This document shows, piece by piece, positions 1 through 33,622 of a stretch of 33,622 nucleotides of DNA. The translations under genes were made by a program, and so were the position numbers. Numbering within the stretch: the first letter of the stretch is position 1; every line of letters begins with the position of its first letter. The DNA comes from Eubacteriales bacterium (GTDB taxonomy: Bacteria > Bacillota > Clostridia > Lachnospirales > Lachnospiraceae): the NCBI GenBank assembly GCA_030539395.1, contig JAUNSC010000022.1:1-33622 (forward strand), written 5' to 3'. The notes under the pieces are model-generated. The model searched no databases. It was not told the origin of the DNA and saw only the letters and a program-made list of their open reading frames with translations.

Positions 1-52
1 GAGCATCTGCCTTACAAGCAGAGGGTCATAGGTTCGAGCCCTATAGGTCCCA
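1..52 (+). tRNA. tRNA-Val (TAC), 5' end cut by window
   Basis: The 3' part of a tRNA is visible: anticodon arm with loop CTTACAA (anticodon TAC), T arm ATAGG/CCTAT around TTCGAGC, acceptor strand AGGTCCC and discriminator A. The D arm and 5' acceptor strand lie before the window. No CCA is encoded. Confidence 0.9.
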
Positions 53-78
53 CTTACAACATTTAAGTGTTGTAATAT

Positions 79-160
79 GGATGGATTCCCGAGTGGCCAA
101 AGGGGACAGACTGTAAATCTGCTGCAAATTGCTTCGGTGGTTCGAATCCACCTCCATCCA
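79..160 (+). tRNA. tRNA-Tyr (GTA)
   Basis: Acceptor GGATGGA pairs with TCCATCC and the discriminator is A. The anticodon loop CTGTAAA gives GTA. The long variable arm marks a class II tRNA, as expected for bacterial tRNA-Tyr. CCA is not encoded. Confidence 0.93.
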
Positions 161-187
161 TTCGCTGAAAGCGATTTAGTTAGATAT

Positions 188-260
188 GCCGATGTGGCTC
201 AATTGGCAGAGCAGCTGATTTGTAATCAGCAGGTTATCGGTTCGAGTCCGATCATCGGCT
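188..260 (+). tRNA. tRNA-Thr (TGT)
   Basis: Acceptor GCCGATG pairs with CATCGGC. Anticodon stem GCTGA/TCAGC closes loop TTTGTAA (anticodon TGT). The T loop is TTCGAGT. It is the third member of the closely spaced cluster. Confidence 0.93.
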
Positions 261-287
261 CTTTTCTTTTTTATTTTTATAGTATGT

Positions 288-361
288 CGCGGGGTGGAGC
301 AGTCTGGAAGCTCGTCGGGCTCATAACCCGAAGGTCATAGGTTCAAATCCTATCCCCGCAA
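288..361 (+). tRNA. Initiator tRNA-fMet (CAT)
   Basis: The anticodon loop CTCATAA reads CAT. Two hallmarks identify the bacterial initiator rather than the elongator: an unpaired C1-A72 end (CGCGGGG against CCCCGCA) and three consecutive G-C pairs in the anticodon stem (TCGGG/CCCGA). Confidence 0.93.
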
Positions 362-450
362 TTTTTTTTGCTCATTTTTAGAGCAACAGTTTTTGGGTGT
401 CGAAGCCGACATTTAATACAGAACGACATAATATACATTCAATCTTTTAT

Positions 451-523
<73 letters not shown>

Positions 524-529
524 CTAAAA

Positions 530-572
530 ACCGACAAATATCATGAAATTATGGTATTTGCCGGTTTTTTTT
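530..572 (+). terminator. Terminator of the tRNA cluster
   Basis: Arms ACCG and CAAATA pair with TATTTG and CGGT, with a single-base interruption on each side, followed by a run of eight or more T. It sits 7 nt after tRNA-Phe. Confidence 0.85.
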
Positions 573-606
573 ATGCAATAGGAATTTTTTATAATAAGAT
601 TGTTTT

Positions 607-1311
607 CTATATTGTTTCATCTACAAATTTTTTGAAAATCCTTTTACTATTTTGATCTGATTTATGTGAGAACTCCGGATGCCATTGTACAGCCCATACA
701 AATTTTTTATCTTTCATATAGACTGCTTCCACCAGATCATCTGTTGAATATGCCATTGCTGTCAGATGGGTGGATAGTTTTTTTATAGCCTGATGGTGGT
801 AACTGTTTACGTCCAGTTCCCTTATATTCAGGAGTTCATGCAGAGGGGTATTTTCAACAATTTTTACTTTATGGATGGAAATGTCATAAGGTGGAGTTTG
901 ATGATGTTCTAATTCTGATGGATGTTGCGTGGGCAGATCCTGATATAAACTTCCGCCAAGTACCGCATTTATAAATTGTATGCCCCTGCAGATTCCCAGA
1001 ACTGGTTTATCAGCTTTCAGAGCCATGCCAAACAGCTTCTTTTCCATAATATCTCTTTCTTTACAGCAGGCACCACATTCTTTCACAGGTACTTCGTTAT
1101 ACAGGTCAGGTGAAACATCATGACCCCCCGTAAAAAGAAAGCCATCACATTGCCCGACAAGTTGTGACAACATTTGGTCATCTTTTGTCAGCGGCAGCAT
1201 AATTGGAATACCTCCTGCTTCGATGATTCCGTCCATATAGCCTGGAAGCATCCACAGGCTTTCTTTTTCTTCATCATATAATGGAATCAGTCCAATAAGT
1301 GGTCTTTTCAT
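607..1311 (-). CDS. Class I glutamine amidotransferase-like peptidase C26 (gamma-glutamyl-GABA hydrolase type)
   Basis: A 234-residue protein of the peptidase C26 family, whose members (such as PuuD) hydrolyse gamma-glutamyl amides in the cytoplasm. The nucleophile elbow GICRG puts the catalytic Cys at 108, and WHPEF supplies His211 and Glu213, so the Cys-His-Glu triad is complete. The N-terminal pattern RPLIGLIP and the TGGHDVSP loop near 61-68 are typical. I start at the ATG at 1311, because an AGGAGG lies about 11 nt upstream and homology begins with this Met; an upstream ATG at 1380 has no such support. It is transcribed away from the amino-acid ABC operon. The true substrate is unknown; the neighbouring importer hints at amino-acid-derived compounds, which is inference. 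Confidence 0.85.
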   Translation of the reverse strand: MKRPLIGLIPLYDEEKESLWMLPGYMDGIIEAGGIPIMLPLTKDDQMLSQLVGQCDGFLFTGGHDVSPDLYNEVPVKECGACCKERDIMEKKLFGMALKADKPVLGICRGIQFINAVLGGSLYQDLPTQHPSELEHHQTPPYDISIHKVKIVENTPLHELLNIRELDVNSYHHQAIKKLSTHLTAMAYSTDDLVEAVYMKDKKFVWAVQWHPEFSHKSDQNSKRIFKKFVDETI

Positions 1312-1484
1312 AGATTCATAATCCTCCTCTGTATCTGTTGGATAACATAAAAAAAGCGGAGTCCTGTTATGGATCTCCACATCTTTGTGCTATTCCTATT
1401 GTAGCATATTTATCTATATTTTCAATAAGATTTATATGTGAAAGCTTATTCAGAATATGAATTAGCGCAATTTAAAAATCCTGT

Positions 1485-1514
1485 TTGACAATTATTTGTA
1501 TCCATACCTATAAT
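1485..1514 (+). promoter_or_regulatory. Sigma-A type promoter of the amino-acid ABC operon
   Basis: Perfect consensus hexamers TTGACA (1485-1490) and TATAAT (1509-1514) with an 18-bp spacer. Transcription should begin near 1521, giving a leader of about 75 nt before the first gene. Confidence 0.85.
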
Positions 1515-1527
1515 TGATATTGAAAAG

Positions 1528-1565
1528 GGCAACGGAGCCATTGATTGGATTCGCTGCCTTTTTTT
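1528..1565 (+). terminator. Leader terminator (possible attenuator) in the ABC operon 5' UTR
   Basis: Arm GGCAACGGAGCC (1528-1539) pairs with GGATTCGCTGCC (1547-1558), leaving two mismatches and a seven-nt loop, and is followed by seven T. It lies inside the leader just after the predicted start site, so it would end most transcripts unless antitermination occurs. No classical riboswitch domain fits in the few bases ahead of it. Confidence 0.6.
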
Positions 1566-1596
1566 GTTTCAAAAAATGTGAAAAGGAGAAATTATT

Positions 1597-2379
1597 ATGA
1601 AAAAAGGATTAACATTAAAATTTGTTTCTGCAATGGCAGTTGGCGCTCTTGCTGTATGCAGTCTGGCTTGTATGGCGTATGCATCTGATAAGGTATGGGT
1701 TATTACTACAGATACGGCATTTCGTCCGTTCGAGTATACTAATGCAGAGGGCGATTTCGTAGGAATTGATGTGGATATTCTGGCAGCAATAGCAGAGGAT
1801 CAGGGATTTGAATATGATCTGCAGTCTATTGGATGGGATGCAGGTATTGCAGCTGTTCAGGTTGGTCAGGCAGATGGATTGATTGCAGGCGCAACAATTA
1901 ATGATGAGAGAAAAGAAAAAGGCTGGATTTTTTCTGATGGTTATTATGATGCAACACAGTCTTTCTTTATTGCGGCTGATAGTGAAATCTCTTCTCTGGA
2001 AGAACTGGAAGGAAAAAATGTAGTAGTTAAGATTGGAACGGCCAGCAAAGATTTTGCAGAAAGTCTGAAAGATGAGTATGGCTTTACAGTTACTACAATG
2101 GAAACATCTACTGATATGTACCAGGATGTCATCAATGGCAACAGTGCAGCATGTATTGATGATACACCAATTACGCTGGCCTATATTACTCAGGATGGAG
2201 TACAGCTGAAAAAGCTGGAATGTGAAGGCGCTGAAAGCGAGTCTGCACCATATGGATTTGCCATTATGGATGAAGGAAATCAGGAACTTCTGGATATGTT
2301 TAACGAGGGTCTGAAGAACATTAAAGAAAGCGGAGAATATCAGGAAATTCTTGATAAATATCTGAAGACAGAAGAGTAA
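1597..2379 (+). CDS. Amino-acid ABC transporter substrate-binding protein
   Basis: A 260-residue family 3 periplasmic-type binding protein (SBP_bac_3) that captures an amino acid outside the membrane. It has a basic start, a hydrophobic signal core (about 8-26) and a probable cut at AYA-S (residue 29). Cys25 follows Ala and might be lipidated, but the lipobox is not canonical. The fold start TDTAFRPFEY and the segment GIDVDILAAIAEDQG are family hallmarks. AAAAGGAG precedes the ATG. It is the first gene of the operon with permease and ATPase, and a weak hairpin behind it could favour its higher expression. A polar amino acid is the likely ligand; which one is not clear. Confidence 0.9.
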   Translation: MKKGLTLKFVSAMAVGALAVCSLACMAYASDKVWVITTDTAFRPFEYTNAEGDFVGIDVDILAAIAEDQGFEYDLQSIGWDAGIAAVQVGQADGLIAGATINDERKEKGWIFSDGYYDATQSFFIAADSEISSLEELEGKNVVVKIGTASKDFAESLKDEYGFTVTTMETSTDMYQDVINGNSAACIDDTPITLAYITQDGVQLKKLECEGAESESAPYGFAIMDEGNQELLDMFNEGLKNIKESGEYQEILDKYLKTEE

Positions 2380-2422
2380 TTTCCAAAATATTTTCTGTAT
2401 ACTGAGATATTCAAGATATAGG

Positions 2423-2453
2423 CGCAGAGGGTTTGAATGGCTCTCTGCGTTTT
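2423..2453 (+). terminator. Weak intercistronic hairpin between binding protein and permease
   Basis: CGCAGAG (2423-2429) pairs with CTCTGCG (2443-2449), followed by TTTT. A partial terminator or RNA-stability hairpin here would yield more binding protein than membrane components, a common ABC-operon arrangement. Confidence 0.5.
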
Positions 2454-2480
2454 GCCAATAATCGAGAAGGAGAAATATTA

Positions 2481-3152
2481 ATGATAAGTATTATCCAGGT
2501 ATATGGCGTAATGCTTCTGGAATCCATGGGAAATACACTTGTCTTGTGTGTATTGTCACTGCTGGTGGCCATGGTGATCGGTTTAATTATTGCCTTATTT
2601 AATGTCGGAAAAAACCGTATTTTGAATTTGATTGGAACGATCTTTGTTGATGCAGTGAGAGGTGTACCGCTGATCGTATTAGCTTATTTCGTTTATTTTG
2701 GTGTTCCGCAGGCTGTAAAGATGATGGGAATTACCGGATTTCGTCTGTCAGCACTTTCTGCCGGTATTGTGGCACTTTCTATGAACTGCGGTGCATATAT
2801 GGCAGAGATTATCCGGGCAGGTATTGAAAGTGTAGATAAGGGACAGATGGAAGCAAGCCGCAGCCTTGGCCTTTCTTACGGAAAAAGTATGCGTCTTGTT
2901 GTAATTCCCCAGGCTATACGGACAATGATTCCTTCTATCATTAATCAGTTTATAATTACATTAAAAGATACATCTATTTTGTCTGTGATCGGTTTTCCGG
3001 AACTTGTTAATACCGGAAAAAACGTGGCAGGAAATACATTTATGAATCTGCAGGTGTGGGCTATCGTTGGTATCATGTATATGGTTGTTATCGTTACATT
3101 AAGTAAGGTAGCTAAAAGGGTGGAAAGGAGACTGAAACGTGGACAACAGTAA
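2481..3152 (+). CDS. Amino-acid ABC transporter permease (HisM/GlnP type)
   Basis: A 223-residue inner-membrane permease of the polar amino-acid uptake family. About five membrane segments are visible, plus the permease-ATPase contact loop [20 protein letters not shown] near residues 130-150. The start at 2481 is chosen because GAAGGAG lies 8 nt upstream and the Met begins at the usual place; a longer reading from 2433 would run through the intercistronic hairpin. The end overlaps the ATPase gene by 14 nt, which suggests translational coupling. It pairs as a homodimer with the downstream ATPase. Confidence 0.9.
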
Positions 3153-3879
3153 AACGAAAATAAGTGTTACAAATCTGAAGAAAAATTTCGGAAAACTGGA
3201 AGTTCTCAAAGATATCAGCATAGATATCTCTGAAGGCGAGGTAGTGGTTCTCCTTGGTCCTTCCGGCAGCGGAAAATCTACGTTCCTGCGTTGTCTGAAT
3301 CAGCTGGAAACGGTGACAGGAGGGACAATCATGGTGGATGGAAATGATGTGACAGATAAACATGCTGATTTAAATAAGATCCGTGAAAATATTGGTATGG
3401 TGTTCCAGCATTTCAATTTGTTTCCGCATATGACAGTGCTTAAGAATATAACACTTGCACCAGTGGAATTGAAAAAAATGTCAAAAGAAGAGGCCAGGAA
3501 AAAGGGTATGGAGCTGTTGGATCGCGTAGGATTGGCAGATAAAGCGGATATTTTTCCAAATCAGCTTTCCGGCGGACAAAAACAGCGTGTGGCTATCGCA
3601 AGGGCACTTGCTATGAATCCGGATATCATGCTTTTTGATGAACCTACCTCCGCACTGGATCCGGAAATGGTTGGTGAAGTACTGGAAGTTATGAAAGAAC
3701 TGGCCAGAGAAGGAATGACAATGGCAGTTGTGACTCATGAAATCGGATTTGCGAGAGAAGTGGCACATCGAATTATTTTTATGGACGGAGGGTATATTGT
3801 TGAGCAGGGGACACCGGAAGAGATTTTGAAAAATCCAAAGGAAGAAAGGACCATTAATTTTCTGAATAAGGTGTTGTAG
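3139..3879 (+). CDS. Amino-acid ABC transporter ATP-binding protein (GlnQ type)
   Basis: A 246-residue ATPase that powers the importer. Walker [10 protein letters not shown] (40-48), Q-loop Gln90, signature LSGGQKQR (143-150), Walker B with FDEPT (166-170) and switch His200 are all intact. It starts with GTG at 3139 behind GGAAAGGAG and overlaps the permease by 14 nt. Ending in a short C-terminal tail after PEEIL, it has normal length for polar amino-acid importers and no regulatory domain. Confidence 0.92.
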
Positions 3880-3895
3880 ATAAAAGGAGTTTATT

Positions 3896-4480
3896 ATGAA
3901 AAAGATCATAACAATCAGTCGTGAATTTGGCGCCGGCGGAGGAACTATCGGACAGCTCGTGGCACAAAAGCTGAATTACGATTATTACGATAAAGAGATT
4001 ATTATGGAAGCAGCATGCCATGCAAATGTAGATATGGAACGTATGCTGCGCTATGATGAAAGAGTTCCCCGTAATTTTGGATTTGCCCAGAGTCTTTTCA
4101 ATTTTTACAACAGACCTTTAAGTGAAAAAGTTTTTCAGGCACAGAAAGAAGTAATACGAAAAATTGGGGAAAAGGGAAATTGCGTCATCATAGGTCGGAA
4201 TGCGAATAGTATTCTGCGTGAATATGACCGTGCGCTACATGTATTTGTTCATGCACCCATGTATTATCGGATGCTTCATATGAAAGATCTTATGCCGGAT
4301 ACATCCGAAGAAAAGATAATGGACGAACTTCAGTCTGTAGATCGTATAAGAAAAAAATATTGTACTTTCTATACGGATACGGTGTTTGGAATGTCTCAAT
4401 TTTATGATTTGTCCCTGAATACGGCAAAATTTGGAATAGACGGCTGTGCTGATATTATTTGTGAACTTGCGCAGATGTAA
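3896..4480 (+). CDS. Cytidylate kinase-like family protein
   Basis: A 194-residue P-loop protein of the cytidylate kinase-like family. The start MKKIITISREFGAGGGTIG carries the modified P-loop GAGGGTIG, followed by YYDKEIIMEAA and the central strand NCVIIGRNAN near residues 99-108. Such proteins resemble Cmk but a nucleotide substrate has rarely been shown. It lies 16 nt behind the ATPase with its own AAAGGAG and a terminator follows, so it is the last gene of the amino-acid transport operon. Why a nucleotide-kinase fold belongs there is unknown. Confidence 0.8.
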   Translation: MKKIITISREFGAGGGTIGQLVAQKLNYDYYDKEIIMEAACHANVDMERMLRYDERVPRNFGFAQSLFNFYNRPLSEKVFQAQKEVIRKIGEKGNCVIIGRNANSILREYDRALHVFVHAPMYYRMLHMKDLMPDTSEEKIMDELQSVDRIRKKYCTFYTDTVFGMSQFYDLSLNTAKFGIDGCADIICELAQM

Positions 4481-4484
4481 TCGG

Positions 4485-4540
4485 AATAAGATGCGTTTCT
4501 GAGAATCATATACATTTCTTAGAGCAGCATCTTATTTTAA
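4485..4540 (+). terminator. Terminator of the amino-acid ABC operon
   Basis: AATAAGATGC (4485-4494) is fully complementary to GCATCTTATT (4527-4536), followed by TT and, after AATGG, a further T run. It begins 4 nt after the kinase-like gene. Confidence 0.75.
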
Positions 4541-4599
4541 TGGTTTTTTCAAAGATGTAAAATGCTGATAAATACTATAAAAATAGTGAATATAGGTAC

Positions 4600-4628
4600 T
4601 TGACGCAAGTTATTTTTTATGGTAATAT
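4600..4628 (+). promoter_or_regulatory. Promoter of tRNA-Lys
   Basis: TTGACG (4600-4605) and TAATAT (4623-4628) are spaced by 17 bp. The start site falls about 35 nt ahead of the mature tRNA, leaving a 5' leader for RNase P to remove. Confidence 0.8.
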
Positions 4629-4668
4629 TTAACCTGTTCGTGAGATGCTCTTACGAAAAAAATATTGT

Positions 4669-4741
4669 GGAGCATTAGCTCAGTCGGTAGAGCACTTGAC
4701 TTTTAATCAAGTTGTCCGGGGTTCGAATCCCCGATGCTTCA
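4669..4741 (+). tRNA. tRNA-Lys (TTT)
   Basis: Acceptor GGAGCAT pairs with ATGCTTC (one G-T) and the discriminator is A. Anticodon stem CTTGA/TCAAG holds loop CTTTTAA, anticodon TTT. It is a single-gene unit with its own promoter and terminator. Confidence 0.94.
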
Positions 4742-4748
4742 TAGAAAG

Positions 4749-4779
4749 CCAGCAAACATTTGGTTTTGCTGGTTTTTTT
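4749..4779 (+). terminator. Terminator of tRNA-Lys
   Basis: CCAGCAAA (4749-4756) is perfectly complementary to TTTGCTGG (4765-4772), followed by seven T. It starts 8 nt after the tRNA. Confidence 0.9.
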
Positions 4780-4938
4780 GTTATTATAAATATAGAAGCA
4801 TTTATTTTTTATGCAAAATAAACCCTTTGGAGAATAAAAGCTTCTGACAGTTTACAGAGAGAAAGTTGCGCAGGCAGCAACGTGCCTGGTGAGAGTAATG
4901 GTAAAATTATTGTAATTACTTTGAAGGGAGGTTGCAAA

Positions 4939-7800
4939 ATGAATATAGGAGAAAAATACTATTGTTCAAAATGTATGATGGAGATAGAAGATGAGATAAT
5001 TTGTCCTTATTGTGGTCATGACCCTGAAACCTCCACTGGCAGAATTGCGTTGGAGGAGGGAACATTACTCTGCAATAGGCGTTATCAGATTGGCAGTATT
5101 TTGGGAACAGGCGGATTTGGGATAACCTATGCAGCGTGGGATTATACTTTAAGTCAGGCCGTGGCTATTAAAGAATATTTTCCATTTGATTATGCCTCAA
5201 GGGATGTGTGGGAAAGTAATACGGTTTTAGTAGATGAGAATGACGAGAACATTTTTCAGATTGGTCTGCAAAGATTTAGCCGGGAGGCCAGGATTCTTGC
5301 CACCTTACAGAATATAAAAAGTGTGGTTACGGTTTTTGACTGGTTTGAGGCAAATGGTACGGCATATATCGTAATGGAATTTGTTCGGGGTAAGACAATT
5401 GATCAGTATGTAACTGAAAATAATGTATCTCCGCAAAGGTTGATTGAGATGCTGAGAGATTTGGTGGATTCTTTAGTATCTATTCATGCCCAGGGGGTTT
5501 TACATCGGGATATCAGTCCCAGTAATATAATGGTTCAAGGGGACGGAATCATTAAATTGATTGATTTTGGCGCTGCTGTGGTGGAGGAGCGCCGGGCTCA
5601 GGGAAAAGACAGAACAGTGGTTTTTAATCGAAAATTTGCCCCTGTAGAGCAGTATGATGAGGAGGGACTGCAGGGACCCTGGACAGATGTCTACGCATTA
5701 AGTGCCACAATATATTATCTTATCACAGGTAAGTATCCTCAGGAGGCCATGGCAAGAAGAGGAAATGATACGTTGAGATCATTGCGTTCCCAGAAAATTC
5801 ATTTGAAAAAATGGCAGGAAAAAGCAATACAGGAGGGTATGATTCTTGATCCGGAAAAGCGGATTCAGAGTATGAATATATTTCGTTCCTATCTTTATCA
5901 TCTGCCTGTACCGGAAGAAATACGAATGAAAAGGCGGTTGATTTGCCAATATGCAGTGGGAAATATAGCGGCGCTGGCCATAGCAGGTTTAGCAGCATTT
6001 TGCCTGTTCAGAAATCCCGGATTAGAGTCATCTCATATTCTGATGGATGTTGAGAGGGAGGATTTTAAGGGAGAGAGTCTGCCTTATGATGTTTCCGGGC
6101 TTGACATTCATGTATTTGGAAATTCAAGCTATAACCGCAATGAGATTAAATCGATTACATTTCTGGACAGTATGGAAAATACAGGAGAGGATACCTGGGA
6201 TGTCTCCGAAGATGGTTCGGGTGGTGTGGTGGCCTGGGTAAAAGAGAATGGAGATTTATACGATTTGTATATAGCCGCAGATGGAGAGGTGCTGTCAGGA
6301 GAAAATTGCAAAGATCTTTTTGCATGTTTTGAAAATATAGAATATGTCAATTTTAATGATTGTTTTAACACTTCAGATGCTGTTTCTATGGAAAATATGT
6401 TTTATAGATGCAGGCAGATAAGGGATTTGGATTTATCAGGAATAGATACATCCTCTGTGACTTCTATGAATGAAATGTTTTATTATTGTCAAAGTATAGA
6501 GAAATTGGATGTCAGTGATCTTGATACTTCTTCTGTGACAGATATGTATGGAATGTTTTATCACTGTGAAAAACTGATTACCCTGGATATTTCGGGATTT
6601 AATACGGAGAAAGTGGAGGATTTCCGCTGTATGTTCAGTGGATGTGAAAATATTGTGGACTTAAATCTGGAAAATATCAGTACAGTGAAGGCTGATAAAA
6701 TGGATGCCATGTTTAAGAGCTGCAGGAAATTAATTCAGGCGGATATATCAGGATTTGATATAACAGGTGTGACCAGTATGGTGGGGATGTTTTCGGAATG
6801 CAGTTCTCTGGAAAAATTAAATCTCGGAAATTTTTACGCACCAAAGTTGGAAAATATGGCAAGTATGTTTAAAGAGTGCTCCAGTTTGACAGAGTTAAAT
6901 TTTAACGGAATATTAATGGGCAGATTGAAGGATATGGATAACTTGTTTATGGGCTGTGAGAAGCTCATTTCACTTGATCTCGGAGAGTTTGATACATCAA
7001 GTGTGAAAAATATGCGATCCGTATTTCGAGATTGCAAAAGTCTTCAGGAGGTAAATTTATCAGGATGGGATACTTCAAATGTAGAATCAATGTTTGATAT
7101 GTTTATGGGCTGTGAAAAGCTTACAGGCATTGATCTCAGTATGCTGCAGATGGAGAATTTGGAAAATATGTCTTTTATGTTCTGTGACTGTGTAAAGCTT
7201 AAAACAATTCATCTGCCTGAGGAAAGTGCGGGCAGGCTTACGGATATGGCAAAAATGTTTCAGAATTGCTCCAGTTTAATTTCTGTGGATATGAGCAGAT
7301 TTCAGGTACCTGCAGTGGAAGATGTATCTTTTATGTTTAAAGACTGTATTAATTTAAAAGAGGTAAATCTTCAGGGAATTCATACGGAAAATGTGACGAA
7401 TATGTCTTCCATGTTCAGAGGATGTGCCAGTCTGGAGGAATTAAATCTGAACTATTTTGATACATCCTCTGTGAGAGATATGTCCTGGATGTTTTATGAA
7501 TGTATAAACCTGAAAAAGCTGGATATCAGTAATTTTGATACGCTTGAGCTGCGTCACATGGAGTATATGTTTGGGGGCTGTTCAAATTTATCTGTTGTGG
7601 ATTTATCCGGATTTGTAATAGCAGAGGACAGCATTATTTTTGATACAGGGATGTTTTACGGATGCAAAAATCTTGAGGATCTTGATGTGTCAGGATTTGA
7701 TTTCAGGAGTACATATCAGGAGGATTATGCTCTCACAGAAACCTTGTGGGACGGAATGACCTTGAAAGAATTAAAGAAAGAGCAATCTGTTGCACAATAA
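4939..7800 (+). CDS. Membrane Ser/Thr protein kinase with extracellular BspA/DUF285 leucine-rich repeats
   Basis: A 953-residue receptor-like protein. In order: a zinc ribbon (Cys9, 12, 22, 25); a Hanks-type kinase domain at about 48-320 with glycine loop GTGGFG (56-61), Lys78 in VAIKE, HRD (189-191), Asn196 and DFG (209-211); one membrane helix at about 336-357; then 17 tandem 26-residue repeats from about 482, each with an MF-x2-C core followed by LDLSxFDTSS-like strands. The layout implies a cytosolic kinase and a surface-exposed LRR solenoid. The catalytic loop reads ISPSN, not LKPEN, so the usual Lys is missing, though this variant occurs in clostridial kinases. The ATG at 4939 follows AAGGGAGG; a GTG at 4882 lacks a ribosome site. 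It leads a cluster with SH3b and secreted proteins. The ligand is unknown. Confidence 0.9.
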   Translation: MNIGEKYYCSKCMMEIEDEIICPYCGHDPETSTGRIALEEGTLLCNRRYQIGSILGTGGFGITYAAWDYTLSQAVAIKEYFPFDYASRDVWESNTVLVDENDENIFQIGLQRFSREARILATLQNIKSVVTVFDWFEANGTAYIVMEFVRGKTIDQYVTENNVSPQRLIEMLRDLVDSLVSIHAQGVLHRDISPSNIMVQGDGIIKLIDFGAAVVEERRAQGKDRTVVFNRKFAPVEQYDEEGLQGPWTDVYALSATIYYLITGKYPQEAMARRGNDTLRSLRSQKIHLKKWQEKAIQEGMILDPEKRIQSMNIFRSYLYHLPVPEEIRMKRRLICQYAVGNIAALAIAGLAAFCLFRNPGLESSHILMDVEREDFKGESLPYDVSGLDIHVFGNSSYNRNEIKSITFLDSMENTGEDTWDVSEDGSGGVVAWVKENGDLYDLYIAADGEVLSGENCKDLFACFENIEYVNFNDCFNTSDAVSMENMFYRCRQIRDLDLSGIDTSSVTSMNEMFYYCQSIEKLDVSDLDTSSVTDMYGMFYHCEKLITLDISGFNTEKVEDFRCMFSGCENIVDLNLENISTVKADKMDAMFKSCRKLIQADISGFDITGVTSMVGMFSECSSLEKLNLGNFYAPKLENMASMFKECSSLTELNFNGILMGRLKDMDNLFMGCEKLISLDLGEFDTSSVKNMRSVFRDCKSLQEVNLSGWDTSNVESMFDMFMGCEKLTGIDLSMLQMENLENMSFMFCDCVKLKTIHLPEESAGRLTDMAKMFQNCSSLISVDMSRFQVPAVEDVSFMFKDCINLKEVNLQGIHTENVTNMSSMFRGCASLEELNLNYFDTSSVRDMSWMFYECINLKKLDISNFDTLELRHMEYMFGGCSNLSVVDLSGFVIAEDSIIFDTGMFYGCKNLEDLDVSGFDFRSTYQEDYALTETLWDGMTLKELKKEQSVAQ

Positions 7801-7897
7801 GCAACAGAAAAAGATATTTCTGTGTTACAATGTGATTATAAAAACAGAGGCAAGTATACAGAAGCAGATACTTGGCGGTTATGAAGGAGGTAGAAAT

Positions 7898-8431
7898 ATG
7901 AAATCTATAAGAATGGCACTTACTTTTAAACTGGCAGCGCTTTTTTTAGGAATTTTGATATCTATGGGATTTTGTCCGGTAAAGACGGAAGCATCCGCAA
8001 AGGTTATCGGCTTATATTCCGTCAAGGTTGACAGCGGATATCTGGCTTTGAGAAATGAAAAAGCCTACGATTCCTCCAATGAGATTGGAAAGCTGTACAC
8101 AGGTGATTATGTACTTCCCATCGGAAGCACAAGCTCAAGCGATGAATATTGGTATGTTTACTCCTACGATCAGGGAAAGCTTGGCTATGTCAACAGCAGC
8201 TACCTTGTATACGAAGGAAGATTAAAAAACGAAGAATATTACGATGTTAAGGTTGACAGCGGATATCTGGCTTTGAGAAAAGAAAAGGCTTATGATTCTT
8301 CTAATGAGATTGGAAAGCTGTACACAGGTGACTCTGTTTTGCTTTTAAATGACAGTGATTCTTCTTACTGGATTGTTTATTCACCGGATTTAATGAAGGC
8401 GGGATATGTAAATAAAGATTATCTTAAATAG
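7898..8431 (+). CDS. Secreted protein with two SH3b domains
   Basis: A 177-residue exported protein: signal peptide to about residue 33 (cut near TEA-S), then two bacterial SH3 repeats of about 65 residues. Each starts with VKVDSGYLALR and ends in a GYVN strand. SH3b domains usually bind peptidoglycan peptides or cell-wall ligands, so it is probably attached to the envelope non-covalently. No enzyme domain is present. The two halves are almost identical in DNA, showing a recent internal duplication. AAGGAGG sits 7 nt before the ATG at 7898. It follows the LRR kinase by about 100 nt with no terminator between, so co-transcription is likely. Confidence 0.8.
   Translation: MKSIRMALTFKLAALFLGILISMGFCPVKTEASAKVIGLYSVKVDSGYLALRNEKAYDSSNEIGKLYTGDYVLPIGSTSSSDEYWYVYSYDQGKLGYVNSSYLVYEGRLKNEEYYDVKVDSGYLALRKEKAYDSSNEIGKLYTGDSVLLLNDSDSSYWIVYSPDLMKAGYVNKDYLK
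8021..8106 (+). repeat. Internal direct repeat in the SH3b gene, copy 1
   Basis: 86 bp matching 8246-8331 with few differences, mostly at third codon positions. It encodes the first half of each SH3b domain. Confidence 0.85.
8246..8331 (+). repeat. Internal direct repeat in the SH3b gene, copy 2
   Basis: Partner of the 86-bp segment at 8021-8106. The two are separated by 139 bp of more diverged SH3b coding sequence. Confidence 0.85.
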
Positions 8432-8492
8432 ATAACAAAGATAATATTTCTCTGAAAAAGAGGTATTAAAATTTTTAAGAGGAGGATTCAAA

Positions 8493-9011
8493 ATGAAAAA
8501 CAAGATGAGAAAAGTGATGTTACTGTTGATATGTACTTTGGCTGCTGTGATGTCTGCAATTAGTGTGCAGGCAGAGCCTAAGGCCGTTGACAAATATGAT
8601 ATTGCCAGCGGAATTAAGACAAGGTCAAGTGAGGGAAATGCATTTTTGGAGACAGATCATTTTAGTCTCTATCTTCCGGGAGATATCAGCTGGGAGTATA
8701 AAGCTGTAGATAATAATACTATTGCTATTTATTACAGTCCTGCAAAGGATGCGGGATTTGGTGGTCATGTGGTTACGATCAAAGCGTATGATTGGGGAGA
8801 TAACGCCTATAGCGACATTCCAGAATATTCTATTGCCGGTCTGAGCAATGATAAAAAATATGTGGCGATTTATCCCACGGATCTGCAGTACGATTCCAGC
8901 GACTCCACCCAGAAGGAGGAATATGAGCGTATGCTCAAGGTAGCAAAAAGGATGGATTGCGAAGATGAAACTCTTGCAAAGGATAATCCCTTTGACGTGT
9001 GGGATAATTAA
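8493..9011 (+). CDS. Secreted protein of unknown function
   Basis: A 172-residue protein not matched to a family. The first 28 residues form a signal peptide (basic start, LLLICTLAAVMSA core, likely cut after VQA). The mature part starts near a TDHFSLYLPGDISWEYK segment and is rich in Asp, Tyr and Ser; it ends with an acidic tail. A similar opening strand (FSLYLP-like) is found in small exported proteins of gut clostridia, but no function is known to me. AGAGGAGG precedes the ATG. It is the third gene of the kinase cluster, and a bidirectional terminator follows. Confidence 0.75.
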   Translation: MKNKMRKVMLLLICTLAAVMSAISVQAEPKAVDKYDIASGIKTRSSEGNAFLETDHFSLYLPGDISWEYKAVDNNTIAIYYSPAKDAGFGGHVVTIKAYDWGDNAYSDIPEYSIAGLSNDKKYVAIYPTDLQYDSSDSTQKEEYERMLKVAKRMDCEDETLAKDNPFDVWDN

Positions 9012-9024
9012 GTAAAATTAAAAG

Positions 9025-9081
9025 AAGGGGCTGGAAATAAGGAAGTCAGAGTTTTAATCTCGTTATATGCAGCCCCTTTTT
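9025..9081. terminator. Bidirectional terminator between the kinase cluster and the XRE gene
   Basis: AAGGGGCTG (9025-9033) pairs with CAGCCCCTT (9070-9078). T-rich tracts follow on both strands, so it can stop both converging transcripts. Confidence 0.8.
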
Positions 9082-9087
9082 ACATTA

Positions 9088-9513
9088 TCAGCGTTTCGCA
9101 AACAGATCCGGAAGGTTATGTTCTGCCAGAATATCACTTATTTCTGAAATTGTTCTGTTATGTATGATTCCGTCCATAATATAGACATCTCTTGGCTTAC
9201 TGCCGCTTAGAGAAGCGCAGTTACCGCATTTTAATAATTTTTGAGTTTCCTCGATGTCCATATCAAGAACACGGGAGAGGCGGATCAGAACGTTGGGTCT
9301 GGGATTTAATTCACCGTTAAGGATTCGATACAAAGAGGTTTTATTTAAATCTGCCAGTCCGGCAACAGTATCAATGGATACATTTTTTTTGCATATAAAT
9401 TCAAACAGGTATACGCCAAGAGTAGGCAGCTTTGCCTCCTGTATGATGGTGTCTAAAGATTTTCCGCGTTTTAGTAAATCGATGGCAATTTCTGTGGGGC
9501 TTAAATCGTTCAT
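9088..9513 (-). CDS. XRE-type helix-turn-helix protein
   Basis: A 141-residue protein with a central lambda-repressor-like helix-turn-helix at about residues 45-85 (TVAGLADLNKTSLYRILNGE, then a helix containing PNVLIRLSRVL). The N-terminal 40 residues and the C-terminal tail, including a Cys-x2-Cys pair near 96-99 and a final LFAKR, are not recognised. Reverse-strand AAGGAAG stands before the ATG. It converges on the LRR-kinase/SH3b/secreted-protein cluster, and regulators of this sort often sit beside Hanks-type kinases in Clostridia. Phosphorylation by the kinase is possible but untested. Confidence 0.75.
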   Translation of the reverse strand: MNDLSPTEIAIDLLKRGKSLDTIIQEAKLPTLGVYLFEFICKKNVSIDTVAGLADLNKTSLYRILNGELNPRPNVLIRLSRVLDMDIEETQKLLKCGNCASLSGSKPRDVYIMDGIIHNRTISEISDILAEHNLPDLFAKR

Positions 9514-9683
9514 TACAATACACTTCCTTTTGTAGATAATTAGAGTTCAGTAAATATGATTTTACTTATTGTATCATTGTTTTTTCTTTTGGGATAAGGA
9601 ATTATTCAATAATTCACAACATTTTTAGCTTTACAGGAAGTGGGATGTGAGAAAATACCAGTAATAATCAAATATTGACAGAA

Positions 9684-9714
9684 CGGACAGTTGATTTCAG
9701 CTGTCCGCTTTTTT
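9684..9714 (+). terminator. Orphan intrinsic terminator
   Basis: CGGACAG (9684-9690) pairs with CTGTCCG (9701-9707), followed by CTTTTTT. No plus-strand gene remains between it and the converging XRE gene, so its gene was probably lost. The rest of 9514-9730 shows no gene. Confidence 0.7.
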
Positions 9715-9730
9715 ATACTCATTTATCTCA

Positions 9731-9982
9731 TGGACGAATTATATCGGTGTGGAAGAAATGTGTGCTGTCGTTAACCATACAGCAGGAGGATATGCATTTT
9801 ACAAGACACCTCAGTATCACAGAATTATAAGATTTCGCCCTAATGGTGTTCCAATGGACCGTCCCGGACATTATGTATATCTGAGGGATGATGAAGATGG
9901 AGATTATTGGAGTATTTCCTTGCAGCCGGTTGGAAAACCGCTGGATCAGGCAGAGTACATTTGCCGGCATGGCATGTCATAT
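9731..9982 (+). pseudogene. Remnant of a GH94 (cellobiose/cellodextrin phosphorylase-type) gene, N-terminal region
   Basis: Translation from 9731 begins WTNYIGVEEM and continues through TAGGYAFYKTPQYHR, NGVPMDRPGHYVYLRD, GDYWS and CRHGMSY. This order of motifs is the N-terminal beta-sandwich of GH94 phosphorylases (formerly glycosyltransferase 36), which are normally about 800 residues. Only about 84 residues survive, without the true start (residues upstream are absent), and homology ends near 9982, after which the frame runs on to 10108 without meaning. There is no catalytic domain. It is a deletion remnant immediately ahead of the pst operon. Confidence 0.75.
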
Positions 9983-10104
9983 ATTTACGAAAATCTTACT
10001 TCTCTTTTACAATATGCTGATGATGGATTTTACTTTCTCCTGATAGGATATCGATACAGAACAGAAATGGTTCTGAAAAATCAAAATATGAGGAGAATAA
10101 TAAA

Positions 10105-10965
10105 ATGAAGAAGATTGCGAGTATGATTTTAGCAGCAAGTGTAGCGGCAAGTCTGGCAGCAGCACCGGTAATGGCAGCCGATCTGGCGGATTCTACAATT
10201 TCTGTAATTTCCCGTGAAGACGGTTCCGGAACAAGAGGAGCATTTATTGAGCTGTTCGGTGTGGAAGAAAAGGATGCAGACGGAAACAAAGTGGATAATA
10301 CCACTATTGATGCAAGTATTACAAATAATACTGCTGTAATGATGTCCACAGTAGCGGGTGATACCTCAGCTATCGGTTATATTTCACTGGGCTCTCTGAA
10401 TGATACGGTAAAAGCGGTAAAAATTGATGGAGCACAGGCAACAGCAGAGAATATCAAAGATGGAACATATAAAGTATCCAGACCTTTTAACATTGCAACA
10501 AAGGGTGATGTCAGCGAAGTAACACAGGATTTTATCAACTATATTTTAAGCCCGGAAGGTCAGGCAGTTGTTGAAGAAAATGGCTACATCGCAATTGATG
10601 TATCAGAAACAGAAAGTACGCAGCCGGAGGGAAAAATTGTAGTTGCAGGTTCATCATCTGTAACACCGGTTATGGAAAAATTGAAAGAAGCTTATGCAGA
10701 AGTTAACCCGAATGCAGAAATAGAGATTCAGCAGAGTGATTCTACAACGGGTATGACATCTGCAATCGATGGTATCTGTGATATCGGTATGGCATCCAGA
10801 GAACTGAAAGATACTGAACTGGAAGCAGGTCTGACACCGACAGTCATTGCATTAGATGGTATTGCAGTCATCGTAAACAATGAGAACCCAATTGAAGAAA
10901 TGACAGCAGATCAGGTAAAGAGCATCTTTACAGGTGAAACTACGGTCTGGGGAGACGTAAAGTAA
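10105..10965 (+). CDS. pstS: Phosphate ABC transporter substrate-binding protein PstS, circularly permuted
   Basis: A 286-residue exported phosphate-binding protein of the Pst importer. A signal peptide covers residues 1-24 (cut at MAA), with no lipobox Cys. The order of its two lobes is reversed. The motif usually mid-protein, SREDGSGTR, comes at 36-44, followed by the normally C-terminal part (IGYISLGSL, RPFNIATK, SPEGQAVVEENGYI). Only after a Ser/Thr/Glu linker comes the normally N-terminal part: KIVVAGSSSVTPVMEKL (177-193), DIGMASREL (226-234), DGIAVIVN, FTGETTVWGDV at the end. Both phosphate-binding loops are present, so it should fold as a permuted protein. GAGGAG precedes the ATG. The stop overlaps pstC by one base. 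Confidence 0.88.
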   Translation: MKKIASMILAASVAASLAAAPVMAADLADSTISVISREDGSGTRGAFIELFGVEEKDADGNKVDNTTIDASITNNTAVMMSTVAGDTSAIGYISLGSLNDTVKAVKIDGAQATAENIKDGTYKVSRPFNIATKGDVSEVTQDFINYILSPEGQAVVEENGYIAIDVSETESTQPEGKIVVAGSSSVTPVMEKLKEAYAEVNPNAEIEIQQSDSTTGMTSAIDGICDIGMASRELKDTELEAGLTPTVIALDGIAVIVNNENPIEEMTADQVKSIFTGETTVWGDVK

Positions 10966-11819
10966 TGCGAAAAGAAAAAATAATGCAGGCGGTATTTCTG
11001 GCAGCCGCCTGCGCTTCTATTCTGGCAGTGGCACTGATCTGCATTTTCCTGTTTGCAAACGGTGTTCCTGCCATTGCAGAAATCGGAGCAGCTGATTTCC
11101 TTCTGGGGAAAACATGGAGACCGGGAAATGATGTTTACGGAATTCTTCCGATGATCATGGGAAGTATTTATGTAACTGCGGGAGCGATTTTGATGGGTGT
11201 GCCCATTGGACTTTTGACGGCTGTTTTTATGGCAGAATATTGTCCGAAAAACATATATAAACCTTTGAAATCTGCAACGGAACTTTTAGCGGGAATTCCT
11301 TCTATTGTTTATGGATTTTTTGGACTGATTGTTCTGATTCCTGCAATTCGAAATATTTTTCCGGGAAAGACAAACGGAGGAAGTATTCTGGTGGCTTCTA
11401 TTTTGCTTGCAATGATGATTCTTCCAACTATAATCGGTGTAACAGAATCGGCAATCCGTACAGTTCCGAGGCACTATTATGAAGGTGCTCTGGCGCTGGG
11501 GGCAACAAAAGAAAGAAGTATCTTTCTGTGCGTGATTCCGGCGGCAAAATCCGGAATTATGGCGGCGGTTGTTCTCGGTGCGGGGCGTGCAATTGGGGAG
11601 ACTATGGCGGTAATGATGGTTGCAGGCAATCAGGCGAGACTCCCGGGCAGTGTCTTTCAGGGTGTCCGTACACTTACCACAAATATTGTATTGGAGATGG
11701 GATATGCAGCAGATCTTCACAGAGAGGCATTAATTGCCACGGCTGTTGCATTGTTTGTATTTATTCTTATCATTAATTTTGCAGTGGCCTGTCTGAACCG
11801 GAGGATTACACATGAGTAA
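10965..11819 (+). CDS. pstC: Phosphate ABC transporter permease PstC
   Basis: A 284-residue membrane subunit with about six membrane segments. Family marks include GNDVYGILPMIMGSIYVT, the SATELLAGIPSIVYGFFGL segment, LGATKERSIFLCVIPAAKSG (the EAA-type loop that contacts PstB) and GAGRAIGETMAVMMVAGN. It forms the channel with PstA. The ATG overlaps the pstS stop by one base (TAATG), and its end overlaps pstA by 8 nt, so all three are translated from one message. Length is as expected for the family. Confidence 0.93.
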   Translation: MRKEKIMQAVFLAAACASILAVALICIFLFANGVPAIAEIGAADFLLGKTWRPGNDVYGILPMIMGSIYVTAGAILMGVPIGLLTAVFMAEYCPKNIYKPLKSATELLAGIPSIVYGFFGLIVLIPAIRNIFPGKTNGGSILVASILLAMMILPTIIGVTESAIRTVPRHYYEGALALGATKERSIFLCVIPAAKSGIMAAVVLGAGRAIGETMAVMMVAGNQARLPGSVFQGVRTLTTNIVLEMGYAADLHREALIATAVALFVFILIINFAVACLNRRITHE

Positions 11820-12654
11820 AAAGTTAAAAGAATATATAAGACATCCTGGCTCACTTTTTATGATGATTCTGGTAATACTGGCGGCGTGTATTACATTTGC
11901 GGTTCTCCTGTTTTTACTGGCATATATATTGGTAAAAGGAATTCCGCAGTTAAAACCGTCTTTGTTTGCACTGGAGTATACAACAGAAAACGTTTCCATG
12001 CTTCCGGCTATTATTAATACACTGTTTATGACACTGATCTCATTGCTGATTGCAGTACCCTTTGGTATTTTTTCGGCTATTTATCTGGTAGAGTATGCAA
12101 AACGGGGAAACAGATTTGTAAACATTATCCGGCTGACAACGGAGACATTGTCCGGAATTCCTTCTATTGTATATGGACTTTTTGGAATGTTATTTTTTGT
12201 GACAGCATTAAAATGGGGTTATTCACTTTTAGCAGGTGCATTTACTCTGGCAATTATGATTTTGCCGTTGATTATGAGGACAACGGAAGAAGCGCTTAAA
12301 GCGGTGCCGGATACTTTTAGAGAAGGAAGTTTTGGACTTGGAGCCGGAAAATTGCGTACAGTTTTTCGTATTGTGCTTCCTGCCGCAGTTCCAGGTATTT
12401 TAGCGGGGATAATCCTTGCAGTCGGAAGAATTGTCGGAGAGACGGCAGCACTGATCTATACTTCAGGAACAGTTGCCCAGATTCCATCCAGTGTTTTCGG
12501 CTCCGGCAGGACCCTTGCGGTACATATGTATAACCTTTCCAGTGAAGGACTCCATATGAACGAATCCTATGCCACTGCTGTAGTTTTGCTGGTTTTAGTG
12601 ACAGGCATTAATGCATTGTCAGGATTTGCAGCAAAGAAACTGTCACAAATTTAG
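11812..12654 (+). CDS. pstA: Phosphate ABC transporter permease PstA
   Basis: A 280-residue partner permease of PstC. It has about six membrane helices, and the family segments LIAVPFGIFSAIYLVEYA, LSGIPSIVYGLFGML and GLGAGKLRTVFRIVLPAAVPG are all clear; the GRIVGETAALIYTSG motif follows. The GGAGG-like site lies inside pstC. The stop codon is directly followed, in frame, by codon 94 of a broken pstB. This may be the deletion end point, so the last few PstA residues (AKKLSQI) may not be the ancestral ones. The protein is otherwise complete. Confidence 0.93.
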   Translation: MSKKLKEYIRHPGSLFMMILVILAACITFAVLLFLLAYILVKGIPQLKPSLFALEYTTENVSMLPAIINTLFMTLISLLIAVPFGIFSAIYLVEYAKRGNRFVNIIRLTTETLSGIPSIVYGLFGMLFFVTALKWGYSLLAGAFTLAIMILPLIMRTTEEALKAVPDTFREGSFGLGAGKLRTVFRIVLPAAVPGILAGIILAVGRIVGETAALIYTSGTVAQIPSSVFGSGRTLAVHMYNLSSEGLHMNESYATAVVLLVLVTGINALSGFAAKKLSQI

Positions 12655-12892
12655 CCAAATCCTTTTCCCATGAGCATTTATGATAACATTGCGTATGGAC
12701 CCAGGACCCACGGTATCCATTCAAAATCTAAACTGGATGATATAGTGGAAAAGTCACTGAGGGATGCGGCTATCTGGGAGGAGACAAAAGACCGTCTGAA
12801 AACAAGTGCCCTTGGCATGTCCGGCGGTCAGCAGCAGAGACTTTGTATTGCCCGTGCTCTGGCTGTGCAGCCTGAGGTACTTTTGATGGATG
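12655..12892 (+). pseudogene. pstB: Resident pstB, middle fragment (codons ~94-172)
   Basis: Starts directly after the pstA stop with [20 protein letters not shown] and carries the signature [15 protein letters not shown], ending at LLMD of Walker B. Compared with the intact copy at 13031, codons 1-93 (including Walker A) are gone. After the shared TGGATG at 12887-12892 the frame continues into unrelated DNA (stop at 12922-12924). The missing C-terminal part sits at 21429-21673. It has no start codon with a ribosome site and cannot make an ATPase. Confidence 0.9.
12887..12892 (+). repeat. Direct repeat TGGATG at left junction of the insertion
   Basis: Last six bases of uninterrupted pstB sequence. 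The same six bases open the C-terminal pstB fragment at 21429-21434, and fusing them restores the codons for LMDEP. This fits a 6-bp target duplication or recombination core. Confidence 0.7.
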
Positions 12893-12916
12893 GAAACTAT
12901 AGAACCCTAAAAGTAT

Positions 12917-12931
12917 GTGCATAGTGTGTAT
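12917..12931. repeat. Terminal inverted-repeat-like motif, left
   Basis: GTGCATAGTGTGTAT, 24 bp inside the left junction. Its inverse with one extra A occurs at 21362-21377 near the right junction. Such inverted arms could be recombinase-binding sites. Confidence 0.45.
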
Positions 12932-12958
12932 CCAGTTGATTTCTGAAAGAAAATAAGT

Positions 12959-12997
12959 ACGGTATACACAGGGCATCAGAAAAAATGTGCATACCGT
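12959..12997. repeat. Imperfect palindrome ahead of the inserted pstB
   Basis: ACGGTATACACA (12959-12970) faces TGTGCATACCGT (12986-12997), 11 of 12 pairs matching and a 15-nt loop. The inner word GTATACACA also occurs at 21360-21368 at the right end. It could be an end-binding site of the element or an operator of pstB. Confidence 0.45.
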
Positions 12998-13030
12998 TGT
13001 ATATAGATTCGACAAAATGAGGAGTAGAAT

Positions 13031-13786
13031 ATGAATGCAATAATAGAGTCCAAAGAACTGAAATTGTGGTATGGTGACTACCAGGTGTTAAAGTCAATTT
13101 CAATGGAGATCCCGGAACATGAGATAACAGCGCTCATAGGGCCATCCGGTTGTGGAAAGTCTACATTCTTAAAGACATTGAATCGCATGAATGATCTTGT
13201 AGAGAATGTACGCATTGCAGGCGAGGTAAATTATAACGGTCATAACATCTATGCCCCGAATGTGGATGTGACTTCACTGCGCAAAGAGATTGGCATGGTA
13301 TTTCAGAAACCGAATCCGTTCCCAATGAGCATCTATGATAATATTGCTTATGGACCCAGGACACACGGTATCCGGTCAAAGGTTAAGCTGGATGAGATTG
13401 TAGAGCAATCACTCCGGTCTGCGGCACTTTGGGATGAAGTAAAAGACCGTTTGAAAAAATCAGCCCTGGGTCTGTCCGGAGGGCAGCAGCAGAGACTGTG
13501 CATTGCGAGGGCAATCAGTGTGCATCCCCGTATTATTTGTATGGATGAGAGTACAGCCTCCCTCGATCCGATCAGCACAAGCAAGATAGAGGATCTGGTT
13601 ACAGAACTTAAATCGCAGTATACGGTCATTATGGTCACTCACAATATGCAGCAGGCTGTTCGTATTTCAGACCGCTGTGCGTTTTTCCTTTTGGGAGAAT
13701 TGGTCGAGTATAGCAGGACGGACGAAATGTTTTCAAGACCGAAGAATAAAAAGACGGAGGATTATATTACAGGTAGATTTGGATAA
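13031..13786 (+). CDS. pstB: Phosphate ABC transporter ATP-binding protein PstB (intact copy within insertion)
   Basis: A 251-residue complete PstB, the ATPase of the phosphate importer. Walker [10 protein letters not shown] (37-45), Q-loop Gln92, signature LSGGQQQR (148-155), Walker B ending MDE (171-173), switch His in VTHNMQQ and the typical end DYITGRFG are present. Ser174 replaces the nearly invariant Pro after the catalytic Glu (DEST for DEPT), an unusual change. GAGGAG lies before the ATG. It is 0.1 kb behind the dead resident fragment and can be transcribed from the pst promoter by readthrough. It is diverged from the resident fragments, so it is not a fresh tandem duplicate. It presumably restores the transporter. 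Confidence 0.92.
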
Positions 13787-13812
13787 AAATGGTATTAAAT
13801 ATATTTATAAAT

Positions 13813-13858
13813 GGCAGATATGGGGTGCTGTTTTGGAAAACCTTATATCTGCCTTTTT
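13813..13858 (+). terminator. Terminator behind the intact pstB
   Basis: GGCAGATAT (13813-13821) is complementary to ATATCTGCC (13845-13853), followed by five T. It would stop pst transcription 27 nt after the intact pstB, leaving phoU, 7.8 kb away, without the pst promoter. Confidence 0.8.
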
Positions 13859-13880
13859 AATATTGAAGAAAATAAGTGAT

Positions 13881-13920
13881 ACTGGCTGGGAGAAAAAGTG
13901 CTCCATATGCCAGTTTTTTT
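13881..13920 (+). terminator. Second terminator behind pstB
   Basis: ACTGGC (13881-13886) pairs with GCCAGT (13909-13914), with an inner GGAG/CTCC pair, and seven T follow. It reinforces the previous terminator. Confidence 0.7.
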
Positions 13921-14020
13921 GTTGGACAGATTGCACGATCATAGCAGAGAAATCTTAGTGGTTTGAGTGAATAGCTATTTTATCAGATGAATCTAGGAGC
14001 AGACACCAACAGAATATAGG

Positions 14021-14176
14021 ATGACCAGTGCAGAGTTTACAGACGAAGAATTAAACATCATTCAGGAACTGTTGAAAAATCATCTGGATGAGGGAATAGA
14101 ACTGGTGGGAACGGCGGATGAGGAAACAGAAATTATACCAGGAACAAAACAAAGGGAAAAAGCATCTTTAAAGTGA
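14021..14176 (+). CDS. Possible small protein, 51 residues
   Basis: An open frame starting ATGACC codes for an acidic peptide beginning MTSAEFTDEELNIIQELL, with a helix-like leucine pattern and a charged tail. No recognised family. The ribosome site is poor (only AGG directly before the ATG), and the reading frame is open for eight codons before the ATG, so it may be the end of a lost larger gene. The remainder of 13787-14228 holds two terminators and nothing else recognisable. Confidence 0.3.
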   Translation: MTSAEFTDEELNIIQELLKNHLDEGIELVGTADEETEIIPGTKQREKASLK

Positions 14177-14181
14177 GAAAT

Positions 14182-14227
14182 GGAAAAGGGGCTGGAATCA
14201 TTTTGTGCGGTTCCAGGCCATTTTTCC
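14182..14227. terminator. Hairpin at the 3' end of the TetR gene
   Basis: GGAAAA and CTGGAA on the left face TTCCAG and TTTTCC on the right, with one bulge and one mismatch between. It ends within 2 nt of the TetR stop codon. The T-tract is weak on the minus strand, so its efficiency is uncertain. Confidence 0.45.
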
Positions 14228-14228
14228 C

Positions 14229-14792
14229 TTATGAGGGCCTTTTCCAAACAGATGGTATCGTATTCTGGATAATATGGGCAATAGTTTCTACACTTTCTGC
14301 ACATCCATGCTCTACCCAGTATTTCAGTATCATGGTAAAGCCTGCCTGAAATCCAACAAAATAAAGCAGCATTTCGTTCTCGGAGCTAATACCTGCCTTT
14401 AGACAGAGAGGTTTAATTACTTGATTCCACAGTGGTTCAAATCCTTGTTTCAACGGAAACTCCCGTCTGGTTTTCAATGCGATCCGGTAAAACTCCTCGT
14501 GTTTCCGAATAAACTCTAAAAATGGAATAAAGGATTCTATGGAAAGCGGGACTACGCTTCCGGGGGTAGGATAGTTATTCATAAGCTCTTTTTGTAGATT
14601 TGCTTCCATTTGCTCAATCATATCGTAAATATCGGTATAATGTGCGTAGAAAGTGGAGCGATTGACCCCAGCATTTTCACATATCAGGCGTACCGTGATT
14701 TTTTCAAATGGTGTCTTGTTCATCAGCTTCAACATGGCCCGTTCCATGCGTGCAGCAGAACTTTGAAATTGTTTGTTGTTTTTCTTATTCAT
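14229..14792 (-). CDS. TetR/AcrR family transcriptional regulator
   Basis: A 187-residue repressor-type protein. The N-terminal DNA-binding helices cover about 12-60, with the recognition part ITVRLICENAGVNRSTFYAH. The C-terminal domain has a core with EFIRKHEEFYRIAL and FVGFQAGFTMILKYWVEHG, the pattern of TetR proteins of the clostridial DhaS-like group. It is read away from the alcohol dehydrogenase, 102 nt apart, across an inverted repeat, so it most likely represses that gene and itself. The inducer is unknown. Confidence 0.88.
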   Translation of the reverse strand: MNKKNNKQFQSSAARMERAMLKLMNKTPFEKITVRLICENAGVNRSTFYAHYTDIYDMIEQMEANLQKELMNNYPTPGSVVPLSIESFIPFLEFIRKHEEFYRIALKTRREFPLKQGFEPLWNQVIKPLCLKAGISSENEMLLYFVGFQAGFTMILKYWVEHGCAESVETIAHIIQNTIPSVWKRPS

Positions 14793-14816
14793 ACGGCCCT
14801 CTAAAGTTCCAACACA

Positions 14817-14862
14817 AATCGGAATATTGATGATTGTAATTCTGATTTTAACCGATTATGAT
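14817..14862 (+). promoter_or_regulatory. Divergent promoter region with candidate TetR operator
   Basis: AATCGGAAT (14817-14825) and ATTCTGATT (14839-14847) form an inverted repeat with one mismatch. The right arm overlaps the -35 box of a promoter facing the dehydrogenase: TTGTAA (14834-14839), 17 bp, TATGAT (14857-14862). That position suits repression. Confidence 0.55.
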
Positions 14863-14894
14863 AAAAGAAGCAAGAATATCAGGAGGTACCGTGC

Positions 14895-15905
14895 ATGAAA
14901 GCAGCGATTTATTTAGGGCAGAGCAACGTAGAAATTCGGGAATTACCTGCTCCTGTCTGTGGCGATAACGATGTCATAATCAAAAATATCTATTCCAGCA
15001 TTTGCGGGACCGACGTGGCAGTTTATACACATGGGCCGAACACCGGGCACAGGGTCACTGTGGGCGGTGAGTTTGGACACGAAACCGTTTCCTGCATCGT
15101 AGAAGTGGGTAAAAATGTAACAGAATTTAAGGTTGGTGAGCGTGTTTATCCCTATCCCCGTTACGCAAAGAACGACACAAGGCGGGCAGGAACCATCGGC
15201 GGCTTTTCGGAATATATCCTTGTGCCGAAGGCAAAGCGCGATCACTCCCTCTATGCTGTCCCGGAGGAAATTTCAGACCGACTGGCCTGTCTGATCGAGC
15301 CGTTTACAGTAGGTTGCCGGGCTGCCCGCCGGGGACAGCCGCAAAAGGGAGAAAGCGCAGTCGTGTTTGGCTGCGGGACGATCGGCCTGGCCGCAGCCGT
15401 TGCCTTGAAATACTTTGGGATGGACAAGGTCATGCTTTGTGACGTATCGGATTTCCGCCTGAGCATTGCGGAGAAGCTCGGCTTTGTTGTCTGCAATACA
15501 GAAAAGGAAAATTTCATTGAAAAAGCCACGGATTACTTTGGAACTGCTCCCTCGCTGACTGGTACGGCACCAGACATAGACTGCTGGATCGACGCTGCCG
15601 GTGCGGAAAGCATTCTGGACACCTTTATGCAGCACGGGAAAATTATCAGCCGTTTTGTGGCGGTGGCTGTGAATAACAAACCGCGTCAGCTTGATCTTCT
15701 GCATATGACTTATGCACAGAAAAGCATCATTGGCTCCGGCGGGTATTTTCCGGAAGATGTGCGGGATGTCATGGCGATCATGGCAAGCGGCAAATGGAGC
15801 CTGGAATCCATCATTACACAGGAATTTCCGTTAGAGCGAATCTCAGAGGCAATCCAGACCGCCGCAAATCCGGATAAGGCTTTTAATGTGACAATTAAGT
15901 TTTAA
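14895..15905 (+). CDS. Zinc-dependent medium-chain alcohol/polyol dehydrogenase
   Basis: A 336-residue cytosolic NAD(P)-dependent oxidoreductase of the medium-chain family. Catalytic zinc residues are visible: Cys37 (SICGTD), His62-Glu63 (GHE) and Glu135 (IEPF). The Rossmann motif GCGTIG is at 159-164, and Asp near 183 after the next strand suggests NAD. The four-Cys structural zinc loop, usual at about 90-110 in this family, is absent; the region reads YPRYAKNDTRRAG. It is therefore on the short side (336). AGGAGG precedes the ATG. A TetR gene diverges from it and a terminator follows, so it is monocistronic. The substrate cannot be told; L-threonine- or sorbitol-like dehydrogenases are the nearest relatives. 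Confidence 0.85.
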   Translation: MKAAIYLGQSNVEIRELPAPVCGDNDVIIKNIYSSICGTDVAVYTHGPNTGHRVTVGGEFGHETVSCIVEVGKNVTEFKVGERVYPYPRYAKNDTRRAGTIGGFSEYILVPKAKRDHSLYAVPEEISDRLACLIEPFTVGCRAARRGQPQKGESAVVFGCGTIGLAAAVALKYFGMDKVMLCDVSDFRLSIAEKLGFVVCNTEKENFIEKATDYFGTAPSLTGTAPDIDCWIDAAGAESILDTFMQHGKIISRFVAVAVNNKPRQLDLLHMTYAQKSIIGSGGYFPEDVRDVMAIMASGKWSLESIITQEFPLERISEAIQTAANPDKAFNVTIKF

Positions 15906-15911
15906 TCGGAG

Positions 15912-15945
15912 GGGATTTCTGTTCGTTGGGGCAGAAATCCCTTTT
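15912..15945 (+). terminator. Terminator of the alcohol dehydrogenase
   Basis: GGGATTTCTG (15912-15921) is perfectly complementary to CAGAAATCCC (15932-15941), followed by four T. Confidence 0.88.
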
Positions 15946-16000
15946 CTCATAAAACAGGAATGTTTCTAAAATATTAAAATTTGCAGCCGCATCAAATATT

Positions 16001-16030
16001 AACAAAACTCAAACAAAACTATGGTAGAAT
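16001..16030 (+). promoter_or_regulatory. Promoter with 11-bp-spaced direct repeats (likely response-regulator site)
   Basis: AACAAAACT occurs twice, at 16001-16009 and 16012-16020, exactly 11 bp apart. Four bases later comes a -10 box TAGAAT (16025-16030). There is no good -35. Repeats in place of a -35, one helical turn apart, are typical of OmpR-type activator sites. The promoter leads into the two-component operon, pointing to autoregulation. Confidence 0.6.
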
Positions 16031-16058
16031 ACAAAAATCAGATATTGGGGGTGATGGT

Positions 16059-16754
16059 TTGCTTCCTAATAAACTGCGCAGTAGCAGCGAAAAAATCAGG
16101 GTGCGTTATGGTTCAGCGGACAGCCGTACCCTGCATATCACAGGAGCTACCGGAGCGTTCAGCATTCTCCTTGGACTGGGGAAAATCGTGTCCGGCATCC
16201 TGGCACTGTCCGTATTTGCCTGTATGAACGGCGGCTATACCCTGGGTATGGCCCTGGCAAGATACTGCGCACTGTACGGCGCGGCAAAGTCAACAGAGCA
16301 AAACGAGCAGTACAAATATTATAGGATTTCCGGCGGTATTATGATCGCTGCCAGCGTTCTCTATGTGTGCTATTCCCTATGGGCGATCTGGCACCCCAAA
16401 ACTGTTTACTATGGGGATATTATCGCAATTACGATTGCGACCATTACTTTTACTGAGATTGGGCTGAATGTGCGGGGCGTCATCAAATACAGAAAAGCAA
16501 AAACGCCTTTGCTCCACGCACTGAAAATCATCAGCCTGGGAACGTCGCTGATTTCACTTGTGTTGACCCAGGCGGCGATTCTGGCCTTTGCGGATGATGT
16601 CCAAAATCCGTCTGTCAATGGTCTGCTTGGAGCGATCACCGGAACTATAGCGGCACTCCTTGGCTGTTATATGCTGTGGCGCATGAAAAAGCTGGAACAA
16701 AAAAGCATAGAAAACGGAGGGAAACAGGATGATACACATACTGGTTGTCGATGA
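16059..16754 (+). CDS. Integral membrane protein ahead of the two-component system
   Basis: A 231-residue protein with about six hydrophobic helices (first around residues 29-52, last around 192-213), short loops and a charged tail (MKKLEQKSIENGGK). I assign no function. The TTG at 16059 is chosen as start because GGGGGTGAT lies 4-12 nt before it and the predicted transcription start is near 16037, after any earlier in-frame codon. The end overlaps the response-regulator gene by 26 nt. Being first in this operon, it may sense or respond to the same envelope signal. Confidence 0.7.
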   Translation: MLPNKLRSSSEKIRVRYGSADSRTLHITGATGAFSILLGLGKIVSGILALSVFACMNGGYTLGMALARYCALYGAAKSTEQNEQYKYYRISGGIMIAASVLYVCYSLWAIWHPKTVYYGDIIAITIATITFTEIGLNVRGVIKYRKAKTPLLHALKIISLGTSLISLVLTQAAILAFADDVQNPSVNGLLGAITGTIAALLGCYMLWRMKKLEQKSIENGGKQDDTHTGCR

Positions 16755-17400
16755 TGATGAAAAATTGACACAGACCATCTGCGCTTATTTAAACAACAGT
16801 GGCTATGAAGCGAAGGGCGTGTTATCTGTTGCCAGCGCCTACGATGAAATGTATAGCAGTTTGTATAATTTGATTATTTCGGATATTATGATGCCCGGAA
16901 CAGACGGTTTTGCATTTGCGGAAACTGTGAGGACACTGAACAACCGTATCCCTATTCTTTTCATAAGCGCACGGGATGATTTGCCAGCGAAACAGAAGGG
17001 CTTTGATCTTGGCATTGATGACTACATGGTAAAACCGCTGGATTTAAGCGAACTTCTCATGCGGGTACGGGCGTTGCTGCGCCGGGCGAATATTGAAGCC
17101 AGTCGAAAGTTAATGGTTGGCGGCCTGGTACTGGATGCGGACGCAATGTCCATCACAGCGGATGGAGAGGATATCCCGGTCACAACACGGGAATTTAACA
17201 TTATGTTTAAGCTGTTATCCTATCCGAATCATACCTTTTCCCGTTCCCAGCTCATGGATGAATTTTGGGGCGTAGAATCCAACACCAGCCTGCGGGCGGT
17301 GGATGTGTATATTACAAAGCTCCGGGACAAGTTTGCCCGCTGCGAGGGCTTCCAGATCAAGACGGTACGGGGCTTGGGCTATAAGGCGGTGCTGTTATGA
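16729..17400 (+). CDS. OmpR/PhoB-family response regulator
   Basis: A 223-residue transcription factor. The receiver domain (1-115) has the acidic pocket DDD (8-10), phospho-acceptor Asp52 in SDIMMPG and Lys in VKPLDLSELL. The winged-helix domain (about 125-220) shows the TREFNIMFKLLSYPN, VDVYITKLRDKF and TVRGLGYKAV motifs. GGAGGG precedes the ATG, and the stop overlaps the kinase start by four bases (ATGA). It is the natural partner of the next gene and probably binds the AACAAAACT repeats ahead of 16059 and 19193. Confidence 0.93.
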   Translation: MIHILVVDDDEKLTQTICAYLNNSGYEAKGVLSVASAYDEMYSSLYNLIISDIMMPGTDGFAFAETVRTLNNRIPILFISARDDLPAKQKGFDLGIDDYMVKPLDLSELLMRVRALLRRANIEASRKLMVGGLVLDADAMSITADGEDIPVTTREFNIMFKLLSYPNHTFSRSQLMDEFWGVESNTSLRAVDVYITKLRDKFARCEGFQIKTVRGLGYKAVLL

Positions 17401-18497
17401 GTTCCAAAGAAACCTACCATGATGAACGAGTAACACGGTCCTATTTTTCCTTTCCGGCATATCTTGCGCTTGCATTTGCTTTGGCGGTCCTGATGGCGCT
17501 TCCCGCCGTATTTTACGGCGGTGTCGATGTCCTGACCGAGGCTCCGCGTTTCCTGAAATGGTATTTTCTCTATTGTCTGATCCTGGCGGCGGTTCTTCTG
17601 GCAATGTTTGCTTTGCAGAAATATCTGCTGCTTGACCGTCCGATTCATAAGCTGAGCCATGCGGCCAGAAAGGTTGCGGAAGGCGACTTCTCAATTTATC
17701 TTCCGATCCGCCATGCTCCGAATGATCTGGATTACATTGATGTTTTATATCAGGATTTCAACACTATGGTAGAAGAACTTGGTTCCATTGAAACACTGAA
17801 AAATGATTTCGCTGCGAATGTATCCCACGAACTGAAGACACCCCTCGCTGCGATCAGCAATCATGCACAGCTTTTAAAAACAACGGAACTGACCGAAAGG
17901 CAGCTGGAATATATAAACGGCATTCTGGAAAGTACGGAGCGGCTTTCTTCCCTGGTCTACAACATTTTGAAGCTAAACAAGCTGGAAAGCCAGAAGATCA
18001 AGGCACAACCGGTTCCCTATAATCTGTGTGGACAGTTGGCGGATTGCGCCATATCCTTTGAAACGGTATGGGAGCAAAAGGGCATTGAATTTGAAGCGGA
18101 TATGGAAGATCAGGCAATGGTGGAAGCCGATGGTGAACTGTTGTCCCTTGTATGGAACAATCTGCTTTCCAACGCGCTGAAATTTACAGACACCGGCGGC
18201 GTGGTGCGTCTGCGGGAGTATTCGGATGAAAAGCAGATCACCGTGGAGGTCTCCGACACAGGCTGCGGAATGCCGCCCCAGGTGATGAAGCATATTTTTG
18301 ACAAGTTCTATCAGGGGGACCCCTCTCATGCGACGCCGGGGAACGGTCTTGGCCTTTCCCTGGCGCTGCGGGTTTTGCAGCTTAGTGATGGAACAATCAC
18401 AGTAAACAGCGCAGAAGGAAAAGGCACTACATTTACCGTTCGGCTTCCGAAAAAACAACTCAAGGAGGAACGATTACGGAATGGCAGAGATCAGTAA
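17397..18497 (+). CDS. Sensor histidine kinase
   Basis: A 366-residue membrane kinase. Two membrane segments (about 17-42 and 53-77) enclose only about ten residues outside, so the signal is probably sensed within the membrane. A HAMP linker follows (80-130), then the H box FAANVSHELKTPLAAI with His144, the N box NNLLSNALKF (254-263), G1 DTGCGMP (287-293) and G2 GNGLGL (315-320). All catalytic parts are there. Very short extracellular loops are typical of intramembrane-sensing kinases answering cell-wall antibiotics in Firmicutes; an antimicrobial role is inference, as no BceAB-type transporter lies next to it. Confidence 0.92.
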   Translation: MSSKETYHDERVTRSYFSFPAYLALAFALAVLMALPAVFYGGVDVLTEAPRFLKWYFLYCLILAAVLLAMFALQKYLLLDRPIHKLSHAARKVAEGDFSIYLPIRHAPNDLDYIDVLYQDFNTMVEELGSIETLKNDFAANVSHELKTPLAAISNHAQLLKTTELTERQLEYINGILESTERLSSLVYNILKLNKLESQKIKAQPVPYNLCGQLADCAISFETVWEQKGIEFEADMEDQAMVEADGELLSLVWNNLLSNALKFTDTGGVVRLREYSDEKQITVEVSDTGCGMPPQVMKHIFDKFYQGDPSHATPGNGLGLSLALRVLQLSDGTITVNSAEGKGTTFTVRLPKKQLKEERLRNGRDQ

Positions 18498-19029
18498 AGG
18501 CGGAACCGACTATATCGGTTATGAATATAAGGAAAAATCTGTTCCTGCACCATTTACCTCTCTTTATCTGGACAGTTATCCCTGCTTTGGGTGGGAGGAG
18601 GACCCCAATGGGATCAACCATATTAAAAACACAAAAAGCACGGGACATATCTCCCTTCGTTTTCGCCGAAACAGGAAAATTTGCAACAAGACGGAGCTGA
18701 CACGTTTGCAGCGCAGTTTTGATGGATGTTTGGCAGAAATTGAAGCGTTGGAACGTTCAAAAACTTCCCTTGCATCTATGTGCGCGCTGATTGTTGGATT
18801 GATAGGGACAGCATTTATGGCAGGGTCCGTATTTGCTGTTACAGCAGAACCGCCTATGTGGATTTTGATGGTTATTCTGGCGGTACCGGGATTCGGCGGA
18901 TGGATCGCGGCATATTTTGTATATCAAATTCTCGTGCGGCGGCGGACGGTAAAAGTAGCTCCGTTGATTGAGCAAAAGTATGATGAACTGTATGAAATCT
19001 GTGAGAAAGGCAATCATCTCTTAATATAA
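18481..19029 (+). CDS. Membrane protein behind the histidine kinase
   Basis: A 182-residue protein of unknown function. The first ~90 residues are soluble (aromatic start YIGYEYKEKSVPAPF, basic patch RFRRNRK near 61-67, coiled helix to about 92). Two membrane segments follow, about 98-120 and 125-150, then an RRR motif and a charged C-terminal helix. AAGGAGG lies 9 nt ahead of the ATG, inside the kinase gene, and overlap with the kinase is 17 nt. It is the last gene of the operon and a terminator follows. Confidence 0.72.
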   Translation: MAEISKGGTDYIGYEYKEKSVPAPFTSLYLDSYPCFGWEEDPNGINHIKNTKSTGHISLRFRRNRKICNKTELTRLQRSFDGCLAEIEALERSKTSLASMCALIVGLIGTAFMAGSVFAVTAEPPMWILMVILAVPGFGGWIAAYFVYQILVRRRTVKVAPLIEQKYDELYEICEKGNHLLI

Positions 19030-19046
19030 TTCCGCCCCTAAATTTG

Positions 19047-19092
19047 AATGGCAGTCGTTTCTTCTGAAAGGAAAAGACGACTGCCATTTTAA
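19047..19092 (+). terminator. Terminator of the two-component operon
   Basis: AATGGCAGTCGT (19047-19058) is fully complementary to ACGACTGCCATT (19077-19088), followed by TT and an AT-rich tract. It separates the operon from the next promoter. Confidence 0.88.
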
Positions 19093-19101
19093 TATTTCTC
19101 A

Positions 19102-19142
19102 AACAGAACTGAAATGTTCGACAAACAAAACTGCTGTAAATT
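19102..19142 (+). promoter_or_regulatory. Promoter with the same repeat motif as the two-component operon
   Basis: AACAGAACT (19102-19110) and AACAAAACT (19124-19132) lie 22 bp apart (twice the 11-bp pitch). Four bases later a -10 box TAAATT (19137-19142) follows. Motif and 4-bp gap match those at 16012-16030, so the response regulator at 16729 likely activates this gene. Confidence 0.6.
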
Positions 19143-19192
19143 ACAGATACTGATTGAGAAGCCAATCACTGAAAACAAAATGGAGGTACATT

Positions 19193-19564
19193 ATGAAAAA
19201 AAGTAATTTTGTAGCATTGATTCTTGGAACCATTGGCATTGTGTTTTTTGCACTGGGTATGTGCATGGCGCTGATCCCGGAATGGGGTATGTTCAACCAG
19301 GGTATCGTCTGCGGCGTAATCGGTTTGGTTGTCCTGCTGGTCACTCTCCTGATCTGGCGCAAGATGGAAGGAAAAGCCCCGGTCAAGATGAGTGCAAAAA
19401 CCATTGGAACAGTTATTGTGGCTGTACTGGGTGCGCTGCTGCTGGGCGTTGGTATGTGCCTGACGATGGTGTTTGACCACTTTGTGTTGGGTATCGTGAT
19501 CGGCATTGTGGGCATCGTTGTCCTGCTGATGCTAATTCCTCTGACCAAGGGCATCCATGATTGA
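19193..19564 (+). CDS. Small polytopic membrane protein, predicted target of the two-component system
   Basis: A 123-residue protein with four evenly spaced hydrophobic helices (about 6-25, 35-54, 69-90, 97-116) connected by short loops; two halves look alike (GTIGIVFFALGMCMAL and GALLLGVGMCLTMVF), which suggests an internal duplication of a two-helix unit. No family recognised. The ATG at 19193 has TGGAGG nearby; an earlier frame start would fall before a ribosome site. It forms a separate unit under a promoter carrying the AACAAAACT repeats. It could be an envelope-stress or immunity protein, by inference. Confidence 0.7.
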   Translation: MKKSNFVALILGTIGIVFFALGMCMALIPEWGMFNQGIVCGVIGLVVLLVTLLIWRKMEGKAPVKMSAKTIGTVIVAVLGALLLGVGMCLTMVFDHFVLGIVIGIVGIVVLLMLIPLTKGIHD

Positions 19565-19990
19565 GCGTGTCAATTAAATCTCACTTAAATTGCAAATAAT
19601 GTTGCTCTGCTGATACAGCCTTTTTTCCGCATGGATCGGATATCCCGGTGGCTTTAAACACAAATTTGTCAGCCTCCACAAGTGGATACTAAGATGCCGG
19701 TCACCGCAATCACTTCGAATGGATTTCAAAAAATTCAAATCGGAGGTAAGAAAGGACTCCGAAAGCAGGGCATCATACCGAAAATTTAAAACAGCCACCA
19801 AAGAATGGAACCTGCAACACATATCTGAAAAATGTGTTTTGGTTCTTTTCCTTTTTAGAAATGGCGGAACAGTTCTTTAAACTATTAGACGTAAAATAGA
19901 CATAAAATGATAGGCAATCGGAGATGATTTGTTCTTCGATTGCTTTGGGGTTCATAGAATTGTATAGTATGAGAATTGGTAGGATGGGTA
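19565..19990. other. Intergenic stretch without recognisable gene
   Basis: Short open frames on both strands have no ribosome site or known motif. The one structured element is the terminator at 19808-19856. A stretch near 19725-19800 could be a decayed coding remnant (lysine- and serine-rich reading), but I cannot name it. Confidence 0.5.
19808..19856 (+). terminator. Terminator upstream of the Abi_2 locus
   Basis: GAACC and AACACAT (19808-19822) pair with ATGTGTT and GGTTC (19832-19845), followed by TTTTCCTTTTT. It may end the transcript of the 123-residue membrane protein about 0.25 kb upstream, or of a lost gene. Confidence 0.65.
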
Positions 19991-20025
19991 CTTGATTTTC
20001 TAAAGATTTGTGTTAAGATTATTAT

Positions 20026-20107
20026 AGACCGTAGGGAGGCATGGGTAATGCCCGAATCCAAATATTCCATTAGCGGGATTAAGAATGGTATATCCATTCT
20101 TTTTTTT
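20026..20107 (+). ncRNA. Putative small RNA upstream of Abi_2, copy 1 (AbiF-RNA-like)
   Basis: A -10 like TATTAT (20020-20025) precedes an approximately 80-nt unit that ends in a clean intrinsic terminator: AGAATGG (20082-20088), loop TATAT, CCATTCT (20094-20100) and eight T. Inside, GGCAT/ATGCC (20038-20042 and 20048-20052) forms a short stem. The first 52 nt recur, 46 of 52 identical, behind the Abi_2 gene. Structured RNAs near Abi_2/AbiF genes have been described, hence the call. Alternative: GGGAGG (20034-20039) and ATG at 20048 would translate a 40-residue peptide starting MPESKYSI. Confidence 0.45.
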
Positions 20108-20127
20108 ACCATGAGAGGGGAGAAGCA

Positions 20128-21079
20128 ATGCCAAACAGGGAAGTTCCAATTAATTTGGAAGAGCAGATAGATGTGATAAAGAAATACGTGGTGTTCCGGC
20201 AAAGAAAGCGGATGAGGGAGTTTCTGCAATATGCGGGTTACTTTAGAGTGAGCAGGTATGGAAAATATTTGCTTTCTTACTCAGGAATCATGGGCAATAA
20301 ACCGAAGCAGGATCTTCTATTTCAATTATATGAGTTTGATGTAAAATTGAGAAATCTCTTGGTTTTATATTGTAATAAAGCAGAGGTGCGGTTTAAGAGT
20401 GCAGTATCAAATGCTGTCTCCATAAAGACACAGGATGCAGTTTTCTATTTGGATCGGCAGTATTACACTCTTTCTAAGAGTGAGAAAGATGCAAAAAAAC
20501 GAAAAAGGAATGAGAAATATTTTCAAAGATTTTTGGATGATATTTTGGAGAAAGAAAATGCATTGAGGAAAGATGTGGTAAAGCATCCTGAACTCAAAGA
20601 ATACCGAAAAGGCGGAAGCAAGCAGAACAGTAGCCTTCCAGTATGGGTGGTCTTTTCATATTTTGAGTTTGGTACAATAACTATGTTGTATTCTTATTTG
20701 CGGGGGGGACTTAAGAAAAGATGTTCTAAATTATGCCTTTTCAAATGGAAAATATAAAAAAGAGGCAACAAAACAGATGGATACCTGGTTGGATGCTATA
20801 AGAAATCTTAGAAATTATTGTGCGCATAATTCGATGGTAAGCGGTATGACATCATCTGTTGTTATCCGGGACTTGAATGATTCGCCTGATGTTTTACCAA
20901 AAGATACGGATTTATTTTCCAGATTATATGCTTTGAAGAAGATTTTACCCAGGAAAGATTCCGAACAAATGAAAAAGGAATTGAAGAAGCTGATTCAGAG
21001 GACAAAGTTTGACATTTATCAGTTAAATATCCTTCCGCAGGGCTGGGAAAATTTAATAGATCAGATTGAAGAATTTTAG
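20128..21079 (+). pseudogene. Abi_2 (AbiD/AbiF-type) abortive-infection protein, frameshifted in a G7 tract
   Basis: Two frames together encode an about 316-residue HEPN-fold Abi_2 protein, a phage-defence RNase-like toxin. The first part starts at 20128 behind AGGGGAG, with VPINLEEQIDVIKK, YAGYFRVSRY and FQLYEFDVKLRNLL, typical of the family. Translation leaves frame after YLRG at seven G (20702-20708) and stops at 20755-20757. Removing one G continues the protein as DLRKDVLNYAFSNGKYKKE and then RNYCAHN, the HEPN R-x4-H active site. As written, the product lacks the nuclease motif. A G-tract frameshift may be phase variation, a fixed mutation or a sequencing error. Confidence 0.8.
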
Positions 21080-21103
21080 AAATAAAGTTACATATGATAA
21101 TAG

Positions 21104-21190
21104 AGACCGTAGGAAGGCGAGGGTAATGCCTGAATCCAAATATTCCATTGGTGGGGGGCGGGTAAGCTAAGCGCTTGCCTGCCTTATTTC
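21104..21190 (+). ncRNA. Putative small RNA behind Abi_2, copy 2
   Basis: Positions 21104-21155 match 20026-20077 at 46 of 52 positions. The short stem keeps pairing through a compatible change (A-T to G-T at its fourth pair). Its 3' end is different: GGCGGGTAAGC (21157-21167) pairs with GCTTGCCTGCC (21173-21183) over 11 pairs with wobbles, then a T-rich tail. A -10 like GATAAT (21096-21101) lies just before. Function unknown; see copy 1. Confidence 0.4.
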
Positions 21191-21242
21191 ATTTAGAAAA
21201 GTTTTACTTGTATTTTACACTTATAGGGTGGAGGATTTTACA

Positions 21243-21311
21243 ATGTCTTTGTTACAATTATGGTGTAACAGAAAAATATTTGGTGAACAGACCTGGAAGG
21301 AAAAAGTATGA
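21243..21311 (+). CDS. Possible 22-residue peptide or gene remnant near the right end of the insertion
   Basis: GGGTGGAGG (21226-21234) stands 8 nt ahead of an ATG that opens a 22-codon frame ([16 protein letters not shown]...). The ribosome site is strong for so short a frame, so it may be the truncated beginning of a larger gene of the element, such as a lost recombinase; nothing identifies it. The rest of 21191-21428 contains the right-end repeats only. Confidence 0.3.
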
Positions 21312-21361
21312 TAGGAATTTACAAATTAATGCCGAACAGTACATTGGAAAAAATGTACAGT

Positions 21362-21377
21362 ATACACACTATTGCAC
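21362..21377. repeat. Terminal inverted-repeat-like motif, right
   Basis: Inverse of the left motif at 12917-12931 with one inserted base. It lies within a larger palindrome: GTACAGT (21355-21361) and ACTGTAC (21378-21384) enclose it. The junction is 51 bp further right. Confidence 0.45.
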
Positions 21378-21428
21378 ACTGTACAAGCCGTGTGTTTTAT
21401 GGGTTTGCGGGCACCCTACTCAAAATCC

Positions 21429-21434
21429 TGGATG
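21429..21434 (+). repeat. Direct repeat TGGATG at right junction
   Basis: Second copy of the 6-bp word at 12887-12892. From here the sequence is uninterrupted pstB again. Confidence 0.7.
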
Positions 21435-21673
21435 AGCCGACTTCAGCTCTGGACCCGATTTCCACGTCAAAAATTGAGGACCTGGCAATGGATTTAAGAG
21501 GACAGTATACAATTGTAATTGTAACCCATAATATGCAGCAGGCGGTAAGAATTTCAGATAATACGGCGTTTTTTCTGCTGGGTGAAATGGTAGAGTTCGG
21601 GGATACAAAAAAGTTGTTTTCAAAACCTGCGGATAAAAGAACGGAAGATTATATTACGGGGAGGTTTGGCTGA
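21429..21673 (+). pseudogene. pstB: Resident pstB, C-terminal fragment
   Basis: Begins at the Walker B aspartate ([14 protein letters not shown]) and runs to the normal PstB end EDYITGRFG, with [13 protein letters not shown] in between. An in-frame leader from the insertion lies before it, but it lacks Walker A, the Q-loop and signature. It keeps the canonical DEPT that the intact copy has changed to DEST. phoU begins one base after its stop, the native operon junction, so this is the true 3' end of the resident gene. Confidence 0.9.
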
Positions 21674-21674
21674 T

Positions 21675-22328
21675 ATGAGAGATTATTATGATAAACAGCT
21701 GGAAAAACTTAACGGATATGTGACGGATATGGGACAGCTGATTGAAAATGCCATACAAAACGCCATAACGGCACTTCTTGCCCATGATAAGGAGGGCGCT
21801 GAAAATACGATCCACTTTGATGATGAAATTGATCGCATGGAAAGAGATACAGAGAATCTGTGTCTGAATCTTCTTTTATCGCAGCAGCCGGTTGCCACAG
21901 ATCTTCGTCTGGTATCAGCAGCGCTGAAAATGGTAACAGATATGGAGCGGATAGGAGATCATGCGGCGGATATATCTGAAATAACTTTAATTTTGGCCGG
22001 AAGCGGTTTTCCGGAAAGCTTAAACAGCATTGAGAAAATGGCAGAAGAAACTATCTTTATGGTAAAAGAAAGTGTGGACGCATACGTGCAGCGCAGTGTA
22101 CAAAAAGCAATTGAAGTAATCCATCATGATGATGTGGTGGACAATTATTTTGTTGATATAAAGAAACTCATCATATGGCAGATTAATGAAAATATTCAGA
22201 ACGGGGAGCAGGCAGCAGATATTTTGATGATTGCAAAATATTTGGAACGGATTGCAGATCATGCGGTCAACATTGCTGAGTGGGTATTATTCTATATCAC
22301 AGGGGAGCACCCGGAGGTACCGGTATGA
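21675..22328 (+). CDS. phoU: Phosphate transport regulator PhoU
   Basis: A 217-residue all-helical protein that links Pst activity to phosphate control. It has two three-helix repeats, each with the metal-binding motif: ERIGDHAADI (about residues 92-101) and ERIADHAVNI (about 194-203). The ATG at 21675 (GGGGAGG about 10 nt before) is preferred over a TTG 9 nt earlier. It lies one base behind the pstB fragment. Because two terminators follow the intact pstB and 7.8 kb intervene, phoU has probably lost its pst promoter and depends on transcription from the insertion. It overlaps the next gene by four bases. Confidence 0.92.
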   Translation: MRDYYDKQLEKLNGYVTDMGQLIENAIQNAITALLAHDKEGAENTIHFDDEIDRMERDTENLCLNLLLSQQPVATDLRLVSAALKMVTDMERIGDHAADISEITLILAGSGFPESLNSIEKMAEETIFMVKESVDAYVQRSVQKAIEVIHHDDVVDNYFVDIKKLIIWQINENIQNGEQAADILMIAKYLERIADHAVNIAEWVLFYITGEHPEVPV

Positions 22329-22534
22329 AAAAATACATGTATGATATGTTTAGAAAGAGATTAAATATTTCGCCACAGTCGGCTATGCTTTCGTTTATTT
22401 TGGCCGGAACAGTTGCGGGATGTCTGGCAGGAGCTGCCGCAGCACGGATAACGGGACTGTCTTTGGGAACGCTGGCAGGAGCAGGAATAATTGCAGGATT
22501 TGTATTCACATGTATTAAGCTTCTGAATTTATAA
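22325..22534 (+). CDS. Small membrane protein coupled to phoU
   Basis: A 69-residue protein: basic N-terminus (MKKYMYDMFRKRLNISPQSA), then two hydrophobic helices (about 21-42 and 45-66) rich in Ala and Gly, and no further domain. Its ATG overlaps the phoU stop (ATGA), so it is co-translated with phoU. No known family; a link to PhoU or the Pst permeases is plausible from position alone. A terminator follows, ending the pst region. Confidence 0.65.
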   Translation: MKKYMYDMFRKRLNISPQSAMLSFILAGTVAGCLAGAAAARITGLSLGTLAGAGIIAGFVFTCIKLLNL

Positions 22535-22562
22535 AAGGTGTAAAAACAGGCCTTTTTAGATG

Positions 22563-22588
22563 AGGATCCCAAAAATGAGATCCTTTTT
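22563..22588 (+). terminator. Terminator of phoU operon
   Basis: AGGATC (22563-22568) pairs with GATCCT (22579-22584), followed by TTTT. It touches the 3' end of the converging MATE gene. Confidence 0.7.
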
Positions 22589-23948
22589 ATTCGTATTCTT
22601 TTGTAATGTTATTCAGCCATTTATAACTCCGGAAATGTTTGATTACCCAGGGCCATTTTACAAATTCATCTGTACAAAGCAGGAAGTAGACCCAAAGAGG
22701 CGGAAGCTTTAAAACAAAGGCAGAAAAGAACCCCAGGGGAACGGCATAACACCACATATCGATGGTATCGCAGATAAAACCGAAACGGCTGTCGCCTCCG
22801 GCCCGGAATACACCGGAGATTAAAAGGGAGTTAACAGAAATTCCCATAATATAATAGCTGTTCATAAGCAGCATATATTTCAGATAATGCATTGCCTGAC
22901 TGGTCAGGGATGCATTTTTTAATACAAAAGGCGAGATGGAAAGAACGATAACACCGCCGACAGCACCGGCTATTAAGGTAAGTACCATAAGCCGTTTGGA
23001 ATCACGTCTTGCTCCCTCCATATCATTTTGACCGATCTGTTTACCAAGCCAGATTGTAGATGCACCGGCAAAACCATAACAGAAGACAGTGGCAAAATTG
23101 CGCACCACTACAACAATGGAATTGGCAGCCACGATGTCTGTTCCCATATGACCGAGAATGACAGAATACATGGAAAAAGCAGTACTCCATACAAGATCAT
23201 TTGCAACTGCCGGTATGGAAAGTTTCAGGAAATCCTGGAACAGAACTTTGTTACGGACAAATATGTATGAGAACCTCAGCTTCACATTCTTTGAAAAGTG
23301 GGAGACAGCTATACAGCAGATCAGCTGTATTCCACGGGAAATACTGGTGGCAAGAGCTACACCGGTAACACCGAGTTTTGGTGCGCCCAAAAGCCCAAAG
23401 ATAAACACCGCATTTAAAATGACGTTCAATACCAGTGCCAGCGCATTAAGAGCAGTGCTGATGCTCACGCGTTCCACACTTCGAAGGGAAGCAAGATAGA
23501 TTTCTGAAATACTCCAGAATATATAACTGAAACAGACAACTCTCAGATAAGGTACACCAAGAGAAATTAATTCTGTATCATTTGTGAAAAGACGCATCAT
23601 CAATTCCGGAATTGTAAGAGCGCACAGGGCAAACAATGTTGAAACAATGATAGAAAAGCGCAGTGCGATTCCTTCTACCAGTTCAATGGCGTGTACATCT
23701 TTTTTACCCCAGTATTGGGCACTCAGCATGGTGGCTCCGGTTCCCAGTCCAAAGAAGAACATAAACAAAACAGAAGAGTACTGGGATGCGAGAGAGACGG
23801 CGGAAATAGCTGATTGCCCAACGCTGTTCAGCATGATAACATCAGCAGAGCTTACAGCAGCGCTCAGCAGATTCTGGATTACAATAGGCATGGTCAGGCT
23901 GAAAATCTGACGGTAAAAAAGAGGATGTTTATTTACATTAGCATTCAT
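22587..23948 (-). CDS. MATE family efflux transporter
   Basis: A 453-residue cation-coupled exporter with about twelve membrane helices arranged as two related halves. The first half starts FSLTMPIVIQNLLSAAVSSA and includes GLGTGATMLSAQYWGKKD (about 67-84); the second half includes SIPAVANDLVWSTAF and the related GFAGASTIWLGKQIGQND (about 295-312), the mirrored MATE motif. The length is normal. Its ATG follows GAAAGGAAA on the minus strand, 14 nt behind the histidine phosphatase gene, so the two form an operon. Substrate (drug, dye or metabolite) cannot be told from sequence. Confidence 0.92.
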   Translation of the reverse strand: MNANVNKHPLFYRQIFSLTMPIVIQNLLSAAVSSADVIMLNSVGQSAISAVSLASQYSSVLFMFFFGLGTGATMLSAQYWGKKDVHAIELVEGIALRFSIIVSTLFALCALTIPELMMRLFTNDTELISLGVPYLRVVCFSYIFWSISEIYLASLRSVERVSISTALNALALVLNVILNAVFIFGLLGAPKLGVTGVALATSISRGIQLICCIAVSHFSKNVKLRFSYIFVRNKVLFQDFLKLSIPAVANDLVWSTAFSMYSVILGHMGTDIVAANSIVVVVRNFATVFCYGFAGASTIWLGKQIGQNDMEGARRDSKRLMVLTLIAGAVGGVIVLSISPFVLKNASLTSQAMHYLKYMLLMNSYYIMGISVNSLLISGVFRAGGDSRFGFICDTIDMWCYAVPLGFFSAFVLKLPPLWVYFLLCTDEFVKWPWVIKHFRSYKWLNNITKEYE

Positions 23949-23962
23949 ACGTCAGTTTCCTT

Positions 23963-24742
23963 TCAATGACGCTTTGTCCAGTCTGTATAGACCTCACAGA
24001 ATCGGGCAGAAAATGAAGGCTCCATGCCTGCGGCATAAAGATGGGAAATATCACCCAGCCGGGAAGCACGGAAATATGCGATGCCTTCCTGTCTTTCTTC
24101 CGTGTTGAGTACAGTTACTGAAGTTGGTGCAAAAGCGGTGCCGTGCAGCAGGATAAATGGAGATACGTTTAATAGTCTGGAAAGAAGGATACATTCCAGA
24201 CCAAAGTGGCAGAAAAAAACAAGTGTGTCTGTATTGGGCCTGGCTGCGCGGTAATGATTATGAAAACGTTCGTATCCGTGTTTTGCCAGAAGAGCATCAA
24301 AATTTTTTATGACATTATCATACTGTTCCGGCATATTGCTGTTTGCTGCAATAGTTCCCTGACGCCAGTCATTTCTGTCAAAATAGCAGGGGTATTCTGT
24401 CCAATAAGAGGGCAGATTGTCCCATACGACATGCTGATACCAGCCTCCATCTTCATGCTGACAGGCATCCGGATAACTTTCCAGAAGTTTTTTATCATCA
24501 CCGATTTTTACGACAGGAGGGAATTCCCTCAACCAGTCAAAGACAGCATCTTCTTTTCTTCCGATTGCTTCCAGGGTACAGGAAGCCGTATCACGGGCGC
24601 GCCCCAGAGGAGAGACATAAATATAATCTAACTTTTCACTGGCAAGCTTCCTGGCAAGAACCCGGGCCTCTTCCCACCCTGTTTCTGTCAAAGTATCATG
24701 TTCATAATCCGGGTCTCCATGCCTGATGATCATTATCTTCAT
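23963..24742 (-). CDS. Histidine phosphatase family protein
   Basis: A 259-residue enzyme of the phosphoglycerate-mutase-like superfamily. The catalytic RHG is at residues 7-9 (MIIRHGDPDYEHD), SPLGRARDT (about 48-56) is the second phosphate-binding arginine, and FFCHFG near 184-189 is the second catalytic His. Inserted in the middle are about 70 extra residues rich in Trp and Tyr (ESYPDACQHEDGG, WTEYPCYFDRNDWRQG), a lid that often sets substrate choice. I start at 24742, close behind TTGGAG, rather than 42 nt upstream. First gene of a minus-strand operon with the MATE exporter. Confidence 0.87.
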   Translation of the reverse strand: MKIMIIRHGDPDYEHDTLTETGWEEARVLARKLASEKLDYIYVSPLGRARDTASCTLEAIGRKEDAVFDWLREFPPVVKIGDDKKLLESYPDACQHEDGGWYQHVVWDNLPSYWTEYPCYFDRNDWRQGTIAANSNMPEQYDNVIKNFDALLAKHGYERFHNHYRAARPNTDTLVFFCHFGLECILLSRLLNVSPFILLHGTAFAPTSVTVLNTEERQEGIAYFRASRLGDISHLYAAGMEPSFSARFCEVYTDWTKRH

Positions 24743-24838
24743 AAAAACTCCAATCTGCCGGCCAACAGGCGGCATAAAATTCAAGATTGCCTTACGGCAG
24801 TATTAATGTAACATATTTAAATGGCTTATACAAGAAGG

Positions 24839-24867
24839 TTTCCTGCCGGAATTTTTTATGGTATAAT
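24839..24867 (+). promoter_or_regulatory. Promoter of the housekeeping operon
   Basis: A perfect -10 TATAAT (24862-24867), with a weak -35 TTTCCT (24839-24844) 17 bp before it. A leader of about 130 nt (24874-25002), locally G+C rich, precedes the decarboxylase gene; I see no known riboswitch in it. Confidence 0.65.
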
Positions 24868-25002
24868 GAGCCTTGCAGCGGTCCGCGCCTGCGCGAAGAA
24901 GGGCATAAGGCGAAAAACGTATTGAGACGACAGTTGAGATGATACAATATCTGCAAAATCAAAAGATGAAAAACGGTTTTGGAAAGAACCGGAGGACATA
25001 TT

Positions 25003-26451
25003 ATGAGCGGATTATATGATAAATTGAAGGAATACGGAAAATCAGATTATTATCCTTTTCATATGCCGGGACATAAACGCAGTCTTGGGGCAGTGCCGGA
25101 AGTGAGAGATATTGATATTACAGAGATAGAAGGGTTTGATAATCTGCATCATCCGGAAGGGATACTGCGGGATGCGCAGAAAAAGGCGGCGGATCTTTAT
25201 GGTTCTCAGGAGACATATTATTTGATAAATGGAAGTACATCCGGGATTTTGACGGCGATTTTTGCATGTACAAATCAAAGGGGAAAAATATTAATGGCCA
25301 GAAACAGCCACAAAGCCGCATATCATGCAGCAGAAATCCGTGAGCTGAAGGCGGTATATCTTTATCCCCGGGAAATTGGAGAAATGACTTTGCCGGGAGG
25401 AAGTATCCTGCCGGAAGATGTAAGAACTGCACTGGAAAAAGATAAAGAAATAGAGGCAGTCTTTGTCACCTCCCCCACGTATGAAGGTGTAGTTTCTGAC
25501 ATAAAGAAAATTGCAGAAATTGCCCATTCTTTTGGTAAACCGCTTATTGTGGACGAGGCACATGGAGCGCATTTCGGATTCCATCCTGTTTTTCCGCAGT
25601 CATCTGTGAAACTGGGGGCAGACATTGTGATACACAGTCTGCATAAGACCATGCCTTCTCTGACACAGACGGCGCTTCTGCACAGAAACGGTATTTTAAC
25701 AGACGGGGATACGATACGGAAATACCTTGGGATTTTTCAGACCAGCAGTCCCTCGTATGTTCTGATGGCGGGAATAGATGTATGTGTGGAAATGACAGAG
25801 ATGAAAGGAACAGAGCTTTTCCGGAAATTTGCAAAGTGTCTGGAAGAATTTTATGACAGTTCCCGAAATTTGAAGATGATAAGAGTGCTCCAGGGAGGAA
25901 TGAGAAACGGTGATATGTTTGACCGTGATCTGTCAAAAATAATTATAGAAGCCAGGGGTAAAAGCGGCAGATGGCTGGCAGAAAGGCTTCGTGAGACTTA
26001 TCATCTTGAACCGGAAATGGAGACAGGAACGTATGTGGTTGCACTTACTTCGGTGGGTGACAGCAGGGAGGGATTTGACCGTCTGTCGAAAGCTCTTCAA
26101 AAAATAGATGAAGAGCTTTGCAGCAAACCGGTGGACAATACCCGGGAGGAAGCCGGGAAAAAGCCATACCGGGGGATCCGGCATCAGGACAGTGCCGTTA
26201 TGACGATTGCCCAGGCGGGAAGATGTGAGCATGAGACAATATCTTTGAATGAGAGCACAGGATGTGTCAGCGGAGAATATATTTACCTGTATCCGCCGGG
26301 AATTCCCATGATCGTACCGGGAGAAAAGATCAGCAAAGAACTGCTTAAATCGTTGGAGTGGTATCAGAGGGAAGGGTTTTCTCTTCAGGGGATGAAAGAT
26401 TATACCGGAAACAATATTGATATTTGCAAACAGAATATATTCATTGTATAA
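25003..26451 (+). CDS. Orn/Lys/Arg decarboxylase family PLP enzyme
   Basis: A 482-residue fold-type I PLP enzyme that decarboxylates a basic amino acid to a polyamine precursor. N-terminal PFHMPGHKR (18-26) is the family mark. DEAHGAH (184-190) holds the PLP aspartate, and SLHKTMPSLTQ gives the Schiff-base Lys215. The C-terminal part (PPGIPMIVPGE) is also conserved. No N-terminal wing domain is present, as in the shorter Firmicutes enzymes such as YaaO/SpeA. I start at 25003, since CGGAGG lies 7 nt before it. First gene of the operon with gmk-like, holB, ricT, trmN6 and rsmI. Arginine, lysine or ornithine is possible. Confidence 0.9.
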   Translation: MSGLYDKLKEYGKSDYYPFHMPGHKRSLGAVPEVRDIDITEIEGFDNLHHPEGILRDAQKKAADLYGSQETYYLINGSTSGILTAIFACTNQRGKILMARNSHKAAYHAAEIRELKAVYLYPREIGEMTLPGGSILPEDVRTALEKDKEIEAVFVTSPTYEGVVSDIKKIAEIAHSFGKPLIVDEAHGAHFGFHPVFPQSSVKLGADIVIHSLHKTMPSLTQTALLHRNGILTDGDTIRKYLGIFQTSSPSYVLMAGIDVCVEMTEMKGTELFRKFAKCLEEFYDSSRNLKMIRVLQGGMRNGDMFDRDLSKIIIEARGKSGRWLAERLRETYHLEPEMETGTYVVALTSVGDSREGFDRLSKALQKIDEELCSKPVDNTREEAGKKPYRGIRHQDSAVMTIAQAGRCEHETISLNESTGCVSGEYIYLYPPGIPMIVPGEKISKELLKSLEWYQREGFSLQGMKDYTGNNIDICKQNIFIV

Positions 26452-26477
26452 TAATATGTTGAAAGGCAGATTGACAG

Positions 26478-27080
26478 ATGGGTAAGATATATTATATTAT
26501 GGGCAAAAGCGGCTCAGGAAAAGATACAATATATAAGGAAGTCATAGATCAGGAAGGCCTGCATCTGAAAAAGATGGTACTGTATACGACACGTCCTATC
26601 CGTGAAAAAGAAGAGGATGGAAGGGAGTACTATTTTGTAGATGATGAAACGGCCTGTGAACTGGAGCGTCAGGGGAAAGTGATAGAGATGCGGGCGTATC
26701 ATACGGTTCATGGGATATGGAAATATTTTACTGTCGATGATGAACATACAGATTTAAAAAAATATGACTATCTGGCTATCGGAACGCTGGAGTCATATGC
26801 CAGATTGAAAGAATATTATGGACCGGATAAGGTGGTGCCCATCTATATTGAAGTGGAAGATGGAAACCGTCTGGAACGGGCATTGAAGAGAGAGCGCAAA
26901 CCGCAGAATCAGAAGTATGAAGAGATGTGCCGGAGATTTCTGGCGGACAGTGTTGATTTTTCAGAAGAAAATCTCCAGAAGGCAGGGATTACCAGACGAT
27001 TTGCAAATGATAATGACAGAGAAGAGTGCATGCGGGAAGTAGAAGATTTTATTCGTACCTGCCAGAGCAAAAAGGAGTAG
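26478..27080 (+). CDS. Guanylate kinase-like protein
   Basis: A 200-residue nucleotide kinase of the guanylate kinase fold. The P-loop is GKSGSGKD (9-16). The TTRPIREKEEDGREYYFV segment (37-54) matches the GMP-binding region of Gmk (TTRxxRxxExDGxxYxF). A second helix carries ERALKRERKP, the lid arginines. Length is normal. It lies 26 nt behind the decarboxylase and 3 nt ahead of holB, a position that thymidylate kinase (tmk) takes in Bacillus. A main gmk usually lies near rpoZ in Clostridia, so this may be a paralogue; phosphate acceptor not certain. Confidence 0.82.
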   Translation: MGKIYYIMGKSGSGKDTIYKEVIDQEGLHLKKMVLYTTRPIREKEEDGREYYFVDDETACELERQGKVIEMRAYHTVHGIWKYFTVDDEHTDLKKYDYLAIGTLESYARLKEYYGPDKVVPIYIEVEDGNRLERALKRERKPQNQKYEEMCRRFLADSVDFSEENLQKAGITRRFANDNDREECMREVEDFIRTCQSKKE

Positions 27081-27083
27081 ATT

Positions 27084-28076
27084 ATGGGATTAAAAGGAAT
27101 TATCGGACATACAGGAGTTGTACAGCATCTTGAAAATGCCATAAGATCAGGTAAGGTTTCGCATGCCTATATTTTAAGCGGCGAGAAGGGTTCAGGGAAA
27201 AAGACCATCGCAAGGATGTTTGCCAGGGCACTGGAGTGTGAAAATGATGAAGACAGACCCTGCGGGAAATGTCATTCCTGCCGTCAGGCTGTGAGCCAGA
27301 ATCATCCGGACATTATAGAGGTGACACATGACAAACCGAACAGCATCAGTGTGGATGATATCCGCAGTCAGGTTGTGGAGGATGTATCAGTACGGCCATA
27401 CAGCAGTGCGTATAAAATATATATTATCGGTGACGGGGAAAAGATGACACCTCAGGCACAAAACGCTCTTCTTAAAACAATTGAGGAGCCGCCTGAATAT
27501 GCGGTAATATTGATTTTGACTGCAAATACAGCAGCGCTTCTTCCCACGATCCTTTCAAGATGTGTTGTGCTTAACACTAAACCGGTGCCGGACGCACAGG
27601 TAAAAGAATATCTTATGGCCAATGTAAAAGTTCCGGATTATCAGGCGGATATTTGCGTTGCATTTGCACAGGGAAATATTGGAAAAGCTATTCAGCTTGC
27701 ATCATCTGAAAATTTTAATGAAATTAAAGCGGCGGCAGTTCATCTTCTGACTCATGTAAAAGAGATGGACATGTCGGATATTACGGCGGCAGTAAAGGCC
27801 GTGACGGAATTTAAACTGGATATCAGGGATTATCTGGATATACTGGCCGTCTGGTACCGTGATGTGTTATATTTTAAAGCGACAAATGATGCGGATGGTA
27901 TTATTTTTAAAGAATATCTCCGCGCGATCAAAGAACAGACAAAACATATTTCATATGAGGGTGTAGAGAACATCCTGCAGGGGATTGTGAAGGCGAAAGC
28001 CAGACTGACTGCAAATGTAAATTTTGAATTAACGATGGAATTGCTGTTTCTTTTAATAAAGGAGAATGGAGATTAG
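27084..28076 (+). CDS. holB: DNA polymerase III subunit delta'
   Basis: A 330-residue clamp-loader component. Walker A-like GEKGSGKKT (33-41) is followed by a zinc finger of four Cys (52, 60, 63, 66). SAYKIYIIGDGEKMTPQAQNALLKTIEEPP is the conserved sensor-near region, and ILSRC the SRC motif. The C-terminal collar domain follows. With DnaX and HolA it loads the sliding clamp. The order gmk/holB/ricT is usual for Clostridia. Start ATG at 27084 with AAAGGAG just before. It ends one base before ricT. Confidence 0.92.
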   Translation: MGLKGIIGHTGVVQHLENAIRSGKVSHAYILSGEKGSGKKTIARMFARALECENDEDRPCGKCHSCRQAVSQNHPDIIEVTHDKPNSISVDDIRSQVVEDVSVRPYSSAYKIYIIGDGEKMTPQAQNALLKTIEEPPEYAVILILTANTAALLPTILSRCVVLNTKPVPDAQVKEYLMANVKVPDYQADICVAFAQGNIGKAIQLASSENFNEIKAAAVHLLTHVKEMDMSDITAAVKAVTEFKLDIRDYLDILAVWYRDVLYFKATNDADGIIFKEYLRAIKEQTKHISYEGVENILQGIVKAKARLTANVNFELTMELLFLLIKENGD

Positions 28077-28077
28077 A

Positions 28078-28989
28078 ATGACAAAGATTGTAGGGGTCAG
28101 ATTCCGGACAGCCGGTAAAATCTATTATTTTGACCCAAAGAATTTGGATATAAAGCGCGGTGACCATGTAATCGTGGAAACTGCCCGCGGAATGGAATAC
28201 GGCAAAGTGGTTGTGGGAAACCGGGAAGTGGACAGCAAGACAGTTGTGCAGCCGCTGAAACCGGTATTTCGCATTGCAACAGCAGAAGATGACGAGAAAG
28301 TCAGCCGCAACCGGGAAAGAGAAAAAGAGGCGATGAAAATCTGCCAGGAAAAGATCCGCAAACACGAGCTGGAAATGAAGCTTATTGATGCGGAATATAC
28401 GTTTGATAATAATAAAATTTTGTTCTATTTTACGGCAGACGGACGTGTGGATTTCCGTGAACTGGTAAAAGATCTTGCAGCAGTATTTAAGACAAGGATT
28501 GAATTGCGCCAGATCGGTGTCAGGGATGAGACGAAGATTTTAGGCGGAGTGGGAACATGCGGCAGAGCACTTTGCTGCCACTCCTATCTGTCAGAGTTTT
28601 TACCGGTTTCTATAAAGATGGCAAAAGAGCAGAATCTGTCTTTGAATCCCACGAAAATTTCGGGTGTGTGCGGTCGGTTGATGTGTTGTCTGAAAAATGA
28701 AGAGGAAACATATGAGTATCTCAATAGTCAGCTGCCAGGTGTTGGTGACAGGGTGACAGCGGTGGACGGAGTCAAAGGAGAGGTGCAGAGTGTAAATGTG
28801 CTTCGTCAGACGGTGAAGGTGATCATCGATGTGGATGATGAGAAAGAACTCAGGGAATATCCTGTGGCGGAATTGAGATTTAAACCCCGCAAGAGAAAGA
28901 ATAATAAAAAAGACAGCAAACAGGACAAGGAACTGGAACAGCTGGAAGCAATGGAGAAAAAAGAAGGGAAATCAAAACTGGATGGATAA
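28078..28989 (+). CDS. ricT: PSP1 domain protein RicT (YaaT)
   Basis: A 303-residue cytosolic PSP1-domain protein. Its B. subtilis homologue works with RicA and RicF as an iron-sulphur complex that aids RNase Y in mRNA processing and affects sporulation and competence. Six Cys sit in CGRALCC (161-167) and CGRLMCC (198-204), the expected cluster ligands. The C-terminal 40 residues are a charged, lysine-rich tail. The ATG at 28078 is favoured (GGAG 6 nt before) over an ATG 12 nt upstream. It overlaps trmN6 by 8 nt. In Bacillus yabA comes next; here it is missing. Confidence 0.9.
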   Translation: MTKIVGVRFRTAGKIYYFDPKNLDIKRGDHVIVETARGMEYGKVVVGNREVDSKTVVQPLKPVFRIATAEDDEKVSRNREREKEAMKICQEKIRKHELEMKLIDAEYTFDNNKILFYFTADGRVDFRELVKDLAAVFKTRIELRQIGVRDETKILGGVGTCGRALCCHSYLSEFLPVSIKMAKEQNLSLNPTKISGVCGRLMCCLKNEEETYEYLNSQLPGVGDRVTAVDGVKGEVQSVNVLRQTVKVIIDVDDEKELREYPVAELRFKPRKRKNNKKDSKQDKELEQLEAMEKKEGKSKLDG

Positions 28990-29719
28990 TATTCTGCTGC
29001 CCGGAGAAAGAATAGACGAGCTTGAGCGTAACGGTTACAGGATCATTCAGAATGAGAACGGCTTCTGTTTTGGTATGGATGCGGTGCTTCTTTCCGGGTT
29101 TGCCCGGGTAAAGCCGGGAGAGTGCGTGATAGACCTGGGAACCGGAACAGGGATTATTCCGATCCTTCTGGAAGCAAAGACCCGTGGAGAACATTTTACG
29201 GGTCTTGAGATTCAAAAGATAAGCGCTGATATGGCAAGACGCAGTGTGGAATTAAATGGTCTGTCAGAAAAGATTTCCATTATGGAAGGGGATATTAAAG
29301 AGGCTTGGTCCATATTTGGAAAAGCCTCTTTTGACGTGGTTACATCCAATCCGCCGTATATGACGGGGAATCATGGCCTGGTAAATCCCGGGCAGCCAAA
29401 GGCAATCGCCCGTCATGAGGTAATGTGTACGCTGGAGGATGTGGTCAGTCAGGCAGCGGCGCTTCTGAGGGAGGGCGGACGGTTTTATATGGTACACCGG
29501 CCCTTCCGGCTGGCGGAGATCATGACTGTGATGGTGAAGTATCATCTGGAACCCAAGCGGATGAAACTGGTGTATCCTTTTGTGGACAGAGAGCCAAATA
29601 TGGTTTTGCTGGAAGGATTGAAGGGCGGAAAAAGCAGGATCACTGTGGAAAAACCTCTGATCGTGTATAAAGAGCCGGGTGTATATACTGATGAGATATA
29701 TGATATCTATGGATACTGA
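28982..29719 (+). CDS. tRNA1(Val) adenine(37)-N6-methyltransferase family (YabB/TrmN6)
   Basis: A 245-residue SAM-dependent methyltransferase. Motif I DLGTGTGI (51-58) binds SAM, and NPPY (123-126) is the amino-methylation motif of adenine-N6 enzymes. Homologues methylate A37 of tRNA-Val in E. coli; in Firmicutes the YabB group is annotated likewise but is little tested. The ATG overlaps the end of ricT by 8 nt. A gap of 80 nt with no obvious promoter leads to rsmI. The usual small GIY-YIG gene (yazA) between them in Bacillus is absent here. Confidence 0.85.
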   Translation: MDNILLPGERIDELERNGYRIIQNENGFCFGMDAVLLSGFARVKPGECVIDLGTGTGIIPILLEAKTRGEHFTGLEIQKISADMARRSVELNGLSEKISIMEGDIKEAWSIFGKASFDVVTSNPPYMTGNHGLVNPGQPKAIARHEVMCTLEDVVSQAAALLREGGRFYMVHRPFRLAEIMTVMVKYHLEPKRMKLVYPFVDREPNMVLLEGLKGGKSRITVEKPLIVYKEPGVYTDEIYDIYGY

Positions 29720-29799
29720 AAAACAGCTGACGGGACGGATATGACTTTGAAAAACAAAACCCGTGAGGCAAGCGGTAATCAGATAAAGGGGATGCGGGA

Positions 29800-30636
29800 A
29801 TGCAGGGAAAATTATATTTATGTGCAACACCTATCGGAAATCTGGAAGATATCACGCTGCGTGTACTGCGGACTTTAAAAGAAGCAGATCTGATCGCTGC
29901 GGAGGATACCAGAAACAGCATACGTCTGCTGAATCGTTTTGAGATAAAGACGCCTATGACCAGCTATCATGAGTATAATAAGATAGAAAAAGGACATTAT
30001 CTGATAGAACAGATGAAGGGCGGAAAAAATGTGGCGCTTATCACTGATGCAGGAACGCCGGGAATATCAGACCCGGGGGAAGAACTGGTGAAGATGTGCT
30101 ATGAAGAGGGGGTAGAGGTGACTTCTCTGCCGGGGGCATCTGCCTGTGTCACGGCACTGACTCTGTCAGGACTTTCCACCAGGAGATTTTGTTTTGAAGC
30201 ATTTCTTCCATCCGAGAAGAAGGAGAAACAGGTCGTTCTGGAGGAATTAAAAGGAGAAACACGTACAATTATTATCTATGAAGCTCCCCACAGACTCGTC
30301 CGTACGTTGGAGGAATTGTTACAGACGCTTGGAAACCGCAGAGTTACAGTATGCCGGGAGCTGACAAAGAAGCATGAGACAGCGTTTGCCACAAATCTGG
30401 AAGAGGCACTCTTGCATTATAAAGAGACGGAACCCCGCGGAGAATGCGTTCTTGTGATAGAAGGAAAAAGCCGCAGGGAAATGGCGGAGGAGGCCCGCAG
30501 ACAGTGGGAAGGCTTAAGCGTAGAAGAACATATGGAAATTTATACCGGAAAGGGTATGGACCGCAAGGAAGCCATGAAACAGGTGGCAAAAGACAGAGGC
30601 GTCTCCAGGAGGGATATTTATCAGATGCTTTTATAA
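29800..30636 (+). CDS. rsmI: 16S rRNA (cytidine(1402)-2'-O)-methyltransferase
   Basis: A 278-residue methyltransferase of the tetrapyrrole-methylase superfamily. It 2'-O-methylates C1402 in the decoding centre of 16S rRNA. ATPIGNLEDITLRVLRTLKE (8-27), AAEDTR (34-39) and ITDAGTPGISDPGE (80-93) are the characteristic motifs. AAAGGGG precedes the ATG at 29800. Length is normal and the C-terminal KDRGVSRRDIYQMLL helix is conserved. A T-run follows at 30649-30656, but there is no convincing hairpin in front of it. Confidence 0.93.
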   Translation: MQGKLYLCATPIGNLEDITLRVLRTLKEADLIAAEDTRNSIRLLNRFEIKTPMTSYHEYNKIEKGHYLIEQMKGGKNVALITDAGTPGISDPGEELVKMCYEEGVEVTSLPGASACVTALTLSGLSTRRFCFEAFLPSEKKEKQVVLEELKGETRTIIIYEAPHRLVRTLEELLQTLGNRRVTVCRELTKKHETAFATNLEEALLHYKETEPRGECVLVIEGKSRREMAEEARRQWEGLSVEEHMEIYTGKGMDRKEAMKQVAKDRGVSRRDIYQMLL

Positions 30637-30693
30637 GTTCTATTAGATTTTTTTTTGAATAGAATAAAGGGAACAGATGACGGATGGCTGACA

Positions 30694-31365
30694 ATGAATA
30701 TTCTCTGGGGTGCAATGATTTTGATCGGTATACTATACGGGACAATGACCGGTACACTGCAGGAGGTGACAGATGCAGCAATTGCATCGTCAAAAGAGGC
30801 TGTTACACTTTGTATTACAATGGCGGGGGTCATGTCGCTGTGGGTAGGGCTTATGGAGATTGCAAAGGAGAGCGGGATCATCGAAGGACTGACAAAAAAG
30901 CTGCGTCCGTTTATTCATTTCCTGTTTCCCAAAATCCCGGAAGGCCATTCGGCTCAGGAGCATATAGCGGTGAATATTATTGCCAACTTTCTGGGACTTG
31001 GCTGGGCGGCAACACCGGCAGGGCTGAAGGCGATGGAGGCGTTGGGAGAGCTGGAGGAAGAGCGAAGAAATGAAGCAGATCCGGGCAGCGCAGGTACGAT
31101 ATGGAAGAATACAGATAATATGCAGAAAAAGTGCATGTTTCGGGCAATGCCGCACGGTGTGGCCAGCAATGAAATGTGCGCTTTCCTGATATTGAATATC
31201 TCGTCGCTGCAGTTGATTCCGGTAAATATTATCGCCTACCGGAGTCAGTATGGGAGTGTGAATCCAACAGCGATTGTAGGACCGGGGATTCTGGCTACGG
31301 CGGTAAGTACGGGGGTGGCGGTTGTTTTTTGTAAGATGATGGACAGGAAAAATCGGAGAGCGTAG
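30694..31365 (+). CDS. spmA: Spore maturation protein A (nucleoside-recognition/Gate domain)
   Basis: A 223-residue membrane protein with the SpmA fold. Conserved pieces are MNILWGAMILIGILYG at the start, LWVGLMEIAKESGI (about 49-62), LFPKIPEGH, and the Gate-like LGWAATPAGLKAMEALGELE near 114-133. The end has INPTAIVGPG-like VNPTAIVGPGILAT. SpmA and SpmB are needed for spore-core dehydration. The start at 30694 is uncertain: the ribosome site is poor (GGATGG), and a TTG at 30655 sits in the T-run. SpmB, which normally follows, is not here; an AT-rich accessory region begins 100 nt later. Confidence 0.82.
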   Translation: MNILWGAMILIGILYGTMTGTLQEVTDAAIASSKEAVTLCITMAGVMSLWVGLMEIAKESGIIEGLTKKLRPFIHFLFPKIPEGHSAQEHIAVNIIANFLGLGWAATPAGLKAMEALGELEEERRNEADPGSAGTIWKNTDNMQKKCMFRAMPHGVASNEMCAFLILNISSLQLIPVNIIAYRSQYGSVNPTAIVGPGILATAVSTGVAVVFCKMMDRKNRRA

Positions 31366-31380
31366 GCTCTCCGATTTCTT
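31352..31380 (+). terminator. Terminator behind spmA
   Basis: ATCGGAGAGC (31352-31361) is perfectly complementary to GCTCTCCGAT (31366-31375), followed by TTCTT. The hairpin includes the stop codon of spmA. Confidence 0.8.
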
Positions 31381-31463
31381 CATTCGTGATGTTGACTTAG
31401 GGGAATAGGTGTAATATAATGAAAAACATCTATGAAGTTGTAGTTTTAAGGGGATAGAACAGA

Positions 31464-32495
31464 GTGATGCAGGTAGATAGAATGGTTCAGTATAGAGAAG
31501 ATTATTTTGAAGATTGTAAGGCATTGATAGAGAGTAATTACCCTTATAGAAATCATGTCAATAAGTTTATTGAATATTTGAGCTTGCCAGAAGTTCATTT
31601 GGCGGACACTCCAAGAGAAATAAGCAAAGAAACGGTAAAAAAGTGTATCGGCTATTATCATCAAAAAGGAGAAATTAATTCCAGGAAAACAATGGAATCC
31701 CATTTGGAATCTATAAAAAGTTTTTATGATTATTTGAGTAGAACAGGGAAATGGGTAGATATATTTTCTGACTTAGATTATAGTGATTTTAAGGACACAA
31801 TAGTAAAGATGTATGGATTATCAGAACCAATAGAAAGAGGTTTTTTTAAATGTTCGGACATTCAGAAAATTTTGATTACGCTTGATGACGTTATTGATAG
31901 TTTTGAGATTAGTTCGGCTGGGATAAGAGATGAGGAAAGATATTTGCAGAGAATCATTTTGCGGCTATTCATAAAATTGACGTTAATAGCACCGGCTAAA
32001 AGAAATGTGATTACGGCCATAATTCGAGCAGATATAGGGAATGATTTCAAAAAGCTCAGGATAAATGATGTAGAAATGAATATTCCATGTGGGCTGTCAA
32101 GAGATTTAAAAAGTGCGATAAGATATGCAGAAAAGAAAAATGGTAGTGTAATAAAAGAAAATGACAATATTTTCGAATTTATATATAGATATAAGGGAAA
32201 ATTTAAAGGAGAAAGTCTAAATGCCTGGTTTTTTAATATGAATCAGGATTTTGATATTATTAAAGGTGGAAAGAGCAAGAAGTCTTTGGCTGTTGAACCA
32301 ATAAGGAATACAGCAATTAAAATGATGGTTAATAATATGGTAAATCCTATTCTTATTTCGAGAGTCTCTGGTATAAAACTTTCCATCATAGAGGCAACGT
32401 ATTATCCGCAAACATGGAGAGCTGAGTATAATGAAGATTTGAATAAGAGTATAAATAGAGCTATTGCGCAAAATGATTATTATTGTTATATATAG
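31464..32495 (+). CDS. Tyrosine-recombinase-like protein with degenerate active site
   Basis: A 343-residue protein resembling phage integrases. Residues ~12-100 form a SAM-like core-binding domain (YRNHVNKFIEYL, ESHLESIKSFYDYLSR). The C-terminal RNTAIKMMVNNMVNPILISRVSGIKLSIIEATYYP aligns with the region RHTFAT...GH...T-x-x-Y. Arg180 and Arg281 may stand for the two catalytic arginines and a Tyr is at 313/314, but the HxxR histidine is Glu278 and the GH histidine is Ile304. Strand-exchange activity is therefore doubtful. AAGGGG lies ahead of GTG 31464 (ATG 31467 is the other choice). Its AT-rich codons differ from the housekeeping operon. An AlbA_2 protein gene follows. Confidence 0.6.
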   Translation: MMQVDRMVQYREDYFEDCKALIESNYPYRNHVNKFIEYLSLPEVHLADTPREISKETVKKCIGYYHQKGEINSRKTMESHLESIKSFYDYLSRTGKWVDIFSDLDYSDFKDTIVKMYGLSEPIERGFFKCSDIQKILITLDDVIDSFEISSAGIRDEERYLQRIILRLFIKLTLIAPAKRNVITAIIRADIGNDFKKLRINDVEMNIPCGLSRDLKSAIRYAEKKNGSVIKENDNIFEFIYRYKGKFKGESLNAWFFNMNQDFDIIKGGKSKKSLAVEPIRNTAIKMMVNNMVNPILISRVSGIKLSIIEATYYPQTWRAEYNEDLNKSINRAIAQNDYYCYI

Positions 32496-32527
32496 AGAAA
32501 TTATACGTGATAGGAGATGGCAAGGGA

Positions 32528-33622
32528 ATGTTACAGGAAAGCAACCGAATAGAATTTAAATCCATACTAAATGAGAAGTTGGAAAAAGAAATAGTAGCTT
32601 TTCTTAATAATCATGAAGGAGGAATCTTGTATATTGGAATAGATGATGATGGTCATCCGATTGAAAATCCAGATATAGATTCGATGCAGCTTAAAATAGC
32701 AGATAGAATTAAAGATAATATTTTACCATCTACCCTTGGATTATTTGATATTGTTATTGAAAATATAGAAGGAGTGCCAGTAACTAAAATTATCGTATCA
32801 AGCGGGCTTGAAAAACCGTATTATATTAAAAATAAAGGAATGTCTCCTGGCGGATGCTATATGCGCCTTGGTACATCGACTCAGCCGATGCCTACTGCAT
32901 TGATAGATGAATTGTATGCGAAAAGAATTCATACAACACTGCGTAATATTTCGGCACCGAGGCAGGATTTGACGTTTGCACAGTTGAAGATTTATTATCA
33001 GGAACGAGGTCTGGAATTAAATAATCAATTTATTAATAGTCTTGAATTATTAACACAGGAAGGTAAATTTAATTACATTGCTTATTTGTTGGCAGACGAA
33101 AATGGGGTATCTATTAAAGTTGCAAAATATGCCGGAACAGATAAAGTAGACTTGATAGAGAATGAAGAATATGGGTATTGTTCCTTAATTAAGGCGACTA
33201 ATAATGTTTTGGAGAAAATGAAGATTGAAAATATTACGCGAGCAAAAGTAACCAGTGCAAATAGAATCGAAAAGAATTTGGTCGAACCTGTACCATTAAG
33301 GGAAGCATTGATAAATGCAGTTGTTCATAATGATTTTTCAAGGGAAATTCCACCAGTATTTGAAATTTTCAGCGATAGAATAGAAATTACTTCATATGGA
33401 GGTTTGATTCAGGGACAAAGTATACAAGATTTTTTCAGTTGCAGTAGTATGCCGAGAAATAGAGAACTGATGAGAGTATTTAAGGATGTGGGATTAGTAG
33501 AACAGCTTGGGTCGGGAATGAGCCGCATTTTGCGGTTTTATGACAGAGATATTTTTGAGATATCAGAACATTTTATAAAGGTCATTTTTCCATTTTCATT
33601 ACCAAATGAGAAGATAAATTTT
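32528..33622 (+). CDS. AlbA_2/Schlafen-type putative DNA-binding protein with HATPase-like domain, 3' end outside window
   Basis: The frame is open to the window edge (365 codons). Residues 4-110 form an AlbA_2 domain: ESNRIEFKSIL at the start, FLNNHEGGILYIGIDDDG and RLGTSTQPM. After a linker helix (to ~130), residues ~245-330 match the ATPase-like C-terminal part common to such proteins (PLREALINAVVHNDFSRE, EIFSDRIEITSYGGL, RNRELMRVFKDVGLVEQLGSGM). AlbA_2-domain proteins are linked to nucleic-acid binding and often occur in defence islands. AGGAG lies 12 nt ahead of the ATG at 32528. It is 32 nt behind the integrase-like gene; the two probably form one accessory unit. Confidence 0.82.
   Translation, partial: MLQESNRIEFKSILNEKLEKEIVAFLNNHEGGILYIGIDDDGHPIENPDIDSMQLKIADRIKDNILPSTLGLFDIVIENIEGVPVTKIIVSSGLEKPYYIKNKGMSPGGCYMRLGTSTQPMPTALIDELYAKRIHTTLRNISAPRQDLTFAQLKIYYQERGLELNNQFINSLELLTQEGKFNYIAYLLADENGVSIKVAKYAGTDKVDLIENEEYGYCSLIKATNNVLEKMKIENITRAKVTSANRIEKNLVEPVPLREALINAVVHNDFSREIPPVFEIFSDRIEITSYGGLIQGQSIQDFFSCSSMPRNRELMRVFKDVGLVEQLGSGMSRILRFYDRDIFEISEHFIKVIFPFSLPNEKINF

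Follow-up and report, generated by a model that had tools for sequence, protein, structure and literature searches.

A resident pstB split by a foreign segment that carries a complete, xenologous pstB: a candidate intermediate of gene displacement within a pst operon

Genes at the locus and the divided pstB

The window, meaning the whole 33,622-nt stretch analysed here (contig JAUNSC010000022.1 of a Lachnospiraceae genome), contains a pst operon whose resident pstB is interrupted by 8,536 bp of other DNA (12893-21428; Table 1). The 5' remnant encodes PNPFPMS...VLLMD and the 3' remnant goes on with ...DEPTSALDP...TGRFG, and joined over a single TGGATG the two give 158 codons in frame with no stop. 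The repeat of this hexamer is exact and confined to 6 bp, the adjacent bases differing on either side, and the chance of a junction overlap this long is about 0.2%, as estimated rather than simulated. About 93 codons are absent from the 5' end of the resident gene, whose remnant abuts the pstA stop (12654), and both pieces score below the TIGR00972 cut-off of 343.2 bits (134.6 for the 5' remnant, 126.1 for the ORF with the 3' remnant). The initial annotation of this DNA had described two pieces meeting without a gap at TGGATG and the disappearance of codons 1-93, and the in-frame join and the position of the remnant directly behind pstA bear out both statements.

Table 1. Features of the interrupted pst locus, with positions in the window
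Feature	Position	Strand	Details
Pho-box promoter of the pst operon	9994..10052	+	upstream of pstS; TTAC-type direct repeats 11 bp apart; same layout before pstS in G002, G005, G006
pstS, pstC, pstA	10105..12654	+	ORFs without frame break; ~74-83% identical to G002/G005/G006 orthologues (by gene, aligned length)
Resident pstB, 5' remnant	12655..12892	+	codons ~94-172; 95% aa identity to G005 PstB
TGGATG, left copy of junction repeat	12887..12892	+	single copy at the G005 site
Insert, left end	12893..13030	+	inverted and direct repeats in common with right end (I5, D10, D12; none strongest among listed repeats)
Complete xenologous pstB (type N)	13031..13786	+	251 aa; TIGR00972 407.8 bits against 343.2 (equivalog cut-off passed)
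Terminator-like hairpin behind new pstB	13813..13853	+	fold z -4.3; inverted repeat I9
Cargo cluster	14229..19564	.	TetR (-), zinc-dependent dehydrogenase, membrane protein, response regulator, histidine kinase, 2 further ORFs (Pfam)
Abi_2/AbiD module	20020..21185	+	58-bp repeat and terminator, frame-broken Abi gene, second repeat and terminator; Pfam, PADLOC AbiD
Pho-box promoter, phoU type	21202..21260	+	TTTTAC repeats and -10; between second terminator and phoU
Insert, right end	21261..21428	+	carries partner end motif 21363-21378
Fusion ORF, 121 aa	21308..21673	+	40 insert codons and junction codon fused in frame to PstB, Walker B to end; TIGR00972 model 167-248
Resident pstB, 3' remnant	21429..21673	+	87% aa identity to G005
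TGGATG, right copy of junction repeat	21429-21434	+	opens 3' pstB remnant
phoU	21675..22328	+	ATG directly after pstB stop; TIGR02135 205.6 bits (cut-off 130.25); 72% identical to G005

Among the genomes compared, one per species, with 8 from the genus and 294 overall, the uninterrupted arrangement was found in G005, a different species of the same genus, where pstA, pstB and phoU follow one another and the insertion site is intact (CTTTTGATGGATGAGCCGAC). Behind pstSCAB-phoU in G005, and interspersed with other genes, lie counterparts of three genes of the window, namely a small ORF and two genes that we take to be phosphatase-like and decarboxylase-like. The segment has boundaries defined to the base and an empty site in a relative, as an inserted element should. 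The proposal that an insertion broke an intact pstB, and that the unbroken gene might be sought around a single TGGATG in related genomes, is supported by G005, which has the unbroken gene, albeit as another species and not another strain; the objection that every relative might lack it therefore does not apply.

Relative to G005, the 5' remnant carries 33 synonymous and 4 nonsynonymous differences in 79 codons, and the 3' remnant 34 and 10 in 78. Over the joined 158 codons 14 residues differ, 6 of them derived in the remnant, 5 derived in G005 and 3 unclear. Since the codon changes are mostly synonymous and the split gene has changed at 6 residues where the intact G005 gene has changed at 5, the break looks recent.

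The inserted segment and the signals around phoU

The new PstB reads DESTASLDP at the Walker B motif and D-loop, compared with DEPTSALDP in the resident type. In the PstB tree it forms a clade with the PstB of G002 and G006 (support 100/100), apart from the resident type, and the resident pieces side with G005; in the PstA tree, the proteins of the window, G002 and G005 fall together with resident-type systems. PstBs in different clades with neighbours in one clade form the pattern of xenologous displacement, the wider resident-type fork having support of only 81/85. The tree, which the initial annotation had suggested building, and the TIGR00972 match confirm its description of a complete, diverged pstB within an 8.5-kb insertion close behind pstA. 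A plasmid or phage PstB was rejected as the source, since none of the 138 plasmid and 26 phage records that match reaches 80% identity (best listed, 71.5% and 74.9%); in named genomes the best among the matches listed is 73%, a figure from which very near genomes may be missing. The cargo cluster recurs in the same order in G077 and is also present in G405, there without a dehydrogenase match. The RNA repeats of the Abi module were considered as the known abiF RNA, an identity that was rejected because positions 19560-21700 gave no match to RF03085 with an E value of 1 or less.

Two hairpins, the one behind the new pstB and a second at 21155-21185 (z -3.3), fold better than all 200 of their shuffles. 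A simple scan of 12600-22700 returned 10 terminator-like sites against 9.0 expected, the first hairpin being unlisted on account of a loop too long for the scan, and none on the + strand between pstA and the new pstB. The window has two Pho boxes where 60 simulated windows average 0.033, for a pattern defined after the sequence had been seen. The box nearer phoU had been overlooked in the initial annotation. A box of the same layout sits about 100 bp before the stand-alone phoU of G002 and G006, and the start codon behind the right-end box reads in frame through the 3' remnant into phoU. The earlier view that two terminators uncouple phoU is correct in that they separate it from pst, but the insert itself supplies a Pho box and an in-frame start. 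Phosphate control, which was thought possibly to have changed, is more likely kept than lost, because these two elements lead into the 3' remnant and phoU and similar boxes occur in G002 and G006; the right-end promoter may keep the downstream phoU running.

The repeats common to the two ends of the insert lie subterminally. Their local alignment score was reached by 1 of 1000 shuffles in the direct and in the inverted orientation each, for segments chosen after the sequence had been seen. The end motif at 12916-12930 and its partner at the right end are the only two matches in the 294 genomes, an exact search returning no second copy in the other 293; the pair occurs in no viral contig, where 52 stretches hold one exact match each. 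Of the 28 ORFs with 80 aa or more that lie wholly or partly in the insert, 27 were searched in Pfam, which detected no recombinase or integrase; the remaining ORF is the resident 5' remnant. Terminal inverted repeats, the criterion for a DDE transposon, were not seen, the outer termini GAAACTATAG... and GGATTTTGAG... mismatching by eye. The exact flanking direct repeat of 6 bp is a candidate, if short, att site. An integrase gene beside phoU in G006 (L188:9101-9940) was considered as the missing recombinase and judged unlikely, as every one of the 8 genomes of the genus has relatives of it; its nearest relative in the present genome, at 65%, lies on contig C70. Five short motifs were looked for around it, and the common TGGATG was the only one present.

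Possible origins of the arrangement

The reading that we favour, at a probability of roughly 0.6, is that the foreign segment is a decayed or non-autonomous mobile island, similar to a CIME, whose cargo has replaced the ATPase gene that it broke, so that the locus would show an operon midway through the displacement of one of its genes. The segment would have entered an intact resident pstB recently, where TGGATG forms part of the Walker B codons; ends with repeats in common and the absence of a recombinase gene among those found suggest that it has decayed or depends on others for movement. Its cargo would maintain the pst system. At the left end, the foreign pstB could be read from the pst promoter behind pstA, its product presumably working with the resident PstSCA; at the right end, the Pho-box promoter would drive expression from a start codon whose frame continues through the 3' remnant and on into phoU. 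The loss of about 93 resident codons would have brought pstA nearer to the new pstB, the order of the two losses being presumed.

Relatives provide the setting for other readings. PhoU is encoded downstream at 61 of the 66 PstB loci examined, the five exceptions being G002, G006, L088 and, near contig ends, L033 and L099. G002 and G006 have the new-type pstB directly behind pstA and phoU apart from pst, and a sugar-ABC operon, 97-99% identical, lies upstream of pst in G002 and upstream of phoU in G006, where a single gene intervenes. The new PstB and phoU box common to these two genomes could go back to an older joint event. A speculative and rather unlikely extension is that pstB is the dedicated target of a family of mobile elements, which would integrate in the Walker B codons, bring a complete pstB at one end and a Pho box that keeps phoU on at the other, and have struck the genus at least twice. 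Such strikes, equally tentative, would be a recent one here and an earlier one in the ancestor shared by G002 and G006, in which deletion of the remnants followed and pst and phoU drifted apart; since DESTASLDP replaces DEPTSALDP, the new pstB may then resist re-insertion.

Illegitimate recombination might instead have joined a piece of a donor chromosome, from the pstA tail through pstB to the phoU promoter, into the resident gene with no mobile element involved. This account is rather unlikely. In its favour, G002 and G006 have the new-type pstB behind pstA and this type of box at phoU, so that a donor could have had the two outer parts of the insert as neighbours, the sugar-ABC operon hints at a former linkage of pst and phoU, and the Pfam search met no recombinase. 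Yet about 120 bp of the left end and 165 bp of the right end match no pst or phoU region of G002, G005, G006 or G007 while sharing repeats with each other, and an exact 6-bp repeat at a lossless junction better fits a recombinase or transposase. Far less probable is a single insertion that this genome, G002 and G006 inherited from a common ancestor, even though all three have the new PstB clade and the Pho box before phoU, as the remnants are too well kept, with 6 changes on their own side in 158 codons despite core divergence of 17-18% of residues between species (three core proteins), and the core tree separates this genome from the other two, with support of only 67-70. The draft state of the assembly (77 contigs) invites the thought of a chimera, which is very improbable: it would take two joins that interrupt one gene at the identical base, they have only 6 bp in common where assemblers usually work with longer overlaps, and the genes flanking the insert on either side are matched by counterparts around the intact G005 gene. 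Differential loss from an ancestor with resident and new pstB in tandem does not account for a new gene flanked by two resident pieces that complement each other exactly, and was rejected. A single crossover at pstB was likewise rejected, neither gene being a hybrid of the two types.

Relation to gene displacement and to integrative elements

Xenologous gene displacement in situ, in which one gene of an operon is replaced by a distant homologue with its neighbours unchanged, is a concept applied to mosaic operons, and such single-gene swaps in conserved operons are usually inferred from trees. The pstB locus is alike in that one operon gene has been swapped and its neighbours have not, but differs in that both remnants of the displaced gene persist, and the intermediate is visible for that reason: the old gene is split and partly lost, the new one is in place, and a promoter may take charge of the gene downstream. 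G002 and G006 resemble the finished product of a pstB displacement. Among the papers listed by a literature search with most subscription journals outside its range, none, judged by title and abstract opening, concerns an insertion of this kind into pstB.

Among integrative elements, passages of PMC5704250 describe some that spare their target, because one end of the gene is part of the flanking repeat. The insert resembles them in that the target function is apparently kept, but it supplies a complete xenologue and the original gene remains broken. The likeness to gene-restoring elements drawn in the initial annotation thus holds for the sparing of the target, and mobility stays putative, with no recombinase among the Pfam-searched ORFs. 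Elements with serine integrases, according to parts of PMC5704250 and PMC4701971, insert within genes such as rumA, dispensable targets that are disrupted; the interior of a conserved gene has been hit here too, although no integrase was found in the pstB insert. Closest is the cis-mobilizable element (CIME), characterised in the same passages of PMC5704250 by the loss of integration and transfer genes and the retention of attL and attR. As an island with a short flanking direct repeat, near-end repeats and no recombinase found, the insert is similar, but it lies inside a conserved gene, and brings a whole replacement gene and a promoter for the gene downstream; descent from an ICE or IME would be hypothetical. 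Should the segment prove mobile, it would represent an element that compensates for a broken nutrient-sensing gene with a whole new one.

A split pstB and its uninterrupted relatives

Within the pstSCAB-phoU operon, the resident pstB exists as two pieces that are complementary at a single TGGATG and lie 8,536 bp apart; the gene has lost about 93 codons, and the pstA stop immediately precedes its 5' remnant. The initial annotation had described pstB as split by an insertion carrying a complete pstB, and this observation is correct. With a new pstB in place and phosphate-type promoter sequence ahead of phoU, the insertion is a replacement rather than mere breakage.

Features of the split operon and other window genes
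Feature	Position	Description
Resident pstB, 5' piece	12655-12892	
Insert	12893-21428	
Insert, left end segment	12893-13030	
Complete inserted pstB	13031-13786	TIGR00972 407.8 bits, cut-off 343.2
Cargo cluster in insert		TetR - dehydrogenase - membrane protein - response regulator - histidine kinase
Abi_2/AbiD module in insert	20020-21185	frame-broken gene between two conserved 58-bp repeats, terminator-like hairpin after each
Insert, right end segment	21156-21428	
Pho-box promoter	21202-21260	TTTTAC repeats 11 bp apart, third repeat, -10; past second terminator
Resident pstB, 3' piece	21429-21673	
Kinase-fusion gene	4882-7800	972 aa, long DUF285 / leucine-rich repeat run fused to a protein kinase domain
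AT-rich stretch	31464-33622	GC 0.31-0.34

Eight genomes of the genus, the source genome among them, were compared; judging by its matches, the source is probably a Lachnospiraceae-like member of the Clostridia. The empty site proposed for checking was found in G005, where pstS-pstC-pstA-pstB-phoU runs unbroken through the identical insertion site and counterparts of three more window genes, interspersed with other genes, follow phoU. G002 and G006 carry the inserted-type pstB immediately after pstA, with phoU standing alone elsewhere. G007 has the usual pstA-pstB-phoU order, but its PstA shows only ~45% identity. G001, G003 and G004 yielded no hit of the strength expected for PstB; their best E-values (1e-33 to 1e-42) fall in the range of other ABC ATPases.

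Of the 79 codons in the 5' piece, 33 differ from G005 synonymously and 4 nonsynonymously; of the 78 in the 3' piece, 34 and 10 do. When the 14 amino-acid differences were polarised with five outgroups, six fell on the remnant side and five on the intact G005 side, three being unclear. The source genome and G002 share 82.5% identity across three core proteins, and the break appears recent, because a pseudogene dating from the G002 split would not be expected to be so well preserved.

Origin of the new PstB and nature of the insert

The intact and resident PstB, for which a tree had been suggested, fall into separate groups among 69 rows (one pair being the same G028 gene). The inserted PstB joins G002 and G006 (100/100) within a 16-row clade (98/91), and the resident type joins G005 (100/85) elsewhere, inside a wider group with weaker support. 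In a PstA tree of 14 rows, G006 having dropped out, five loci that all have resident-side PstB (L015, L020, L024, L067 and L083) group with the window, G002 and G005; a second five-row group (L012, L013, L058, L069 and L074) has PstB in the new-gene clade, and L019 matches neither pattern. Since PstA lies on the resident side and PstB on the other, only pstB was exchanged, as far as tested, and the new pstB is foreign to the resident operon. Precisely at the insertion site, the new PstB reads DESTASLDP, against DEPTSALDP in the resident protein; the former occurs in 2 of 119 PstB rows (G002 and G006) and the latter in 74, with 5 rows misscored by the pattern. The six bases TGGATG are unchanged in the new pstB as well. 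Speculatively, the DESTASLDP change may protect the new gene against re-insertion.

Two similarities link the end segments, one direct over 22 bp and one inverted over 28 bp, each score being reached by 1 of 1000 shuffles, for segments picked after the repeats were seen and repeats that are not the strongest in the repeat list. The motif TACACACTAT-N0/1-GCACA, derived from both ends, occurs in one of 294 genomes, the source genome, twice, at the insert ends in opposite orientation; viral contigs yielded 52 stretches with one exact match apiece and none with a pair, and a search of 97 genomes with the left end by itself gave no further match. Pfam detected no recombinase or transposase in 27 of the 28 insert-overlapping ORFs of at least 80 aa, and the outer termini of the insert do not form inverted repeats. 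Given end repeats and a motif but neither a detected recombinase nor terminal inverted repeats, the insert best fits a decayed or trans-mobilised island, short of proof.

The cargo cluster recurs in the same order in G077 and, lacking a dehydrogenase match, in G405, and in part in other genomes of the family; pstB is absent from the examined G077 and G405 cluster stretches. Within the genus, G002 and G006 give partial matches of 64-71%, with one 83-bp piece at 81%. GC content is weak evidence for the insert, because the cluster (0.47-0.50) exceeds adjacent DNA (~0.40-0.44) but 28.5-31 kb is similarly high (0.46-0.48). The source genome also holds a second copy of the zinc dehydrogenase (G000:C64:224559-225609, 82% DNA identity).

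Linkage and candidate promoter of phoU

Among 66 PstB loci up to L099, picked by likeness to the new PstB, phoU lies downstream in 61, at no more than ~230 bp in 60 of these; the exceptions are G002, G006, L088, and L033 and L099, with 338 and 824 bp left downstream. The claim that two terminators uncouple phoU from pst holds in part: a second terminator precedes phoU, but the gene is not orphaned, as Pho-box promoter sequence follows that terminator. Initially indicated by a weak match (E 0.016), this box agrees with those ~100 bp upstream of the stand-alone phoU of G002 and G006 at 46/76 and 44/76 positions, and slightly less well with four pstS boxes (37-40/76). With a pattern defined only after the sequences had been seen, the window contains two Pho boxes, the other ahead of pstS, where 60 simulated windows averaged 0.033 and never had more than 1; a general sigma-70 scan showed no excess (23 sites, 22.2 expected). 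An ATG at 21308 opens a frame that joins the 3' remnant in frame and stops at the phoU start, although such entry, expected one time in three by chance, is little proof taken alone.

The last 20 nt before phoU agree with the pstB end of G005 at 14 of 20 positions in G002 and 12 in G006, which suggests that resident pstB formerly also stood before phoU in these two genomes; ungapped agreement with the window is only 10 and 7 of 20. One and the same sugar-ABC operon (97-99% identity) stands ahead of pstS in G002 (L039) and ahead of phoU in G006 (L188), where a single gene intervenes, a placement that hints at pst and phoU having been adjacent in the ancestor of the two genomes. Soon after the stand-alone phoU of G006 lies a XerA/XerD-like tyrosine recombinase gene (L188:9101-9940), scoring below curated cut-offs.

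Accessory modules and known systems

The AT-rich stretch encodes a protein with weak, below-cut-off likeness to a tyrosine recombinase (SAM-like N terminus) and, after it, a Schlafen/AlbA_2 protein with a RecG-like C terminus; the stretch looks like another small insertion. In G073, G330 and G271 (L194, L195 and L196), 58-bp repeats likewise flank an Abi_2/AbiD gene, there a single long ORF, with downstream hairpins of different sequence. The repeats gave no RF03085 match; the module may represent an Abi system with a pair of small RNAs, akin to C. difficile AbiF/RCd22 (PMC12373285).

Islands in genes and gene displacement in operons are already known; what is unusual here is that the insert brings an entire target gene together with a downstream promoter, and that the intermediate can still be seen.
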